Shown here piece by piece: positions 1 through 64,000 of a DNA stretch of 64,000 nucleotides. Both the position numbers and the translations under genes were made by a program. The number at the start of each line of letters is the position of its first letter. Within the stretch, counting starts at the first letter, position 1. The DNA comes from Acidobacteriota bacterium (GTDB taxonomy: Bacteria > Acidobacteriota > Holophagae > Acanthopleuribacterales > Acanthopleuribacteraceae): assembly GCA_020439745.1 (NCBI GenBank), contig JAGQSC010000017.1, forward strand, positions 1-64,000. Reading direction: 5' to 3'. The notes under the pieces were generated by a model. That model was not told the DNA's origin, searched no databases, and saw nothing but the letters and a program-made list of their open reading frames with translations.

Positions 1-218
1 GAACGGGCTCAATCTCCGATCACGAGCTCGTGGCTCACGGGGTGTGCGGCTCCGTTCCCCCCTCTGCCCACTTACGTCACAGACATAAGCAAGGCAGAGT
101 AATCACCTTTCCACAGTTTCCACAGCTCCCACAAAGAAAAAGAAGCAAAAAGAAACCACGACTACGACGACGGCTACCTTCGCTATGTCTCTAATTTCGG
201 CTGCTATTTAAACGTACC

Positions 219-252
219 AGGGGTGGCTGGCGAAGCCAGACGGGGTGGTCGT
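219..252. repeat. REP-like palindromic element (GGGGTGGC type)
   Basis: The core is a small hairpin CTGGC-gaa-GCCAG at 227-239, flanked by GGGGTGG on one side and GGGGTGG again on the other (219-225 and 242-248). This layout, a short hairpin between two copies of GGGGTGG, resembles dispersed REP-like elements seen next to genes in several phyla, some of which are mobilised by RAYT (REP-associated tyrosine) transposases. Only one copy is visible in the window, so repetition across the genome is inferred. Confidence 0.45.
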
Positions 253-415
253 CCGCATATACGCACCACTACCTCAATTACACAAAAAACAATTCTTCGT
301 GCCAATTCATTAACTACCACGACCGAAAAAAAACCAATACGATGAGCCAAACATATCTAATTTTCGCTACCGCCCCTTGTACGTGTGTTTTTACCGCTGA
401 AATCAGAGGTCTCCA

Positions 416-517
416 CAATCCCTGAGGGATTGCGCAGAAATAGCCAGTGGTTGCCACGCGGTACGCAGGGTTACCGCTGGTCGCAGTACCCAAATCCAAA
501 GAACCCCATCGGGGTTC
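416..517. repeat. Composite REP/BIME-like element with three hairpins
   Basis: Three palindromes sit in series: CAATCCC-tga-GGGATTG at 416-432, CCAGTGGT...ACCGCTGG at 444-480 (one G-T wobble), and GAACCCC-atc-GGGGTTC at 501-517. The middle hairpin has a longer loop rich in CG. The order of a short hairpin, a larger hairpin with a CCxGTGGT arm, and another short hairpin resembles non-autonomous palindromic elements of the RAYT-associated class. An open frame runs across it (385-675), but it reads as translated repeat, not as a protein. No transposase is nearby. Confidence 0.5.
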
Positions 518-584
518 CGCTACCCATCGACCGAAAACCTAACGACCTGGCTGAATCTGCAAGGCAAGACCTTCCCATTCCCCC

Positions 585-1682
585 TCAATCCAGCGTTCGG
601 CGGTACCTCAGCAGGCCAATCAACAAAACCACTGTCGTGAACACGAACAGGGGCCACAGGTTCTCCCAGGCTTGAACCAGAGTGTGACCTTTCAGAAGAA
701 TGCCGCGCACCAACCTTAAGAAGTGGGTCAAAGGCAGCAGTTCCCCCAAAAACTGTGCCCAAATGGGCATGCCGCGGAACGGGAACATGAATCCCGACAG
801 CAGGATAGAGGGCAAAAAGACAAAGAACGACATCTGCATGGCTTGGGTCTGATTGCGGGCCACGCTGGAAAAGGTGATGCCCATGGTCAGATTGGCGACA
901 ATAAATACCAACACACAAAACAGGATCAAACCCAGCGACCCCAACATGGGTACGTGGAAAACCCATCGCGACGCGGCCAGAATCACGCCCACTTGGATGT
1001 AGCCCACCAGGATGAATGGCACAATCTTGCCAATCATCACTTCCAGCGGCCTCACCGGCATGGCCAGCAGGTTCTCCATGGTGCCGCGTTCATGTTCGCG
1101 CGTCACAGCAAGGGCCGTCATCATGATCATGGTCATGGTCAGGATCACGCCCATCAGGCCCGGTACGATGTTGTACTGAGTGATGCCTTCCGGGTTGTAG
1201 CGCCGCTGCAACGTGATTTCAAAGGGGGGTTGACCTGGCCGCAGATTGGAGACCGGACCCTTCAAATCGAAGGGTAGGGGATCGGCCAGTAACTGGTTCA
1301 TCGCCGCCAGCGCGTTGTAGGTTGCCGCAGGATCCGAGGCATCCACCTCCAACAGCAGGGCGGGCCGTTCGCCGCGCAATAAGGCTCTGCTAAAGCCGGG
1401 CGGGATGTTGAGCACAAATTGCACGCGTCCGCGGGTGAGGAGGTCTTCGGCCTCGGCTTCAGATTCGGTGACCGAGACCACCGTGAAATAGCTGCTGTTG
1501 GTGAAGGCATAGGTGAGACTGCGGGAGAACGGGCTGTTCTCGGCGGCTCTGATGGCCAGGGGCAGATGGCGGGGATCTGAATTGATGGCGAACCCGAAGA
1601 GCGTGAGCTGGATGACGGGGATCCCAATCATCATGGCAAAGGTCAGGCGATCGCGCCTCATTTGGATGAACTCTTTGCGCAC
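585..1682 (-). CDS. ABC-2 type transporter permease
   Basis: This 365-residue membrane protein is the permease of a drug/polyketide-type efflux ABC transporter. It has one N-terminal membrane segment (about 15-32), a large periplasmic domain (about 35-165), then five membrane segments, the usual ABC-2/YhhJ topology. It is the last gene of a three-gene unit and begins 35 bases after the ATPase gene. The start used is GTG at 1682; the frame stays open a little upstream without a better start, so a few N-terminal residues are uncertain. Only one permease gene is visible, whereas related Ybh-type systems have two, so a homodimer is likely. The substrate is unknown. Confidence 0.9.
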   Translation of the reverse strand: MRKEFIQMRRDRLTFAMMIGIPVIQLTLFGFAINSDPRHLPLAIRAAENSPFSRSLTYAFTNSSYFTVVSVTESEAEAEDLLTRGRVQFVLNIPPGFSRALLRGERPALLLEVDASDPAATYNALAAMNQLLADPLPFDLKGPVSNLRPGQPPFEITLQRRYNPEGITQYNIVPGLMGVILTMTMIMMTALAVTREHERGTMENLLAMPVRPLEVMIGKIVPFILVGYIQVGVILAASRWVFHVPMLGSLGLILFCVLVFIVANLTMGITFSSVARNQTQAMQMSFFVFLPSILLSGFMFPFRGMPIWAQFLGELLPLTHFLRLVRGILLKGHTLVQAWENLWPLFVFTTVVLLIGLLRYRRTLD

Positions 1683-1717
1683 GATGGCGGTGAAGCGATG
1701 GAACGAGAAGGGCGGTA

Positions 1718-2635
1718 TCAGGACGGCACCCCCTGATGCATCAGATGGATAAACACATCTTCCAAACTGGTCTGTCCCCGCTGGAAGGTGTAGGTGGGGT
1801 TGCGGCGGAACCTGGACAGGGCCTCTTCCAAGGCGTCTCCGTCGGTGCCTGAAACATGGAGGCTGTTGCCGAACAGCACCACGTGCTGCGCGGCTGGAAT
1901 GGCGCGTACTTGATGTGCCAATTCGGGCATGTCGGGACCTTCCACCACCCAGGTGTGCAAGCCAGCGGCGCCCACCAGCTCTTCCGGCGAACCCTGCGCC
2001 AACAGATGGCCTTTGGAGATGTAGGCCAAGCGGTTGCAGCGTTCGGCTTCGTCCATGTAATGGGTCGACACCAGCACGGTGACGCCTTGTGCGGCCAACC
2101 CGTGAATTTCATCCCAGAAATCACGTCTGGCTTGTGGGTCGACGCCTGCAGTGGGTTCATCCAGAAGTAAAAGTCTTGGGCGGTGCAGCATGCAGGCTGC
2201 CAAAGCGAGTCTCTGCTTCCAGCCACCGGATAGGGCCCCTGCCAGTTGATGTTGCCGGTCACCCAAGCCCAAACCTCCAATAGCGTGATCCACAGCCGAT
2301 CTGGCGTCGCGCATGCCGTAGATTCGAGCCACAAAACTCAAATTCTCGCGAATGGTTAGGTCCTCATAGAAACTGAAGCGCTGGGTCATGTAGCCCACTT
2401 CGCGTTTGATCAGCGAAGACTGGCTTCGGATGTCATAACCGAGGCATGTCCCTTCACCGTGGTCCGGAGTGAGCAGGCCGCAGAGCATGCGAATCGTGGT
2501 GGTCTTGCCGCTGCCGTTGGGACCGAGAAAGCCGAAGATGTCCTTTTGATTTACGGTGAGACTGATTTTGTTGACCGCGATCTTGTCGCCGAAATGCTTG
2601 CTCAGGTCGCGCACTCGGATAATGGCGTCATTCAT
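1718..2635 (-). CDS. ABC transporter ATP-binding protein (efflux)
   Basis: This 305-residue protein is a single ABC ATPase of the DrrA/CcmA class that would energise the adjacent permease. Walker A GPNGSGKT lies at residues 38-45, the signature is LSGGWKQR, and Walker B is LLLLDEPTAGVDP, followed by the switch histidine in STHYMDEA. About 80 C-terminal residues form the extra domain usual in this subfamily. Its ATG overlaps the stop codon of the HlyD gene by four bases (ATGA), so translation is probably coupled. All nucleotide-binding motifs look intact, so it should be active. Confidence 0.95.
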   Translation of the reverse strand: MNDAIIRVRDLSKHFGDKIAVNKISLTVNQKDIFGFLGPNGSGKTTTIRMLCGLLTPDHGEGTCLGYDIRSQSSLIKREVGYMTQRFSFYEDLTIRENLSFVARIYGMRDARSAVDHAIGGLGLGDRQHQLAGALSGGWKQRLALAACMLHRPRLLLLDEPTAGVDPQARRDFWDEIHGLAAQGVTVLVSTHYMDEAERCNRLAYISKGHLLAQGSPEELVGAAGLHTWVVEGPDMPELAHQVRAIPAAQHVVLFGNSLHVSGTDGDALEEALSRFRRNPTYTFQRGQTSLEDVFIHLMHQGVPS

Positions 2636-3621
2636 GGCATGGCTACGCGATCCACGTCTACAGGCTGGCCAGGATGGAGGTCGAGACCATCATCGGGCCA
2701 TGCTTCCACCAGGAACACGAATCGCTGGCGGTTCTCTTTGCTGTAAATGAAGGGAGGTGTGTATTCGGCCTTGGTGCTGATGAATCCTACGCGTGCCGTA
2801 AATGGAGGTCTGCCGTCCACATGAACGGTCACGGTATCGCCCTGATGCAGCGCCTGCAAACTGGGCTCGTCCACAAAGAAGCGAATCTTGATTCGATCGG
2901 CTGCCAGAAGGTGGATCACGGGCTGGCCGGGTTGGACGAATTCTCCCACGCGAAACAATACGTCCTGTACCTGGGCGGAACTGGGCGCGTATTGGGACTT
3001 GTTATCCAAACGCCAGCGAATCTGATCGATTTCGGCGCGAGCAGTACGCACCCGAGCTTCGCCTGCTTCAACCAAGTCGGATCGGGCGCCTAACTGGGCG
3101 GTGGCGAGACGCGCAGATGCCTGTTCATACTTGGTGTTTTGTTGCGTGAGTTCGGCCTGAGCTAGATCCCGTGATTCTTGGCTGGCCATGTCGTGTTTCA
3201 CCAGATCGTCGATGCGTTGCAGTTCCAATTTGGCGAGGGCGATGCCCGATTCGGCCAGCGCACGTTCCGCCTCGATCTCGCGAATCTCGTCGGGCCGTAA
3301 ACCCTTTTTCAGGTTCGCCAGTTCGGCTTCGGCCGCGCGTAACTGCTCTTGGGCTGCGACCAGTGCGGCATCGTCGGGTGCGGGCTGCATCTCGTAGAGC
3401 AACTGTTGGGCATCCACCTGATCGCCGCGTTGAACCAGTACTTGGCTCACGGTACCGGCGATGGGTGCGGAGACAAAAAGCGTTTCCGCTTCAACATACC
3501 CCTGCCAAGTGGCCGATTCTTGACGCCGACAGCTGAGCAGACTAATGAGACACACGCCCATCATGAGCAGTCGTGCCCCGATCCTGAGTTTAGATATCTG
3601 AGGCAAGGTCGAGATCGTCAT
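2632..3621 (-). CDS. HlyD-family periplasmic adaptor lipoprotein
   Basis: This 329-residue membrane fusion protein would bridge the inner-membrane ABC transporter to an outer-membrane channel. The N-terminus carries a signal sequence ending in a lipobox-like LLSC near residue 30, predicting a lipid anchor. A biotinyl-lipoyl-like segment (about 42-75), a long alanine/glutamate-rich coiled-coil hairpin (about 80-210), and a second lipoyl half plus beta-barrel (about 215-325) follow in the normal YbhG/YhiI order. It is the first gene of the efflux operon; no TolC-type gene is in the window. The upstream region has two ATTC...GAAT inverted repeats that may control the operon. Confidence 0.92.
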   Translation of the reverse strand: MTISTLPQISKLRIGARLLMMGVCLISLLSCRRQESATWQGYVEAETLFVSAPIAGTVSQVLVQRGDQVDAQQLLYEMQPAPDDAALVAAQEQLRAAEAELANLKKGLRPDEIREIEAERALAESGIALAKLELQRIDDLVKHDMASQESRDLAQAELTQQNTKYEQASARLATAQLGARSDLVEAGEARVRTARAEIDQIRWRLDNKSQYAPSSAQVQDVLFRVGEFVQPGQPVIHLLAADRIKIRFFVDEPSLQALHQGDTVTVHVDGRPPFTARVGFISTKAEYTPPFIYSKENRQRFVFLVEAWPDDGLDLHPGQPVDVDRVAMP

Positions 3622-3994
3622 GTGGAACCCACTTTCACCAAGGCCGAGAGCCAGCGGGATGATGATTCAAGTCATTTGAATGATAACGCAACCAAAAGGA
3701 TCGGGGCCCATGAGACATGATTCAACATGCATCGCTAATGTGATTCTTGAGTTGAATCGAACGCCTGTCAATTTGGAGATCGAATAGTACGTATGTGAAT
3801 ACGGCCATGCAGTTCGCAAATAGTCTCTAGGTTGTGCGCCGTCACTCGATAAGAGTTCGATTTTCGATCACCATGACAGAGCGTGGCGCATCAAGGCGGT
3901 TGGACAGCTGTAGGTACGTGGTCTTTTGAAGAGTTCGAATTGAGATTTGGTCGGGGTAGAACGAGACAGAAGCAAAATGCCTGGGAGATTGTAG
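3622..3994. other. Intergenic region with candidate operators
   Basis: This 373-base gap separates the efflux operon from the next gene; both are on the minus strand. Near the efflux end it holds a perfect inverted repeat ATTCAA-gtcat-TTGAAT (3665-3681) and a similar one GATTC-ttgagtt-GAATC (3742-3758). Further away, TGCGCCGTCA (3835-3844) can pair with TGAC (3874-3877) and GGCGCA (3885-3890), giving a bulged hairpin downstream of the secreted protein gene that ends at 3995. No gene is visible in the gap. Confidence 0.5.
3665..3681. promoter_or_regulatory. Candidate operator of the efflux operon
   Basis: The sequence is a perfect 17-base inverted repeat with 6-base arms (ATTCAA/TTGAAT), 44 bases upstream of the HlyD start codon. 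Efflux operons are commonly controlled by TetR or MarR repressors binding such repeats. A second, related repeat lies at 3742-3758. No regulator gene is adjacent, so the assignment rests on symmetry and position only. Confidence 0.35.
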
Positions 3995-4702
3995 CTATTC
4001 AATCGATACGGACATCAGCTCCACTGGAACACCCCCAAAAGCAGTCAAATCCAGGTCCCCATCCCCTTCGGTAAAGTTCGAAGAATTCGCCAGTGATGCA
4101 TGGGTTGCATTCATGCGATCGCCCGTGAAATCAACGGCAACGATGACCCCAGAGAAACCATTATTAACGACGATGGCATTGGGAAATGCGAATGTGCCCA
4201 TCGAAGGGTCTAACGTACCAAATGCGGCATTGGTCGCAAAGATCATGGCGTGTATCTCATCGACATCTGACCAAGGGCTTGCAGGTGTTGACGAGGAGTA
4301 AGCATAATGTGGGTCGCCCGATGTTGCGCTCCAACTGTTGCTGCCGACAATGGTGGCAGTACCGGGATTCCCTGTCACCGTGAACGTGTCGACCCCGGTT
4401 TCGGAGATTTGCACGACCGTTCCTGTGGTTAGCGTGCCGGAAACAGTGAACATCACGGTTCCCTCGGTGCCGCCTGTTGCTGTGGAGAAAGTGCCGGCCG
4501 TATTGTCGTAATCCGACTCGGTGAAGAAGATCTGAGTACCGTCGGCAATATCCTGCAGAGCTACAAAAGCAAATTCATCGGGAGGATTCGAGTCTTTGCC
4601 CGTGAAGGCTACCATCTGACCCAATAAAACGGTGCCACTCAGACAAAACACAAGCAAAACGCCCTTGGATAGGTGTCTCTTTAGATTGAACAAAAACGAC
4701 AT
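3995..4702 (-). CDS. Secreted protein of unknown function
   Basis: The product (235 residues from ATG 4702, chosen because AGGGGA precedes it at good distance) has a signal peptide ending near residue 29 (TVLLGQ). The mature part starts MVAFTGKDSNPPDEFAF and continues with threonine/glycine-rich beta strands. Similar N-terminal motifs (FTG...DEFAFV...I..GT.I.FT) occur in secreted, lamin-tail-like beta-sandwich proteins of many Gram-negative bacteria. It ends in PVELMSVSIE; a PVEL-(T/M)-SF segment usually leads into a C-terminal sorting or FN3-type domain, but here a stop follows at once. The function is not recognised. Confidence 0.7.
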   Translation of the reverse strand: MSFLFNLKRHLSKGVLLVFCLSGTVLLGQMVAFTGKDSNPPDEFAFVALQDIADGTQIFFTESDYDNTAGTFSTATGGTEGTVMFTVSGTLTTGTVVQISETGVDTFTVTGNPGTATIVGSNSWSATSGDPHYAYSSSTPASPWSDVDEIHAMIFATNAAFGTLDPSMGTFAFPNAIVVNNGFSGVIVAVDFTGDRMNATHASLANSSNFTEGDGDLDLTAFGGVPVELMSVSIE

Positions 4703-4949
4703 GGATTCCCCTAAGAGTTGGTGTCGATTCATGGTAACAAAACAAACTTTGGGTTTTCCACATAAATGCTGTAAAAAGTGGGGTTCTGCAACAGAGCATG
4801 TGCCGAAATTGACACAACTGCCTTCGGATCAATTTTTGTGGGGCTGGTTGTCGCCTCGGACGACTGAAAGTAGGGTGAATTAGGGGACTTATCACGTGGA
4901 AAAGGCTCAATAAGCCGTATTGGGTGGTAATCAGGGAACGGCGGAACTT

Positions 4950-5249
4950 CTATATTTTGTACTTTTCTATCGAGCTATAGGCATCGATTTTGTGGATTGG
5001 ATACGTGGAAACCGTTGGGGGGTCAATATTGAGATTGGCAAGTGCAGGAATCAATCGGTTTTCAACGAAGTCATTCATGGTTCTCTCCGATCCCCAGACG
5101 TCGGCGACATGAATATTGCCTTCACTGTCGAAGCTGGCAGCGTGAAATGTGCCGCCTTCGGGCTGATTATGCTCCCAGTTGACTGTCTGTCGTAGCGAAT
5201 CGTATTGCTCCTTTGTCATTCTTCCTTTGAATATTGCGAGAATTGTCAT
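4950..5249 (-). CDS. Small dimeric alpha/beta-barrel-like protein
   Basis: The 99-residue product begins MTILAIFKGRMTKEQYDSL and has the beta-alpha-beta-beta-alpha-beta pattern of small ferredoxin-like (ABM/EthD-like) dimeric barrel proteins, with a FHAASFDSEGNIHVADVWGS central strand pair. Such proteins are often annotated only as conserved hypotheticals; some are monooxygenases or stress proteins, but no catalytic residue can be assigned here. GGAGG lies 7 bases before the ATG, so expression is plausible. It stands alone between the secreted protein and the dehalogenase gene. Confidence 0.75.
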   Translation of the reverse strand: MTILAIFKGRMTKEQYDSLRQTVNWEHNQPEGGTFHAASFDSEGNIHVADVWGSERTMNDFVENRLIPALANLNIDPPTVSTYPIHKIDAYSSIEKYKI

Positions 5250-5404
5250 AGATAGATCCTCCTTTTGTCGTGCAGTTGGAACAGCAAGTAAAATTGAGCA
5301 GGCAAATAATAAATGCTCACTAAATGCGATATCGCTCTCTATTACGATGGAACTTAGGAATTGGATGAATTAATAGCTGTAGTTTTGGCGTTGTTGGGCT
5401 TGTC

Positions 5405-6295
5405 TCAATAGGATGCGATGAAGCGATTGATGATATCTGCCAGTTCGGGTCCAGCGTCTTCCTGCAGGAAGTGACCGCCGCGCACGCGGGTGTGTGGCTG
5501 GTTCTGGGCGCCAGGAATGGACTTTTGGAAATAGCGGTCGGCGCCGCGCATGATGGGGTCGCCGGTACTGAAGGCCGTGAGAAAGGGTTTTCGGAACTGG
5601 CGGAGCACATCCCAAGCTGCGCGGTTCGCGATGGCTTCGGGATCGTCTTCTCGCACGGGTACGAGTCTGGGAAATGCCCGAGTGCCCGCCTTGTAGGCGG
5701 ATGAAGGGAAGGGGGCCTCGTAGGCTTGGCGCATCGCTTTGGTGAACTTGGTGGCCGAGCCCATGGCGACGATGCGCGAGATGGGGAACCAAGGGCTGAA
5801 TATGGCGAATGCTTTCCATAATCTGAAGGCGGTAGGCGTTTTGGTGGTGCCTGTCGGAAGGGTGGTATTGGCTGCGATGACGCCAGCGAAACGGTCCGGA
5901 TCATTGGCCACCAGGCGCAGACCGAGGAGTCCGCCCCAATCCTGACAAAACAGGGTGATGTCCCTTAATTCCAAATGGTTCAGGAAGGTGGTGCACCAAT
6001 CCAAATGACGCTGGTAACTGTAGTCGCTCATCTTGGTAGGCTTGTCGGACCGGCCGAATCCGATCAGGTCGGGCGCAATCACTCGATGCCCCGCTGCCGC
6101 GCAGAGGGGGATCATGTGGCGGTACAGGTACGACCAAGACGGTTCACCGTGCATCATAAGTACGACGCGTCCGTCACGAGGACCCTCATCCACGTAATGC
6201 ATGCGCATCCCACCGCCTACATCCACATAATGGGGTTGAAAGGGAAATCCATCCAGGTTCTCAAAACGGGTGTCGGGTGTGGTGCGCCATTTCAT
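5405..6295 (-). CDS. Haloalkane dehalogenase-type alpha/beta hydrolase
   Basis: This 296-residue cytoplasmic enzyme matches subfamily I haloalkane dehalogenases, which hydrolyse carbon-halogen bonds. The oxyanion region is HGEPSWSYLYR (49-59). The nucleophile is D119 in CQDWGG, with the halide-binding W120 next to it. The acid is D246 in STGDP and the base is H275 in GGHFLQED. Length and motif order match the family. The cap domain (about 150-215) decides substrate range and cannot be read from sequence, so epoxide or other ester-like substrates cannot be excluded. It is transcribed divergently from the RDD gene, 70 bases apart. Confidence 0.85.
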   Translation of the reverse strand: MKWRTTPDTRFENLDGFPFQPHYVDVGGGMRMHYVDEGPRDGRVVLMMHGEPSWSYLYRHMIPLCAAAGHRVIAPDLIGFGRSDKPTKMSDYSYQRHLDWCTTFLNHLELRDITLFCQDWGGLLGLRLVANDPDRFAGVIAANTTLPTGTTKTPTAFRLWKAFAIFSPWFPISRIVAMGSATKFTKAMRQAYEAPFPSSAYKAGTRAFPRLVPVREDDPEAIANRAAWDVLRQFRKPFLTAFSTGDPIMRGADRYFQKSIPGAQNQPHTRVRGGHFLQEDAGPELADIINRFIASY

Positions 6296-6365
6296 GGTGG
6301 GTAGAGCCTAGCATGTTTCAATGGCGCATCTGTTGTTAGAATGTGGCATTCATTAGGGGGAAACA

Positions 6366-6824
6366 ATGGCAACCAATCCATTCGAAGCACCTGAAGTTCA
6401 AATAGAGTTAGATGAACGTCCTGTTGAGTGGGACCTTGCTGGCAATGGGCGGCGATTTCTGAATTTCCTCATTGATTATGTCTGTTTCTTGGTGATGTCA
6501 TGGATGGTGGGGCTTGCCATCGCTTTATCGGGCAGCGAGGCCTTGGTGGCGTGGTTACTGAGCATACCAGAGGCCCTGTTGGGATTGGCGTTGATGTTTG
6601 GTTACTATGTGGGCTTTGAATACCTCATGGGTCGGACTCCAGGCAAACTGATTACGGGCACTAAGGTAGTGAACGCGATTCGCGAAAAACCCCGGTTCAT
6701 GCAGGTGGTCGGACGTACCTTGGCCCGATTCATCCCGTTTGAGCCATTCTCTTTTTTGGCGGAACGGTTCTGGCACGACAGCCTTTCAGGAACCTATGTG
6801 ATTCGCACACGGATTCCAGATTGA
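6366..6824 (+). CDS. RDD-family membrane protein
   Basis: This 152-residue inner-membrane protein has the RDD pattern: an RFLNFLIDY motif near residue 31 opening the first membrane segment, a second hydrophobic segment (about 60-85), and GRTPGKLITGTKVV near residue 95. A strong AGGGGG ribosome site precedes the ATG. RDD proteins are small transport or accessory membrane proteins, a few reported as ion antiporters; no specific role can be assigned. It converges with the 959-residue protein gene across a shared terminator. Confidence 0.85.
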   Translation: MATNPFEAPEVQIELDERPVEWDLAGNGRRFLNFLIDYVCFLVMSWMVGLAIALSGSEALVAWLLSIPEALLGLALMFGYYVGFEYLMGRTPGKLITGTKVVNAIREKPRFMQVVGRTLARFIPFEPFSFLAERFWHDSLSGTYVIRTRIPD

Positions 6825-6846
6825 CGATGTTCGCTTAGAGTAGTCA

Positions 6847-6876
6847 AAGCCCAATCCGAATTTTCGGATTGGGCTT
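6847..6876. terminator. Bidirectional intrinsic terminator
   Basis: Perfect 14-base arms AAGCCCAATCCGAA and TTCGGATTGGGCTT are separated by two bases. The repeat sits between two convergent stop codons (6824 plus, 6883 minus), so it can end transcription from both sides. The T-tract is short on either strand. Confidence 0.8.
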
Positions 6877-6882
6877 CAACGG

Positions 6883-9762
6883 TTAGGGCGCTATGTTCAC
6901 ACAGGCGACATAGGTCAAGATATCGGTGTTGGGCCAAAGCGTATTGTCCACCGGACATCCGGTATCACTGCAATCTGTTGGGGTGAAGATCTGGACATCG
7001 TCGATGTACCAGCCGTCGTCAGTCACTGAGCTGTCACAACCAAACCGCCAGCGGAAATGGACGTTGAGACCGCCAAAATCGGCAAGGTCAACAATGACCA
7101 ACTGGAAGGCGCTGTTGTCACCGGACCAGGCCTGACGGCCGGGTAGCGGATTACTAGATCCTGTCGAAAGCGTGCTGTTATAGCCGTTTTGAACAAATCG
7201 GCTGGGATCTGCGGGGACGCCTCCGCCATTGCTTGCGAGAATGTCGAACCAGGATGTTCCGCCATCGGTCGAGTATTCAAGTACCCCACCATCAAAGGTA
7301 GATTCCGTGTTGTAGCGGTTCATGAATTGCAGTAATGCGCCCGTTCCTGGCGGTAGCACAACCGCCGAGGCCGTCTGAAGGGTTTGATCTTTGACGGTGG
7401 ATATCTCGTCCACGAACATGGATGTAACCGGCGATGCAGACATGTTGGTCACTAGGAGCCAGGGGTCTGTACCGCCTGGGTCGTTGGGGCCGGGCGCCAT
7501 CGTCCAGAGGCCCGATCCACCTTCCATATCGTCTTCAAATGAAGTCATGTTCGGGCCGGTCGGTACACCGGACAGTTCCACGGTGTTGGTGTCCTCGTTA
7601 CCGCTGGCGCAGGGGCCGCTGCCTGTACCGGACATGTCCTCAGCGCGAACCACATAATAATAGGTCATGCCGTTGTTGACGCTTGTGTCCATGAAACTTG
7701 TGGTGTTCACACATGACATCAGCAGATTGCCCGGCCCAGGAATGAACCCAGGAGTTTGTGATCGATAGATGTTGTAAACCACACCGCCGCTGGCACATGA
7801 ATCGGATGCTGCGGCCCAGTTGATTTCCAAGGTGCAGCTGGGGTTTTGTGGGTCAACCACTTGGGCGACTCCGGCAAAATCCGGTGGCAGGAAACAGGTA
7901 CCTGTGGCCGTGGCATCGGCGCAACTGGAAGGTCCGGACTCACAGTCCAAGAGTCCGTCGTAGGTAGTGACGACATAAGAGTAGGTCCCGTTACCCGAGA
8001 CTGACGTGTCGGAAAAGGTGGTACCCACCACGCCGTTGGCCACCAGTTGGTAGCCGGAACCGGGGCAACCGCCAAGCGCTCTGTACACGCTGTAGCTGCT
8101 GGCGCCTGCCGCGGCGGACCAGCTTAGGTCGATCTGATTGGCCCCATTAGGCATGGCCGTCAGGCTTGTCGGTACGGCGGCTTCGCAACCGCAGGTATCA
8201 AACATGAAGGATGTGATGCGGGTCTGCCATTGTGTGGCTGGGTTGTACATACCGGTGAACCAGAAGGTACAACCATCTGCTGGGTCAATGCTCATGTTGG
8301 CGTAATCACCGTAGCGGTTAGAGCCATTGGGCGCTGATCCCTCAACCATGCTGTGCTCGCCTTGAGGCATGGTGCCCATGGGATCACCTGCCAAGCGGCC
8401 CACGTAACGCAGACTGGGGTGCATGGCGCTGCTGGAAACGTTGTATCCCAGCGCGATATTACCACTCTCGTCCATAGCGATACCACCCATCCAACGAGAG
8501 TGGTTGTCTGTATTGGGTGCATAAGTTCCTTCTTGGAAGAGGGACCATGCGCCGCCGGTACTGCGCAATTCAAACCAACGCACGCCCCCTCGGTCGTTTC
8601 CATCCACGTCGGTGACAAAGTTGCCGATCAAGGCCTGGTGCGTACCCATGTTGCGGTAGGCTAAGCGGAACATAATCACCTCGCGCAGGGGATCTAGGGT
8701 TGTTCCAGACCCCATTTGCTGGAAACAGTTGAAGGAAGTCAGTCCACAAAGACTGGAGTCGAAATCAGTGACTTCAATATTCATGGGTCCGGTCAGTGTG
8801 GTGTTGGCTGGCGTCACCCAATCTACATCGTATTCCCAGAGTTCCAACAGGTCGCCGCCCGGCGCGGTGCCACCGTGAACCTCAGTATCGCGGTGTCGCA
8901 TGATCAATGCTGGCGCATTGGCTGGCGGAGCGTCGCCATCCAAATCAGCTGGGGTAACAGCTTGAAAGCCGAATCCCGACAAGTCGGGAACGGTCATTCG
9001 CTGTGATGTGGCTGCAGCACCAACCAGCATGGAAGCGCGATCCAAGGCATAGATGGGGCTGGGCCCACTTTCATTCGTGGTCAAAATGTAGGAGTTATTC
9101 CAAACACCCAATTTCGGGTAGTCAGGGAAGTTGGGGGTGTTGAATCCATAAAGATGCCAGCCACCGGCAATTGGGTCATTGGTCATGGAGATCAAGACGC
9201 AAATTGAATTGCCATCGCCGAACTCGGCCAACAGCCAGCGATCAGCTTGTTCGTCATAAAGTACGATTGGGTCTCCGCTTCCACTGCATGGCGCAAATGT
9301 GTTCATGGTGAAGGGTCCAGCCGCAACCGTTCCATCCGCTTTGTTATAGATGGTATACCGTGTGCCACTGCCGTTGATCGCCTGTACGTAGTAAGTCAAC
9401 CCAACATCGCCGGTCGTGTCGGGCGGGTTTGCTCCCGTGAAACCTTGCGCGTTGAAATTCAAGATGGGTGTGGCAAAACCCGTCCCACCTCTAACAGTCA
9501 CTTGGTCCTGGAGGTCTAGCAGTGGATCGCGCGTGTCCTTGGGTTCCGTGTATTCAATGGGTTTGCCTTCCTTGCGGCGGGGGATCTCTTTGATGGGATC
9601 GCCCGGTTGCCAATCGGGCAGTACCGGAAGATCCGCCAAATTCACGTCAATCACATAGGGATAGACGGGCTCGCTGACTTCGGCACCCGTGTAGACGACG
9701 GGTTGATCTTGGGCCATTGCTGGAAGAAGGCAGGCTACGCCCACCCATGCTGAAAACTTCAT
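6883..9762 (-). CDS. Large secreted protein with FN3 and MAM-like domains
   Basis: The 959-residue product has a short signal peptide (cleavage near residue 17, PAMA-QDQ). After a linker, residues about 95-515 form a propeller-like region opening with PDTTGDVGLTYYVQAIN, typical of large secreted proteins with an uncharacterised N-terminal module. Two fibronectin type III repeats follow (about 530-620 and 625-735), then a jelly-roll/MAM-like domain (about 745-940) of the kind found at the end of M6 or immune-inhibitor proteases. No protease motif is visible. It lacks a recognisable sorting tail. GGGAG precedes the ATG. It is monocistronic between a 289-base leader and the shared terminator. 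Confidence 0.8.
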   Translation of the reverse strand: MKFSAWVGVACLLPAMAQDQPVVYTGAEVSEPVYPYVIDVNLADLPVLPDWQPGDPIKEIPRRKEGKPIEYTEPKDTRDPLLDLQDQVTVRGGTGFATPILNFNAQGFTGANPPDTTGDVGLTYYVQAINGSGTRYTIYNKADGTVAAGPFTMNTFAPCSGSGDPIVLYDEQADRWLLAEFGDGNSICVLISMTNDPIAGGWHLYGFNTPNFPDYPKLGVWNNSYILTTNESGPSPIYALDRASMLVGAAATSQRMTVPDLSGFGFQAVTPADLDGDAPPANAPALIMRHRDTEVHGGTAPGGDLLELWEYDVDWVTPANTTLTGPMNIEVTDFDSSLCGLTSFNCFQQMGSGTTLDPLREVIMFRLAYRNMGTHQALIGNFVTDVDGNDRGGVRWFELRSTGGAWSLFQEGTYAPNTDNHSRWMGGIAMDESGNIALGYNVSSSAMHPSLRYVGRLAGDPMGTMPQGEHSMVEGSAPNGSNRYGDYANMSIDPADGCTFWFTGMYNPATQWQTRITSFMFDTCGCEAAVPTSLTAMPNGANQIDLSWSAAAGASSYSVYRALGGCPGSGYQLVANGVVGTTFSDTSVSGNGTYSYVVTTYDGLLDCESGPSSCADATATGTCFLPPDFAGVAQVVDPQNPSCTLEINWAAASDSCASGGVVYNIYRSQTPGFIPGPGNLLMSCVNTTSFMDTSVNNGMTYYYVVRAEDMSGTGSGPCASGNEDTNTVELSGVPTGPNMTSFEDDMEGGSGLWTMAPGPNDPGGTDPWLLVTNMSASPVTSMFVDEISTVKDQTLQTASAVVLPPGTGALLQFMNRYNTESTFDGGVLEYSTDGGTSWFDILASNGGGVPADPSRFVQNGYNSTLSTGSSNPLPGRQAWSGDNSAFQLVIVDLADFGGLNVHFRWRFGCDSSVTDDGWYIDDVQIFTPTDCSDTGCPVDNTLWPNTDILTYVACVNIAP

Positions 9763-10051
9763 AGAGACTCCCCTTAATCGTTCAAATGGTTAAACACTGG
9801 ATCTTATCGTTCTCGTGGACCGCCTGCAAGGCCAAATTTCGATGGGTTCCCACTTACAGATTTCTAACATTTTGCTGTGGAAAACATGTGGAAATCGTGA
9901 CAAAAGTCAAACCTACCCACTGCTGGAGCAGATTGCACCATTTTCGTTGCATCGAATCACTGTATTGAACAAGTCGTTTAAAACAAGATCATTACATGAT
10001 CGAAAATTCATGCGCAATGCTATGCCTTGGTGCCATTCGCCTGTATTTACA

Positions 10052-12460
10052 CTAGTTGGGCCTGCGCCTGTTAGTTTTTCGTGTGGGAACAGCGGTTAAG
10101 GGGTTTTCCGGCCATGGATGCTTTGGGTATCGCTGTTTTAGTTCTTTGCGAACCTCGAAGTAGGTGTGGTTCCAAAAACTGACCAAATCGGAGGTTACTT
10201 GCACGGGACGGCCGTTGGGCGCCAATAAGTGGAGCAAAAGGGGGAGTCGTCCTTCAGCGATGCAAGGTGTCGATTGGCAACCGAACATCTCCTGTAGTTT
10301 GACCGCAAGCACAGGTGTACCATGGTTTTCTGCTGAGGCGGCATAATCGATGGGAATGGCATGGCCCGAGGGGACTACGATGGCCTGCGGTAACTGTTGA
10401 TTGAGCCAATCTCTCTGAGCCCAGTCCAACTGAGCGCCGAGTGCTTCCGACCAGTCGAATGAATTCAATGTGCCAAGATCTCTGATGCCCGAAACCCGAT
10501 TGACCATGATAGTTTGAAGTAATCTCGAGTTGAGATTAGGCCAATTGAGGTCGGGTCTTAGGTTCCCCGCCAGATCGATACGCGCCATTAATTGTCTGGC
10601 GTGTTCATTGGGATCAAAGATTCGCTCCCAATGGGCGGAAATCTGTTCGTGAAGGCAGGCGTCAATCGTCGCATTGTCAATTTCGATGCCATCAACGCGT
10701 TTGAGGCAGTACCCCATCCACAACAGCTCTCTAACACCCGAAATACGTAGGTTCTGTGCGTCAAATGCCGCACTTTCCCGCCGTGTGAATGCGCCAACGC
10801 GTTGGCATTCTTCCAGCGTTACCGGTTCCCAAGCGCGTGCGGAATACCTTTTTTGATGTTGCTTGAGATCCACAGCAATAGCGTATTCAGAGTCCACAGT
10901 TTGACCCGATGTTTCCACTTGGTAGCCCAAGACACAGGTGGCGATGTGATTTTGGATCCGACAAAGGCGATCCGGGAACGCTGTCAACAGCAGTTCACCC
11001 AGCGAAATATTCTCGTTTTGAGTTTTCTCGATGTTGATGGCCTTCCGAATTTGTTGAAAGGCGCGGACCTGATTGGATGGGGCTGTACCGTTGAGAATTC
11101 TGTCAATTGCTTCCCGAAGCGTGAATTGCTGGTCGTATGATTCGGAGATGATTGCTGCACATGCGGCGGCTAATTCTGCATGCCCGGCCGAAGCACCGGC
11201 ATGGGTCATGGCACCCAATCGAGGATGCAGTGGAAAACTAGCGATCTTACGACCCAAGGGGGTGAGCCTGCCAGAGTCGTCGAGGGCATCAAGAGCATGG
11301 AGTAGTTTTATCCCGGCATCTAAATGACGTGGGTCCGGCCGCTCGAAGAAGGGGAACGAGGCCAAGTCAGATCCGTGAAAGGAGACCAGTGTCAAGATCA
11401 TGGGCGTGAGATCGAGACGTTTGATTTCAGGTAGATCATGGGGCTTCAAAGTCGCCTGTCGGTTTTCAGACCAGAGTCGAATGGCCAAACCAGGTTTCGT
11501 TCTAGCTGCACGACCCGCGCGTTGATCGGCACTGGCCAGACTGATTCGCTGCCTTTTCAGTGCGTCATGGCCACGCGTTTGATCAAAGAACGCTATTTTG
11601 GCAAATCCACAATCGATGACCGTGTCAATACCTGGTATTGTCAGCGAGGTTTCGGCGATATTGGTGGCCAAAACCAACCTGGGGGTGGTGGCAGGAGCCA
11701 GAGCCCGATCCTGTTCGCGGTTTGCTTGTGCACCATATAGAGTATGCACCTCCCATGGTATGTCCAGTGTCCGGAGCTTTTGGGCGCAACGCCTGATTTC
11801 AGAGATACCTGATAAGAACACAAGCACGCCGCGGCGGTCACGAGGTAGCTGCAGGACCTCGCGCGCGACCAGATCCTCAATGGCGTCGCGAGCATGAGTG
11901 GACCGATACTCGATCGCCAATGGATAGGGTGCATGGGTACATTGAATCGCAGAACAGCCTAGGAAGGACGTTAAGGATTGTTGATCAAGGGTTGCAGACA
12001 TCACTAATAACTTGAATTCGGGGCGCATGTTCAAGAGTTCTTTGGCGGCTGCCAACGCGATATCGCTATCCAGAGACCGTTCATGGAATTCATCAAGCAT
12101 CAGTAGATCGATGCCCTCGAGGAAAGGGTCATGGGCGAGCCTTCGAATGAGAATGCCTTCGGTCATCACCATGATTCTCGTGGCCGTGCTGCTCTTCCGT
12201 TCGAATCGGACCTGCATGCCTATGGTTTTGCCTACGGTTTCGCCAAGCTGTTGCGCCATGAATTGAGCCGTGGCTCGAGCCGCGATCCGACGTGGTTGCA
12301 GCATGGCGATGGCGCCATCACCCACCCCAGCGTGTTGGAGAAGGTACGGCGGAATACGGGTGGTCTTTCCGGAACCTGGGGGCGCGGTCACCACCAACAC
12401 ACGATCCTGCATCAGTCGCTGGGCAATCTCTGCCAGCCAAGGGTCTATGGGCATCTTCAT
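10052..12460 (-). CDS. ATP-dependent RNA helicase HrpB
   Basis: This 802-residue DEAH/RHA helicase is close to the roughly 810-820 residues of HrpB. Motif I is APPGSGKTTRIP (about 25-36), motif II is DEFHER, motif III is SATLD, and the C-terminal HrpB-specific domain follows a winged-helix/ratchet region. HrpB is a cytoplasmic helicase without a clear role in most bacteria. Its ATG overlaps the stop of the ketosynthase gene by four bases, so it is the promoter-distal gene of the biotin/acyl operon, an unusual place for a helicase. No terminator is obvious behind it. Confidence 0.95.
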   Translation of the reverse strand: MKMPIDPWLAEIAQRLMQDRVLVVTAPPGSGKTTRIPPYLLQHAGVGDGAIAMLQPRRIAARATAQFMAQQLGETVGKTIGMQVRFERKSSTATRIMVMTEGILIRRLAHDPFLEGIDLLMLDEFHERSLDSDIALAAAKELLNMRPEFKLLVMSATLDQQSLTSFLGCSAIQCTHAPYPLAIEYRSTHARDAIEDLVAREVLQLPRDRRGVLVFLSGISEIRRCAQKLRTLDIPWEVHTLYGAQANREQDRALAPATTPRLVLATNIAETSLTIPGIDTVIDCGFAKIAFFDQTRGHDALKRQRISLASADQRAGRAARTKPGLAIRLWSENRQATLKPHDLPEIKRLDLTPMILTLVSFHGSDLASFPFFERPDPRHLDAGIKLLHALDALDDSGRLTPLGRKIASFPLHPRLGAMTHAGASAGHAELAAACAAIISESYDQQFTLREAIDRILNGTAPSNQVRAFQQIRKAINIEKTQNENISLGELLLTAFPDRLCRIQNHIATCVLGYQVETSGQTVDSEYAIAVDLKQHQKRYSARAWEPVTLEECQRVGAFTRRESAAFDAQNLRISGVRELLWMGYCLKRVDGIEIDNATIDACLHEQISAHWERIFDPNEHARQLMARIDLAGNLRPDLNWPNLNSRLLQTIMVNRVSGIRDLGTLNSFDWSEALGAQLDWAQRDWLNQQLPQAIVVPSGHAIPIDYAASAENHGTPVLAVKLQEMFGCQSTPCIAEGRLPLLLHLLAPNGRPVQVTSDLVSFWNHTYFEVRKELKQRYPKHPWPENPLTAVPTRKTNRRRPN

Positions 12461-13578
12461 GGGGTTACGAGGAGGGAAATGGCGTTTCCGCCGAATCCTG
12501 TGGCGTTCACCAAAACCTTCTTAATAGGACCCTTCCTTTGCGGCAGATCAAATCCGAAATGCTGGTAGGGCGATACACCATCTTGGCAAGCGATCAGCGC
12601 CAATTCCAGACTGAGACCTCCTGACGCTGCCAGACAGTGACCGGTTCGCCATTTACTGCTGAGTAATTGGGGCAAAGGGGAACCAAAAATCGATTGGATC
12701 GCCGAAAGTTCGGCCGTATCGCCGAGCACGGTTCCCGGTGCATGCAACACGACGGCGTCGATGTCGAGAGGCTCGCATTCGGCCGAGGCGATGGCCCGGC
12801 TCATAGCGCGCTCAAGTGCCGTGCCTTCGGGGGAAATGGAGATGGGATGGTCAATCGGTTCCATAGCCACACCGATACCGCGAATCGTCCCAACCCGTGA
12901 AGGCGAATCGATCAGGTCTAGTTTCGTGAGGCAGGCCGCTTCGCCCAAAACCATGCTGTTGCGCTGACGATTCCCGGGCCAGCACGGAAACTCACTACTA
13001 TCCTCGGCTTGACTGGTGATGCGCATGGCAGACATCTGCGCATGGGTAAAGTCCGTAAGCGGTGCCTCAGAAGCACCCGCAATCACTGATTCTGACATTC
13101 CGGATTGCAGCAGGGCGATGGCGTGAATAAGGCTGTGATGAAAGCTACTGCAGGTCATGGAGTGGCAGGAGGCAAGCCCGTCCAGAGCCAGATCCTGTGC
13201 CACCCACGACGAGATGTTGCCGAGTGTGGTCACAGGTGATGTTCGGCCATGAAGGCGGCTACCCCCCAGCAAACGCATATGTGCTTGTTCCCAGGCACCG
13301 GTGGCACCTCTGGAAGAGCCGATCAAGACAGCCGTATTCGTTTCTTGCCGATCCAGCATTCTGGCGGCAGCGATGGCCATCACCACAGTTCGATCCAAGT
13401 ACTTGAAGCGCGGTTCCCTTTGCACCCTTTCCAGCATTGAGATGGCGGGACCGGAGAGTTCAGCCCGCCAAGGATTGGGTTTGAACTGTGGCATGCCTGA
13501 ATAGGCGCTTTGGGCATCTCGTAGGCCACAACCCAGATGGGAGAAGGAACTCCATCCGCTGATTCGGATTGGCTTCAT
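12457..13578 (-). CDS. Beta-ketoacyl-ACP synthase (KAS I/II-like)
   Basis: This 373-residue condensing enzyme of the thiolase fold would extend an acyl chain by decarboxylative condensation with malonyl-ACP. The Cys-His-His triad is complete: C143 in MTCSSF, H279 in HAPGT, and H314 in KWRTGH with the conserved K309. The protein is shorter than FabF (about 410) and diverged in its N-terminal half. The gene is coupled to bioA by an ATGA overlap. I recall single ketosynthase genes next to bioA/bioF in biotin clusters of Bacteroidetes, so a part in making the pimeloyl chain is plausible but unproven. Confidence 0.85.
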   Translation of the reverse strand: MKPIRISGWSSFSHLGCGLRDAQSAYSGMPQFKPNPWRAELSGPAISMLERVQREPRFKYLDRTVVMAIAAARMLDRQETNTAVLIGSSRGATGAWEQAHMRLLGGSRLHGRTSPVTTLGNISSWVAQDLALDGLASCHSMTCSSFHHSLIHAIALLQSGMSESVIAGASEAPLTDFTHAQMSAMRITSQAEDSSEFPCWPGNRQRNSMVLGEAACLTKLDLIDSPSRVGTIRGIGVAMEPIDHPISISPEGTALERAMSRAIASAECEPLDIDAVVLHAPGTVLGDTAELSAIQSIFGSPLPQLLSSKWRTGHCLAASGGLSLELALIACQDGVSPYQHFGFDLPQRKGPIKKVLVNATGFGGNAISLLVTP

Positions 13579-14822
13579 CTGGTGGTGCCCAAAGTCGAAA
13601 GCGCGGCCTCCATGGTCTCGTGGATCTGTTGGAGCTGCTCGCTTGTAATGCAGTAAGGGGGGATGGTGTAAAGCACGTTGCCCAAGGGTCTAAGCAACAC
13701 GCCTCGATTAAGGCAGAACGTGTAGAGATCATGTCGCAGCGTTGAGAGATAACCGCTGTCCGCTCGTATCTCGAGGGCCAAGATCGTGCCCAGGCGCCGC
13801 AAATCGGCCAGGTGTGGATGCGCTTTGATACGGTCCGCGAATGCGGCATGTTGTTGGGAAATCCATGTGATCTGGTGCTGGCATTCGTTGGAAAGCAGGA
13901 TCCGCAGGCTTTCAAGCGCTGCAGCACATCCAATCGGGTTACCGGTATAGGAATGACCGTGAAAAAAGGTCTTCTTGGGGTCATCGCTGAGAAACGATTC
14001 GAATAGGGAAGAGTCGCAACTGGTGGCACCCATAGGCAAGAACCCACCTGTCAATCCCTTGGAAAAACACATGATTCGTGGCTTGCAACTGAGTTGGTCG
14101 GAGGCGAACAACGTACCCGTACGCCCAAATCCGGTCATGACCTCGTCGGCGATGGTGATCACCTGATATTGATGGCAGAGGTCCATCATTCGTGACAGGG
14201 TTTGGGCACAGTGCACCACCATACCTGCCGTGCCTTGAATCAGTGGCTCGAAGATAAACGCGCTATAGCTTCCCTGCTTGAGGTGTTTGTTCAGGCAATC
14301 CAGGGCTTCCGCCTCGCGACCAGGTGTGGGCGCAGGTATGCGCTGGACATCGAAGAGATACGAGGAGAACGGTGCTGTGAATAGCGACGCACCACTCACT
14401 GACATGGCACCAAAGGTGTCACCATGATAGGCATGCTCGAAGGCTAGTATGCCTTGGCGGCCGGGACCTTGCGACTGGATCGCCATTTTCAACGCCACTT
14501 CAACTGCAGTTGAACCGTTATCCGAGAAAAACACATGGTTTTGCCCTTCTGGAAGTTGGGCGATAAGTTTCGCGGTTAACCGCTCGGCGGGAGCATGAGT
14601 GAACCCGGCGAAAATAACGTGTTCAAGTTGTGAAGCTTGTTCAGCGATGGCGGCCGCAATGCGGGGGTGTGCATGTCCGTGAAGGTTCACCCACCAAGAT
14701 GAAATGCCATCGATGATCGCATGGCCTTCCTTGCTGTATAGCAGTGCACCTTCTGCGCGATCGATCCATGCGGGTGGCTCTGCGGTCTTCATTTGTGTGT
14801 ATGGTCGCCAAATCTGTTGCAT
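13575..14822 (-). CDS. bioA: Adenosylmethionine-8-amino-7-oxononanoate aminotransferase
   Basis: This 415-residue PLP enzyme transfers the amino group of S-adenosylmethionine to KAPA, giving DAPA, the third-last step of biotin synthesis. The N-terminal IWRPYTQM matches the WxPYT signature of BioA, DEVMTGFGRTG contains the PLP-contacting aspartate, and FSKGLTGGFLP contains the Schiff-base lysine. Length is normal. The gene starts 23 bases after the LpxL-like gene and overlaps the ketosynthase gene by four bases. It is separated from bioB-bioF-bioD by five lipid-type genes, but on the same strand and apparently in the same transcript. Confidence 0.96.
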   Translation of the reverse strand: MQQIWRPYTQMKTAEPPAWIDRAEGALLYSKEGHAIIDGISSWWVNLHGHAHPRIAAAIAEQASQLEHVIFAGFTHAPAERLTAKLIAQLPEGQNHVFFSDNGSTAVEVALKMAIQSQGPGRQGILAFEHAYHGDTFGAMSVSGASLFTAPFSSYLFDVQRIPAPTPGREAEALDCLNKHLKQGSYSAFIFEPLIQGTAGMVVHCAQTLSRMMDLCHQYQVITIADEVMTGFGRTGTLFASDQLSCKPRIMCFSKGLTGGFLPMGATSCDSSLFESFLSDDPKKTFFHGHSYTGNPIGCAAALESLRILLSNECQHQITWISQQHAAFADRIKAHPHLADLRRLGTILALEIRADSGYLSTLRHDLYTFCLNRGVLLRPLGNVLYTIPPYCITSEQLQQIHETMEAALSTLGTTR

Positions 14823-14845
14823 GAGTTCGGGAATATATCATAGCC

Positions 14846-15805
14846 TCAGGCTCGATCGTAGATGCCGCTGGGTCCGGTTTCACCGGTCTTGAATCGCTTG
14901 TGCACCCAGAACCAGGGGTGAGGCACGTCCCTGATTTGCGCTTCAAGCCGCTCGTTGAGTAGGCGCGAGATTCGATCGATCTCTTCAAGCTTGTCTGCGT
15001 TCGGGTTGGCCTCAATTAGTTCTGGGTGGTAACGCAACTCATACGTGCCATCGCCATTAGGCACCGAATAGCCGGTTATGATAGGTGCACCGGTTTTGTA
15101 AGCGATGGCTGCTGGTGTGGGTGTGGTTGCTGCCATGTGCCCAAAAAACGGAATCATGATTCGATTCCTATCGTGTACGTTTTGGTCGTTGACGATCCCA
15201 ACAACCCGGTTTTCGGCCAATGCCGCAAGTATCTTTCGCACCGACTTGTGTTTGTAGATGATGCGATTCCCGGTTGCCCCTCGAATGCGCTCTAAATGCA
15301 CGTGAACCAAGGGGTTATCAATGGGGCGGGCCATCACCGACATGGGTACTTTCTGAAGGCCTAAGACCGCATTCATGATTTCCCAATTACCGTAGTGGGC
15401 CGTGCACAGGATGGCACCGTGACCCTTGGCCAGTGCTTGTTCAAAAACGCCCTGATTGTGAGACTTTGCGGTACGTTCAAAGTTGTTGGAATTGAGCCGA
15501 TACAAGGTGAGGGTTTCCAGTAGTGCGTGGGCAAAATGGCGATAGGTGCGTTGAATGATCTGCGTCTTCTGACGTGGCGTGAGTTGTTCTCCGAAAACAA
15601 GATCCAGGTTAATGCGCGCAATGCGTCGGTGTTTGCGCGAAAGGGCATAGGCGAACCATCCCAGGGATGAGCCCATGGCGCGGACCCATGAATGGGGCAA
15701 CATGCGTACCAAGCCCTCAAAGAGCAAGATCGCACCTAGCTGAATCCGATGAACAAGTGTCACCCTTTCATCCGGGCCGGGTGGGCGCACGGCTGGCTTA
15801 GCCAT
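14846..15805 (-). CDS. LpxL/HtrB-family acyltransferase
   Basis: This 319-residue inner-membrane protein belongs to the lauroyl/myristoyl acyltransferase family that moves acyl chains from acyl-ACP to lipid A or related glycolipids. The catalytic HX4E motif is H137-YGNW-E142, NDQNV and the terminal HPWFWVHKRFK motif follow, and a hydrophobic N-terminal segment lies near residues 20-38. ATG 15805 overlaps the stop of the DUF374 gene by eight bases. An acp gene and an acyl-activating ligase in the same operon suggest a dedicated acyl donor. The acceptor may be lipid A or an amino lipid; the sequence does not decide. Confidence 0.88.
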   Translation of the reverse strand: MAKPAVRPPGPDERVTLVHRIQLGAILLFEGLVRMLPHSWVRAMGSSLGWFAYALSRKHRRIARINLDLVFGEQLTPRQKTQIIQRTYRHFAHALLETLTLYRLNSNNFERTAKSHNQGVFEQALAKGHGAILCTAHYGNWEIMNAVLGLQKVPMSVMARPIDNPLVHVHLERIRGATGNRIIYKHKSVRKILAALAENRVVGIVNDQNVHDRNRIMIPFFGHMAATTPTPAAIAYKTGAPIITGYSVPNGDGTYELRYHPELIEANPNADKLEEIDRISRLLNERLEAQIRDVPHPWFWVHKRFKTGETGPSGIYDRA

Positions 15806-16478
15806 CGAACGACCCCGCCACATGATTGATCTCAAGCATGGATTCACGAAGACGGTCGGAATATTCATTGAGCATGTGTGAAGGTGTGTCGCGTGGCACA
15901 ACAATCGGCGGACCGTATGCGAACTGAAGTCGCCCAAATGGCAGCGGCACGATGAGCTGGTCCCATGATTTGAGGCGTTTGTGTCGTTTGGCATGGTAGG
16001 TCATGGGCACAATCACCGCTCCCGTCAGCTTCGCAGCTGCTACCACACCACCTTGCACGGAATACTTGGGACCGCGGGGACCGTCGGGTGTAAAGGCCAC
16101 GTGCGATCCTTCTTGCAAGTGCTTGGTCATCTGTTTCAGGGCCACCATACCCCCGCGACTACTGGAGCCTCGAATGGAATTAAGCCCAAAACTACGCATG
16201 GCAGAGGCAGCCAGACCTCCGTCTTTAGATGCACTGATTAAGGGCACGAGTTTCTTGGCGTGTGGACCGGCTACCGATTGAAAGGTATAAATGGCCATGA
16301 CGTTGCGATTGTGCCATGACGACACAATCACTGGCTTGCCCCCTTCCAGGGCTTCGCGCATGTATTCAGGGTGAATCCATGTCTTTCGGCTGGTCAGGTA
16401 AACCAATCGCATATACCAGGCTAGGATCTTGCCTGCAAGGATCAGACTCCACGTGTCGCGAACCTGGACCTTAGTCAT
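15798..16478 (-). CDS. DUF374 lysophospholipid acyltransferase family protein
   Basis: The 226-residue protein is a DUF374 member of the PlsC/LPLAT superfamily. It shows SWHNRN in place of the usual HX4D start (SWHNR form common in DUF374), the FTPDGPRGPKY motif near residue 113, and VIVPMTYHA. These proteins are predicted membrane-bound acyltransferases of lipid A or phospholipid. It overlaps the AMP-ligase gene upstream and the LpxL-like gene downstream by eight bases each, so two acyltransferases are made in tandem. Confidence 0.88.
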   Translation of the reverse strand: MTKVQVRDTWSLILAGKILAWYMRLVYLTSRKTWIHPEYMREALEGGKPVIVSSWHNRNVMAIYTFQSVAGPHAKKLVPLISASKDGGLAASAMRSFGLNSIRGSSSRGGMVALKQMTKHLQEGSHVAFTPDGPRGPKYSVQGGVVAAAKLTGAVIVPMTYHAKRHKRLKSWDQLIVPLPFGRLQFAYGPPIVVPRDTPSHMLNEYSDRLRESMLEINHVAGSFDG

Positions 16479-18024
16479 GGATGTGCCGTTTGTTCTTCAG
16501 GTATTCGGCTTTCAACGCACTGTACTGTAGCTTACCGTTGTAGGTGCGGGGAATGGACTGTGGTTTGACCAACATGACTTTATCGGGTCGGTAGCCAAGG
16601 TTTTCGTGGGTGTGTTGCTGAAGTTGCCGAACCAGTTCAGCCTGATCATCATCGCTGGCACGCCCCCGTTCCCATTCGCAAAAAAGGATGATCTGTTCGC
16701 CTTCAATCCCTCCTGCATCCACACCGATGGCTGCGGCCAGGCGCACACCGGGCACTTCTTCGGCCACTTCCTCAATCTCTCGAGGGGCCAAGTTTCGTCC
16801 GGCACGGATAATAATGTTCTTGGCACGACCTACAATAAAGAGGTGACCTTCGGAGTCCAGGTAGCCCACATCCCCAGTACGTAAGAATCCGTTCGGTCCT
16901 TTCAAAGCCGCCGTTGCCTCGGGATTGCGGTAGTAGCCTTGAGTGCAGTTGGGACCTTTGATCAGAATTTCGCCTTGAACGTAAGGCTCAGCCGTGCCTT
17001 CAATAGCGATTTCCATACCTGGAATAGATTTGCCCGCGGAAACATGACCTTCCTCGTCGATCAATCGGTCCTGGCGGTCCATGTGCCAGAAACTCGCAGC
17101 GACCGAAGCCTCAGCCAAACCGTATCCCGGTTTCAGGACGCCGTTTAGGTCAAATTTTTCCTCGAAACGTTCAATGGTGGAGGCACGAACCGGTTCCGCG
17201 GCAATCAGCGCCCGTCTCAGTGAACGGAGGTCGTATTTAGAGCGCCGTGTGAACTTGGTGGCAAATCGGTAGCCGAAATCCGGTGATGCGGTCATGGTGC
17301 CTCTGTGTCGCGCTATGGCCGAAAACCAGGTGAACGGTTTGGGCGAAATGGGCAACAACACGAGTTTGGCTCCTAAGTAAAAGGGGCACATGGTCATGGT
17401 AATCAAACCCATGTCGTGATACACCGGTAACCAACTTACAAACACATCCTCAGGCTCAAATTGGGCTGCTGGGATCATTTGTCTGATGTTGGCCAGAAGG
17501 TTACCGTGCGTGAGCATGACGCCCTTGGGATTGCCTGTGGTTCCCGATGTGTATTGCAACATGGCCAGGTCATCTTGTGCGGGTCGTTCCGAAACCGATC
17601 GGTTGGGGCGAGGCCCTCGCAGATCCACAATCACGGGGGCTGGTCCCTCGAGATGAGGCTTGAGTTCTTCGAGCAGCAACGTGATGTCACTATGTTCCGT
17701 AACAATGGTGGTCGCACCCGACAAATTGACCAGCGTGGCCAAACGCGCCGGCGATGACCCGTGAAAGATGGGAACTGCCACCGCGCGGCACATGAGCACC
17801 CCATAATAGGCGTGAAAGAATTCTGCAGAGTTGGAGAGCTGCAGAATCACTCGGTCACCTGAGCCCACGCCGTGGTCCTGAAGCAGGGCCGCAAATTGGG
17901 TGCAGGCCAGCCATAGACACTCGTAGCTAGTTGGTTGATCGTCCCATACCACCGCATCCTTGTTGGATTGGGTTTGAACGCTCGAGTAGAGCATGTCTAT
18001 CAGATTGTCGGTCTGTGAAAGCAT
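16471..18024 (-). CDS. Fatty acyl-AMP ligase-like adenylating enzyme
   Basis: This 517-residue member of the ANL superfamily would activate a carboxylic acid with ATP and pass it to a carrier. The P-loop YTSGTTGNPKGVML lies near residue 160, YGLAEASVAASF near 310, and RTGDVGYLDSEG plus GRNLAPREIEE follow. The stretch YHDMGLITMTMCPFYLG resembles fatty acyl-AMP ligases (FAAL), which load ACP instead of CoA. An ATG at 18024 with GGAG six bases ahead was preferred over TTG 18030. The acp gene lies two genes upstream, so loading of that ACP is the natural reading. Acyl-CoA synthetase activity is the alternative. Confidence 0.85.
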   Translation of the reverse strand: MLSQTDNLIDMLYSSVQTQSNKDAVVWDDQPTSYECLWLACTQFAALLQDHGVGSGDRVILQLSNSAEFFHAYYGVLMCRAVAVPIFHGSSPARLATLVNLSGATTIVTEHSDITLLLEELKPHLEGPAPVIVDLRGPRPNRSVSERPAQDDLAMLQYTSGTTGNPKGVMLTHGNLLANIRQMIPAAQFEPEDVFVSWLPVYHDMGLITMTMCPFYLGAKLVLLPISPKPFTWFSAIARHRGTMTASPDFGYRFATKFTRRSKYDLRSLRRALIAAEPVRASTIERFEEKFDLNGVLKPGYGLAEASVAASFWHMDRQDRLIDEEGHVSAGKSIPGMEIAIEGTAEPYVQGEILIKGPNCTQGYYRNPEATAALKGPNGFLRTGDVGYLDSEGHLFIVGRAKNIIIRAGRNLAPREIEEVAEEVPGVRLAAAIGVDAGGIEGEQIILFCEWERGRASDDDQAELVRQLQQHTHENLGYRPDKVMLVKPQSIPRTYNGKLQYSALKAEYLKNKRHIHD

Positions 18025-18039
18025 GATCAACTCCGTGCA

Positions 18040-18969
18040 TTAAGGGGATTGGCGAAACAGCGTCCCGTGGCGCGAGACAAGCTGAAGTGGATCCCGGATC
18101 GCATGATAAAAGACGAGCCCCTGATTTTTAGGAATCCAGTGGCACGTAAGCGAATGCCTTGAATAGGAGCCAGCACCTTGGCCAAGGAGTCCAGGCGTAA
18201 GTTCCGAAGAGCCGGGTTTGAGACTGCCGTGTAGCGTCCTGGACGAGAAAAAGACCACATCCCCACAGTTCAAGGCCGGTGCGTAAGGTTCAACTCCGGA
18301 CGCTCTGATGAGCGACATCAGGTACTTACGTGTTTTGGTGACTTCTTTCAGGGAAAAGGATTTGCCGTGAAGCTGATAACCCTGAATTACGGAGACGGAC
18401 TGATCCTCGTAGGCTCGCGCTAACTGGGTGATTTGGGGTTCAAACGCCCCGTCTTCCAGCAGTCGGTTGCTTTTGGGGTAGACGCAGAAACGCCCGCCCA
18501 AGACATCGATATCTTCGAGTGCGATCCAGGCCCCAAGAAGCGCACCTCTTTCTTCTGTATCCATGAAATGGCTGTCCATGTGTGCATCGGTGCCGCGGCT
18601 GCTCTCGAAATACATGGACTGGACCATAACGGGTTGATCGCCCAAGAGTTCGTTGAGTGTTGCTTGCAGGGATTGATGGGTAAACACGCCCAACACAGCT
18701 TCGGTAAAAGGTAAATGGGTTTGGATATTGTGGACATCCAACATGGGATTGGTCATGAGACCGTATTCAGAGAGGTTATGACGTTCGGCCCGAGTCGTCG
18801 TCTGTCTCATGAACGCGTCATCGCTGGGCTTGATCTCGCTCAAGAAAGCCTCTTTGGCGCGCGTGCAGACATCTGCAGGGACTAGCCCACGAGCCACCAG
18901 ATAACCGTGCTCTTGAAGAAAGCTGCGCTCGGAACCGGGAGTTGCGGGACCCTCCGGCCAATTCGTCAA
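18040..18969 (-). CDS. Phytanoyl-CoA dioxygenase (PhyH) family oxygenase
   Basis: The 309-residue protein is an Fe(II)/2-oxoglutarate dioxygenase of the PhyH family. Iron ligands H130 and D132 (DAHMDSHF) and distal H247 (RTLHGSL) are present, and R271 fits the 2-oxoglutarate-binding arginine. Known relatives hydroxylate acyl-CoA, acyl-ACP or peptidyl-carrier-bound substrates. It starts at TTG 18969, overlapping the acp stop codon (TTGA), so it is coupled to the carrier protein; a carrier-bound acyl chain is therefore a likely substrate. The position of oxidation cannot be read from sequence. Confidence 0.88.
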   Translation of the reverse strand: MTNWPEGPATPGSERSFLQEHGYLVARGLVPADVCTRAKEAFLSEIKPSDDAFMRQTTTRAERHNLSEYGLMTNPMLDVHNIQTHLPFTEAVLGVFTHQSLQATLNELLGDQPVMVQSMYFESSRGTDAHMDSHFMDTEERGALLGAWIALEDIDVLGGRFCVYPKSNRLLEDGAFEPQITQLARAYEDQSVSVIQGYQLHGKSFSLKEVTKTRKYLMSLIRASGVEPYAPALNCGDVVFFSSRTLHGSLKPGSSELTPGLLGQGAGSYSRHSLTCHWIPKNQGLVFYHAIRDPLQLVSRHGTLFRQSP

Positions 18970-19199
18970 CTGATTTCCTCGATCATCTTCTGGTATGCAT
19001 CACTGACCGTTTGCACTTCATCGAAGTCAAGATCGTCAAACTCCACATCGAGCTGTGATTCGACTTCCGCAATAATATTCACCATCGCCAGTGAATCGGC
19101 ACCAAGATCATTCATCATGTGGGAATCAGGCTGAATTCGCTTGGGGTCAATGCCCAGCTGATCAGCAACGATATTCTTGAATTGATCCATTGATAGCAT
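18966..19199 (-). CDS. Acyl carrier protein
   Basis: This 77-residue ACP carries the phosphopantetheine attachment serine S36 in LGADSLAMVNI. It is acidic and ends DAYQKMIEEIS. AGGAGG lies five bases ahead of ATG 19199, which fixes the start; the frame is open further upstream into bioD. It lies 58 bases after bioD and overlaps phyH. It looks like a dedicated carrier of this operon, additional to the housekeeping AcpP, which normally sits with fabD/fabG/fabF. Confidence 0.95.
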   Translation of the reverse strand: MLSMDQFKNIVADQLGIDPKRIQPDSHMMNDLGADSLAMVNIIAEVESQLDVEFDDLDFDEVQTVSDAYQKMIEEIS

Positions 19200-19257
19200 G
19201 GACGCCTCCTTTACGGCCTCACTGTGTTTGGAAACAGCCTTGATGTCAAGTCCCTTG

Positions 19258-19893
19258 TCATGATTCGTTGCGATGTGCCTGCCAACGAGCGACCCATTGC
19301 TTGAGGACAGGTGCAAAGCGGTGGGCCTGGCAAGTTATGGCATGGGCATCCACTTTGTCAAGGTTAGGTATCTGGAAATCGGGGACCTCAGGGAATTGGC
19401 TACGCACAACGTCACGGCTAGACCAAGTCACCTGACCCGAATAGACAATGCCTAATATTGGGACGCGTTCACGTAACAAGGTCAAAGTCATCAAGGTGTG
19501 ATTGATGGATCCCAAGTAGTGGCGAGCCGTCAAGAGCACAGGCATCTGTAAATGGATCATCAAATCGAGCATGGTCTCTTTCATATTGATAGGTGCCATG
19601 ATCCCACCTGCACCTTCCACGACCAGTGGTCGCCGATTGGGTGGCTGGATCTCTTTCAGGCGGATGAGGGTTTCTTCTTGGGCGGCGGCAGCGTGTGGGG
19701 AACAGGCGCGTTTCAGGCGAACTTTTTCTGGAACAATGGCACAGTTCGTGAGTTCGTGGACGATCATTGAGTCGGATTGATGAAGGTCGCCTGCTTGGAT
19801 GGGTTTCCAGTAGGTTGCGCCTAGGGCATGAACCGCGATGGCTGAAACAAGGGTCTTTCCCACTCCGGTATCGATGCCGGTCACAAAAATCAC
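19258..19893 (-). CDS. bioD: Dethiobiotin synthetase
   Basis: This 211-residue ATPase converts DAPA, CO2 and ATP to dethiobiotin. The modified P-loop GIDTGVGKT begins at residue 6, WKPIQAGD carries the conserved lysine, and VEGAGGIMAPI matches the BioD signature (GAGG). It starts at GTG 19893, overlapping the bioF stop (GTGA). Length is typical. Confidence 0.95.
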   Translation of the reverse strand: MIFVTGIDTGVGKTLVSAIAVHALGATYWKPIQAGDLHQSDSMIVHELTNCAIVPEKVRLKRACSPHAAAAQEETLIRLKEIQPPNRRPLVVEGAGGIMAPINMKETMLDLMIHLQMPVLLTARHYLGSINHTLMTLTLLRERVPILGIVYSGQVTWSSRDVVRSQFPEVPDFQIPNLDKVDAHAITCQAHRFAPVLKQWVARWQAHRNES

Positions 19894-21005
19894 CGCAAAA
19901 GTTCCTTGATGGTCTGAACGAGTCGATCGATATCTGTGATCGAATTATGACGGTGAAGGCAGATGCGCAATCGTTCCTGACCCTCTGGTACGGTAGGATG
20001 CCGCATGGCCTTAACGGCGAAACCCTCTTCTTGAAGGCGGCTGGCTAAATGGACCGAGGCTGAAGCACCAGGCACCTTCAATCCTTGTATGGCTGAATTC
20101 GAGATAATCGCGCCTTCGAACTGAAAACGCTGCTTGAATACACGGATGAGTTGGTGGAGTTCTGCGACATGTTCCGGGTGTGCTCCAAGGTGTTCGTAGG
20201 CAAGCTGGATCGCCACCATTGAAGAAGGTGGCAACGCGGTCGTATAGATGAAGGGTCGCGCGAAATTGATCAGATACTCGCGCAAATCAGCGGAACCTAA
20301 GATGGCGGCACCATGCACACCCATGGCTTTGCCAAACGTGTGGACCCGCGCGAAGACATGATCGTGCAAATCACGAGCGACGACTAATCCCTTGCCGGCC
20401 GGCCCCAAAACGCCAGTAGCGTGGGCTTCATCCACAATTAATCGGGCACCAAAGCGTGCACATAACGCAACAAGAGACCCCAAATCAGGTCCATCTCCAT
20501 CCATGGAATACACGGATTCCACAATCACATAGCTGGTGCCTGTGCAGCGCGTTAACAGATGCTTGAGGTGGTTGAGGTCGTTGTGTTTGAAGGATGTGTT
20601 GCGAGCGAATCCGAGACGAATCCCGTCACGAATCGATGCGTGAATCCAAGCATCGTAGAACACCCACTCGCCGCGCCTTGGGATGGTACTGAGCAATGCA
20701 AGATTGGCATCGTAACCTGAATTGAAGATCAGAGCAGCCTCGGCATCATGAAATCTCGCAACGATAGCTTCGGCCCGTGCGTGCTGATGCGTGTGTCCTG
20801 TGACCAAACGCGAACCGCTGGATCCGTGGGAAAGCTCGACGGTTGCACGATGGATGGCACGGTTCAATTCGGCATCGCGGGCATAACTCAGGTAGTCATT
20901 TGAGCTGAGGTCTACAGGACCGGTCGCAGTCTCCAAGCTTCGCAAGGTCTGTTGTTGACGCCGGAGCTGCAGTAGGTCCATGTGTTTGGTGGGCAACTGC
21001 CTCAT
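19890..21005 (-). CDS. bioF: 8-amino-7-oxononanoate synthase
   Basis: This 371-residue alpha-oxoamine synthase condenses pimeloyl-ACP/CoA with alanine to KAPA. It shows SSNDYLSY near the N-terminus, SGSRLVTGH, the PLP site VDEAHATGVLG, and the Schiff-base lysine in HTFGKAMG. ATG 21005 overlaps the bioB stop codon (ATGA). Related enzymes (serine palmitoyltransferase, KBL, CqsA-like) share these motifs, but the direct coupling to bioB and bioD makes BioF the clear assignment. Confidence 0.94.
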   Translation of the reverse strand: MRQLPTKHMDLLQLRRQQQTLRSLETATGPVDLSSNDYLSYARDAELNRAIHRATVELSHGSSGSRLVTGHTHQHARAEAIVARFHDAEAALIFNSGYDANLALLSTIPRRGEWVFYDAWIHASIRDGIRLGFARNTSFKHNDLNHLKHLLTRCTGTSYVIVESVYSMDGDGPDLGSLVALCARFGARLIVDEAHATGVLGPAGKGLVVARDLHDHVFARVHTFGKAMGVHGAAILGSADLREYLINFARPFIYTTALPPSSMVAIQLAYEHLGAHPEHVAELHQLIRVFKQRFQFEGAIISNSAIQGLKVPGASASVHLASRLQEEGFAVKAMRHPTVPEGQERLRICLHRHNSITDIDRLVQTIKELLR

Positions 21006-21970
21006 GAAGGTCTTGAACTGACCTCTAAGGACATGGCTCGCAGGCCCAGAATCTGGAACAGGGCTCGATCGCCTTGCTGATCCGGATTGGGTGTGGTCAG
21101 AAGTTTGTCGCCTGAAAAGATGGAGTTGGCACCAACCATGAAACACAGGGCCTGGGCCTCGGCGGACATATTCAGTCGGCCTGCTGAAAGTCGAACTCGA
21201 GCTTCTGGCATCAGGACGCGTGCAGTAGCGATGGTTCGGATCATGGTCCAGGTGTCGGGCGGTTGTTGATCCTGGAGAGGCGTTCCGGCAACTGGGACAA
21301 GGGCGTTGATGGGTACCGATTCAGGGTGTGGATTCATGGATGCCAAGGAGGCGAGCAGCCCAATTCGATCATCGTCACTTTCACCAAGTCCTACAATGCC
21401 GCCACAACACACCGAAAGACCCGCATTGCGCGCATGCTCTAAGGTCTGGAGGCGTGCGTCGAAGTCCCGAGTGGTGATAATCGATTCATAGTATTCAGGA
21501 GATGTATCCAGATTGTGATTGTAGGCGTGGAGTCCTGCCGACTTGAGCCTTTTTGCTTGAGACTCGGTCAACATACCTAGGGTGCAGCAAACCTCCATGT
21601 CCATCTGACTGATGGCAGTCACCATTTCGATCACTCGGTCGAAATCCTTGTTGTCCTTCACTTCCCGCCAAGCCGCGCCTAGACAAAAACGAGTCGCGCC
21701 TTCCGCCTTGGCGGCGGTAGCACTTTCAACCACATCGGCAACATTCATAAGCTTATGTGAACCAACCGCCGTTTGGTAGCGGGCCGATTGTGGGCAGTAT
21801 GCGCAGTCTTCCGAGCATCCGCCTGTCTTGATCGAGAGCAGCCTGCTCACTTGAACGGCTGCGGGATCATGCCTTTCTCTGTGAACCGAAGCGGCTTCAT
21901 GCATGAGTTCAATCAGCGGCTTGCGGTAGATCTCGGCCACTTCACTTCGAGTCCAGTCAGAACGTTTCAT
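21002..21970 (-). CDS. bioB: Biotin synthase
   Basis: This 322-residue radical-SAM enzyme inserts sulfur into dethiobiotin. The 4Fe-4S cluster motif is C52-x3-C56-x2-C59 (GGCSEDCAYC). Cysteines in TRFCLGAAW, EVCCTLGML and SVCCGGIVG and the arginine in VRLSAGR match the 2Fe-2S site of E. coli BioB. ATG 21970 is preferred because GAGGGATG precedes it; the frame also offers GTG 22018. It is the first gene of the eleven-gene operon. It is slightly shorter than E. coli BioB (346) at the C-terminus. Confidence 0.96.
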   Translation of the reverse strand: MKRSDWTRSEVAEIYRKPLIELMHEAASVHRERHDPAAVQVSRLLSIKTGGCSEDCAYCPQSARYQTAVGSHKLMNVADVVESATAAKAEGATRFCLGAAWREVKDNKDFDRVIEMVTAISQMDMEVCCTLGMLTESQAKRLKSAGLHAYNHNLDTSPEYYESIITTRDFDARLQTLEHARNAGLSVCCGGIVGLGESDDDRIGLLASLASMNPHPESVPINALVPVAGTPLQDQQPPDTWTMIRTIATARVLMPEARVRLSAGRLNMSAEAQALCFMVGANSIFSGDKLLTTPNPDQQGDRALFQILGLRAMSLEVSSRPS

Positions 21971-22038
21971 GATCCATCCCTCAGTTGACAGAGTCGCGTT
22001 CCCCTTGGACGAAAACACGCGTCAAAAATGAAAGCAGG

Positions 22039-22081
22039 ATTCTAACATTACCCTATGTTTAAGAAAAAATATGCTGGGTAA
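22039..22081 (-). promoter_or_regulatory. Candidate bioB promoter with operator-like repeat
   Basis: On the minus strand an extended -10 element TG-T-TAGAAT lies at 22047-22039, about 70 bases ahead of the bioB ATG. An inverted repeat TTACCC/GGGTAA (22048-22053 and 22076-22081) spans the -35 region and abuts the -10. BirA operators are also widely spaced inverted repeats, but their arms (GTTAACC-like) and roughly 15-base spacer differ from this 22-base spacer, so the regulator is uncertain. Confidence 0.35.
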
Positions 22082-22097
22082 CGTGGATCAGACCCAA

Positions 22098-22832
22098 CTA
22101 AAAGCGCGGCAGGTAAAAATCAACACGTGTGCCCGAACTCATATTTTGAAAGACGGTGATGGTCTTGTTTCGCATGCATGCTGCCTGAATGAAGGGGAGC
22201 CCCAATCCCCGTCCCTTTCCTTTGGTTGAATAGAAGGGCTGAAAAATGCGTTCTGCATGCTGGAGTCCGGGTCCAGAATCGGTGATGGAAACCACCACGG
22301 CGCCACCTTCAATCGAAAGATCTCGAGACCCACTTTTGGTGATGCGCGTCTTTGTCTTGACACAACCTTCAGGACAAGCTTCGGCGGCATTTGTCAGTGC
22401 AGCAGCCAATGCCAAGGACATGTGCCGTGGGTCGACCATCGCTTCATGCTTGGTGTCGATTACAGTGTTCCAATCGACCGTCTCACTTAAGTCAGGCGTC
22501 AGTTCATGAAATGCGCTGTCAATCAAGGTTTGAACCGAAACCCGAGTGGGCTGCCATTCTTTCAGCGTGTCGAATGCTCGGAGCCGGTTCGCAAGGAAAT
22601 TGAGTCTTTGGGTGGCTTCACTCATTAAGCTGAGATAGGTAAAAGTGGGGCTTTCTGGCTCCAGTGAGCCCTTAACAAGTTCGAATCCGATACCCAAACC
22701 TTGCAATGTGTTGTTGAGCTCGTGGGCAATTCCCTTGGAGAACTGAGCTATTTTCTCAAAACACTGGTCGCGGCTGTCTGAATGACACAGCCCGACAACA
22801 TATCGTTGGTCGGTACTGCTGCTTGAAACCAT
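22098..22832 (-). CDS. Orphan cytoplasmic histidine kinase
   Basis: The 244-residue protein is a bare kinase core. It has an H-box GIAHELNNTLQG with H37, a four-helix dimerisation segment, an N-box NAAEA, DSGPGL and a GKGRGLGL lid. There is no membrane segment and only about 30 residues precede the H-box, so no sensory domain is encoded. No response regulator is adjacent. ATG 22832 has GGAG five bases ahead and was chosen over GTG 22838. The NtrB/PAS-less type often serves as a soluble partner of other sensors. It lies 127 bases upstream of bioB on the same strand. Confidence 0.85.
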   Translation of the reverse strand: MVSSSSTDQRYVVGLCHSDSRDQCFEKIAQFSKGIAHELNNTLQGLGIGFELVKGSLEPESPTFTYLSLMSEATQRLNFLANRLRAFDTLKEWQPTRVSVQTLIDSAFHELTPDLSETVDWNTVIDTKHEAMVDPRHMSLALAAALTNAAEACPEGCVKTKTRITKSGSRDLSIEGGAVVVSITDSGPGLQHAERIFQPFYSTKGKGRGLGLPFIQAACMRNKTITVFQNMSSGTRVDFYLPRF

Positions 22833-22920
22833 GAGCACTCCGGATGATGAATAGTAACTTTATCGGCGGTGAATGGTGTCAACTTTAGGTTAAATGTAAC
22901 TTTTTGCATTTTTTTGAAAT

Positions 22921-22938
22921 GTTCACGTTGACGTGAAC
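22921..22938. repeat. 18-base perfect palindrome over a stop codon
   Basis: GTTCACGT-tg-ACGTGAAC overlaps the last codons of the racemase-family gene (stop at 22923-22925). It lacks a T-tract on the minus strand, so it is not a normal terminator; it may be a protein-binding site for the downstream histidine kinase gene, 89 bases away. Confidence 0.35.
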
Positions 22939-24041
22939 TCTTGACGTATCGGTATGTTGTCCGCGCCGGGCTCTTGGGTGGGGGAGGGTGTGGTGCAAGG
23001 AGTACGACTAAAACGAATGGGAGGCGCGGCTGTCATGACACCGTTATGGAGGTGCAGTGCGTTCCTGGCCATAAGATGGGGATCGGACTTGAGGTCGCAT
23101 AAACGATTTACAGCTGTGAGGCAACAGTGATGGTGGATGCCTATGCCTACCCAGTAATCGAGCCCATGTCGACGTATCAGGTCCGTGACTTCGTCAATTA
23201 ACAATGCCTGATCGGAATCAAACTGACGGCTTATCCAGTCCTCTTGAGCCACGGCTTTACAAAATCGGCTCCAGAATTTGGGTTCCAGTGCACCGAGTGC
23301 CACATGACGGCCATCGCCTGTGGGGTAGACGTTGTAACAGGCGAGTGAACCGGCCAGGGGATGACCTCCTGGATGAATATCGCCTAGTGATTGATGAGCC
23401 ATTTGCAAACTGACAAGCGGCAGGAGACCCTCCACCATGGAGACGTCAACTTGTTGCCCGATGTTTGATTTTTGGCGTGCACACAAAGCTGCGAGCGTGG
23501 CAATCACCGCCATGTATCCTCCGCCCGCAGTGTCCGCGACTTGGATGGGCAGGGGCATTACGTCGCCATTTCCCGTCCCGTTCAACGCGAGGATGCCCGA
23601 CATCGCCGCGAAATTGATATCGTGTCCGGGCTCTTGACTCATGGGTCCATCTTGTCCGTATCCGGTTAATGAGACCCAAATCAGTTGCGGGTTTAGCGCA
23701 CAGGCCCATGAATAACCGATTCCCTTATGGTCCAAGTATCCTGGACGAAACGGTTCAATCAGTACGTCAGCCCGACGTACCAATTGCTCAAGGAGATGGA
23801 AATCGGCGGGTGCACTCAGATCTAGGACTAGACTCTCCTTTCCTGCGTTGAGTGCCTCGTCTGCTGGAACCAGATCACGGTCGGCGGGCGGAAGTATTCG
23901 GACAGGATCGATCTTTCCTTTTTCTTCCACTTTAATCACACGCGCCCCCAACTCGGCTAACAAACGGGTTGTTAGTGGGCCTGGGTAATGGCGGGTAAGA
24001 TCAAGAACTAAGGTCCCGTCGATGGGACCTTTGATCGTCAT
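22923..24041 (-). CDS. CaiB/BaiF family, alpha-methylacyl-CoA racemase-like
   Basis: This 372-residue class III CoA-transferase-fold protein resembles alpha-methylacyl-CoA racemase more than CoA transferases. PGHDINFAAMSG contains the racemase-type catalytic aspartate region, DVSMVEGLL follows, and IEPFRPGYLD is the usual CoA-binding segment. Racemases of this family convert (2R)- to (2S)-methylacyl-CoA so that branched chains can enter beta-oxidation. The gene is coupled by ATGA to the acyl-CoA dehydrogenase gene and ends the fatty-acid oxidation operon. A CoA transferase role cannot be excluded. Confidence 0.82.
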   Translation of the reverse strand: MTIKGPIDGTLVLDLTRHYPGPLTTRLLAELGARVIKVEEKGKIDPVRILPPADRDLVPADEALNAGKESLVLDLSAPADFHLLEQLVRRADVLIEPFRPGYLDHKGIGYSWACALNPQLIWVSLTGYGQDGPMSQEPGHDINFAAMSGILALNGTGNGDVMPLPIQVADTAGGGYMAVIATLAALCARQKSNIGQQVDVSMVEGLLPLVSLQMAHQSLGDIHPGGHPLAGSLACYNVYPTGDGRHVALGALEPKFWSRFCKAVAQEDWISRQFDSDQALLIDEVTDLIRRHGLDYWVGIGIHHHCCLTAVNRLCDLKSDPHLMARNALHLHNGVMTAAPPIRFSRTPCTTPSPTQEPGADNIPIRQEFTST

Positions 24042-25549
24042 GAAGAACCTTTTGAGAAGAGACCGGTGAATTTGATCATCTGAGGCATATCCGAAACCTT
24101 GACCTTCCCGGTCATGAAAGCGGCTTCGGGCGGCATTTTCCCTGTTGCCACATCGGCATAAGTGAGGGCGTCGGCTTCAACCAGGCAGTGGGCCTGTTCT
24201 TCCAGTCCTGAATCTACAGAGCAAACGCCATTTTTGATGGTAACAGTGTAGTTACCGCCACCATCTCCGCTCAAGGCAAAACTGACGATGAGATCAACTC
24301 CTGCTGCCCGTTCCGTCCTCAGTTGAGAAGGTAGTTTCTGCATGATCTCATGTATGGATTCGGCTTCGGCGGGAGATTCCGATTCATAGGCCGCTTTGTA
24401 AATGACCGAGTCCAATTGGATCTTGGCGATGATCTCACGCATGATTTCACTGGTACCGCCAACAATGGTTCCCACTCTGCTGTCGCGGTACATCCTTGCG
24501 ACCGGGTATTCCTCCATGTAGCCGTAGCCTCCATGAAATTGAAGACACGCGTCGACCACCTGATTGGACAACTCTGTTGCTTTTAGCTTGGCCATGGAAC
24601 ATTCGGCCACGGGTACCTCGCCTTGATCAAACAGCCAACAGGTGTGATACGTGAAATGTCGCACCGTTTCCAGTTCCGTCATTAGGTCGGCCAATCGGTG
24701 GCGCAATGCCTGGAACCGGATGAGTGGTGTTTTGAAGGCGCGCCTACTGGTCATGTAGTTGATGGTCTGTTCCAGGCATGCATCCATGCCGCCGATGGAC
24801 ATAATGGCACCCACCAATCGTTCAAGCTGGAATGATTCCATGATGTAGGAAAAACCCTTGTTCGCTTCACCAATAATGTTCTCGACGGGCACGACCACAT
24901 GGTCGAATCCAATTTCCGCTGTGTCGGAACAGTGCCACCCAATCTTGTCCAGTTTGGAGGTGGAAACTCCTGGGCTTGAGCCGTCAATAATGACAAGCGC
25001 AATGCCAGGCGGTTTTTCGGGCATTCTAAGGCGCACTGCTGTCGTGATGAAATCGGCAGAGGTCCCGTTGGTGATAAACATCTTTGAGCCATTTACGACG
25101 AGATTTTCTCCGTCCAGAACTGCCGTTGTTTCGATTCGCGCAACGTCGGAACCGGTGTTTGGTTCACTGATCGCAAGGGCACCTAGCATGTCTCCTGCAA
25201 TGGCTGGCGCGAGATATTTTTGTCTCAGTGCATCGCTTCCAGTTCGGCTCAGATGCGCGGTCGCCATGTATTCGTGGACAGCTACAGCCGCTGACAAACC
25301 GCCAAAACCGGCCCGAGAAATTTCTTCGAGGAACACAACAGAATAAAAAAAATCTGCCTCAGATCCACCGAATACCTCTGGGTGATTAATACCCAGATAG
25401 CCCAAGTCGCCAAGCGATTTCCAAAAATGCTTAGGAATCATTCGATCGGCTTCCCATTTCGGAGCATGGGGCACCACTTCACGGGTTACAAAGTCTCTGA
25501 CGTTGTCGCGGAATGCGTGGTGTTCTTCAGTGAAGTAAATGCTTTTCAA
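24038..25549 (-). CDS. Acyl-CoA dehydrogenase with C-terminal SCP2 domain
   Basis: This 503-residue flavoprotein contains a full acyl-CoA dehydrogenase (about 1-385) with AISEPNTGSD in the FAD/substrate site, a QFHGGYGYMEEYP segment, and GTSEIMREIIA near the end. The extra region (about 400-503) with VSFALSGDGGGNYTVTIKNG and a DALTYADVATGKM...GKVKVSDM pattern is an SCP2 sterol/lipid-binding domain. Dehydrogenases alone are about 380 residues, so this is a true fusion. The start is TTG 25549, overlapping the previous stop (TTGA). The SCP2 module may present hydrophobic acyl-CoA to the enzyme. Confidence 0.9.
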   Translation of the reverse strand: MKSIYFTEEHHAFRDNVRDFVTREVVPHAPKWEADRMIPKHFWKSLGDLGYLGINHPEVFGGSEADFFYSVVFLEEISRAGFGGLSAAVAVHEYMATAHLSRTGSDALRQKYLAPAIAGDMLGALAISEPNTGSDVARIETTAVLDGENLVVNGSKMFITNGTSADFITTAVRLRMPEKPPGIALVIIDGSSPGVSTSKLDKIGWHCSDTAEIGFDHVVVPVENIIGEANKGFSYIMESFQLERLVGAIMSIGGMDACLEQTINYMTSRRAFKTPLIRFQALRHRLADLMTELETVRHFTYHTCWLFDQGEVPVAECSMAKLKATELSNQVVDACLQFHGGYGYMEEYPVARMYRDSRVGTIVGGTSEIMREIIAKIQLDSVIYKAAYESESPAEAESIHEIMQKLPSQLRTERAAGVDLIVSFALSGDGGGNYTVTIKNGVCSVDSGLEEQAHCLVEADALTYADVATGKMPPEAAFMTGKVKVSDMPQMIKFTGLFSKGSS

Positions 25550-27681
25550 GGTGACTCCATCTTGTAGGTGTTGTTCGATTTCGCCCGCTCGCGCAAGCTA
25601 TTCGGCACGGCGAATCGGGACCCGTATTGATCGGCCAGCTGGTCAGCTTTGGCGACAAAGGCGGCCAAACCAAAATCATTGATGTATTGCAGGGTGCCGC
25701 CTTTGAATGGGGCGAATCCCCAGCCGAAGATGCTGCCGATGTTGGCATCTGCCACTGATGTCAAGACACCCTCATCGTAGCAGCGGACTGTATCAAGAGC
25801 TTGCACCATCAACATGCGTTGTTTCATTTCCTCCAACGGGGTATCCGTATTCTTATCGTACGTTTCAAGCCCATGCCAAAGTGTTTTCTTGGCCCCCGTT
25901 GGGTAGTCGTAAAATCCCTTACCTGCCTTCTTACCCAAGCGTTCGTGCTTTTCCACCATATCCTGAATGATTTGGTTGGCAGGGTGGTCTTCAACCGATT
26001 TTCCTTCGTCACGCATATCTCGCTCGGTCTGTCTCATGATCATGTGCATGAGGCCCAAACTTACTTCATCTGAAACCGCCAGCGGACCAACCGGCATGCC
26101 TGCTTGTAGCCCGGCCTGTTCAATTCTGGCCGCATTGACACCTTCGGCCAACATGGCTATCCCTTCTTTGACATAGGTGCTGAACACGCGTGACGTGTAG
26201 AAACCGCGTGAATCGTTCACCACAATGGGTGTCTTGCCAATCTGCTGCACAAAATCATAGGCCTTAGCCAATGTTTCATCCGATGTTTTCTTGCCAAGAA
26301 TAATCTCAACCAACGGCATCTTGTCCACAGGTGAAAAGAAATGAAGACCGATGAATTGGTCTGGTGATTTGCTGGCCTCCGCCAAGCCGGTAATGGGTAA
26401 TGTCGATGTGTTAGACGCAAATACAGTGTTGTTACCAATGACTGATTCGGTTTCTTGGGTGACCTGTGCTTTCAAGGCTCGATCTTCGAACACTGCTTCG
26501 ATGATCAGGTCACAACCGGCCAGATCTTGTATCTGTTGCGTTATCAGGATCTTATCAAGGATGGCATCCGCTTTTTCGCGAGACATGTGTCCTCGTCGCA
26601 CACGTTTGTCCAGAAGCTTCTGCGAATACGATTTGCCTTTTTCAGCCTGCGCAAGGGTCACATCCTTGAGAACGACGTCCATGCCTGACTTGGCACACAC
26701 GTATGCGATGCCGGCACCCATCATGCCCGCGCCCAATAAACCGACCTTACTCGTGGATCGTTTTTCCAACCGATCCGGCCTGCTGGCGCCTTTCTTAATC
26801 GCGTTCAGCTGGTGCCAGAAGGCCGTGATCATGTTTTTCGATTCTTGATGACATGCCAACGAGGTGAAATACCTCGATTCAATACGACTGGCGGTTTCAA
26901 AGTCCACCAGGCTGCCTTCGAATACAGAAGCCATGATTAGTTTTGGGGCGCGATAGTTACCGTGGGTTTTGACGCGCAGCATGGACGGGGCAATGGCCCA
27001 CATCTGCGCGACGGCTGGATGTTTTGAATCGCCACCAGGATAGCGAAATTTGCGCAAATCCCAGGGTTGCTTTGCCCCTGGATTGGCCTGGATCCAGGCT
27101 ACGGACTTCTGCAGCATTTCTTCGTGTGAACTGGCCAGTTCATCCACCAGGCCGGCTGCTAGCGCCTCGTCGGGCCGCAACTGCTTTCCCTCCAACAACA
27201 AGGGAAGAGCGTTCTGGATACCGATCATGCGGGGCAATCGAGTGGTGCCCCCACCTCCCGGAAGCAGACCCAGGGTGACTTCTGGTAGACCAATCCTGGA
27301 ACTAGGCTGGTTCAGCGCAATGCGATGGTGGGCGGCTAATGCTACTTCGTAACCGCCGCCCAGTGCGGTTCCGTTCATGGCAGCCACGACCGGACATCTC
27401 AGTGTTTCGAGACGTCGAAGAAAAGCCTTGAAATCTTCGATCATCTGGAACACCTGACGGGGATCGGAAGCGGCAGCCAACATATCAATGTCGGCACCAG
27501 CAATGAAGTCGCGTTTGGCCGAGGTGAGGATGACGCCCTTGAGATCCGTGTCACCTTCCAGGGACTCGATGGCTGCTTGAAACGGCTCGGTCAGTGCCGC
27601 GTTGAGCACGTTTGTGGAGCGGCCTTCCATATCGAATATGAGTGTGACGATATCTTCATTGCGTTCGGTGCGTATGGACAT
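25546..27681 (-). CDS. fadJ: FadB/FadJ-type trifunctional beta-oxidation protein
   Basis: This 711-residue enzyme carries enoyl-CoA hydratase (about 1-190, FIAGADIDML oxyanion segment and GLPEVTLGLLPGGGG) and 3-hydroxyacyl-CoA dehydrogenase (about 310-600, VGLLGAGMMGAGIA NAD-binding loop and FFSPVDKMPLVEII) in the FadB/FadJ order, ending with the second dehydrogenase C-domain. It performs the middle two steps of beta-oxidation. GGAGG precedes ATG 27681, 11 bases after the thiolase stop. FadJ is a better length fit than FadB, but the symbol is by family only. Confidence 0.92.
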   Translation of the reverse strand: MSIRTERNEDIVTLIFDMEGRSTNVLNAALTEPFQAAIESLEGDTDLKGVILTSAKRDFIAGADIDMLAAASDPRQVFQMIEDFKAFLRRLETLRCPVVAAMNGTALGGGYEVALAAHHRIALNQPSSRIGLPEVTLGLLPGGGGTTRLPRMIGIQNALPLLLEGKQLRPDEALAAGLVDELASSHEEMLQKSVAWIQANPGAKQPWDLRKFRYPGGDSKHPAVAQMWAIAPSMLRVKTHGNYRAPKLIMASVFEGSLVDFETASRIESRYFTSLACHQESKNMITAFWHQLNAIKKGASRPDRLEKRSTSKVGLLGAGMMGAGIAYVCAKSGMDVVLKDVTLAQAEKGKSYSQKLLDKRVRRGHMSREKADAILDKILITQQIQDLAGCDLIIEAVFEDRALKAQVTQETESVIGNNTVFASNTSTLPITGLAEASKSPDQFIGLHFFSPVDKMPLVEIILGKKTSDETLAKAYDFVQQIGKTPIVVNDSRGFYTSRVFSTYVKEGIAMLAEGVNAARIEQAGLQAGMPVGPLAVSDEVSLGLMHMIMRQTERDMRDEGKSVEDHPANQIIQDMVEKHERLGKKAGKGFYDYPTGAKKTLWHGLETYDKNTDTPLEEMKQRMLMVQALDTVRCYDEGVLTSVADANIGSIFGWGFAPFKGGTLQYINDFGLAAFVAKADQLADQYGSRFAVPNSLRERAKSNNTYKMESP

Positions 27682-27692
27682 GCGTTCCTCCC

Positions 27693-28898
27693 TTAGACCC
27701 GCTCAATGATGGTGGCGATGCCCATACCTGCGCCCACACAGAGTGTGGCGAGACCGGTTGTCAGGTCGCGCCTTTCCAGTTCGTCAAGCAGTGTACCGAG
27801 GATCACAGCGCCTGTTGCTCCCAGAGGATGACCCATGGCAATCGCGCCTCCGTTCACATTGACCTGATCTCTGTTCAGGCGTAAGTCGGCGACCGCTTTC
27901 AAGACAACAGCCGCAAAGGCTTCGTTGATTTCGAATAGGTCGATGTCGGAGGTTTCCATGCCTGCTAGTTCGAGGGCTTTCCGCGATGCAGGGGCAGGTC
28001 CTGTGAGCATGATCGTGGGCTCGCTACCCACAACAGCCCATGATCGAATCACAGCTCGCGGTTTCATGTTGAGTTCCTGACCCATCTGACGGCTGCCCAC
28101 AAGGATCAGTGCAGCACCGTCCACAATGCCCGATGAATTACCGGCGTGATGCACATGTCGTATCTGACCTACTGTCGGGTACTTGGACAGGGCGGTTGCG
28201 TCAAAACCCATCTCGCCCATGCCGGCAAATGAAGGCTCCAGTTGCGACATCGAATTCAAACTGGCGTCGGCTCTGATGGTTTCGTCTTGTGCAAGCAGGG
28301 TAAGGCCATTGATGTCTTGGACGGGGATGATTGATTTTGCAAAATGACCTGCCTCAGTTGCGGTATGAGCCTTCTGGTGAGATAACATCGCGAACTGATC
28401 GAGTTCCTCCCGGGTATATCCCTCTAGGCTTGCAATCACGTCTGCAGAGATGCCTTGCGGCACAAATCCTTGGTCGCCGTTGACCAGTGGATCCATAAAA
28501 ATGGCGCCACCATCACTGCCCATGGGCCAGCGCGACATGGACTCCACACCTCCGGCAACCACTAATTGATCCATGCCCGATGCAACCTTTGCTGCGGCCA
28601 AGTTCACGCTTTCCAATCCTGAAGCACAGAATCGGTTCAACGTGACACCGGGAACAGACATGGGCCACCCCGAATAAAGCACGGCGGTTCGGGCAATGTT
28701 GGCACCCTGTTCTCCGATTGGTGTGACACAGCCAAGGACGACATCGTCAACACGTTGCGTGTTCAGGTGGTGCCGTGACTCAATCGCACAAAAGAGACCG
28801 CGCAATAGGTCGATGGGTCTCACTTCGTGTAACGCGCCCTTTTTTTTACCTCTTCCACGTGGTGTTCGCACCGCGTCGTAGATGAAAGCTTCCGCCAT
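27693..28898 (-). CDS. fadA: Acetyl-CoA C-acyltransferase (thiolase)
   Basis: The 401-residue thiolase catalyses the last, chain-shortening step of beta-oxidation. The acylated cysteine is in [11 protein letters not shown] (near residue 91), NEAFA and [14 protein letters not shown] are present, and the second cysteine is in CVGAGMG. It is the first gene of the oxidation operon, directly behind the operator/promoter shared with the divergent TetR gene. It could equally be called FadI or a general acetyl-CoA acetyltransferase. Confidence 0.93.
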
Positions 28899-28928
28899 CG
28901 CTTACTCCTTGCCAGTGGGACTGACACA

Positions 28929-28958
28929 AATGTAGAATCACGTTCTATAAATTGTCAA
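28929..28958 (-). promoter_or_regulatory. Promoter of the fatty-acid oxidation operon with TetR operator
   Basis: On the minus strand, -35 TTGACA (28958-28953), an 18-base spacer and -10 TACATT (28934-28929) precede the thiolase ATG by about 30 bases. Inside the spacer lies an inverted repeat TAGAA-tcacg-TTCTA (28933-28947). A repressor bound there would block the promoter; the divergent TetR gene starts 24 bases beyond the repeat, so autoregulation is also likely. Confidence 0.6.
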
Positions 28959-28970
28959 GAGGTCAGGTGT

Positions 28971-29588
28971 ATGGCGCGTCGTGTTGACCCGCAATTGCAC
29001 GCAATGAGGCGGAACCAGATTTTGGATGCTGCACTGGCGTTGATTGATGAGCGGGGATTTGAACATATGACCATGCAGGATGTGGTCGTTGAAGCTGCCA
29101 CCTCCATTGGTAACCTATACCACTATTTCCCCAACAAGGATGCCTTGCTTGAAGCAGTCGTCCAGCGACTCATGGAATCGGTCAAATGCCAAGCGGATCA
29201 AGTGACAAGAGAGCTTGAGCCGGGATGGGTCCATTTGTCCTGTTCGATCTATGTGTTGGTGGAAGCCATGCTTGCGCATAGAGAGTTGGCGCGACTGATC
29301 CTTGCTGGTGGGCCCTATGCTGCGTTGCGTGAACGGACCTTGGGGATCTACCGTGCAGGTCTGCGTACCTTTTTCAACAACAACACCCAGTTACTTGATA
29401 CTGACTGGTTGGCGGTTGCCATGCTGGGATCCTTCGCTTTGTTACTCGAAGCAGTCATTGACGGTAGTCTTAATGGCGATGGGTTCAGGGTCTGGCGGTT
29501 CCTGATGCAGTGGAGTTTGCGTGCCATGCGTATCGTCGACTGTGAGCCGATTTTAAGTGCTTCTGAGCATCACCTTAATTCACTTTGA
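28971..29588 (+). CDS. TetR-family transcriptional regulator
   Basis: This 205-residue regulator has an N-terminal TetR helix-turn-helix (about 14-60; RGFEHMTMQDVVVEA then SIGNLYHYFPNKDALLEAVV) and a variable C-terminal ligand domain. It is transcribed away from the fatty-acid oxidation operon with 72 bases between start codons and an operator-like repeat between them. It most likely represses that operon until an acyl-CoA ligand binds, as PsrA or FadR-type TetR proteins do; the ligand is inferred from context. Confidence 0.88.
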   Translation: MARRVDPQLHAMRRNQILDAALALIDERGFEHMTMQDVVVEAATSIGNLYHYFPNKDALLEAVVQRLMESVKCQADQVTRELEPGWVHLSCSIYVLVEAMLAHRELARLILAGGPYAALRERTLGIYRAGLRTFFNNNTQLLDTDWLAVAMLGSFALLLEAVIDGSLNGDGFRVWRFLMQWSLRAMRIVDCEPILSASEHHLNSL

Positions 29589-29680
29589 AATGTAGGCGTT
29601 GCATCTGTTTTTTGTCAAAACGCAATGCTATGCTTGGGGTACATCGAGAATTCGTTTTGTAGTGCACGAGGAGGAACGGG

Positions 29681-32600
29681 ATGGGTGACTTTAGATCACG
29701 GTTAGGCATATTTTCATTGTTCTTGGTAAGTTATTTGAGTTGGGCCCAGCCTACCTTTACAGCATCCTTTACACCCTCGACTATAGGGCCAGGCAGCACG
29801 AGTGAACTGGTGTTCACCATTGATAACTCGGCGTCAGGGACACCGGTCTCAGCACTGGACTTTTTTGCATCCTTGCCTGCTGGAGTGACCCTGGCTACCC
29901 CATCGGGCGCGAGCAATTTATGTGGGGGAACACTCTCGGCTCCAAACGGTGGATCCAGCATTTCATTAGTCGCCGGCAGTGTGGCGGGAAACGCTTTGTG
30001 CACCATTTCAGTGTTTGTGACCAGCAGTACGCCTGGCACCCATTCGTTGGTAACAGGCGACCTGACGTCGTCGGCAGGAAACAGCGGACCTGCCAGTGAC
30101 GATTTGACGGTGGATGATTTGCGGGTAGGCGTATCGAAGACTTTTTCACCAGGTTCGGTCACATTAGGCGAAGTCACACAGTTGTCTTTGGTCTTTGACA
30201 ACACGCTGAATTCCGGTAACGAGTCTTTCAATTTCTCGGATATTCTACCGGGCGGACTTGAAGTGGCATCTCCCAACGGTTTAGTGACCACGTGTAGCGG
30301 GGCGATCAACGCAGCAAGCGGGTCGACCACTATCACGGGATTTAGCATGTTCCTAGCAACGGGATCGAGTTGTGTGCTTGCCGTGGACGTGATAGCCACT
30401 GGGACGGGTTCTTTTGTCAACCGAACGGACGATGTCATTGCGGGACCTGACAATTCAGGTTTCGCGGTCGCACAATTGGATGTAGGTCCTTTGCCGTTCA
30501 ACTACAAGCGTTTTTTGGGTGATCCTGTACCGCCGGGAACCATGGTGGATCTTGAGTTCAGAATCGCCAACACCAGCCGTGACGAAGTGGCCAGTAGCAT
30601 TGCTTTCACGGATGACCTCAATGCTATGTTGGCGGGCGTTACGGCAGTGGGACTGCCATTGAACGACGTGTGTGGACCAGGCTCCAGCATCAGCGGCACA
30701 TCCACGATGACATTGGCCAATGGTCTGCTTAACCCGGGCACGACCTGTGTGTTCACGGTGCCCGTGATGGTCCCCGCTGGTGCAACTCCGGGCACCTATT
30801 CAAATGCCACGAGCAATGTGACCTCTAGTCTCGGCACTCTGTCTGGACCGCTTACGGATGATCTAGTGGTCAACGACGCGCCCACTTTGTCGATGTCATT
30901 TACGGATGATCCGATCGTGGCAGGCGGTACTGCCACCCTCGAATTCACGGTCACCAACAATGCCGCCTCGACTGTAGATAATCTGTCTTTTCAAGTACTC
31001 TTGGACGCCGTATTACCCAACATGACAATCAGTGACATTGGGCCTATGGAGTGTATGGGTTCGGGTACAACCTCGGTAACCGGGTTATTAGGTGATCGTG
31101 TGCTTATGTTTACGGGTGGAAGTTTAATGCCAGGTGTCAGTTGCACATTTACGGTCAGCTTCACTAGCGACATAGCTTCACCCAGCGGCGCTTATCTCTT
31201 CAGCTCATCTTCGATTACCGGTGAAATTGGTGGGTTGCCGGTCATTGGCAATGCGGCTAGCGATGCGATGTTACTTGTCGCTGCACCTGACATTTCTAAG
31301 TCGTTTATCGATGATCCAGGTGTACCTGGTGGAATGGTTACCGTTGAATACACCATCTCACTCAGTGAGAGCGCACCGGGAACGGCGACTAACGTCAGCT
31401 TTACGGACGACTTGAACGCTGCGTTGGCCGGGTTGACCGTGGCAGGTCCCGCATCCATGGGCTGCACCGGCACGATGACCTCTGGTATGGGCATACTGTC
31501 TGTATCTGGTATCAGCATTGATCCCGGAGATGTATGTAGTTTTACGGTGCCTTTGGCGATTCCCGCATCCGCTATTTCTGGGTCTTATCCGAGTACCACG
31601 TCGCCCATCTCGGCGACAGTCGCGGGACTAGGCGTTGTGGGCGGATCGGCCAGCGACACGCTCGAAATTGCTGAACTGATATTGACCAAGACGTTCATGG
31701 ACCCGGGCATTCCCGGTGGAACGGTCGTATTGGAGTACGTGCTGACCAACAACAGCTCGACGAACAGTGCCACCAACATCGGCTTCACGGATGATCTAAA
31801 CGCCGCATTGACAGGCCTTGCAGCTTCTGGACTACCCATGAATGATGTTTGTGGTGTGGGCTCATCCATTTCTGGTACGACTTTGCTCACGATTACGAAT
31901 GGCACCTTGGCGCCATCGGCCAGTTGCACCTTTAGCGTGACTTTGAACATTCCGATGGCTGCCGCTTTAGGTACCTACCCAAGCACCACAAGCAGTGTCT
32001 TTGCGACCATCGGCGGAAACATGGTTTCACTGCCTGGTGCAACTGACAATTTGGACCTGCTGATACCGCTGTCTTTGACGAAGACGTTCCTCAACGATCC
32101 TGTTCTTCCGGGTGGGACCACTAACTTACAGTTCACGGTTAACAATACTCACCCCACGGCGTCGATCACAGGAATCGGATTTACGGACGATTTGAACAGT
32201 GTGATTCCAGGACTGGTAGCGACCGGCCTGCCCATGGCCAACGTCGTCGGTGCTGGCTCGATGGTGTCTGGTACTACGATCATCACATTAACCGGTGGTA
32301 GCTTGGCACCGATGACCTCGGCGACATTCACTGTGGTTGTTCAGGTTCCGGCTGGTGCAGTGCCCGGTACCACCGTGACCAACACCACGAGCAATATAAC
32401 CGGGACACTCAGTGGAATAGGCGTAAGTGGGTCGCCAGCAGTCGACACATTAACGGTATCGCCGCTGGGAATCACGAAGATGTTTGCAGGTGATTCGGCG
32501 CCAACGGGCTTGGTAAACCTGAATTTCACATTGACCAACTCAGACCCATCCAACGGTGCCACAAACGTCAGCTTCACGGACGACCTTAACGCGATGTTGG

Positions 32601-34894
32601 CGGGCGCCACGGCAGTGGGTCTTCCCATGTCCAATGTATGTGGCGCCGGTTCCACCTTGTCGGGTACATCGCTGATTTCTTTGGCTGGCGGTTCATTAGC
32701 GGCTGCGGGTGGGAGCTGCAATTTTTCTGTGCAAGTGCTTGTGCCCGGTGGTGCCGCTGCCGGAAGCTATCTCAATGCGACGTCAGCGATTAGTGGCGTG
32801 GTCGGTGGCATGGGTGTATCGGGAAATAGTGCATCGGACATGCTGTTGGTAAATCCATCACCTCTATTCTCCAAAAGCTTCGCGCCAAATCCAGGCTTGA
32901 TTGGTTCGCCGATTACGCTCACGTTTACGATTGACAACAGTGCCAGCACGATTGCGGCCAGCAATCTGAATTTCATGGACAATCTTCCTGCAGGTTTAAC
33001 GGTGGCGACACCCGCCAATGTGGTCTCGACCTGCGGCGGCATGGTTTCCGCGGTTTCTGGTAGCGGGTTAATAAGTTATTCAGCTGGTTTGGTGGGGGCC
33101 GGAAGTGTTTGCACATTGTCGGTCGACGTGGTGGCTTCAACCGCAGGCACCTTTGTGAATACGACGGGCGATTTGACATCGTCAAACGGTAATAGCGGGC
33201 CAGCTTCGGACTCACTTCGGGTGAATCCGCCACCGACTTTCTCCAAGTCGTTTGCGCCTGATCCCGCGGTATTGGGCGTGCCTGCCACGCTGACGTTCAC
33301 AATTGACAACACCGCCAGCACCGTGGCCGCAACCTCGTTAGATTTTGCGGATGTGCTTCCACCAGGTATGACGGTGGCAACGCCTGCGAATGCCAGCACC
33401 AGCTGCACGGGCGGAACCCTGATCGCCACGTCGGGTACGGGTATGATCACCTACACGAGTGGCACCATAGGTGCTGGGGCCATATGCAGCGTCTCAGTGG
33501 ATGTGGTTACCTCGAGCGCGGGTGTCTTCGTCAACACGACCGGTGACCTCACATCGAGCCTGGGGAACAGTGGCATGGCCAGCGATACATTGACCGTCAA
33601 TGGACCTCCATTGTTTAGCAAGGTATTTGCACCGGACTTCATAGTTGGGGGCACACCGTCCACTTTGACATTTACCATCGACAACTCCGCCAGTACCGTG
33701 GCTGCAACGGGGCTGGACTTCACGGATGTGTTACCCGGCGGTGTGATTGTAGCGACCCCAGCCAATGCCTCGACGGGATGCATGGGCGGTACCATCACCG
33801 CGGTTTCGGGAACGGGCATGATTAGCTACACAGGTGGATCTGTGGCCGCGGGTGCCATTTGTACCTTGAGTGTGGATGTGACTTCAGCAACTGCCGGTAT
33901 GTACGTCAACACGACGGGAAATCTGACCAGCTCACTTGGAAACAGCGGCACGGCCAGCGATACGCTCACTGTGGAGACGGATGCAGAGTTGGCCATTGGC
34001 ATAACTGGCCCTGCCTTGATACATCCGGGCGAAGTGTTGAATTTGACCGTCACGGCGACCAACTCTGGACCACTCGACGTGATGGGAGGGACCGTCAATG
34101 TTACGCTTCCAGCCGGATTAAACGGCATCACTTGGACCTGCACATCATCGGCGGGATCCGCATGTACCGCTGCCGGCGGAGGAAGCATCACGGACACGGT
34201 CGACTTGCTGGTGGGCGGTACAGTGACCTACAACATTATGGCGACCGTAGACGCAATGTTCCTGGGTGATTTGGTGACTGTGGCCGATGTGTCTAGTACT
34301 TACCCCGACCCTATTCCAGGAAACAACAATGACAGTCTAACCACAACCTCTGTTTCGCCATCAGATGTTTCGGGGACCATGACCGTGGCTCCAATTGCGG
34401 ATGTGCTGATTGTGATGGAGGGCGACGATTTGGTGTATCAAGTCGTGCTGACCAACGCGTCTGCGTACGCTCAATTCGACGATCCAACCAGTGATGAATT
34501 CACCGACATTCTGCCACCTGGTGTATCGCTTCAATCGGCAAACCTAGTCAGCGGGGGAGGGTTGCTGAATGTGGATCCCGGTATGAACACCGTACTTTGG
34601 AACGGGGCCATACCACCAGGGGGAAGCGTGATCATCGACATCTTTGCATCTGTCAACATGGGTACCGGCGGCACGGTTATCAATAACCAAGGCCAGATCT
34701 TTTATGATAGCGACGGTGATGGCATCAACGATGCCCTGCGACTGACGGATGACCCGTCGGCAGGTGGACTGAATGATCCCACGTCCATTCAAGTGGTCAT
34801 TCCTGTACCCACGTTGTCCGAGATGATGCTGTTGTGCTTGATCGGGCTGCTTGGGTTGGCAGGCGCGTTGATGGTCAAGCGCCACAAAATTTGA
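29681..34894 (+). CDS. Giant DUF11-type repeat surface protein with IPTL-CTERM-like tail
   Basis: The 1737-residue product has a signal peptide (LVSYLSWA, cleavage near 22) followed by about 13 beta-sandwich repeats of 120-130 residues. Repeat starts lie near 29750, 30126, 30486, 30880, 31282, 31672, 32056, 32460, 32860, 33230, 33600, 33970 and 34370. The first eleven carry a (S/T)K-x-F...LxFTIDN or LEFTVTN opening and repeats 3 to 8 share FTDDLNA. The twelfth is a canonical DUF11 repeat. The C-terminus VPTLSEMMLLCLIG... plus a final KRHK matches an IPTL-CTERM sorting signal, with the usual W-G after PTLSE replaced. A strong GAGGAGG precedes the ATG. It is probably a cell-surface adhesin or matrix protein; codon-level similarity of repeats points to recent duplication. 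Confidence 0.88.
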   Translation: MGDFRSRLGIFSLFLVSYLSWAQPTFTASFTPSTIGPGSTSELVFTIDNSASGTPVSALDFFASLPAGVTLATPSGASNLCGGTLSAPNGGSSISLVAGSVAGNALCTISVFVTSSTPGTHSLVTGDLTSSAGNSGPASDDLTVDDLRVGVSKTFSPGSVTLGEVTQLSLVFDNTLNSGNESFNFSDILPGGLEVASPNGLVTTCSGAINAASGSTTITGFSMFLATGSSCVLAVDVIATGTGSFVNRTDDVIAGPDNSGFAVAQLDVGPLPFNYKRFLGDPVPPGTMVDLEFRIANTSRDEVASSIAFTDDLNAMLAGVTAVGLPLNDVCGPGSSISGTSTMTLANGLLNPGTTCVFTVPVMVPAGATPGTYSNATSNVTSSLGTLSGPLTDDLVVNDAPTLSMSFTDDPIVAGGTATLEFTVTNNAASTVDNLSFQVLLDAVLPNMTISDIGPMECMGSGTTSVTGLLGDRVLMFTGGSLMPGVSCTFTVSFTSDIASPSGAYLFSSSSITGEIGGLPVIGNAASDAMLLVAAPDISKSFIDDPGVPGGMVTVEYTISLSESAPGTATNVSFTDDLNAALAGLTVAGPASMGCTGTMTSGMGILSVSGISIDPGDVCSFTVPLAIPASAISGSYPSTTSPISATVAGLGVVGGSASDTLEIAELILTKTFMDPGIPGGTVVLEYVLTNNSSTNSATNIGFTDDLNAALTGLAASGLPMNDVCGVGSSISGTTLLTITNGTLAPSASCTFSVTLNIPMAAALGTYPSTTSSVFATIGGNMVSLPGATDNLDLLIPLSLTKTFLNDPVLPGGTTNLQFTVNNTHPTASITGIGFTDDLNSVIPGLVATGLPMANVVGAGSMVSGTTIITLTGGSLAPMTSATFTVVVQVPAGAVPGTTVTNTTSNITGTLSGIGVSGSPAVDTLTVSPLGITKMFAGDSAPTGLVNLNFTLTNSDPSNGATNVSFTDDLNAMLAGATAVGLPMSNVCGAGSTLSGTSLISLAGGSLAAAGGSCNFSVQVLVPGGAAAGSYLNATSAISGVVGGMGVSGNSASDMLLVNPSPLFSKSFAPNPGLIGSPITLTFTIDNSASTIAASNLNFMDNLPAGLTVATPANVVSTCGGMVSAVSGSGLISYSAGLVGAGSVCTLSVDVVASTAGTFVNTTGDLTSSNGNSGPASDSLRVNPPPTFSKSFAPDPAVLGVPATLTFTIDNTASTVAATSLDFADVLPPGMTVATPANASTSCTGGTLIATSGTGMITYTSGTIGAGAICSVSVDVVTSSAGVFVNTTGDLTSSLGNSGMASDTLTVNGPPLFSKVFAPDFIVGGTPSTLTFTIDNSASTVAATGLDFTDVLPGGVIVATPANASTGCMGGTITAVSGTGMISYTGGSVAAGAICTLSVDVTSATAGMYVNTTGNLTSSLGNSGTASDTLTVETDAELAIGITGPALIHPGEVLNLTVTATNSGPLDVMGGTVNVTLPAGLNGITWTCTSSAGSACTAAGGGSITDTVDLLVGGTVTYNIMATVDAMFLGDLVTVADVSSTYPDPIPGNNNDSLTTTSVSPSDVSGTMTVAPIADVLIVMEGDDLVYQVVLTNASAYAQFDDPTSDEFTDILPPGVSLQSANLVSGGGLLNVDPGMNTVLWNGAIPPGGSVIIDIFASVNMGTGGTVINNQGQIFYDSDGDGINDALRLTDDPSAGGLNDPTSIQVVIPVPTLSEMMLLCLIGLLGLAGALMVKRHKI

Positions 34895-36258
34895 CAGCGA
34901 CTACTTTCCTGATCCTTAGTTTGGTGCTGCCGCTTCATGGTGGAGCGCAGCACCGGACCGTGGTTGTCCTAGATGCGTCACAACGTATGTGGACGCCTAT
35001 GGACGGCGTTGCCAAAGTCACACTGCTGAAACGCGTCCTCAAAAAGACGCTCAAAGACCTGGACGGACCAGTGGGTGTATTGGTTTTTGGGGGCCAAAGG
35101 CGTGGCGATTGCCAGGACGTCTATTGGCTCAATACGGGGGCAGGACAAGATCAGGAAGAGCTAATGATGGGTATCGACGGATTGAATCCAAAAGGGACCG
35201 CACCCATCTCATTGGCCATAACTCAGGCGTTGGAAACCTTGGCAGCAGATGGCCGGGTGCTGCTCATCAGCACTTCACTGGAGTCATGTGAAGGGGATGG
35301 ATGCGCTGTGATAAACGCTGCCCGTTCAAACTTCCCTGACCGTGACATATCAGTGATTGGGCTGGATTTACAGGGCATGGACCCCGTGGACCTTGAGTGC
35401 CTAGCACAACGGGGCTCATATTGGGACGTTGGGGATGCCGCTCAGTTGGAGTCTGCACTCACGTCATGGTTCCAACCGGGTGATCGAGGTGTTTTGAACG
35501 TGACGGCTAAGATCGGTGGTGCGATTGCCGATGTGATCATTTCAATCACAGATCTGAGTGATGAAAAGGCGGTCACAGCCGTGCGAACCTACAACGACCC
35601 AGCCACGAACCCCAGAGTTACGTCGTTGCCGCCGGGATCCTATCGGCTGGATTTTCGTCCTTTATCGACCAGAGGCGTTCTGCCCGATCCTCAGATTGTC
35701 CAAATCGAGCCGGGCAAAGTGACACCGGTTGAATTGAATCTCAATGCCGGGAGCGTGGTGGTCAAAGTGACCCGAAATGGTCAGCTGTCTGATGCAGCGG
35801 TTCAGGTCTTTCGCGATGGGAAACGCCGCGCCATTGCCGTTGGAAGAACCTATACACTCGCAGAACACAACCCAAAAACTCTGCAAGTACTATCGGGCAC
35901 TTATGACGTTGAAATAGCATCTGTCGAGCTCGGTGGCGATGTGCGTCATCGCTGGAACCAAGTGGTGGTAGGCGAAGAGCCATTAGTTCTGAGCCATGAT
36001 TTCAAGAGTGGGCTCTTGCGACTGGGCGGCAAGCGTGATGGGAAATTGACGGATATGACGGTCACTATCGAGAAGGCGCCGAACGTCTTGATCGAAAGTC
36101 GGACGTATGTGTCGGAGGACACCAATCCCCGCCAATTCATATTGGAGCCGGGTGATTACGATATCAGGGTAGTAGAGGTTGAAAGTGGAACCAAGAAACA
36201 GCTACACGTGCAAGTCACAGCCGAAGGTATGATTGAAAAATGGCTTGATTTCCCATGA
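34891..36258 (+). CDS. Secreted VWA-like protein with carboxypeptidase-like repeats
   Basis: The product (455 residues) starts at TTG 34891, which overlaps the stop codon of the giant repeat gene (TTGA) and directly opens a signal peptide TATTFLILSLVLPLHGG. Residues about 25-205 resemble a von Willebrand A domain; the MIDAS DxSxS is degenerate (DASQR). Residues about 210-455 hold three similar beta-sandwich repeats with RTY...(D/E)xNPRxxxLxPGxYDxxVxxVE. A role as periplasmic or surface partner of the giant protein is inferred from coupling. A longer frame from ATG 34834 exists, but it would start inside the previous gene's membrane segment. Confidence 0.8.
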   Translation: MTATTFLILSLVLPLHGGAQHRTVVVLDASQRMWTPMDGVAKVTLLKRVLKKTLKDLDGPVGVLVFGGQRRGDCQDVYWLNTGAGQDQEELMMGIDGLNPKGTAPISLAITQALETLAADGRVLLISTSLESCEGDGCAVINAARSNFPDRDISVIGLDLQGMDPVDLECLAQRGSYWDVGDAAQLESALTSWFQPGDRGVLNVTAKIGGAIADVIISITDLSDEKAVTAVRTYNDPATNPRVTSLPPGSYRLDFRPLSTRGVLPDPQIVQIEPGKVTPVELNLNAGSVVVKVTRNGQLSDAAVQVFRDGKRRAIAVGRTYTLAEHNPKTLQVLSGTYDVEIASVELGGDVRHRWNQVVVGEEPLVLSHDFKSGLLRLGGKRDGKLTDMTVTIEKAPNVLIESRTYVSEDTNPRQFILEPGDYDIRVVEVESGTKKQLHVQVTAEGMIEKWLDFP

Positions 36259-36280
36259 ATACAAGCGATTTCGCCTGTGC

Positions 36281-36319
36281 TAAAATCCGTATCCCCGCTC
36301 ATTGAGTGGGATTTTATTT
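36281..36319 (+). terminator. Terminator or 5' leader hairpin
   Basis: TAAAATCC (36281-36288) pairs with GGATTTTA (36309-36316), and inside it CGCTC-att-GAGTG forms a second stem. A T-rich tail (ATTTTATTT) follows, so it can act as an intrinsic terminator after the VWA-like gene. TGCTAAAAT (36278-36286) overlapping the left arm also fits an extended -10, which would put the hairpin at the 5' end of the next transcript. Confidence 0.5.
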
Positions 36320-36334
36320 GCGAGGAAGAAATCT

Positions 36335-37120
36335 ATGATCCAAAAGACAAGCCTGTTGCTGGTTTTTTGGTCGACCCTGGCCATTGGCCAAATCACCAAG
36401 GAACAACTATACGAACTGGTTGACAAGCGAGTTGACACGGCAGTGATCGTCACCATGTTGGAACAAAACTGTGTCTCATTTGAAACTGATGGTGAAACGG
36501 TCGTTGAGCTGGCCAGCCGCGTACCGTCCGAGGTTCTGAAAGCTGTTGTGGACTGCCAAGCTGAAGGCACTCATGGGGCCAATGCACCCATGCCGAAAAT
36601 GATGGTGAACCAGCCAGGAGCCATATCTCGAGTCTCGATGGACGCGTTCCGAGTTCATCAGTTCATTGAATTTCAAATAGAAAGCAACAAATCGTCGTTC
36701 AAGGCGCTGGAGATCGAGTTGCGGTTGAGTGACCCTGATCGTCCGGGCATGGAGCCGATTGTGTTTGGATATAAGGGGCAATCCAATGAGGAAGAGCCCA
36801 TACGGTGCTACCGTTCAAGCGGTGCGGAGTTTGTAGAGCCGGGCACATACACGGCCTACCTTTACGTGGTGAGTGAACGCAACAAGGGCTTGCTGGCGCG
36901 AAAATCACTGCGAACAGACATCCACAAGATGATGGTGGAGTATCAAGGTTCGGGGCCGATCTCTGTGGCCTACAACTCCAAAGAAGACCGAACATTCAAA
37001 AGTAAAAAAGCCATTGAAGTAACGACTTCTGGGCCGATGGTGATTCACTCAGAAGAACAAGCCGGATTCGACGGCCTGAAGTCTTTTGAAGAAGTAACCC
37101 GACTTTTCCAAGAACAGTAG
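36335..37120 (+). CDS. Secreted protein of unknown function
   Basis: The 261-residue protein has a signal peptide MIQKTSLLLVFWSTLAIGQ and no recognised domain. Residues about 20-75 look helical (ITKEQLYELVDKRVDTAVIV), the rest beta-rich. Two cysteines (near 48 and 70) fall in the helical part and one (near 160) in the beta part. ATG 36335 follows GAGGAAGAA, which decides the start. It sits after the VWA-like gene and converges with the OmpA-like gene. It may belong to the same surface system, but no evidence other than position exists. Confidence 0.7.
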   Translation: MIQKTSLLLVFWSTLAIGQITKEQLYELVDKRVDTAVIVTMLEQNCVSFETDGETVVELASRVPSEVLKAVVDCQAEGTHGANAPMPKMMVNQPGAISRVSMDAFRVHQFIEFQIESNKSSFKALEIELRLSDPDRPGMEPIVFGYKGQSNEEEPIRCYRSSGAEFVEPGTYTAYLYVVSERNKGLLARKSLRTDIHKMMVEYQGSGPISVAYNSKEDRTFKSKKAIEVTTSGPMVIHSEEQAGFDGLKSFEEVTRLFQEQ

Positions 37121-37129
37121 GGCGTTCCT

Positions 37130-37203
37130 TTCGAACGGATTCTGTTCGAATGCAAAATCCAATAATCCTGGGGTCGAGGATTTCGACTCAGTCCTATGAC
37201 CCC
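37130..37203. terminator. Convergent-gene hairpins
   Basis: Two inverted repeats lie between convergent stops: TTCGAAC-ggattct-GTTCGAA (37130-37150) and GGGGTC...GACCCC (37170-37203). Neither has a clear T-tract. Their position suggests transcript ends or stabilising hairpins for both genes. Confidence 0.45.
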
Positions 37204-37248
37204 GGGATGGATATAGGGTGCACGTGCCTCAGATCAAAGTTTTCACGG

Positions 37249-38760
37249 TTACTGCTTGATGATCATCTCGACACGGCGATTCTTGGCGCGGCCTTCTTTC
37301 GTCTCGTTGTCAGCCACGGGCTGCGTGAACCCGAATCCTTCGAAGCTCATGCGTGACGCATCGATACCTTGTGCGTTCAAAAAGGAAACCACGGATTCAG
37401 CACGCTTACGAGACAGTGACATGTTGTAGTCGGCACTACCGGTGGCGTCTGTGTGGCCTTCTGCTTGCAGGGTTAACTCGCGCATTACTAGCAGGATGCC
37501 GGCCAGTTTGGCGATGACCACTTGTGCTTCAGGCTTCAGTTGAGCCTGATTGGGATCGAACAAGATGTCCGGAAGGCTCACGATCAATCCGCGCGCCGAT
37601 GCTCGTGTATCGGCTACCTGGGATAGGGCACCCTCAAGGCGTTGGCTTAGAGTTTCTTTTTCGTCTAGAAGTCGTGCGTGTTCCTGCTCGAGATGAGATT
37701 GCTCTTGTCGGAGCTGATCTCTTTGTTGGACCAAGATTTCGCGTTCAGACATCAAGGCGTCGCGTTCCGTCGAAAGGGTCTCTTTTTGACGATTCAAAAC
37801 GTCTCGTTCTGTCAGAGCCTTGTCTCGCTCGCGCTCCATCATGGCGCGTTCGCTGCTGAGCATGGCTAGTTGCTGCTCTGCTTCCGCGATGCTTCTTTTG
37901 GCTTCCGCTAGGGATTCAGCTGATTCAGCTTGTGCCCTTAATGACGCTTCCAGGAGCATCGCCGATTGGTTCACTTTGGCCTGCATGGCCTCAAACTCGG
38001 CTTTTTGCTCGGCTATTCGTTGTGCTAATGCCTGAGCTTCTCGCACGCGTAAGGTCATGCGGATTGCTTCGTTGGAGTGACTTACAGATCTTCGGGCGTA
38101 ATCAATAGTTTCCCTCCGCTTCTTGGCGCTGTCGAGATTACGGGCCTGAGTTAAAGCCACCCGTGCGTCTCGGTAAATGTGCGGCGCATTTTCTTTGGCT
38201 TCCAGGCGCTCCGCGAGCTCGAACGCCTTTTCAGCCTGTGTGAGTACTAGGTTGTGCGATTCACTTTCCTCGGCATTGACAATGGAGTGTGTTGCGACCA
38301 TAGGTTGTGCCGCAAATGACGAGAAAACAAATGGATCGGAGGCAATTTTTTTCGGATTGGTTCGATCTGACACGTACATCACCAAGGGTGACGGCCCATC
38401 CACCAAGTAATAGGGTTCTGCAGTGATCATCAAAGCAAAGTGTTTGATGCCGGTGGCATAATCCGCCGAACGGTCGCCATCGGCCGTGATCACTTCACCC
38501 AAATTCTCTGCTGACCCGTCACGCGTGACTGCCCAAAGCACATAACAAGTAACGTCGCCGCCGAACAATACAGCGGGTTTCAGGTTACGGTACCCAAGTT
38601 CGATTTGCGCTTGTCCTGACTTGAAACGTACTTCGGCATCAATCGTAGCTCCCGGAGCCCCTTTCATTCCTGAAAAGGACAGATTCACCGACTTGTTTTC
38701 GGGAAATTGGACACTGTGTAGCGTGACATCCTGGACCAATAGGCAAAAGGCGATGAACAT
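37249..38760 (-). CDS. OmpA-family protein with long coiled coil
   Basis: From ATG 38760 (AAGGAG ahead) the product is 503 residues: a signal-like hydrophobic start MFIAFCLLVQDVTLHS, a beta-rich domain (about 20-165), an alanine-rich helix (about 170-250), a long coiled coil with repeated ERDxLxxExE heptads (about 250-390), and a C-terminal OmpA peptidoglycan-binding domain (about 400-503; LQAEGHTDATGS and KNRRVEMII). The OmpA domain would hold peptidoglycan while the coiled coil spans the periplasm. The open frame continues upstream to 39435 across the divergent methyltransferase gene, but that part is spurious. Confidence 0.88.
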   Translation of the reverse strand: MFIAFCLLVQDVTLHSVQFPENKSVNLSFSGMKGAPGATIDAEVRFKSGQAQIELGYRNLKPAVLFGGDVTCYVLWAVTRDGSAENLGEVITADGDRSADYATGIKHFALMITAEPYYLVDGPSPLVMYVSDRTNPKKIASDPFVFSSFAAQPMVATHSIVNAEESESHNLVLTQAEKAFELAERLEAKENAPHIYRDARVALTQARNLDSAKKRRETIDYARRSVSHSNEAIRMTLRVREAQALAQRIAEQKAEFEAMQAKVNQSAMLLEASLRAQAESAESLAEAKRSIAEAEQQLAMLSSERAMMERERDKALTERDVLNRQKETLSTERDALMSEREILVQQRDQLRQEQSHLEQEHARLLDEKETLSQRLEGALSQVADTRASARGLIVSLPDILFDPNQAQLKPEAQVVIAKLAGILLVMRELTLQAEGHTDATGSADYNMSLSRKRAESVVSFLNAQGIDASRMSFEGFGFTQPVADNETKEGRAKNRRVEMIIKQ

Positions 38761-38895
38761 TGAACGGCTCCTTGGTACATGTGCGGAACGAAGAGCCATG
38801 TTATCAAGTGTTTGATGCCCGCTACAACGAATGAAGCTGTCCTCGAAATGAAAACTGCTGTAACGTTGACGATGCAATGCCACAAGGAGTCTACG

Positions 38896-39750
38896 ATGAA
38901 CGACGGACCAAACGCGCTCTTTATTCAAACTTGGAACGATATTCTCACGCCCAAATGGCTCGAGTTCCGTCATGTGTTTGCAGCCAACAGCATGGCCAAT
39001 CAGAAAGCCGTCGAGCAGTACCTTACGGTCCGGCCTGGAGAACGTGTGTTGGATATTGGTTGCAGCTTTGGTGAGTCCTGTGTTTGGTTGGCTGACGCAG
39101 TTGGACCAGAAGGCACCGTGGTCGGACTTGACTGCAATCAGTCGTTTATTGACATCGCAAGGAAGGAGACAGAGGGCCGGCCAGAAATCAGCTATTTGTG
39201 TGGCGATGGACAGACTCTTGATTTGGGGGAGGAACGATTCGATCTGTGTTTTTCCAGATTTGGGGTGATGTTTTTCGCACAGCATATCTTGGCCTTCCGA
39301 AATTTCCATAAAGCCATGAAGCCGGGCGGGCGCGTCTTTTTCATTGTTTGGCGCGGGCAGTCTGAGAATGTGTGTTTCGACCAGTGCAAGAAGATCGCTC
39401 TGAATTATTTGCCGCAACCAGGAGACGATGCGCAAACCTGCGGTCCCGGTCCCTTTTTTCTATTTGACAAAGAACGCAACCGCCATTTCCTCGAGGCTGC
39501 CGGATTCACGGATGTCGTCCACCACCCCATCGATATTCTGGCGCCCATGGGAAGAAATATGGACGAAGCGGTACGTTTTCAGATGCAGATAGGTCCAATG
39601 GGCGAAATCATTCGCGAAGCAGGTGCGTTGGGGCTCCAGAAACTGCCTGAGATTGAGCGCGAAGTCAGGGCATTCTTGAGCGGATATGAGACCCCTGAGG
39701 GTATTTCACTGCCTACGGCCAGTTGGGCGATTCAAGCGACCAAACCCTGA
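38896..39750 (+). CDS. SAM-dependent methyltransferase (class I)
   Basis: This 284-residue cytoplasmic enzyme has a Methyltransf_11/25-type Rossmann core. Motif I is VLDIGCSFGES near residue 50, an acidic GLDCNQSFID strand follows, then GDGQTLDLGEERFDLCFSRFG and KPGGRVFFIVW. The length and motif order resemble UbiE/COQ5-like enzymes. ATG 38896 follows AAGGAGT. It is divergent from the OmpA-like gene, 135 bases apart. The substrate is not readable. Confidence 0.88.
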   Translation: MNDGPNALFIQTWNDILTPKWLEFRHVFAANSMANQKAVEQYLTVRPGERVLDIGCSFGESCVWLADAVGPEGTVVGLDCNQSFIDIARKETEGRPEISYLCGDGQTLDLGEERFDLCFSRFGVMFFAQHILAFRNFHKAMKPGGRVFFIVWRGQSENVCFDQCKKIALNYLPQPGDDAQTCGPGPFFLFDKERNRHFLEAAGFTDVVHHPIDILAPMGRNMDEAVRFQMQIGPMGEIIREAGALGLQKLPEIEREVRAFLSGYETPEGISLPTASWAIQATKP

Positions 39751-39848
39751 TGAACCATTCGTGACATTGAAGTCGACCATTCGCGACAGTATCTGATGCG
39801 TTGACTCGCTCTCAGCCCCATGATGTCTGCAAAAGCCTGGAGGTCATC

Positions 39849-41228
39849 ATGAAACGAGTCTTGATATTGTTGTTACTGGCTTGCTGTCCACTCTTCGCTT
39901 GTGTCTACTCCGCCAAATTGAGAGCTTACCAACGCGCAGTCGACAAGTACATCGCCGATCCGACTCCCACGAATGCGGCGAAGGTTTGTAACATCTGGAC
40001 GCAAATCGGTATCAAGTTCAAGGGGGATCCGAACAAACCTCAGCCTGCCTTGCCCGCGGGTGTAAACTGTGGTGCTGGTAATGGTGGGGGTAATGGCCGA
40101 GGTGGGTTCGCCGGGGGTGTACCGCTTCCGGGCGCGCCGTTTGGCGTCGGAGGTGTGATCGGTCACATCGGTGATGCACACATGCTTGATTTCTGGATTC
40201 GCAATCATTCTGATCTGGAGTGTCTTTTTAGCTGGACCATTATTCCTGATCCTTTGAATCCTCCTGGCTTCAGCTTCACGTCACTTTCGGGTTCAATTCT
40301 TGTTCCCGCAAGGGGTACGGTACCCGTGCCATTTGAAGTGATTATGGGTGCGGGACTTATGGATGGTGATGTAGGGATGTTTCGCGTTGAGATCATCGAC
40401 AACTGCTCAGGTCTACCTTTGCCCGATGACACGGCTGAATTTCAAGTGAAAGCCAGTGCAGATTGTTCGGTGCTGCCCAATTCACCCTTCATTCTCGTAG
40501 GCCCAGGTACCGTCAATCAGGCGTCGTGGACACTCACCAATTACCGTGTGGACATGGGTGTTACCAAATCGTTCGGCTTTGCGGGTTTGGGTGATCCAGC
40601 TAGCCTGGTCGCTCTCAACAACGGCACTGCCTATTTCGTCCCCAACATTTTCCCAGCCGACAAAAGTGTCACTGGCGGCATGGTGACCGTTCCACCTGGG
40701 TCGTCTGTGGAAATCACCTGGGACGATCTATTACCCAGCGAATTCTGTGATCCTCAGATGATTGGATGTTGTGCATTGGTGATGGACGATGTTCCGGTTG
40801 TATTCAATCTCTTCAATGATATGGAGCTCACGCCCGAGCGAATTACGCCTGAATTGGTCGAACTCTCATTGGTAAGCGTGCAGCCACTTGGTCCTGAGGT
40901 GGTTGTGGAAATGCCTCCGTTCCAATTCCACCAACCCACGACTAGTGGGCCGCTGCCGTTGCCGATCCCTGAGATCATTGACGGATTAACGCAGCAGATG
41001 CTGCAGCAATCGTCACTTACCAATGGGTTTAATATTTCTGTGATGGTGATGGAAGATGCGTTGACCATTTTCCGGCCGCAGCCACCACCACCGCTGTTCA
41101 TGAGTCTCGATCCGGCATTGCAATGGACACCTATTCTGGCGCCTTTTCAGGATGTGCTCCCTGAATGGGGTGTCACACGGTCGGTGCTCGATTTTGGGCG
41201 TATCGTGAATGGATGGCAGCTTCCCTGA
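39849..41228 (+). CDS. Secreted or lipid-anchored protein of unknown function
   Basis: The 459-residue protein begins MKRVLILLLLACCPLFACVYS, a signal peptide with a possible lipobox at LFAC. A glycine-rich linker (about 75-105, GAGNGGGNGRGGFAGG) precedes a beta-rich region with conserved-looking cysteines (LECLFSWTI, IIDNCSGLPL, GCCALVMDD). No domain is recognised. Its stop codon abuts that of the LytTR regulator on the other strand (41228/41229), leaving no intergenic space. Confidence 0.75.
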   Translation: MKRVLILLLLACCPLFACVYSAKLRAYQRAVDKYIADPTPTNAAKVCNIWTQIGIKFKGDPNKPQPALPAGVNCGAGNGGGNGRGGFAGGVPLPGAPFGVGGVIGHIGDAHMLDFWIRNHSDLECLFSWTIIPDPLNPPGFSFTSLSGSILVPARGTVPVPFEVIMGAGLMDGDVGMFRVEIIDNCSGLPLPDDTAEFQVKASADCSVLPNSPFILVGPGTVNQASWTLTNYRVDMGVTKSFGFAGLGDPASLVALNNGTAYFVPNIFPADKSVTGGMVTVPPGSSVEITWDDLLPSEFCDPQMIGCCALVMDDVPVVFNLFNDMELTPERITPELVELSLVSVQPLGPEVVVEMPPFQFHQPTTSGPLPLPIPEIIDGLTQQMLQQSSLTNGFNISVMVMEDALTIFRPQPPPPLFMSLDPALQWTPILAPFQDVLPEWGVTRSVLDFGRIVNGWQLP

Positions 41229-41963
41229 TCACTGTTTGGTGTGCGTTTGGATCCACGACTTAAAATCAGCCATTCGCGCACGACTGATGGACATAACGGC
41301 TCCGGATCGAGTGGTTACCGATCCGGTCCCGCCCCGGTTGCTCTCGAACGAAGCTATCTGGTTCAGGGGCAACAAAGTTCGGCGATTGATACGAAACCAG
41401 ATGTTGCCTCCGTGTAATTCCAGATAATCTAGACTGAGTTCGCTTAAGTGACAACATGAATCGGATACTTGGATTGCGGCGTATCGGCCCTGTTTCGTGA
41501 TCAATTGAATCTCTCGAACGTCCACCAGAAGATGCTGTTGTACTGTCTTGCAGACAATGTGCGTCAATTGGCGATCCATGAGGTGTCGATGGTGCAACGC
41601 CGATATCTGTTCCCATGTCTGTGATGCACGATCCAAAGATCGGCGTAACCTTTGCGGCTCCACTGGTTTTAGCAAATAGTCGATCGCTGCCAAGTCAAAT
41701 GCATCGATGGCGTATTGATCATATGCGGTAATAAACACAATCATGGGTCGGTGGGTGAGGTAAGGGATCAAAGAGAGTCCGTCCATAACGGGCATCTGGA
41801 TATCGAGCAGCAAGAGATCGGGACGTAGTTTGTTGTTCAGGGAGACAGCTTGAAGTCCGTCTCGTGCTTCTCCGATTACCTCGATTGCGTCCATGGATTC
41901 CAGTAGATCCCGTAGGTATTGGCGGGCAGATGGCTCGTCATCAACGATTAAAACGCGCATCAT
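41229..41963 (-). CDS. LytTR-family response regulator
   Basis: This 244-residue regulator has a receiver domain (about 3-120) with acidic pair D8-D9, phospho-acceptor D54 in LLLDIQMPVMDG, T in FITAYDQ and K in LLKPVEP. A LytTR DNA-binding domain (about 140-240) follows, with HIVCKTVQQH, WFRINRRTLLPLNQI and a C-terminal SRARMADFKSWI. ATG 41963 overlaps the sensor stop (ATGA). It is the natural output of the LytS-type sensor encoded just upstream. Confidence 0.95.
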   Translation of the reverse strand: MMRVLIVDDEPSARQYLRDLLESMDAIEVIGEARDGLQAVSLNNKLRPDLLLLDIQMPVMDGLSLIPYLTHRPMIVFITAYDQYAIDAFDLAAIDYLLKPVEPQRLRRSLDRASQTWEQISALHHRHLMDRQLTHIVCKTVQQHLLVDVREIQLITKQGRYAAIQVSDSCCHLSELSLDYLELHGGNIWFRINRRTLLPLNQIASFESNRGGTGSVTTRSGAVMSISRARMADFKSWIQTHTKQ

Positions 41964-44641
41964 GGCTGTCCTATTCGCAATATGAAAAGGTGCCTGTTTT
42001 GCGCAAAAGAGTAAGTGAGCGGTTGCTGATCCATCATGGCCAGTCGTTTCTGTATGTTGTCCAGGGCGTGGCCCTCCTTGATCCATTGATGGTCGAGGCT
42101 GCGATCACCATCGTTGGAAACACGAATTTCAACGAATTCCTCCACGGTGTCTATTTCCAGACTAACTTCAACAGAATCAGTAGTTTGCTTCAATCCGTGA
42201 AGGGTGGCGTTCTCCAGTAAGGGTTGCAGCATGAGTGCGGGGATACGGAGTGCCCGTGCCTCGTCGCGAACATGAATGTGGTAGCTCAATCGATCATTGA
42301 ATCTCATTTTTTGGATCGAAAGAAAACTTTCGGCCAACTCTGTCTCTTGAGACACAGTGGCCCAAATGTCTGGATTCGCTTGCATATGACGTCTAAAGAA
42401 GACAGCCAACTGACGTAAGAGATGTTCGGTTTGGTCAGGAGCTCGTTTGAGCTGCGCGATGGCGGTGTTAAACGCGTTTTGAAGAAAATGTGGGTTCATC
42501 TGGCTGTGTAACATGCGAATTTCGGCTTCGCGGTGTAGCCGTTCGGCCTGTTCCATTGCGAATCGGTCCGCCAATTCACGTGCTTGTAAGGCTAAGAACT
42601 GGTTTTTTGTGCGCAGTTGCCTCATCTCGCGAGCGGCTAATACACATAAGACCAACAGACACAGGCCAATAAACCAAGGAGTCTTCCAGATCGGAGGCTT
42701 GATGGTCCAGCCAAATTTCAATTCGGGACTATGACTGCCATCAGGAAAGGTAGCGCGTGCTTTGAGTTGATGGGCGCCCACAACGTCGCGAGAGACTTGA
42801 AGAGGGTTTGTCTGCTGCCGCCAGGTTTGGTCGTTTTGTTGTATTTCCAGGGCATAGTGATGGGTGTACTTGAGCGACGAAGCCTTAAAGACTATTTTGA
42901 AGGGGTCGCTCGCTTGCGTAAAGCTTGTGTTGTTTGTAAGGGGCTGCCCACCCAACTCGGCGGTCAACTCACTTTGCCCTCTCAGGGTGTTACTGGCAGA
43001 CAGAGGCTTTGTGTCCCAGGCGATAGACCCATCGTAGTGTCCTAGAATGAGCCTTTCGTCGCTTAGGTACTGGAGGGCATTGAGATTACTTTCAAGGGAT
43101 CCCTCATGTGGCCAGACTCGAGAAAGCCGGTGGCCCGTAAAGCGCTCTAATCCTCGATTTGTGCCGGCCCAGAGATTGCCGTACTCGTCTTCGGCAAGTG
43201 CGTGAACCCGGGTCTCGGGAGAGTATCGGGTCCCTTCGGGCAGGGTTACCAGTCCATGGGCGGTGCCCGTCACCAGACCGTAACGTTTGGTCATCATGAG
43301 GCAGAACGCTTCCTCGTCGAGGAGGCTGCGGGCTGTTTGTCGAGTCGGGGCGTCGGAAAAAAGAACGCCACGTTCGGTGGCCGCGTAAATTCCATCTGGT
43401 TCCCATATGGACCCATGGACTCGAATGTTGCGAGACCATGGCATTCGCTCAAAACCGTCCATGCCGCCCTTAAACAAACCCGATAGGGTGGCGGCGAGGA
43501 TCTGCTTCTCGCTGGCCCTTGCAAGGTGTAAAACATGGGTGTCTGAAAGCCCGTCGTCAGCATCAAACACAACGATTTCCCCAGCCAATGTCCGCTTTAT
43601 CACGCCCTCTCGCGTAGCGGCCCAAATGCTTCCATCTCGGCTTTCCAGCATGGTGCGGACGAAGGGCGCTTCTAGCAAGAACGAATCATCAGTCCAGATA
43701 CCCTGGGGTGTGCCCCGTAACAAACCCAGTGAGGAGTGCTCCAGTATGCCAGACGTATTGATGGCCAAGTCCAGAGAAGCATTTACGAGGGGTTCCACCA
43801 TGTGAATGAGGCCGGTACATGTTCCAAACCACATGCTCCCCTCATCATCTTCTTCAATGGCATAGATGGTGGTGTACCCCAGAGGATCACTGGGGTTGAC
43901 GGTGGCAAAACGGGCGCCACTTTTTGAAAGGGCGGAACCTGCATCGGTGCCGGCCCACACCCATCCACGTGAATCGATGGTTACACACCATACCGCATGA
44001 TGAGGCAATCCCTCGCCAACAGCAAAGTGTGTCAGGTGGTCTCGTTCCAGTTTCACGAGCCCCAGGTCCGTCGCGAACCAGGTGACGCCCAAGCTTGTTG
44101 CGATGTCATACACGGCCGGAGCGGCGAGCCATGAGGTCAATTGAATGTTTTCGAAGCCTCCGTTTTCAAATCGAAATAGACCTTGATCGGTACCTACCCA
44201 CATGCCTTGTTGAAAGGCCACAAGTCTTAACACTCTAGGTGATTCTAGCCCTAAATCCACCGCCGTCAGACTGTCGTCGTGAAAAAGGAACAAACCGGTT
44301 CCAGTACCAATCCATAGTCCTTCATCGGTCTCAAGCACATCGTAAACATTGTCCAGTTCAGTGACTCTTTGGGCGTGGGATAGATCGAACAAACCACTAA
44401 ATGAAGCTACCCAATTGACGCTGTTGCCATCAACGATTCTCCTAACTCGACTAATGGGTAGCTGGCTCGCATGACTGAATTCGTGCCCATCAAATGAAAG
44501 TAGGCCCTCATAAGTGCCCACCCACAAACGACCAGCCTGGTGGGCGTGCACGCTGAGAACCGTTGGGCTATCAAGCCCATTGGCAGCGTCATAGGTTTCG
44601 CTGGGGAACTGGAACGCGAGCAGACAGGCAAGGAGCGTCAT
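41960..44641 (-). CDS. LytS/YehU-type sensor kinase with Reg_prop propeller
   Basis: The 893-residue sensor has a signal peptide (MTLLACLLAFQF), two Reg_prop beta-propeller halves (about 20-580) with repeats of the type (L/I)WxGTxxGL, a Y_Y_Y immunoglobulin-like domain (about 585-690), one membrane segment (WFIGLCLLVLCVLA, about 700-715), a short coiled coil, and a His_kinase/HATPase pair with the phospho-acceptor histidine in MNPHFLQNAFN. ATG 44641 overlaps the methyltransferase stop (ATGA). It likely senses a periplasmic, possibly carbohydrate-related, ligand, as related Reg_prop sensors do. Confidence 0.92.
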   Translation of the reverse strand: MTLLACLLAFQFPSETYDAANGLDSPTVLSVHAHQAGRLWVGTYEGLLSFDGHEFSHASQLPISRVRRIVDGNSVNWVASFSGLFDLSHAQRVTELDNVYDVLETDEGLWIGTGTGLFLFHDDSLTAVDLGLESPRVLRLVAFQQGMWVGTDQGLFRFENGGFENIQLTSWLAAPAVYDIATSLGVTWFATDLGLVKLERDHLTHFAVGEGLPHHAVWCVTIDSRGWVWAGTDAGSALSKSGARFATVNPSDPLGYTTIYAIEEDDEGSMWFGTCTGLIHMVEPLVNASLDLAINTSGILEHSSLGLLRGTPQGIWTDDSFLLEAPFVRTMLESRDGSIWAATREGVIKRTLAGEIVVFDADDGLSDTHVLHLARASEKQILAATLSGLFKGGMDGFERMPWSRNIRVHGSIWEPDGIYAATERGVLFSDAPTRQTARSLLDEEAFCLMMTKRYGLVTGTAHGLVTLPEGTRYSPETRVHALAEDEYGNLWAGTNRGLERFTGHRLSRVWPHEGSLESNLNALQYLSDERLILGHYDGSIAWDTKPLSASNTLRGQSELTAELGGQPLTNNTSFTQASDPFKIVFKASSLKYTHHYALEIQQNDQTWRQQTNPLQVSRDVVGAHQLKARATFPDGSHSPELKFGWTIKPPIWKTPWFIGLCLLVLCVLAAREMRQLRTKNQFLALQARELADRFAMEQAERLHREAEIRMLHSQMNPHFLQNAFNTAIAQLKRAPDQTEHLLRQLAVFFRRHMQANPDIWATVSQETELAESFLSIQKMRFNDRLSYHIHVRDEARALRIPALMLQPLLENATLHGLKQTTDSVEVSLEIDTVEEFVEIRVSNDGDRSLDHQWIKEGHALDNIQKRLAMMDQQPLTYSFAQNRHLFILRIGQP

Positions 44642-45318
44642 GGGTCGGTCGTAAATCCCATGCCAAGCCACATGGGCCAGCCTTCAAATTTTGCCAATTT
44701 GGCACTCAACGTCTGATGTTTTTCGTTCACGATGCATTCCTGGACGAACTCTAATTTGAATCCCGCCTTCAAGGCAGCATTGATGAAATCACTCATTTGA
44801 TGGTTGAAGCTTTCGAAGCGGATTTCTAATCCTGATTGATCGACAAAATGGGCCTGCTTCTGTAGTAGGAACATGGCTGGATGCATGGCCGAGCAGATGA
44901 ATCTCGTTGTGGGTCGGGCTGATTGCTTGGCACATGCAAAGAAGGTCAGCAGAGATGAGATATGTTCCAGGACTAACGCGCTTACGATGAGATCGAACGT
45001 ATGATCGAGCTGCCATGGTTGGTTGAGATCGCATTGTTGGAATTCAAATGGATGTCCAGCAAGTGACTTCTTGGCAACTTCGAGCATGCCACTAGAAACA
45101 TCTAGTGCGACCACCTGATCCGCGTTGGAAAAATGTCGGGTGACTCTACCGGTGCCGCATCCCAGTTCAAGCACCTTTAGACCCCTAACATCAGGTAATA
45201 ACGGTATCAGCAATTGATCATCAAGAGATACCAGTGGATTATCTTCCTGATCGTAGGCATTTGACCAACGGTCGTAGCCTTCTTGCGTCGATACGTGAAT
45301 CACTTGTTTCTTGACCAT
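44638..45318 (-). CDS. SAM-dependent methyltransferase
   Basis: This 226-residue class I methyltransferase shows motif I VLELGCGTGRVTRHF near residue 50, VVALDVSSGML, and DLIVSALVLEHISS, matching BioC/UbiE-like Methyltransf_11 proteins. The first gene of a three-gene unit with the sensor and LytTR regulator, it is coupled by ATGA. ATG 45318 is used; ATG 45327 is possible. BioC, the malonyl-ACP methyltransferase of biotin synthesis, has a similar motif layout, so this enzyme is one candidate to check for BioC activity, but its context does not suggest it. Confidence 0.85.
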   Translation of the reverse strand: MVKKQVIHVSTQEGYDRWSNAYDQEDNPLVSLDDQLLIPLLPDVRGLKVLELGCGTGRVTRHFSNADQVVALDVSSGMLEVAKKSLAGHPFEFQQCDLNQPWQLDHTFDLIVSALVLEHISSLLTFFACAKQSARPTTRFICSAMHPAMFLLQKQAHFVDQSGLEIRFESFNHQMSDFINAALKAGFKLEFVQECIVNEKHQTLSAKLAKFEGWPMWLGMGFTTDP

Positions 45319-45411
45319 GACAACCATCCCGAGAAAACTGTTGCCAAAAATGTAGCAGCAAATGGATGCGGGGAGAAATGAGCTGTGCTTTGATTGGCGT
45401 AGAATGGCGCT

Positions 45412-46719
45412 ATGAGACCCACATCCAGGCAATCTTTGGAGCTACCCAGAGTTCAAGTGCATAGCTCGAACGGCCAGTTGCTGGTTGACATCAACGCGGT
45501 TCATTTGGAACCTGGCGAAGTGTTGGCGGTCACCGGTCCATCAGGATGCGGCAAAAGTTTGTGGCTTCACGCCCTTTTTGGACTCAATTATGGTCAAGAT
45601 CGCCGCCAAGCGGTGCTTAGCCCGCAAACGGGTTCCTTTTTGGTCGTCCAGGACCCTGGCTCGGGTCTCACGCCCGGACTTGCGATCCAGGACCATTTCA
45701 GAGATTTCAGCCACTCAGTTCAGCACCGGATTCGTCAGGTCATGGATGAACTTGGCCTGTCTCGTGCGCTACTGAGTAGGACGCCAGATGCTTGTTCTGG
45801 CGGTGAACGCCAAAAATTGATGGTAGCCATGGTGGTGGCACAGCAATTCAACATGATAGCCTGCGATGAACCTACGGCATCACTGGACACTGACAGCGAG
45901 GGTCAACTGATGGACCTTCTGCGAACACGTTGCCGTCAAATTCAAGCTCGCCTGCTTTTTATTACCCATGAAACTGAAATAATTGACGCTTACGCGGACC
46001 GAGTGCTGGTGATCAACGGTGGTAGACGTGCCTGGTTGGGTGGGATTGAGGCTTGGCGTGCACAACAGACCTTCAGCATGGAATCCATCGCGTGGGATTC
46101 GGAGTTGGGCACCGAACTCTTGACGTTCAGAGGTGTCATTCCTACTCAGGTACCCGTAGCGTTCTCTTTGGCAGCCGGTGAATGGATTTGGCTTATAGGA
46201 AAGTCTGGAAGTGGAAAAACAACTCTTTTGCACCAGATCGTGGGTCTTCTCCCTGGAACCGTCTATTTGGAAGGCAGATGCCTGGCAACAGACTATCGGA
46301 AACGTAGCTCTAAGGAGCGAAAGTCGATTCAAATGGTTTGGCAGCAAGTGGAACGTACATTCAATCCAAGTCGAACCTTGGGTGTGCAACTCGGGGACGT
46401 AGCCGATGAAATGATAGCCGGCTTGGGCTTGGTAAATTTGGATCAGAATAGGGTTCCGGCTCACTTCTCGACGGGTGAGCTTCAGCGGTTTGCTTTGCTC
46501 AGGGCGCTGTCACAATCGCCTAGGATTTTGCTACTGGATGAATGTGTGGTGTCCCTGGACATGGATCTGCGTGAGCAGGTGCTGCGTTATTTGAAACAGG
46601 TGACTAGCGAAAGAGGAATTGCGGTGGTCGCCACGAGCCATGAACCTATTTTCGCGGGTCGAATGGTGAACCTGGACCTATTACAAAAGGACCGTGTCGA
46701 GTTCGGAAGTAGACCTTAG
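45412..46719 (+). CDS. Double ABC ATPase of a peptide/nickel-type importer
   Basis: The 435-residue protein fuses two ABC ATPases, equivalent to DppD and DppF, but each half is only about 215 residues. Half one: GPSGCGKS, VVQDPGSGLTP, CSGGERQKL, DEPTASLD, ITHE. Half two: GKSGSGKTTLL, QQVERTFNPS, STGELQRFAL, DECVVSLD, TSHE. The second signature (STGEL) deviates from LSGGQ and its Walker B ends in DECVVSLD. It would energise the permeases on the opposite strand. It overlaps the DppC-type gene by 39 bases at the 3' end. Confidence 0.9.
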   Translation: MRPTSRQSLELPRVQVHSSNGQLLVDINAVHLEPGEVLAVTGPSGCGKSLWLHALFGLNYGQDRRQAVLSPQTGSFLVVQDPGSGLTPGLAIQDHFRDFSHSVQHRIRQVMDELGLSRALLSRTPDACSGGERQKLMVAMVVAQQFNMIACDEPTASLDTDSEGQLMDLLRTRCRQIQARLLFITHETEIIDAYADRVLVINGGRRAWLGGIEAWRAQQTFSMESIAWDSELGTELLTFRGVIPTQVPVAFSLAAGEWIWLIGKSGSGKTTLLHQIVGLLPGTVYLEGRCLATDYRKRSSKERKSIQMVWQQVERTFNPSRTLGVQLGDVADEMIAGLGLVNLDQNRVPAHFSTGELQRFALLRALSQSPRILLLDECVVSLDMDLREQVLRYLKQVTSERGIAVVATSHEPIFAGRMVNLDLLQKDRVEFGSRP

Positions 46720-47568
46720 TTCCAAATGGGCTCTCATAGCCACGAGCCATGTAGACAGCAAACCAACAATGAACCCGGCCATGCGCAGGGAGTTATTCTG
46801 AAAACACGTGTTCAGCAGTCGGCCCAACCCCTCTTGGGCAACGCCCACATATCCCAGTGCCGCATCGAGGACGAGGCAACTGGAAAATAGTATGAGGAAA
46901 TTCGCGGTTATTGGCACACGCATGTTGGGCATCCATTCGCAGATCCAGATCCGCCACGTTGCCTCGCCGCGCAAGTGCGCAAAGATACTGAAAGGCGCAT
47001 GGCTCAATTCAGTGATGCGCGACTCAATTAATCGTGCTGCTTCGCCCCACATGAGCAACCCCATCACGATACTGCGCAGATAAAGGTCACCGGGCGTGAC
47101 GGCGGCCCCGAATAGGATGAGAATGTAAATGGGGAAAGCGAGCGCAAGACGGTGGATTGTACGCATAACCGAACCCGAAATACCTGATGTGATAGAAACT
47201 ATGATGCCAAAAACGATGCTGACTGCGCTGGCCAATAATGCGCTGAGTAAAGCGACCTGGATTGAAACGCGGTGTGCCATCAAAAGCAATATCCATTGAT
47301 CGCGGCCCAGTCGGTCCTGGCCTAGCAGGTGTTTTGAGGGCTGGGACCATACCTGAAAGTCGTCAGGCGCAAACAGATTTGGAAACAAAGCCAGCACCAG
47401 GAGGGTGATGACCACCGTAAACGCGGGATTGGCATGGAAACGCTTGTGCATTGTGACCAACACGATCGGTATTGAAATGAGGTACCAGGCATGGACAAAA
47501 ACGGCGAGCCAAATGAAAAGACAGCATAGAGCTGAAGCTGACAAGGTGCTCAATCGGGCGATGGTCAT
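46681..47568 (-). CDS. DppC-type ABC permease
   Basis: This 295-residue inner-membrane protein has six predicted membrane segments and a cytoplasmic loop with EAARLIESRITELSHAPF, the equivalent of the EAA motif of peptide-type importers. GQDRLGRDQW near residue 85 is the usual DppC feature. ATG 47568 overlaps the DppB-type stop (ATGA). It forms the second half of the permease heterodimer. Confidence 0.88.
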   Translation of the reverse strand: MTIARLSTLSASALCCLFIWLAVFVHAWYLISIPIVLVTMHKRFHANPAFTVVITLLVLALFPNLFAPDDFQVWSQPSKHLLGQDRLGRDQWILLLMAHRVSIQVALLSALLASAVSIVFGIIVSITSGISGSVMRTIHRLALAFPIYILILFGAAVTPGDLYLRSIVMGLLMWGEAARLIESRITELSHAPFSIFAHLRGEATWRIWICEWMPNMRVPITANFLILFSSCLVLDAALGYVGVAQEGLGRLLNTCFQNNSLRMAGFIVGLLSTWLVAMRAHLELRSTSELDTVLL

Positions 47569-48527
47569 GATTGTCTCCGTTGAAATACGTTACCCAATTC
47601 GTATCCAAGAAGACCCAATGCACTGACATAGAGCGAAGCAGCCGAAAGTAGAGGAAGATCTCTTCCAAGCGCCGCGTCAACCAGGAGCAAACCCAATCCC
47701 GAAAATCCGAAAATACATTCAATGACCAATGATCCACCGGCAATTGCCGGTAAGTGAAGTGCCAGCAATTGAACCGCGGTTGGCCAAAGCTGTCGGAACT
47801 TGTGCCGCCACAAGATTTGTTGTTGGGATGCGCCTCGTCCCCATGCTGCGATGACAAAGGGCATATGGTCCATCTCGTCTAGTCGTGCTTGCAAGCATAA
47901 GGCAAGATATCCAGATACAGGCAGCGCCAGAGTTAAAGCGGGAATAACAGCCTCAATGGACCAACGGAACATGCCCCCTGTGTAGGATGCAAAGGGGTAC
48001 CAATCAAAAACCGTCAGTAGTAGCCATCGCGTGGTTACAGCCCACACCAGAGATGGAACCACAAGCAAAATAACGGGAACCCATTTGGCTCGATATGACT
48101 TGGATCGGGCCATGACACTCAGCCAAGCCAAACATCCAAGTACGGCAATCGTTACTGAAATAGTTCCCAGAATCAACGAGCGGAGCATGGTCGGGGCCAA
48201 CACCTGAGCCACGGGCTGTTTGTAGACGAACGACATGCCTAGTTGACCCGTCACGCAACCCTTCAGGAAAAGCAGGTACTGAACGCCAATGGATTGGTCA
48301 TATCCAAACTGCGTTTCAATTCGCATCTTAGTGGCCTGGGAAAGCCGCGGGTCCACGAAAACGTCCATAGGGTTTTGGTCGATCACGGCAAAGAAAACAA
48401 ACAACAGCGTGGCAATTAACCACAAACCCGCGACCACTCTCAGCCATGGCGCTAACCAGTTACGGAATGAACTCAATGTTTTCAATGCCGGAAAGCGGAT
48501 CAAGGTAGTTTGGCTTAAGAGCTTCAA
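47565..48527 (-). CDS. DppB-type ABC permease
   Basis: The 320-residue protein has an N-terminal membrane segment (VVAGLWLIATLLFVFFAVI), a large periplasmic loop containing YDQSIGVQYLLFLKG and QLGMSF, and four to five more segments with LDEMDHMPFVIAAWGRGA as EAA loop. This is the DppB pattern. The start is uncertain: TTG 48527 and TTG 48476 are both possible, and both overlap the end of the binding-protein gene. The latter leaves a more typical short N-terminus. Confidence 0.85.
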   Translation of the reverse strand: MKLLSQTTLIRFPALKTLSSFRNWLAPWLRVVAGLWLIATLLFVFFAVIDQNPMDVFVDPRLSQATKMRIETQFGYDQSIGVQYLLFLKGCVTGQLGMSFVYKQPVAQVLAPTMLRSLILGTISVTIAVLGCLAWLSVMARSKSYRAKWVPVILLVVPSLVWAVTTRWLLLTVFDWYPFASYTGGMFRWSIEAVIPALTLALPVSGYLALCLQARLDEMDHMPFVIAAWGRGASQQQILWRHKFRQLWPTAVQLLALHLPAIAGGSLVIECIFGFSGLGLLLVDAALGRDLPLLSAASLYVSALGLLGYELGNVFQRRQS

Positions 48528-50058
48528 GTAGCGGAGAGGTGGCAGCCGCCTGTAATGTTTCGTAGAGCAAAGTCACAGGCGCCTCCTCATAGAAAAGACT
48601 CTCAATGTGTTCCAGGCACGTGTCTAATTCAGCTTCATCGGTTGCCCATTCTAGGCGATCAAGCCACGGGTCGGCTGATGACCATGAGCTGTAATTAAAG
48701 CCATCATCGCCAAGAGCATGCCGGCTGTGGAAGAGTTCAGCGAGATCAGGGCGGTTTTCCCGTCTGAACATCACAAACGCAGCATCAAATTGTTTCGCAG
48801 CGCATCGGCTCCAATAAAGGCTGGGCTCCACGAGTTCGATATCCATGCGTACACCGTACTGGCGAAGGTCACGTTGGATGAGCGACAGATAGTCTTCTCT
48901 AATTTGACTTCCCGTGTTGCAAAGTACAGAAAAAACAAGGGGACCCGAAAGATTCTCGCGAATACCGGTTTCGGGATTGACCAGGTAACCCTTGGTTTCC
49001 AGCATGCGTATGCCTTTGTTGGGATCGTGATTCCTCGGGAGAATGGCTGTTTTGTGGAATGACATACCCACTGACCATGGGGTTGCTGGCAACTGGGCTA
49101 GGTTGCCCCATAGTTGCTGGATATACGCATCTCGAGCAAGTAGGAATTCAATCGCAACTCTAATCTGTGGGTCAGAAAACAAGCGATGAGGGTGTGATTT
49201 GAGGTGTTCATTAAGTGACGATTGATCTTTGATGTCCAAGTCACTTGAATCAATAGGGTTCCACACCAGATAGGCAAATTGATGGTTGGGAAATGGTTTT
49301 GGAACGAGTGGTGGAGGGAGGGTTTGCATGCGATGAGGAGGCAATGACCATGAGTAGTCAATCAATCCAGATTCCAACCACATGTATTGAGTCTCCCTAT
49401 CACGGGCAAAGGTGAAAACCAGGTCGGGACCTGAAAACCCATAGGGAGTAACCCGCAAGAATTGATTGGGTTCGTAGCCTTTCAATTGATAAGGCCCACC
49501 ACCGACTAGATGCTGTGCCCAGTTCACTTCCAACCAATTACCGAAGGGGTGCACCGAAAAAACGTGCTCTGGAATCATGAACCCTTCATTGAGATCCAGC
49601 AGATTGGTCCTTTTAGCTCGGTGAAACCGTACGGTTAGGTGCTGTGGGTCGATGATTTGCCAATCCGCAATGTTGGCTTTTGTGTCAGCGCTGATCCACG
49701 GTACTTCGGGCGACATTTGGACTTTAAGGCTGTAGGAAACGTCTTTTGATGTAATGGGGTTCCCGTCATGCCACTGGCGAGTCGGATCGAGATCAAGGGT
49801 AAGGATTTTCTGTGTGTCGTCCCAATGGTAGACGGTCACCAAGAAGGGCCTGAGTTCGGGTGCGTTACCTTGACCCGGTTGTTCCTCGAATAGCCTCGGA
49901 AATAAGAGGCCGGCCACGATTTCGCCTTCAACCGATGTGGAGGTGTAGGGATTGAGAGAATCCACGTCACGCATCAACCCTATTCGGACAGTTCGATCAG
50001 GATCGGTGCGTGTGCACGATGGCAATAACGTCAAAAGCATGAACAGCGCAAAACGCAC
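48460..50058 (-). CDS. Peptide/nickel-type ABC substrate-binding lipoprotein
   Basis: This 532-residue SBP_bac_5 protein would capture the substrate of the importer. A lipoprotein signal ends in TLLPSC with C15 as the lipidated residue. RTVRIGLMRDVDSLNPYTS near the N-terminus and W-H-D-G-N-P-I-T-S-K-D-V-S-Y-S are hallmarks of the DppA/OppA/NikA class. Its C-terminus overlaps the DppB-type gene. The substrate (oligopeptide, metal chelate, other) is not decidable. It is divergent from the sigma-factor gene. Confidence 0.9.
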   Translation of the reverse strand: MRFALFMLLTLLPSCTRTDPDRTVRIGLMRDVDSLNPYTSTSVEGEIVAGLLFPRLFEEQPGQGNAPELRPFLVTVYHWDDTQKILTLDLDPTRQWHDGNPITSKDVSYSLKVQMSPEVPWISADTKANIADWQIIDPQHLTVRFHRAKRTNLLDLNEGFMIPEHVFSVHPFGNWLEVNWAQHLVGGGPYQLKGYEPNQFLRVTPYGFSGPDLVFTFARDRETQYMWLESGLIDYSWSLPPHRMQTLPPPLVPKPFPNHQFAYLVWNPIDSSDLDIKDQSSLNEHLKSHPHRLFSDPQIRVAIEFLLARDAYIQQLWGNLAQLPATPWSVGMSFHKTAILPRNHDPNKGIRMLETKGYLVNPETGIRENLSGPLVFSVLCNTGSQIREDYLSLIQRDLRQYGVRMDIELVEPSLYWSRCAAKQFDAAFVMFRRENRPDLAELFHSRHALGDDGFNYSSWSSADPWLDRLEWATDEAELDTCLEHIESLFYEEAPVTLLYETLQAAATSPLLEALKPNYLDPLSGIENIEFIP

Positions 50059-50138
50059 GATCGATTATCCTATGCGATGATCTGACCGATAATAACATGC
50101 AGAAGCAGTGTGAGGGCGAGAGGAGAACAGCGTACGGC

Positions 50139-50759
50139 ATGCGGCGTACCAAACACAGTCAACCCGAGTCTAATGCGGATACCGGCGTTGTAGACCAATT
50201 CTTGGTCGAACGATGCCTGGCTGGAGATGACCGAGCTTGGGCAACATTGATTGAGCGTTACAAGCGGTTGGTCTATCACTTTCCCGTTCAAGCCAAACTG
50301 GAGCCGGATGACTGTGACGAAGTTTTTCAAGAGACCTTTCTGGCCCTTTATAAGCAGTTGGCTAATCTAACCCGGCTGGACGATCTGTCTTTTTGGCTAA
50401 GTCGCGTGGCGCAGCGTATTACATGGCGTACCGTAAAGGCGAAGTCCACACTCATGGAAGGCCATCTAGAAGCTTTTGAGTCGCAATCAGAGTCTGACAT
50501 CCAGGAAAAGGAATTAATCCGTCAGGTCCAGGAATTCAAGATACGCAATGCGATTTTGCAAATGAACCACACTTGTCGGGTTTTGTTGGTTCGGCTGTTC
50601 TATGAATCAGACGACACCGACTATCAAGGATTGGCCGATCAGTTGGGAATCGCGATGGGTTCGGTGGGACCGACTCGTTCACGATGTTTGGTAAAACTTA
50701 AAAAAATCCTTGCAAGGATGGGCATCGACGAGAAGAATGTATCAAGCTGGCTCAAATGA
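50139..50759 (+). CDS. ECF-type RNA polymerase sigma factor
   Basis: This sigma-70-family protein (206 residues from ATG 50139) has region 2 (about 18-90; CDEVFQETFLALYKQL with the -10 melting segment) and region 4 (about 130-195; YQGLADQLGIAMGSVGPTRSRCLVKL helix-turn-helix). AGGAG lies 13 bases ahead; ATG 50097 is in frame but has no ribosome site. No zinc-finger anti-sigma gene follows. It heads the operon-like group with the small protein, the CHAT protease and perhaps the subtilisin, so it may direct their expression. Confidence 0.92.
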   Translation: MRRTKHSQPESNADTGVVDQFLVERCLAGDDRAWATLIERYKRLVYHFPVQAKLEPDDCDEVFQETFLALYKQLANLTRLDDLSFWLSRVAQRITWRTVKAKSTLMEGHLEAFESQSESDIQEKELIRQVQEFKIRNAILQMNHTCRVLLVRLFYESDDTDYQGLADQLGIAMGSVGPTRSRCLVKLKKILARMGIDEKNVSSWLK

Positions 50760-50808
50760 ACCACTTAATGATGGGGCATGTTATTTTGATTCATCTAGGG
50801 GTTGTTAA

Positions 50809-51243
50809 TTGACTCGTCACTTGGATTTCTGGGGAAAAGTGCGTCGGCTGCTCGGCAGAAAAACGCTGGACGTTCCGGACAACTTAGTTGAGTGGGCACA
50901 GCAATTGATGGAGGGACACACAGCCAGCCCGAAAATCGTGTTTGAGCATACGAATTTGATGCGTACATCCATGACCATCGAGCGAATGCATGTGGCATTG
51001 TCTGATGAAATCGACATCATGATTGAGATTGCTGAAGGAAGGGATGGCTGCCATCTGCTCGCCGTGTCCGATACGTTGCTATTTGCTGACGTACTCGTGT
51101 TCTGTGGCGAAATCGCATTTCAGACCTATATGGTTGATGGATGTTTTGAATTCAAGGGTCTGAGTGCCGGCAAATATCGAATAGCCATTAATGAAGGAAA
51201 AACGGTTCATTGGATCGATCATCTCGCGGTGGGGTCCCCTTAA
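50809..51243 (+). CDS. Small unknown protein between sigma factor and CHAT protease
   Basis: The 144-residue product starts at TTG 50809. It has no signal peptide. The N-terminal half is helical (FWGKVRRLLGRKTLDVPDNLVEWAQQLMEG); the C-terminal half is beta-rich and ends GCFEFKGLSAGKYRIAIN, a turn common in prealbumin/carboxypeptidase-regulatory-like sandwiches. It overlaps the CHAT gene start by 34 bases. In this position an anti-sigma factor or adaptor of the protease would be expected, but no such domain is recognised. Confidence 0.7.
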   Translation: MTRHLDFWGKVRRLLGRKTLDVPDNLVEWAQQLMEGHTASPKIVFEHTNLMRTSMTIERMHVALSDEIDIMIEIAEGRDGCHLLAVSDTLLFADVLVFCGEIAFQTYMVDGCFEFKGLSAGKYRIAINEGKTVHWIDHLAVGSP

Positions 51244-53903
51244 CATCTGACCTGCTCAATGATTTCTCTGCGTTTGAGCGAGAGTTTTTGAAGCTTCTGC
51301 AGCAGGACATCGAAAGCGCATCAGCGTATGAACCGAAACTACGCAGGTTGGTTCGAGGATCCGATCTCCTATTGGCGGCACGAAGCAGCCGCCTGATGGG
51401 TCGGTATTACGGTGCGTTGGGAGAAAACAACCGGGCCCTCCGCTGGATGCAAGTTGCATTGAGGAGATTCAAAGCGGTCCCACACCGACCGGGCGAGATC
51501 CAATGCCACTTGGCGCTGATGGACATGCACATGAGGCGAGGTTCATTTGAACGTGCTTCGGATCACGGAAAAGCCATAAGCACCGATTCGAGTGCCAATC
51601 ATGTCGATCTCGCGAAGACATGGATCAATTTTGGCGTCATGGCTCATAGACGTCGGCAATACGATCGATCGGCAAAATTGCTCGAAGCAGCAGTGAACAT
51701 TGTTTCTAAGACAAACCACAAGAACCTGTGGGCAATTGCGCTGCACAATCTCGGTTGTGTGGAACTATCTCGTAACCGATTTGGCGAAGCTCAAGTGCAT
51801 CTCAATCATGCACGGAAACAGTTCGAGCTTTTGGGGTCGTCGTTGCACTCGGCTTACGTTCACCAGACTCTGGCGGAAGTGCACAGTATTTTGGGACACA
51901 TTCAAGTGGCTATGAATGAACTGAATGCTGCCCGCAGCCTCTATTTGACCGTTGGGGACCGTTTGGGTGTGGCGTATTGCGATTTGGAATTATTTTCGAT
52001 TGATATCTCCGTTGGCAATTTTGGCGACGCCGTGAATCGAAGTGATGCGCTGGTCCAAGAGTTCCAACAACGGTCACTATCTTTTGAGAAAGCGACGGTA
52101 CTCTACCTCACCGCAAAAGCTTGGATGTGTCTCGGGGAACCCGACCTGGCTGACGACGTTTTGTTGCAGGCTCGCAAAGTGTTCAAACGCGAGAAAAACC
52201 AGCACTACCTGGCTTTGTGTGATGTGTTACTTGCCGAGTTAGTGGCGGCAGATGGCCACTTTGAGCGGGCATCGAAGCTCATCGAAAAAGCACGTAAATA
52301 TTTTCGCGACAAGAGGCTCTTCGAACAAGAAATGAACTGCCTGATTGCCAAGCACCGTGCGTGTTTGGATCAGTTTGGTCGAGACGATATGGCGCGCATA
52401 CGCGTGTTGTTGAAGCGACCTATCAGCACCATGGCGGCCGTTGAAGCACGATTCTTGGTTGCGAGTGAATGTGCGCGGGGAGGCAGAAAAGCCGTTGCCA
52501 TACGGGAGCTCGCGCACGTCATTGCGTTGCTGGAGGAAACCCGGTCCACAATTGACTCCAGTGACCGCAGGCGGAGCTTATTCGGTCATCAAAAAAGCGC
52601 TTATGAACGCTTGGTCGCCTGGTTGTTCGAGTGGAACGAGCGGCAATCGAACGACGTCATCGCCCAGTTACTGGAAATGACCCGATGCCGCGAGCTCATG
52701 AACGCGATGAAGGGACCGTTTGAAGACACGGGCCCACCCAATCGTTTGGCCCACGAACTCCAGAGTTTGTTGGATCATGCGGGACACTTGGATCGCAAGC
52801 TCTCACGGCTCACACAAGATCCATGCGCATCCGCCGCCGAAGTGACGGAGGTCGTTCGCAGTCGAAAAGCATGTCGGGCATCCATCCAAAAAACAAAAAA
52901 ATCGTTGCAGGACCACCGCCGCCTTTCTCTGTATATGCCTTCTGATGTGTCCCTATCGGATATCCAAGCACTATTGCCTGAAGGTACCCTCGTTCTGGTC
53001 TTTTTTGTGACTGACGAGCAGATTTACCGACTTGCGATCGATGACCAAAAGGTCATCAAGTCCGCCATTCCTTTGGACAGCTCGTTACTTCGAGATATTG
53101 GTTATGTCACGCAAGCAAGTCGCTCGACTTTGGGCGAGACCCGACTGAGACAGGCCTTGGTGAGACTAGGCGGCACGCTCTTGCCTCAAATGGAGGGCAA
53201 ACAACTTTTGATTGTGCCCCACAAGCAGCTGCAACGTTTTCCTTTTGGGGCCCTGATCACGAACCAAACGTTTCTAATCGAAGAGATGAGTGTATCGATT
53301 TGCCCGAATTTGGGCATCCTGGCGCACGGCCTGCGACATCCACAAAAACACTTTCGTCGTGCCCTGATAGCTTGCTCTCAACGAGATGGGGATCCGAAAG
53401 CAAAGGAAGCAAGCACCATCGCTTCGATCTATCCGGTACAACAAAGTGAGCGCTTTGACACAAAACTCTTGGCTTCGTTGGATAGCGAGAGCCTGTTTCA
53501 CTTTGCCGGGCACAGTTACTTTGATGCCGCTCAGCCGGAACGTTCATACCTTGAGTTGGGAGGTGACCGTTTCTTTCTATATCAATTGGAAGGTGTGGAT
53601 ATTGGCGGTGCATTCGTGAATCTGGCATCCTGTCAATCAGGTGTGATGGCTCACGATTTATCCAATGAGCTGGTCGGGTTTGTGACGCACTTTTTTTCGG
53701 CAGGTGCCTGTGGTGCCTTGGGTTGTAGTTGGGAAGTGGACGATGTCGAAACAGCCGAGTGGATGGTCCACTTTTATGAATCAATGCGCGAAATGAGCGT
53801 GCGTGAGGCGCATCAAAGTGCCTGCCGGGCGTTAATTGGTGCGGATCGTTCCATTCGATCTTGGGCGGGGATCCAGTTATATGGGGTCTTTCGTTCGGAT
53901 TAA
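51210..53903 (+). CDS. TPR-CHAT cysteine protease
   Basis: This 897-residue cytoplasmic protein has about ten TPR-like helical repeats (roughly 20-460), a helical linker, and a C-terminal CHAT (caspase/separase-clan) peptidase domain (roughly 590-895). The catalytic dyad is visible: H768 in HFAGHS and C808 in LASCQSG. TTG 51210 is the start, with GAAGGA 11 bases ahead, inside the preceding gene. CHAT proteases linked to TPRs act in programmed-response and defence settings (for example Csx29 of type III-E CRISPR); the partner here may be the sigma factor, the small protein or the subtilisin. Confidence 0.92.
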   Translation: MDRSSRGGVPLTSDLLNDFSAFEREFLKLLQQDIESASAYEPKLRRLVRGSDLLLAARSSRLMGRYYGALGENNRALRWMQVALRRFKAVPHRPGEIQCHLALMDMHMRRGSFERASDHGKAISTDSSANHVDLAKTWINFGVMAHRRRQYDRSAKLLEAAVNIVSKTNHKNLWAIALHNLGCVELSRNRFGEAQVHLNHARKQFELLGSSLHSAYVHQTLAEVHSILGHIQVAMNELNAARSLYLTVGDRLGVAYCDLELFSIDISVGNFGDAVNRSDALVQEFQQRSLSFEKATVLYLTAKAWMCLGEPDLADDVLLQARKVFKREKNQHYLALCDVLLAELVAADGHFERASKLIEKARKYFRDKRLFEQEMNCLIAKHRACLDQFGRDDMARIRVLLKRPISTMAAVEARFLVASECARGGRKAVAIRELAHVIALLEETRSTIDSSDRRRSLFGHQKSAYERLVAWLFEWNERQSNDVIAQLLEMTRCRELMNAMKGPFEDTGPPNRLAHELQSLLDHAGHLDRKLSRLTQDPCASAAEVTEVVRSRKACRASIQKTKKSLQDHRRLSLYMPSDVSLSDIQALLPEGTLVLVFFVTDEQIYRLAIDDQKVIKSAIPLDSSLLRDIGYVTQASRSTLGETRLRQALVRLGGTLLPQMEGKQLLIVPHKQLQRFPFGALITNQTFLIEEMSVSICPNLGILAHGLRHPQKHFRRALIACSQRDGDPKAKEASTIASIYPVQQSERFDTKLLASLDSESLFHFAGHSYFDAAQPERSYLELGGDRFFLYQLEGVDIGGAFVNLASCQSGVMAHDLSNELVGFVTHFFSAGACGALGCSWEVDDVETAEWMVHFYESMREMSVREAHQSACRALIGADRSIRSWAGIQLYGVFRSD

Positions 53904-54005
53904 CGCTCGATTTATTGAACCAGAGCAGTTATTCTTGACTCATGGACTCCGGCCAGTACTCCGATAAGGCATGTGTCGTGTGTTGTCGGGAGGTAGAGGA
54001 TTGCA

Positions 54006-55241
54006 ATGACTCGATTTTTTGTTTGCTCGGCTTGGATTTGCATGGGTGCCTTGGCATCTGAGCATTCAGTCATCATCAAGCTAGCAGATGGCGTATCGGC
54101 AACCGATGCGTTGTCGGGTTTTGTGATCGTCCATACAGAGCCGGTGGGCATGGCCAACGTATTCAAGGTTACGATCGATACGCATTTGAGTGGCCAGGCC
54201 TTGCATCAACAGATCAAACGAAACCGCAACGTCTTGAAGTCGGAAGACAACCAGGCAAGTGAACTGGTTGGACCCGAAGATCTGGTTGATTTGGACCAGC
54301 GTACCATAGGCATTCTGGATGACTTCGAAATCAACCAAAGAACAATCGGGGTCCTCGATGATATCGACATGGATTACCTGGCCCTCTTCAGTCAACCTTT
54401 TACGGAGCACGTGAGAGCCATCGACGCCTGGCCCTACACCAAAGGGCAGGGCATTGTCGTCGCTGTTGTGGATACTGGCGTCGACCTAAATCACTCCTTC
54501 TTGGCAGGCAACTTGGTAGCGGGCTGGGACTTCGTGGCGAATGACGACCAACCTCAGGACGAACGAAGCGGACTGGATAGTAACCAAAACGGCTTTGTAG
54601 ACGAGGGGTGGGGGCACGGAACCCACGTGGCAGGCATCATCAAAATGATGGCACCCAACGTGAGTGTGATGCCTTTGCGAGCCGTCGATTCGGATGGAAA
54701 TGCCGAACTGGCCCATATTCTGAGCGCCATTAATTATGCTGTGGAGCACGGTGCTCGGATCATCAATCTGAGCATGAGCATTTCTGACCCCTCGGAACTA
54801 CTGATTGGGGCGATTGACCAGGCTCGAAAGGCGAACGTGCTCGTCGTGGCTTCGGCTGGAAATAGGAACGACGCTTTTCTAAAGTATCCAGCTTCCGAGA
54901 TGGAACCTATTGCAGTCGCATCCGTGGACCACTACGGTCAGAAATCTTCCTTTTCCAATTACGGCCGCGAGGTTGATATCTGTGCGCCCGGAGAATTGGT
55001 GATCAGCTGTCTTCCCGGAGACAGGTACGTGCGCCGGTCTGGAACTTCCATGGCCGCGCCTATGGTAGCTGGCGAAGCGGCACTCATCCTGGAATTGGTG
55101 CCTTCGGCCCCTCTAAATTACCTAAAAGGCCGTATTCTCAACAATTGCACCGAAGTGAATAGTTTGAATACGGCCTATAGAAATCAATTGGGTCGGGGTG
55201 TGATGGACGTTTGGAACGCCATCACGCTCCAACCCCATTAG
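54006..55241 (+). CDS. Secreted subtilisin-family (S8) protease
   Basis: The 411-residue protein has a signal peptide (cleavage near ALA-SEH, residue 17), a fervidolysin-like propeptide (about 20-80), a linker with a duplicated nonamer QRTIGILDD/QRTIGVLDD (98-106 and 111-119), and a peptidase domain with triad D156 (VVDTGVD), H204 (GHGTHVAG) and S348 (GTSMAAP). GGGAGG precedes the ATG. It lies 102 bases behind the CHAT gene. The duplicated segment sits exactly where proteolytic activation would remove the propeptide, so it may be a cleavage site. Confidence 0.93.
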   Translation: MTRFFVCSAWICMGALASEHSVIIKLADGVSATDALSGFVIVHTEPVGMANVFKVTIDTHLSGQALHQQIKRNRNVLKSEDNQASELVGPEDLVDLDQRTIGILDDFEINQRTIGVLDDIDMDYLALFSQPFTEHVRAIDAWPYTKGQGIVVAVVDTGVDLNHSFLAGNLVAGWDFVANDDQPQDERSGLDSNQNGFVDEGWGHGTHVAGIIKMMAPNVSVMPLRAVDSDGNAELAHILSAINYAVEHGARIINLSMSISDPSELLIGAIDQARKANVLVVASAGNRNDAFLKYPASEMEPIAVASVDHYGQKSSFSNYGREVDICAPGELVISCLPGDRYVRRSGTSMAAPMVAGEAALILELVPSAPLNYLKGRILNNCTEVNSLNTAYRNQLGRGVMDVWNAITLQPH

Positions 55242-55272
55242 GGGCCATGAAAGCCCCCGGGTGGAGAATAAC

Positions 55273-56790
55273 TTAGAATTGGACGACTGCTTGGTTTGAG
55301 CATTCGCCGGAGTCGCATACGACGTAGGTGTAGCTGACGCCACCACCTTTTTTGTCAATGTTGTCGGTGAATGAACCTGAGTTACCAGTTGTGGTCAGCA
55401 AATTCCCATCGCGGTAGATTTCCACGGTGGAACCGGAAGCGCCGCTCCAGGTGAGGTCTGCCTTCTGGTAGCCGCGAACTTTGTAGCCCACGGCCGACAA
55501 CGAGATTGCGCCACCTGAACCATCGGTGACCGTGACTTGTTGGGATGTGCTGGCGTTGGCGCCACCATTGTCGGTTACGGTGAGCGATACCATGTAGGTA
55601 CCTGCGCTGGCATAGCTGTGCGAGGGGTTCTGGGCCGATGATGTACTGCCGTCCCCAAATGTCCATGACCAACTGACGACATTGCCGTCAGGATCAGAAC
55701 TTCCATCCGTGAAGTCAACGGTGAGACCCGTGGTGGAGAAACTGAAGGCTGCGTTGGGCGATTGATTGCTTCCACTTCCACCGTACAAAGATGGCCTGTA
55801 ATTAACCAAACCGCAAACCATGCGATTGGCTTGCTCGGCAGTAAAGTGGTCCATGCAGGTGTCGTTGGTGTAATCCATATAGTTGTGAATGGGGTCGGCA
55901 GAACTGCAGGACGTGGTTTGTACACAGTCATAGCGAGCGGTGACTTCGTCATTGGTGTCGGCAATCAAATCGCCACTTGTATAGGGGTTGGAGCCGTCGC
56001 AGCCACCTTGGAAGGTGTGGTAAAGGCCAAAATAGTGACCAATCTCGTGAGTTGCCGTGCGTCCTTGATCGTAGATGCCACCATAAGGCGCATTGCGTCC
56101 TACGGCCGTCCAGTTGAGAACAACTCCATCTAAGGTCTGGCCAGCCATATCTTGTGGGAAATAGGCATATCCAAGGTAACCACTGGCCTCGTTGGTGTAG
56201 ATGTTTAAGTAGAGATCCTGATCCCAGCCCAATTGCGACTTGTATTGTGATTCGCGACGATCGTTAAACCATTGTCGGTTGGCGGTTCGCGTGACACCGG
56301 CTAATTCGAAGCGAATGCCGGTATCGAAACCCGGTGCTCCTGGGGAGCCATTGAAGGCACCGAAGTCTTCATTGAGAATGTCGATTTGGCTTTGAAGGAG
56401 GCTGTTGGAGATGTCGCCGGTTCCGTTGGTATCGGTGATCACATGAAAAACAACCTGCACGGTGTAAGTTTGCGCGGGATAATACTCGTTCTGAATAACG
56501 GTCTGGTTCTTCGTGCAGTCACTGGCCGCCTTTTCCTGCAAACCCATGGGCATCAATTCGCTTTTGCAACGTCGACTCTCAAAACGGAACTTATCGGAAA
56601 GCTGAAACTCCGCCATGCTTTCGAAACGTTCGCCATCTACAATCACAGCGCCATCTGCTTGAACAGAAAAGGCGTGATCAAATTCATCCAAGGCGTCCAT
56701 ATCGACCGCCTGGTTGTTGCCGTTCCCGGCAAAAAGACTCAAGGTGAAGCATGCGGCAGCTAGCCACAGTCCCCGTTTGAACAAGCTCAT
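55273..56790 (-). CDS. Secreted M43 (pappalysin-like) metalloprotease with PKD domain
   Basis: The 505-residue protein has a signal peptide (ends near FAGNG, residue 23), a propeptide, and a zinc-protease domain with H248-E249-IG-H252-YFGLY-H258 as zinc ligands and the M43-type MDYTNDTCMDHFT Met-turn. A PKD domain (about 348-425; WTFGDGSTSSAQNPSHSYASAGTY) and a C-terminal FN3-like domain (about 430-505) follow. It is transcribed towards the subtilisin gene with only 31 bases between stops. Its leader holds alternative hairpins. Confidence 0.93.
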   Translation of the reverse strand: MSLFKRGLWLAAACFTLSLFAGNGNNQAVDMDALDEFDHAFSVQADGAVIVDGERFESMAEFQLSDKFRFESRRCKSELMPMGLQEKAASDCTKNQTVIQNEYYPAQTYTVQVVFHVITDTNGTGDISNSLLQSQIDILNEDFGAFNGSPGAPGFDTGIRFELAGVTRTANRQWFNDRRESQYKSQLGWDQDLYLNIYTNEASGYLGYAYFPQDMAGQTLDGVVLNWTAVGRNAPYGGIYDQGRTATHEIGHYFGLYHTFQGGCDGSNPYTSGDLIADTNDEVTARYDCVQTTSCSSADPIHNYMDYTNDTCMDHFTAEQANRMVCGLVNYRPSLYGGSGSNQSPNAAFSFSTTGLTVDFTDGSSDPDGNVVSWSWTFGDGSTSSAQNPSHSYASAGTYMVSLTVTDNGGANASTSQQVTVTDGSGGAISLSAVGYKVRGYQKADLTWSGASGSTVEIYRDGNLLTTTGNSGSFTDNIDKKGGGVSYTYVVCDSGECSNQAVVQF

Positions 56791-56800
56791 GATTACAACT

Positions 56801-56836
56801 CCTGAAATTGAATTGCTCCCCGTGTGACAATTCAGG
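56801..56836 (-). promoter_or_regulatory. Alternative 5'-leader hairpins of the M43 protease gene
   Basis: CAATTCA (56828-56834) can pair with TGAATTG (56809-56815), or, as CAATTCAGG (56828-56836), with CCTGAAATTG (56801-56810). The second pairing covers the CAGGAG ribosome site of the protease gene; the first leaves it free. The two exclude one another, so the leader could switch translation. This is based on pairing only. Confidence 0.35.
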
Positions 56837-57002
56837 AACAGACCTCTGGCCCGCGACCCCGGATTTAGTTGTCTATTTGGAACATCAAACTTAAAGTGTG
56901 TGCGAACGATTGGTTTGATACATGAATTTTGAAAATAGTTTGTAAAGGCCGTTGCACATGAAGTGTTACATAACTCATGGCCCCGGCATCCTTACCTGAC
57001 CC

Positions 57003-57632
57003 TTAGGGGATTGCGAACGACTCAGACGCAGGAACTGTTGAAAGGGGTTGGTGCGTCTCTACGGCAAGAGGCGTCTCAATGCGGTAGATCAGGCCGTCGC
57101 CGAGACCGATCCACAAGGTACAGGGCGATGATTGATCTCCGGGATAGGTACCTTGGATGACAGCCATGGACTGTCCTTCCGCCGTGATCACTTCCGTAAG
57201 CTTGGACTCATTTACATCTAAGATACTGATGGGGCTCGTTTTGAGAAGGATGGTTGGCAAGTGAAAGCTACTGCCAAACGAGTCGCCCGAGGTTTGTTTG
57301 ATCAAATCCGCAAAGGGAGTATCGTGGATCTGGTTGTCACGTCGGGAGTCAAACCAAAACGTAGCGCCATCGTTCAAAATCAAAGCACCACGCCTGGGTG
57401 GCATGGTCGTGACCACCCATTCCACGCGTAATTTGCCAGGTGCATGGTACTTCACCACAAATTGGGCTTTCAGATCGCCGCCCTTGAGTGTGACTACCCC
57501 TTTGACGTTGTACACAGAGAGCTTCGAGTAGGCCGTACGGGCTTGTGCCAACACACCTGACGCCGTAAGTGCCGGTTCCTGGACAAGGGGAAGTAACGTG
57601 AAAGCGAAGACGATCACGTTACTTCCTGTCAC
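57003..57632 (-). CDS. LolA-like periplasmic protein
   Basis: The 209-residue product resembles outer-membrane lipoprotein carrier (LolA/LolB-fold) proteins: VKGVVTLKGGDLKAQFVVKY and GALILNDGATFWFDSRRDNQ form the expected curved sheet. It begins at GTG 57632 (a second GTG lies five codons on) and has a hydrophobic N-terminal segment consistent with export. It follows pilY1 by 20 bases, at the end of the minor-pilin operon. Its usual partner LolCDE/LolB genes are not here, so it may be a carrier specialised for pilus or surface lipids. Confidence 0.75.
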   Translation of the reverse strand: MTGSNVIVFAFTLLPLVQEPALTASGVLAQARTAYSKLSVYNVKGVVTLKGGDLKAQFVVKYHAPGKLRVEWVVTTMPPRRGALILNDGATFWFDSRRDNQIHDTPFADLIKQTSGDSFGSSFHLPTILLKTSPISILDVNESKLTEVITAEGQSMAVIQGTYPGDQSSPCTLWIGLGDGLIYRIETPLAVETHQPLSTVPASESFAIP

Positions 57633-57652
57633 GAATGACGAACGACTGTGGC

Positions 57653-60600
57653 TCAGTTGTCAAGTGACGTGTTTTTCCAGATCAGTTGTTGGAACGCGCG
57701 TATGGTTTGTTGGTCCACACGATCGTTAAAGCCTTTGAAGGTACCGTCGATGGATCCGCCAAACACCTGGCCGTTCTTGATATAGACCGAGGCGCGACTC
57801 TTGGTGAATTCTGTTTGAGTGACGCGGTTGGTTGCAGTTGGATCCAGATCAACCGAGAACAGAAATGCCGACGGCGTTGGATCATTGACGTCCGGCAAAT
57901 CAAAGGTTGGGTTCGCCGAATTGAGAGACCCTCGCACGGCCACGAAGAAGATGCGACCGCCCGCGAACGTGATGGGTGCGTAGAGCTTCAGTTCACCCAG
58001 GTTGATGGGTGGAATCAACAACTGCTCGTCTTTCAGGTCATACACGACGACGATGTTGTTGAGGGCGCCCGACCAGTCCGTGCCTCCTGTGCCAAAGGCA
58101 ACGACCTTGTGGCCGGCATATTCGCCCACCGAAGGTGTGGCTGCAATCGGTCGATCGTTGGTCGATGGTACAGCGCCGACACTGGCGTCGAATAATGGTA
58201 TTGCGGGGTTGGCCGATGCCGAAGGTGGGATGGCATTGCCCGTGGCAATATCGATGCGCCAGAGCCTTCCATTCAGGTCACCTACCAGTAGGCTGTCGTC
58301 GAAACTGTCGCTATCCAAATCGGCTACAGCCGCTGAGGCCGGCAGATCGTTTTGGCCGGTTGAATTGTAGCTACGAATGAATGGGCTGGGCCAAATGGAT
58401 TGTCCAGTCTGTAAGTCGAGCGCAAAGATCCTGAGCCCGTGTCCGTTGACATCGTCCGGGTCGTTGGTGGTCACAATTGCGGCATAACCCAATACACTCA
58501 GTGAACCCACCTGTTTCTTGTAGCGCGCCACGGATACGCGCTGGGCGTAGCCGAATACGTTGGGGTCAAAGCGACTCCACAACAAGGTGGGGTTGGTTGG
58601 GTCGGTCACGTCTAGCGCACTGATCCCTTTGGCACCGGTGCCGTGTCCTGAAGCGACGATGGTTCGCCAATGCCTGGAACCCACTTGGTTGTTGGGGTCA
58701 ACCGGTAGGAATGCATCCAGAACGACCGGCGATGAATCTACTTTGGGTCTGTCCGCATCGTCGCTGCGAATGTTCTTAAGCTTGGTCATCAGCGCAGCTG
58801 GAACGTAGCCCATCATTTCCACGCCATCTTCGAGTCGGATGAACTCCAGTACACCATAGGTGGTTCCCACATATCCAACCGCAGGACGGTTACTGTTAGA
58901 GCGTTCGTTGGGCGGTACGATGGCTGGGGTAGAACGTTCCACACCGCCGAAACGTTTGGCGCGGAACTGGCCCCTGAAATTTTTGATGTCTTCGGCCACA
59001 CTGGCTACGGTGTCATTGGGGTCGTTGATGTAAGCTTCGATAACCGCTGCATTGTCTTGGTGCACTGGTTGGCGTACTCCGTTGATGTAGGTAAAAAGCA
59101 CGCGGTCTGTCCAGGCAGGCATTATAGCGAATCCGGCTGCGTCCCAGCTCTCGGTCAGGGTACCAGCCAGACTGTTACCATTGCTGTCTACCAATGGATA
59201 GGCGCGGAAATGGCCTGCATTGCCCGGATACTCAAAGGTGCCGAAATACAAGACGTCATCATCGACTACGGGACCGCTGCGGGCAAATTCTTGCACGGCA
59301 ACAGGATCCACGATGTTGTTAAAGAGCGTGTTCAGGATGTATCGAATGCCTCCGATGTTTTGCGGTCGCGGGACAGGTGGCTGGTTGGGGTCGCCCGTTC
59401 CGCCTGCAAAGATCACATCGGTCCCACCACCTTTGCGACTGCGCGGCACAAAACTCACCGTGCCGTTGTCGCAATTGCGCGGATTGTAGTTGGGATACAC
59501 ATCGGAACAAAAGCCACAACTGCTGGTACCGCATTGGCCGTTATCCAATTGGATGTCAAATTGCTGAAACACGTAATCGTGGCCGCAATGGCAGTCAAAT
59601 AGCACCGTCACGTTGGTGATGCGATAGTTGTTGGTGGTCTGGTTTGTAATAAAAATTCCGTCCAGGTGATCAGTGCCTGCAGGACTTCCCTGGCCGTTGC
59701 AGCCCGGACCGTAGTTGGTACGACCATCAATGGTTTGGGCTAAGAAATCTGTATTGGCCCAATCAGCGAAAGTGCCCTCGCTCATCGGTCCAATGGTCAA
59801 GGACTCTTCGCCGCCATCGTACTCTAGAATAATGGTCACTTCGGCGTCTGGATTGGTCCAGAATTCGGGCACGTTGCGCCTACAACTTTTCATGGTGAGG
59901 TCTATGCGATAGGTGACACCGGGCGAAATGATGGGTTCACAACTGACGTAGCGGTGTCCGGCGATCATGTGCAAGTTACCTTTGTTCGGATCACTGTCCT
60001 TGGTGCGCATGGCGTAATAAGTCCATGGATTGTCAGCTGTGGAGTCCCGGGCAATCAAATTCACGTTCTGATTCCACGCTGAGGTGTTGCCGCTGGACGT
60101 GCCAGTAGTTGGCGTATCACCTGCCTGATAATTGCGGTAATTCTGTGTATCGTTGGTCACGTCGGGTACAAATGGATAGTCGCCAATTTGAGAAAAGGGC
60201 AAATCGAAATTCTCGTAAACAGTGGGATCTATCGTGGTACCGTTGATGCCCATGAACGTTGAAGTCATGAGCGAGGCGACCGATTCCCAAGTATCAATGG
60301 ATTTGCACGTGTAAAGCACGTTGCCACCTGCATCGGCAAAGGCCAACACGTTATTGATCATCTCGGTCTCAGTGGCATCTGGCCAGGGCTCATCAGCCGG
60401 TATGAAATGGGGTACCCACAGGATGAAGAAATCGGCAACGGTCAGGTCACCAGCCGCCACATCCGTTGGATCGAGAATCACATAATAGTTTTGCGGAACA
60501 CCTGCCAACTCAAGGTAGCAGGCCAAAAGAGTCTCGCCCTCATTGTCTGAATTGTTGAGCAACGCGATTTGTCGAGGCGTGTTTTGATAGGTGGCGCCCA

Positions 60601-61033
60601 CTGGAGCGGTGACGGGTTCGTCGAATCGATGAACCACTACGTGGTCGTATAGCGGCGAGCTTTCGGAAATAATGCGCAGAGCCGTGGCCGCATCCTGGGC
60701 ATCAATCATCCATGGTCCACCCAGATACTGTTGGGGGATGGGGTCGACGGGCACGAAGAGTTCACCCGACACCACGGTGATGGGCACATCGGTCGTCACC
60801 AAATCGGGATCTTCATTGGACTGTTTGTCTTCTTTAATAATCACGTGAACCGTGACGCCTTGGACCAACAGTTCATAGACCAGTCCATAAGCTTCAAAGA
60901 TACCGTCGTTAAAGGTGTCCTGGGTTTGCGAATCCATGGGGATGATCAAGGAACCCGTGGGAAACGTCCGATCCTCAGCGATGGCGATTGTTCCTACCAA
61001 CGCCAGACAAATGGTCAAAATGCGTCTTTTCAT
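57653..61033 (-). CDS. pilY1: PilY1-like tip/adhesin protein
   Basis: The 1126-residue secreted protein has a signal peptide (cleavage near AIA, residue 18), an N-terminal region with a Rossmann/GATase-like stretch (about 150-290), a beta-rich middle (about 300-560) and a PilY1 C-terminal propeller (about 580-1110). A calcium loop of PilY1 type, DLDSDSFDD, is followed by LVGDLNGRLWRID, the propeller signature. There is no N-terminal VWA domain as in Pseudomonas PilY1. PilY1 sits at the pilus tip with the minor pilins and controls extension and adhesion. GGAG precedes the ATG. Confidence 0.88.
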   Translation of the reverse strand: MKRRILTICLALVGTIAIAEDRTFPTGSLIIPMDSQTQDTFNDGIFEAYGLVYELLVQGVTVHVIIKEDKQSNEDPDLVTTDVPITVVSGELFVPVDPIPQQYLGGPWMIDAQDAATALRIISESSPLYDHVVVHRFDEPVTAPVGATYQNTPRQIALLNNSDNEGETLLACYLELAGVPQNYYVILDPTDVAAGDLTVADFFILWVPHFIPADEPWPDATETEMINNVLAFADAGGNVLYTCKSIDTWESVASLMTSTFMGINGTTIDPTVYENFDLPFSQIGDYPFVPDVTNDTQNYRNYQAGDTPTTGTSSGNTSAWNQNVNLIARDSTADNPWTYYAMRTKDSDPNKGNLHMIAGHRYVSCEPIISPGVTYRIDLTMKSCRRNVPEFWTNPDAEVTIILEYDGGEESLTIGPMSEGTFADWANTDFLAQTIDGRTNYGPGCNGQGSPAGTDHLDGIFITNQTTNNYRITNVTVLFDCHCGHDYVFQQFDIQLDNGQCGTSSCGFCSDVYPNYNPRNCDNGTVSFVPRSRKGGGTDVIFAGGTGDPNQPPVPRPQNIGGIRYILNTLFNNIVDPVAVQEFARSGPVVDDDVLYFGTFEYPGNAGHFRAYPLVDSNGNSLAGTLTESWDAAGFAIMPAWTDRVLFTYINGVRQPVHQDNAAVIEAYINDPNDTVASVAEDIKNFRGQFRAKRFGGVERSTPAIVPPNERSNSNRPAVGYVGTTYGVLEFIRLEDGVEMMGYVPAALMTKLKNIRSDDADRPKVDSSPVVLDAFLPVDPNNQVGSRHWRTIVASGHGTGAKGISALDVTDPTNPTLLWSRFDPNVFGYAQRVSVARYKKQVGSLSVLGYAAIVTTNDPDDVNGHGLRIFALDLQTGQSIWPSPFIRSYNSTGQNDLPASAAVADLDSDSFDDSLLVGDLNGRLWRIDIATGNAIPPSASANPAIPLFDASVGAVPSTNDRPIAATPSVGEYAGHKVVAFGTGGTDWSGALNNIVVVYDLKDEQLLIPPINLGELKLYAPITFAGGRIFFVAVRGSLNSANPTFDLPDVNDPTPSAFLFSVDLDPTATNRVTQTEFTKSRASVYIKNGQVFGGSIDGTFKGFNDRVDQQTIRAFQQLIWKNTSLDN

Positions 61034-61054
61034 GACGGTCTCCTCTTCATCTCT

Positions 61055-61453
61055 TTACCAGCCTTTGGATTGGTGAACTGGGTCTTTGGTCGTCTCGTTG
61101 ATAAACCACACGTCATCACCGGGTTCCTTACCGCCAATGGCCTTTTGCCGATCGGCTGCAACTGCGCGAAATGTGGTGTTGGTGGCGTTTTCGATAGTCA
61201 CCTGATAATGCGTGCCATAATTGAAGGGATCTGCATCGTATCCCGGTAGGTCGGTCAAGGTGCTGGCGTAGCGGAAATGGGTCGAGCGGAAGACTTCCTG
61301 TTTGGCTTTGAGTTGAGAAAGCGCCGCGCTTCCGTCCGCCGATCTACTCTGTGCCACCATGCCGCTGTACAATGGAACCGCAATCGCCGCTAGGATTCCT
61401 AAGATAACGACGACAATCATTAACTCAATAATGGAAAATGCACTGCGTTTCAT
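61055..61453 (-). CDS. pilE: Type IV pilin-like protein (PilE-type)
   Basis: This 132-residue prepilin starts MKRSA-FSIIELMIVVVIL. The prepilin peptidase site has alanine where glycine normally stands; F+1 and E+5 are conserved. The hydrophobic alpha-1 helix and a short globular domain follow. In other bacteria a PilE-type minor pilin closes the fimU-pilVWXY1 operon; here it lies between pilX and pilY1. If the A-F site is not processed, it would stay a membrane protein. Confidence 0.85.
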   Translation of the reverse strand: MKRSAFSIIELMIVVVILGILAAIAVPLYSGMVAQSRSADGSAALSQLKAKQEVFRSTHFRYASTLTDLPGYDADPFNYGTHYQVTIENATNTTFRAVAADRQKAIGGKEPGDDVWFINETTKDPVHQSKGW

Positions 61454-61457
61454 AGGA

Positions 61458-61991
61458 TCACCCTCCGTCCATGACTTGATTTAAGCCGCTGTCAATGTCG
61501 ACTTCGCTTGAAAATGCGGAGTTGGACTTCGAGCCTCCACTTTCCTGTGCGTATTCGGTTTCAGTGCCGAGGTATTTGAGCAGGACCTCGACTTCCGTGC
61601 GACCGCCAGAAGGCAGAGACCCCACGGAGCTCACGATAATCCGACCATCTGTATCAGTATTGAAGTCGCCGTCCAGATCGTTGTTATCTCGCACAATGAC
61701 GTTGAAGTTCACAATGCCTGAGGCGATCATCGGGTAGGCGAGTGTCCCTACCAGCACCTCACCGCCATTGTCGTTCAACACATTGGTGAAGTTTGTGTCT
61801 GCATCGTCAAGCAGGAGAGGCGATGCCTGATGGACGCCACTTTCTGCGGCGTTCAAGGTGATCCCTTGTGAGTATAAGCTGCCCGAGAGACTAATGTCGG
61901 CCAGTACAACTGCCAAGGAAACCAAGGCCAGCATGCCCAGAATCACGATCACACCGAGCGTGATGACTAAACTGAAACCCCTTTTGTTCAT
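61458..61991 (-). CDS. pilX: PilX-like minor pilin
   Basis: The 177-residue protein starts MNKRG-FSLVITLGVIVILGML, with a consensus cleavage site but no glutamate at +5 (isoleucine instead), the pattern of PilX/GspK-type tip subunits. ATG 61991 overlaps the pilW stop (4 bases). It would join PilV and PilW in the initiating tip complex. Confidence 0.85.
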   Translation of the reverse strand: MNKRGFSLVITLGVIVILGMLALVSLAVVLADISLSGSLYSQGITLNAAESGVHQASPLLLDDADTNFTNVLNDNGGEVLVGTLAYPMIASGIVNFNVIVRDNNDLDGDFNTDTDGRIIVSSVGSLPSGGRTEVEVLLKYLGTETEYAQESGGSKSNSAFSSEVDIDSGLNQVMDGG

Positions 61992-62671
61992 ATGGCACCT
62001 CTGTTCCGAAGGTAGATCTCCTGTGAAATGCGGTTGAGAATGGGCGCGCCATCAACAACGGGCGTTTCGTTAGCTAAGGTCAAACGTATTTTGATGAGCG
62101 AACCATAAATCAGCTCGCGATCTGCAACGGTCACGGGTGGCGTATCAATCCATTCGCCATCGTCTTCGACAATCAGTCCGTCTCCATTCAAGTCCGCGCC
62201 AAGTTCAATATGAAACTCCTGGATACCGAATAAAACGGGCACGCCATCCCGTTGTAAGGCATCCCTTTGTTGTCCGGTGACTGGATCGGTTCGCTGCGCC
62301 AAATCGTAGCGAACTTGAAACCAGCCCGGGTCTCGATCGGGATCCTGGCTGGCAAGTGTGTCCATATCCGAAGAAGGTCGCCAGTAGGTAATGAAGTTGT
62401 TGCCATTGACGTCGGCGTCCAGATCCATGTAGAAGACATTGGCATCGTTAATCACGATGTAGCCCGATTCGTCGGCATAGACACCCAGCTCCATCAATTC
62501 GCGGCTGAGTACATACAGGCCCTTCTTGAGGTGGCTGCGGTCTTTGACGATGTTCTTGTGACCCTGGAAATTGTGGCTGGCATTGCCAATGAAGAATGTC
62601 ATGGCAGCGGCCAAGAACATACCAATCAAGAGGCCAATCATCAGTTCAATGAGTGTGAACCCTCTGTTCAT
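61988..62671 (-). CDS. pilW: PilW-like minor pilin
   Basis: The 227-residue prepilin starts MNRG-FTLIELMIGLLIGM, with full consensus site and E+5. The large globular domain contains DLDADVNGN and DLNGDGLIVEDDGE, a calcium-loop-like acidic pair. It resembles PilW/GspJ. It overlaps pilV and pilX by four bases each. Confidence 0.87.
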   Translation of the reverse strand: MNRGFTLIELMIGLLIGMFLAAAMTFFIGNASHNFQGHKNIVKDRSHLKKGLYVLSRELMELGVYADESGYIVINDANVFYMDLDADVNGNNFITYWRPSSDMDTLASQDPDRDPGWFQVRYDLAQRTDPVTGQQRDALQRDGVPVLFGIQEFHIELGADLNGDGLIVEDDGEWIDTPPVTVADRELIYGSLIKIRLTLANETPVVDGAPILNRISQEIYLRNRGAI

Positions 62672-63060
62672 TGTGACCTCACAAATGTCAGTTCTATGGC
62701 ATTGTCAAAATCGGCGCCGTATACGTCCCAACTGACAAACAAATCCACGGTTTTGAAGACGGGATCTTCGTTTTCGGTGATGGTCCAATTGACTTCGTAG
62801 AAATCATCATCCACGACGGTGGAGAATTCGCCTTCGGATGTGAAGTGCAAGGGGTCTACACTGTCGACCAGTTGGTCAAATGGGATTTGTCTCAAATTAT
62901 CGATGGTGGTCTGTCCGACGTGCATGGCCTGGGAAATCAAATGGGATTGTCCCGATTGCTGGGCAAGTGAGGTCTCAAGTGCCAGCCAAGCCACGGAGGC
63001 AATCAGAAAAATGACCAAGGCAATCATGGACTCGATCAGGCTGGATCCGCGTTCTTTCAT
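62668..63060 (-). CDS. pilV: PilV-like minor pilin
   Basis: The 130-residue prepilin begins at ATG 63060, which overlaps the fimT stop (ATGA), giving MKERG-SSLIESMIALVIF with E+5 conserved and serine at +1. It is of PilV/GspI size and position. Confidence 0.85.
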   Translation of the reverse strand: MKERGSSLIESMIALVIFLIASVAWLALETSLAQQSGQSHLISQAMHVGQTTIDNLRQIPFDQLVDSVDPLHFTSEGEFSTVVDDDFYEVNWTITENEDPVFKTVDLFVSWDVYGADFDNAIELTFVRSQ

Positions 63061-63590
63061 TGACTCCATATGTCACTCCCTGCGCGTTGGAAATGCGTGA
63101 CAACCATGCCGGTTGGAAGCAGTTCGATCGCCGCTTCGTTGCCTTGGTAATTGAGGAAAAAGACACCACCAGGAGCGACGACCATGCCCATTCCGTTAAT
63201 CGTTGCGGTGTCGTCCGTAAACGACGAGGGGTCCAGATCACTGATGTTCAACCAGGGCGTTTCGTTCGTTTGATTGCGTCCAAATGCGCCAAACACTGGG
63301 GTATGTGAATCCACCAATTCAAATGTCGCATCGGGCAGTTGGACTTCGCCAATAAGTGTGCCGTTTTCAATGCGCAGGCGCCCAGCAGCACCGCGGGCGA
63401 CGCTTTGGCCCATGGTTTTGTGAATCACTAACTCCAGATTGGAGACGTCGTTCCGAATTCGAGACCAGAACACGATGGACTGCAGGGTTGGCGTGATCAT
63501 CAAAGCAATGATGAACACCAGCACTAGCGCCGTCGTCAGCTCAATGATGGAGAAGCCTTGTTTGCGGTGAAGCCGAATAGTTCGCATCAT
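63057..63590 (-). CDS. fimT: FimT/GspH-like minor pilin
   Basis: This 177-residue prepilin begins MMRTIRLHRKQG-FSIIELTTALVLVF; the leader of 12 residues ends in the G-F site and E+5 is present. The globular domain is GspH/FimT-like. It is the first gene of the minor-pilin operon. AGAGGTAGGC precedes the ATG; the SD (AGGT) can pair with ACCT just upstream through a GAAG loop (63598-63609). Confidence 0.87.
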   Translation of the reverse strand: MMRTIRLHRKQGFSIIELTTALVLVFIIALMITPTLQSIVFWSRIRNDVSNLELVIHKTMGQSVARGAAGRLRIENGTLIGEVQLPDATFELVDSHTPVFGAFGRNQTNETPWLNISDLDPSSFTDDTATINGMGMVVAPGGVFFLNYQGNEAAIELLPTGMVVTHFQRAGSDIWSQ

Positions 63591-63680
63591 GCCTACCTCT
63601 TCAGGTCGTTGGAATCGAAAAATCTCAATTCCCCGCCTACTCTTAGAGTGTTGGTTTGATAGCCGTTTCGTACATTTTTT

Positions 63681-63714
63681 TTGATGGCACTTGTGGGAAT
63701 CGAAAGGCCATCAA
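63681..63714. repeat. Inverted repeat in pilus operon leader
   Basis: TTGATGGC and GCCATCAA (63681-63688 and 63707-63714) are perfect arms around an 18-base loop. The T-tract on the plus strand lies before the repeat, so it is not a terminator for the minus-strand genes. It lies 91 bases ahead of fimT and may be a leader hairpin or operator. Confidence 0.4.
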
Positions 63715-63754
63715 CTTGTTATGTCTTATCGGCTCGCGATCACCAAACTCTAAG

Positions 63755-63794
63755 AAAAAAAAGGCCCGCTCGGTGTCATTGCACCGAACGGGCC
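63755..63794 (-). terminator. Strong intrinsic terminator
   Basis: On the minus strand GGCCCGTTCGGTG and CACCGAGCGGGCC form a 13-base stem (one mismatch) with a 6-base loop, followed by eight T residues. It ends the transcript of the partial gene at 63817-64000. Confidence 0.9.
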
Positions 63795-63816
63795 CTTGTG
63801 AAAAGGTTCGTGTTAT

Positions 63817-64000
63817 TTACTTGATTTCGTAACCGTAACGAACGAGATCGAACTCACCATCATCATTACGCTCGAACCGATAGATCGATTGGTCTCGAAA
63901 TATGAGACTTGGGGCAAACGGGTTGGGCCCGAGCCCTTTAACCGCCCAATCGCCGATCAGTTGACCTTTGTCGTTGAAGAGATCGAGAAACTGCGTTTGC
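63817..64000 (-). CDS. Partial 3' end of a propeller-type protein
   Basis: About 60 C-terminal residues are visible, including FLDLFNDKGQLIGDWAV and the end DLVRYGYEIK, with the 5' part beyond the window. The FxDxFxxxGxLI pattern fits a blade of a six-bladed NHL-type propeller, but no firm identification is possible from this fragment. The stop codon is followed by a strong terminator. Confidence 0.7.
   Translation of the reverse strand, partial: QTQFLDLFNDKGQLIGDWAVKGLGPNPFAPSLIFRDQSIYRFERNDDGEFDLVRYGYEIK

Follow-up and report, generated by a model that had tools for sequence, protein, structure and literature searches.

The locus analysed here raises the question of what restrains an ECF sigma factor beside which no familiar anti-sigma factor is encoded, and of what a small protein, a TPR-CHAT cysteine protease and a secreted subtilase, all encoded downstream of it, might contribute to its release. 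The four genes lie in a window of 64,000 nucleotides (the whole stretch of DNA that was analysed, positions 1 to 64,000 of contig JAGQSC010000017.1), which belongs to a draft assembly of 5.1 Mb from a member of the Acanthopleuribacteraceae. The initial annotation had placed these genes and recognized the catalytic residues of the CHAT protease as intact, a description that Pfam/NCBIfam searches and alignments bear out; it had overlooked an adjacent oligopeptide importer and repeats within the subtilase propeptide. The relevant features are listed below in window coordinates.

45412..46719, + strand: duplicated ABC ATPase (Pfam/NCBIfam), convergent, which probably belongs to the same Opp-type importer as the next three genes
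46681..47568, - strand: Opp-type permease, OppC-like (Pfam)
47565..48527, - strand: Opp-type permease, OppB-like (Pfam/NCBIfam)
48460..50058, - strand: SBP_bac_5 peptide-binding protein of an Opp-type ABC importer (Pfam/NCBIfam), one of only two in the genome
50059..50138, no strand: divergent intergenic region of ~80 bases between importer and sigma factor genes, presumably a shared promoter region; the layout recurs in locus L035
50139..50759, + strand: ECF-type sigma-70 factor, 206 aa (Pfam/NCBIfam: Sigma70_r2 2.6e-6; sigma70-ECF 3.1e-15)
50809..51243, + strand: small protein, 144 aa, TTG start, anti-sigma-derived, with the zinc (ZAS) domain missing; a pair of helices at the N-terminus precedes an all-beta, transthyretin-like domain
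51210..53903, + strand: TPR-CHAT cysteine protease, 897 aa, TTG start, His768/Cys808 (CHAT E 3.3e-27, after the TPRs)
54006..55241, + strand: secreted subtilase (Peptidase_S8 E 8.3e-48) with signal peptide, I9-like propeptide and catalytic domain (D156, H204, S348)
54297..54320, + strand: octapeptide copy 1, QRTIGILD, at the propeptide/catalytic junction of the subtilase
54336..54359, + strand: octapeptide copy 2, QRTIGVLD, 7/8 of whose codons differ from copy 1, 6 of them synonymously

The sigma factor gene has a second in-frame ATG at 50097, and the start at 50139 is favoured because GAGGAG stands ~12 nt upstream of it. The small gene and the CHAT gene overlap by exactly 34 bases. A second secreted protease, of the M43 type, adjoins the cluster.

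Linkage of the four genes across families and phyla

The linkage of the four genes is more than a product of chance, for their order recurs across families and phyla. Five of the six other genomes of the order contain the cluster, and each of these five holds one full-length CHAT orthologue, always within a cluster of sigma factor, small, CHAT and subtilase genes. Identity of these relatives to the window proteins amounts to 48-57% for the sigma factor, 36-55% for the subtilase, 29-35% for the CHAT protein and 17-27% for the small protein. The subtilase gene is found on the opposite strand in three of the six family members (G003, G005 and G006), two of which (G005 and G006) possess two or three subtilase copies. 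When a sigma factor profile was applied to 396 Acidobacteriota genomes, 56 matched at E 1e-20 or better, and near 66 related sigma factor loci, all from Acidobacteriota except one from an actinomycete, we found the small gene in 61 cases, a CHAT gene in 57 and an S8 gene in 51, some of the absent partners being attributable to contig ends. The pairwise distances of the four proteins also co-vary (Spearman 0.51-0.71).

The same arrangement is encountered in Planctomycetota (the phylum of a Planctomycetaceae record), where 12 genomes from a sample of 199 match the small-protein profile and all four genes are present at every one of the eight loci fetched. The conserved association of sigma factor, small and CHAT genes, on which the initial annotation had made its proposal depend, is therefore found both at the 66 loci and in this second phylum. 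Nonomuraea gerenzanensis (Actinomycetota, locus L150) carries the sigma factor, small and subtilase genes together with a divergent CHAT gene, which appears in the record as two overlapping frames.

A genome-wide scan with the window CHAT protein as the lone query gave no match, and a six-row CHAT profile recovered, genome-wide, the family members and otherwise only generic CHAT proteins. CHAT homologues are present in 24 of 189 Myxococcota genomes, with no sigma factor or small gene near the loci examined; a search of Myxococcota with the small-protein profile found none either, an empty answer of limited weight. The Gemmatimonadota-phylum sample yielded partial matches only, and Streptomyces and Miltoncostaea plasmid matches were discarded, for there the sigma factor is present but the cluster incomplete. 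A dyad search for a shared sigma factor promoter motif returned matches only among related species, which are not interpretable.

An anti-sigma ancestry and a Csx29-like protease

The statement that the sigma factor has no recognisable anti-sigma factor beside it holds for the window small protein taken alone, which matches no Pfam or NCBIfam family and which, like its close family, is devoid of the N-terminal HxxxCxxC zinc domain, but it does not hold for the wider family of that protein. Alignment with its relatives shows that the window protein corresponds to a longer family minus the N-terminal third; in that family 38 of 61 relatives bear the N-terminal ligands of a ZAS zinc domain (H-x3/4-C-x2-C); these ligands are invariant within the ZAS-bearing alignment, and the ZAS-bearing relatives occupy the same gene position as the window small gene. 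The ZAS-less window family aligns with the ZAS family in hhalign at a probability of 98% (E 2.9e-13), starting just past the zinc domain, and the small-protein profile matches the solved anti-sigma factors RsiW (4.5e-6), DdvA (0.0036) and ChrR (0.029). Among 20 relatives searched with Pfam, five contain zf-HC2 (best 3.4e-5) and 14 contain CarboxypepD_reg, which has a transthyretin-like fold and is undetectable in the window copy. An AlphaFold2 model of the small protein comprises two helices predicted with moderate confidence (residues 2-15 and 24-34) and a confidently predicted all-beta domain (42-141), with which a fold search found nothing at E below 0.001.

We conclude from these sequence comparisons that the small protein is a descendant of a soluble zinc-type (ZAS) anti-sigma factor. 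An inhibitor would thus be present in most clusters, given the zinc ligands of the majority of relatives, and we infer that the window protein, too, still inhibits its sigma factor. The earlier suggestion of a small protein that might keep hold of the sigma factor gains support from the ZAS domain of its relatives.

The composition of the cluster is partly described already, contrary to what had first been supposed: a 2022 review (PMC8999054), with reference to Casas-Pastor 2021 and Huang 2015, names domains of the CHAT, subtilase and 'carboxypeptidase' types as conserved context in its passages on ECF54. The window resembles ECF54 by gene context, its ECF sigma factor being accompanied by CHAT and S8 genes and CarboxypepD_reg being found in relatives of the small protein. 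According to the same passages, ECF54 has no anti-sigma factor and is treated apart from ECF270, a group with a soluble ZAS regulator and an Acidobacteria model sequence (PMC8999054); from ECF270 the window differs in that its small protein is without the ZAS domain that 38 of its 61 relatives possess. The 'carboxypeptidase' of ECF54 is most likely the carboxypeptidase-regulatory-like (transthyretin-like) small protein, ZAS-bearing in most relatives, an identification that joins the ECF54 and ECF270 contexts and that appears to be new. Neither the importer nor the peptide repeats are mentioned in those passages on ECF54 and ECF270 (PMC8999054), and as parts of the cluster both appear to be previously unreported. 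We found no experimental study of the cluster composition in the literature searched.

The protease retains its catalytic residues throughout, H768 and C808 being invariant across the six family members and the corresponding His/Cys pair being kept in 59/59 gap-free rows of the wider CHAT alignment. Its TPR region (TPR_12 2.5e-13) forms helical repeats at residues 13-500 of the predicted model. In a fold search the best match was Csx29 (3.5e-16), while the window protein scores 24.6 bits with the NCBIfam Csx29 model, whose cut-off is 300. The substrate of Csx29 is Csx30, which inhibits an ECF sigma factor designated CASP-sigma (PMC10028731), so that action of a TPR-CHAT protein upon a sigma factor inhibitor is an established mechanism and the comparison with Csx29 drawn in the initial annotation proves apt. 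The resemblance to Csx29-Csx30-CASP-sigma lies in the adjoining TPR-CHAT, sigma inhibitor and ECF sigma factor genes as well as in the common fold and catalytic dyad. The window departs from Craspase, however, in that it contains no CRISPR-like array or guide RNA and no Cas gene (Cas7-11) among its annotated neighbours, in that a ZAS-derived beta protein of 144 aa takes the place of the 565-aa Csx30 as putative inhibitor, and in that the cluster also includes a subtilase and an Opp importer. The small protein has no NCBIfam match to Csx30, and its relatives combine ZAS with a transthyretin-like domain.

A further comparison is offered by DdvA-DdvS of Myxococcus xanthus (PDB 8rot, 8rw5, 8rlz), in which the partner of an ECF sigma factor is a ZAS anti-sigma factor that carries a CHAT-domain annotation on the same chain. 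DdvA is nevertheless a single 991-aa transmembrane protein, whereas in the window the putative inhibitor and the protease are encoded by separate genes with no evident membrane anchors, and no defence island adjoins the window cluster.

Peptide repeats in the subtilase and the neighbouring importer

The subtilase has a signal-peptide-like N-terminus, and its D156, H204 and S348 are invariant in the family; a direct cascade from the CHAT protease to the subtilase, as originally envisaged, is unlikely because the two enzymes belong to different compartments. Linked subtilases bear a short motif at the junction where the I9-like propeptide meets the catalytic domain, often in tandem as repeats of 6-8 residues. 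Examples are DPRTIVFI x2 (L092), QRSLAFID x2 (L099), QKGAAFVD x2 (L100), QTSQAFID x3 (L110) and GQSWSV x4 (L102), and QSTGAILD is found in long runs in L108. Tandem repeats characterize 22 of the 55 linked subtilases, whereas the 25 unlinked subtilases taken from that phylum show none (Fisher p 7.5e-5; 0.7% in shuffles), and a motif regex, which was derived from the linked set and hence provides no independent test, matches 32/55 and 0/25, respectively.

Comparison of repeat copies within 25 genes gave 89 synonymous, 12 non-synonymous and 99 identical codons, of which only the synonymous count is informative, the pairs having been picked for peptide similarity; the window pair shows 6 synonymous differences and 1 non-synonymous difference among 8 codons. 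The many synonymous differences between copies therefore mark the repeats as old and as having been kept alike. The peptides of paralogous clusters differ even inside a single genome (QKGAAFVD and QRSVAFVD in G404, for instance), and a degenerate peptide pattern occurs no more than twice per genome in G000 and G001, both times in the linked subtilase gene. Planctomycetota subtilases hold single-copy motifs at the same site, such as QSNGVVLGS and CTVAFFDG, for which reason we take the junction site to be older than the repeats. The sole repeat call in that phylum (L270) was rejected as a basic stretch different from the junction motif.

The importer next to the sigma factor gene belongs to a scarce class, SBP_bac_5 proteins typically numbering 2-4 in most genomes that carry the cluster. 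Such a gene lies <=9 kb from the sigma factor gene in 17 of the 66 loci other than the window, giving 18 clusters when the window is included. For loci with full flanks the count is 8/40 against ~1% expected (binomial 2e-8, and 2e-5 even at 3%), a statistic in which genome kinship lowers the number of independent cases and in which several families are involved. Its position varies: the importer is divergent from the sigma factor gene in the window, L035 and L216, upstream on the same strand in L103, L176, L180 and L181, and downstream of the subtilase in L174, L178 and L183. None was detected near the eight Planctomycetota clusters, and in most clusters overall the importer is unlinked.

These elements recall the RRNPPA systems of Bacillota (Rap, NprR, PlcR, AimR), in which a TPR receptor is followed directly downstream by the gene of a Sec-exported propeptide, and in which extracellular proteases process the peptides, some of them present in tandem copies, before Opp takes them back up (PMC11343458, PMC9765709). 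The TPR domain is common to both, and the repeats within an exported subtilase together with the adjoining Opp importer may correspond to the propeptide and its re-import, peptide signalling being putative in the present case. The differences are that the output domain is CHAT rather than an N-terminal HTH or a Rap-type domain, that the candidate peptide forms part of the very protease proposed to mature it and that the hosts are Acidobacteriota. Matches of the TPR profile do include Rap and NprR; kinesin light chain and LGN score stronger, however, and for this reason the RRNPPA-like TPR similarity was dropped as evidence.

A putative protease switch and its rival readings

The reading that we favour, and to which we attach a moderate degree of confidence, is that the small protein holds the sigma factor and that an activated TPR-CHAT protease cuts the small protein, whereby the sigma factor is freed. 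The small protein would keep the ECF sigma factor inactive until the TPR domain received a signal; the CHAT protease would then cleave the small protein, and the freed sigma factor would probably activate the cluster and the secreted subtilase. Such a scheme follows the logic of Csx29-Csx30-CASP-sigma, another sensor standing in for Cas7-11 and its guide RNA. Several observations count against it: the window small protein is devoid of the ZAS domain, its beta domain has no significant fold match, no cleavage site and no shared promoter motif were found, the importer is unlinked in most clusters, the subtilase gene lies on the opposite strand in half of the six family members, and the ECF54 passages of the review propose proteolysis without any anti-sigma factor (PMC8999054). 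Those same passages are the source of a reading published for ECF54 from the same gene context, whereby the sigma factor itself is degraded by the CHAT protease or the subtilase to keep the system off and the small beta-domain protein serves as an adaptor or scaffold. The ZAS-less small protein of the window would suit such a role, but the zinc ligands of its 38 ZAS-bearing relatives, the export signal of the window subtilase and the precedent of Csx29, the nearest solved protease, which cuts the inhibitor instead of the sigma factor, make degradation of the sigma factor quite improbable. Less credible still is an inducible anti-phage or abortive-infection system, a role that the initial annotation had entertained. 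CHAT proteases and sigma factor release are indeed known from type III-E CRISPR, and a defence island in M. xanthus is under the control of DdvS and its anti-sigma factor DdvA; yet the window neighbours examined with PADLOC included no defence system and gave nothing beyond generic matches of the TPR, subtilase, ATPase and methyltransferase kinds, the array search of the window was empty, and the recurring neighbours are Opp importers and subtilases rather than nucleases or mobile-element genes. Repeat-rich signals that the CRISPR search raised at L198 and L201 were set aside, that at L201 being an Asp/Asn/Gly-rich subtilase stretch.

As for the signal that would activate the TPR-CHAT protease, a peptide is the most likely candidate. 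The subtilase would be exported and the junction with its short repeated peptide excised during maturation; the Opp importer would bring peptides back to the cytoplasm, where the TPR superhelix could bind them. The repeats in the subtilase and the adjoining importer are consistent with a peptide signal that the TPR domain would recognize, and the paralogous clusters of one genome would constitute separate channels, since their peptides differ. That the signal is specifically the subtilase-junction peptide, re-imported by Opp and bound by the TPR domain, is nonetheless a tentative proposal that we rate as rather unlikely, and we are just as doubtful about its corollary, that is, peptide quorum sensing or export-import timing outside Bacillota with pheromone copies in a subtilase propeptide and an anti-sigma factor cut by TPR-CHAT. 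Its main rival combines a self-cleavage motif with a nutritional importer: the sigma factor would turn on the subtilase and the importer, the TPR-CHAT protein would sense internal peptide supply or proteotoxic stress, and the junction motif would be no more than a self-cleavage site of the subtilase that is sometimes duplicated. Subtilase and importer are natural partners for protein scavenging, the adjoining M43 protease is secreted as well, and the motif site is kept in single copy by the repeat-free Planctomycetota subtilases. The repeats, however, are identical inside a protein and yet differ among species and among paralogous clusters of the same genome, and the 25 unlinked subtilases have neither repeat nor motif, while a self-cleavage site should not require linkage to CHAT; we accordingly deem the nutritional regulon improbable.

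With the anti-sigma descendant and the TPR-CHAT protease at its centre, the cluster appears to be kin to the Craspase switch, though free of CRISPR, and a peptide signal may operate it. The idea embodied by Craspase, that of a caspase-like protease freeing a sigma factor, would thereby apply widely outside CRISPR systems, in three phyla or more, which would hint at the source of the sigma-release arm in type III-E systems. The 'carboxypeptidase' of ECF54 clusters would in turn acquire a role as an anti-sigma factor or a derivative of one, and a species-specific octapeptide is proposed as the ligand of a bacterial TPR-CHAT protease. Should peptide signalling prove true, these clusters would represent a novel form of communication between bacteria, with the pheromone and its maturation protease united in one protein.

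Copies and gene orders of the cluster

Wherever two subtilases of the same genome were comparable, the junction peptides, the short and often tandem motifs between propeptide and catalytic domain, differ between them. Several genomes (G181, G394, G069, G404 and G393) hold 3-5 related sigma genes each, and many of these multi-copy genes sit in clusters of sigma factor, small protein, CHAT protease and subtilase (fetched loci L092, L101, L175, L185 and others). Gene order also varies at L103, L108/L209, L176 and L181, one variant being sigma-CHAT-small-subtilase; here the oligopeptide importer genes precede the cluster in the same orientation, lined up much like an operon.

Related genes outside the complete cluster

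Two further occurrences are listed below.

G000:C17:231638-232438 (within fetched locus L001): second CHAT protein, not linked to the cluster; open frame of 1012 aa
L113, 8028-9424, Miltoncostaea oceani plasmid: related sigma gene, then subtilase gene

The CHAT match of the unlinked protein is stronger than that of the window CHAT protein. Near the plasmid sigma-subtilase pair, an annotated CHAT gene is absent. At another locus, L198, 20-mers recur at regular, CRISPR-like spacing near 2037, a few kb from a cluster.

Neighbouring genes in the window

41960-45432 (-): a 903-aa hybrid histidine kinase with two-component regulator propeller, then methyltransferase
55273-56790 (-): secreted M43 metallopeptidase with PKD domain, immediately after the cluster subtilase
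57653-62671 (-): type IV pilus genes adjoining the cluster, PilY1-like protein and minor pilins

The PilY1-like protein comprises 1126 aa, and the minor pilins carry N-terminal methylation motifs, one of them being ComP/DUS-receptor-like. Neighbourhood comparison places the PilY1-like and M43 genes of the genus relative G001 at the same position as in the window. The M43 metallopeptidase possibly belongs to the same proteolytic output as the cluster subtilase.
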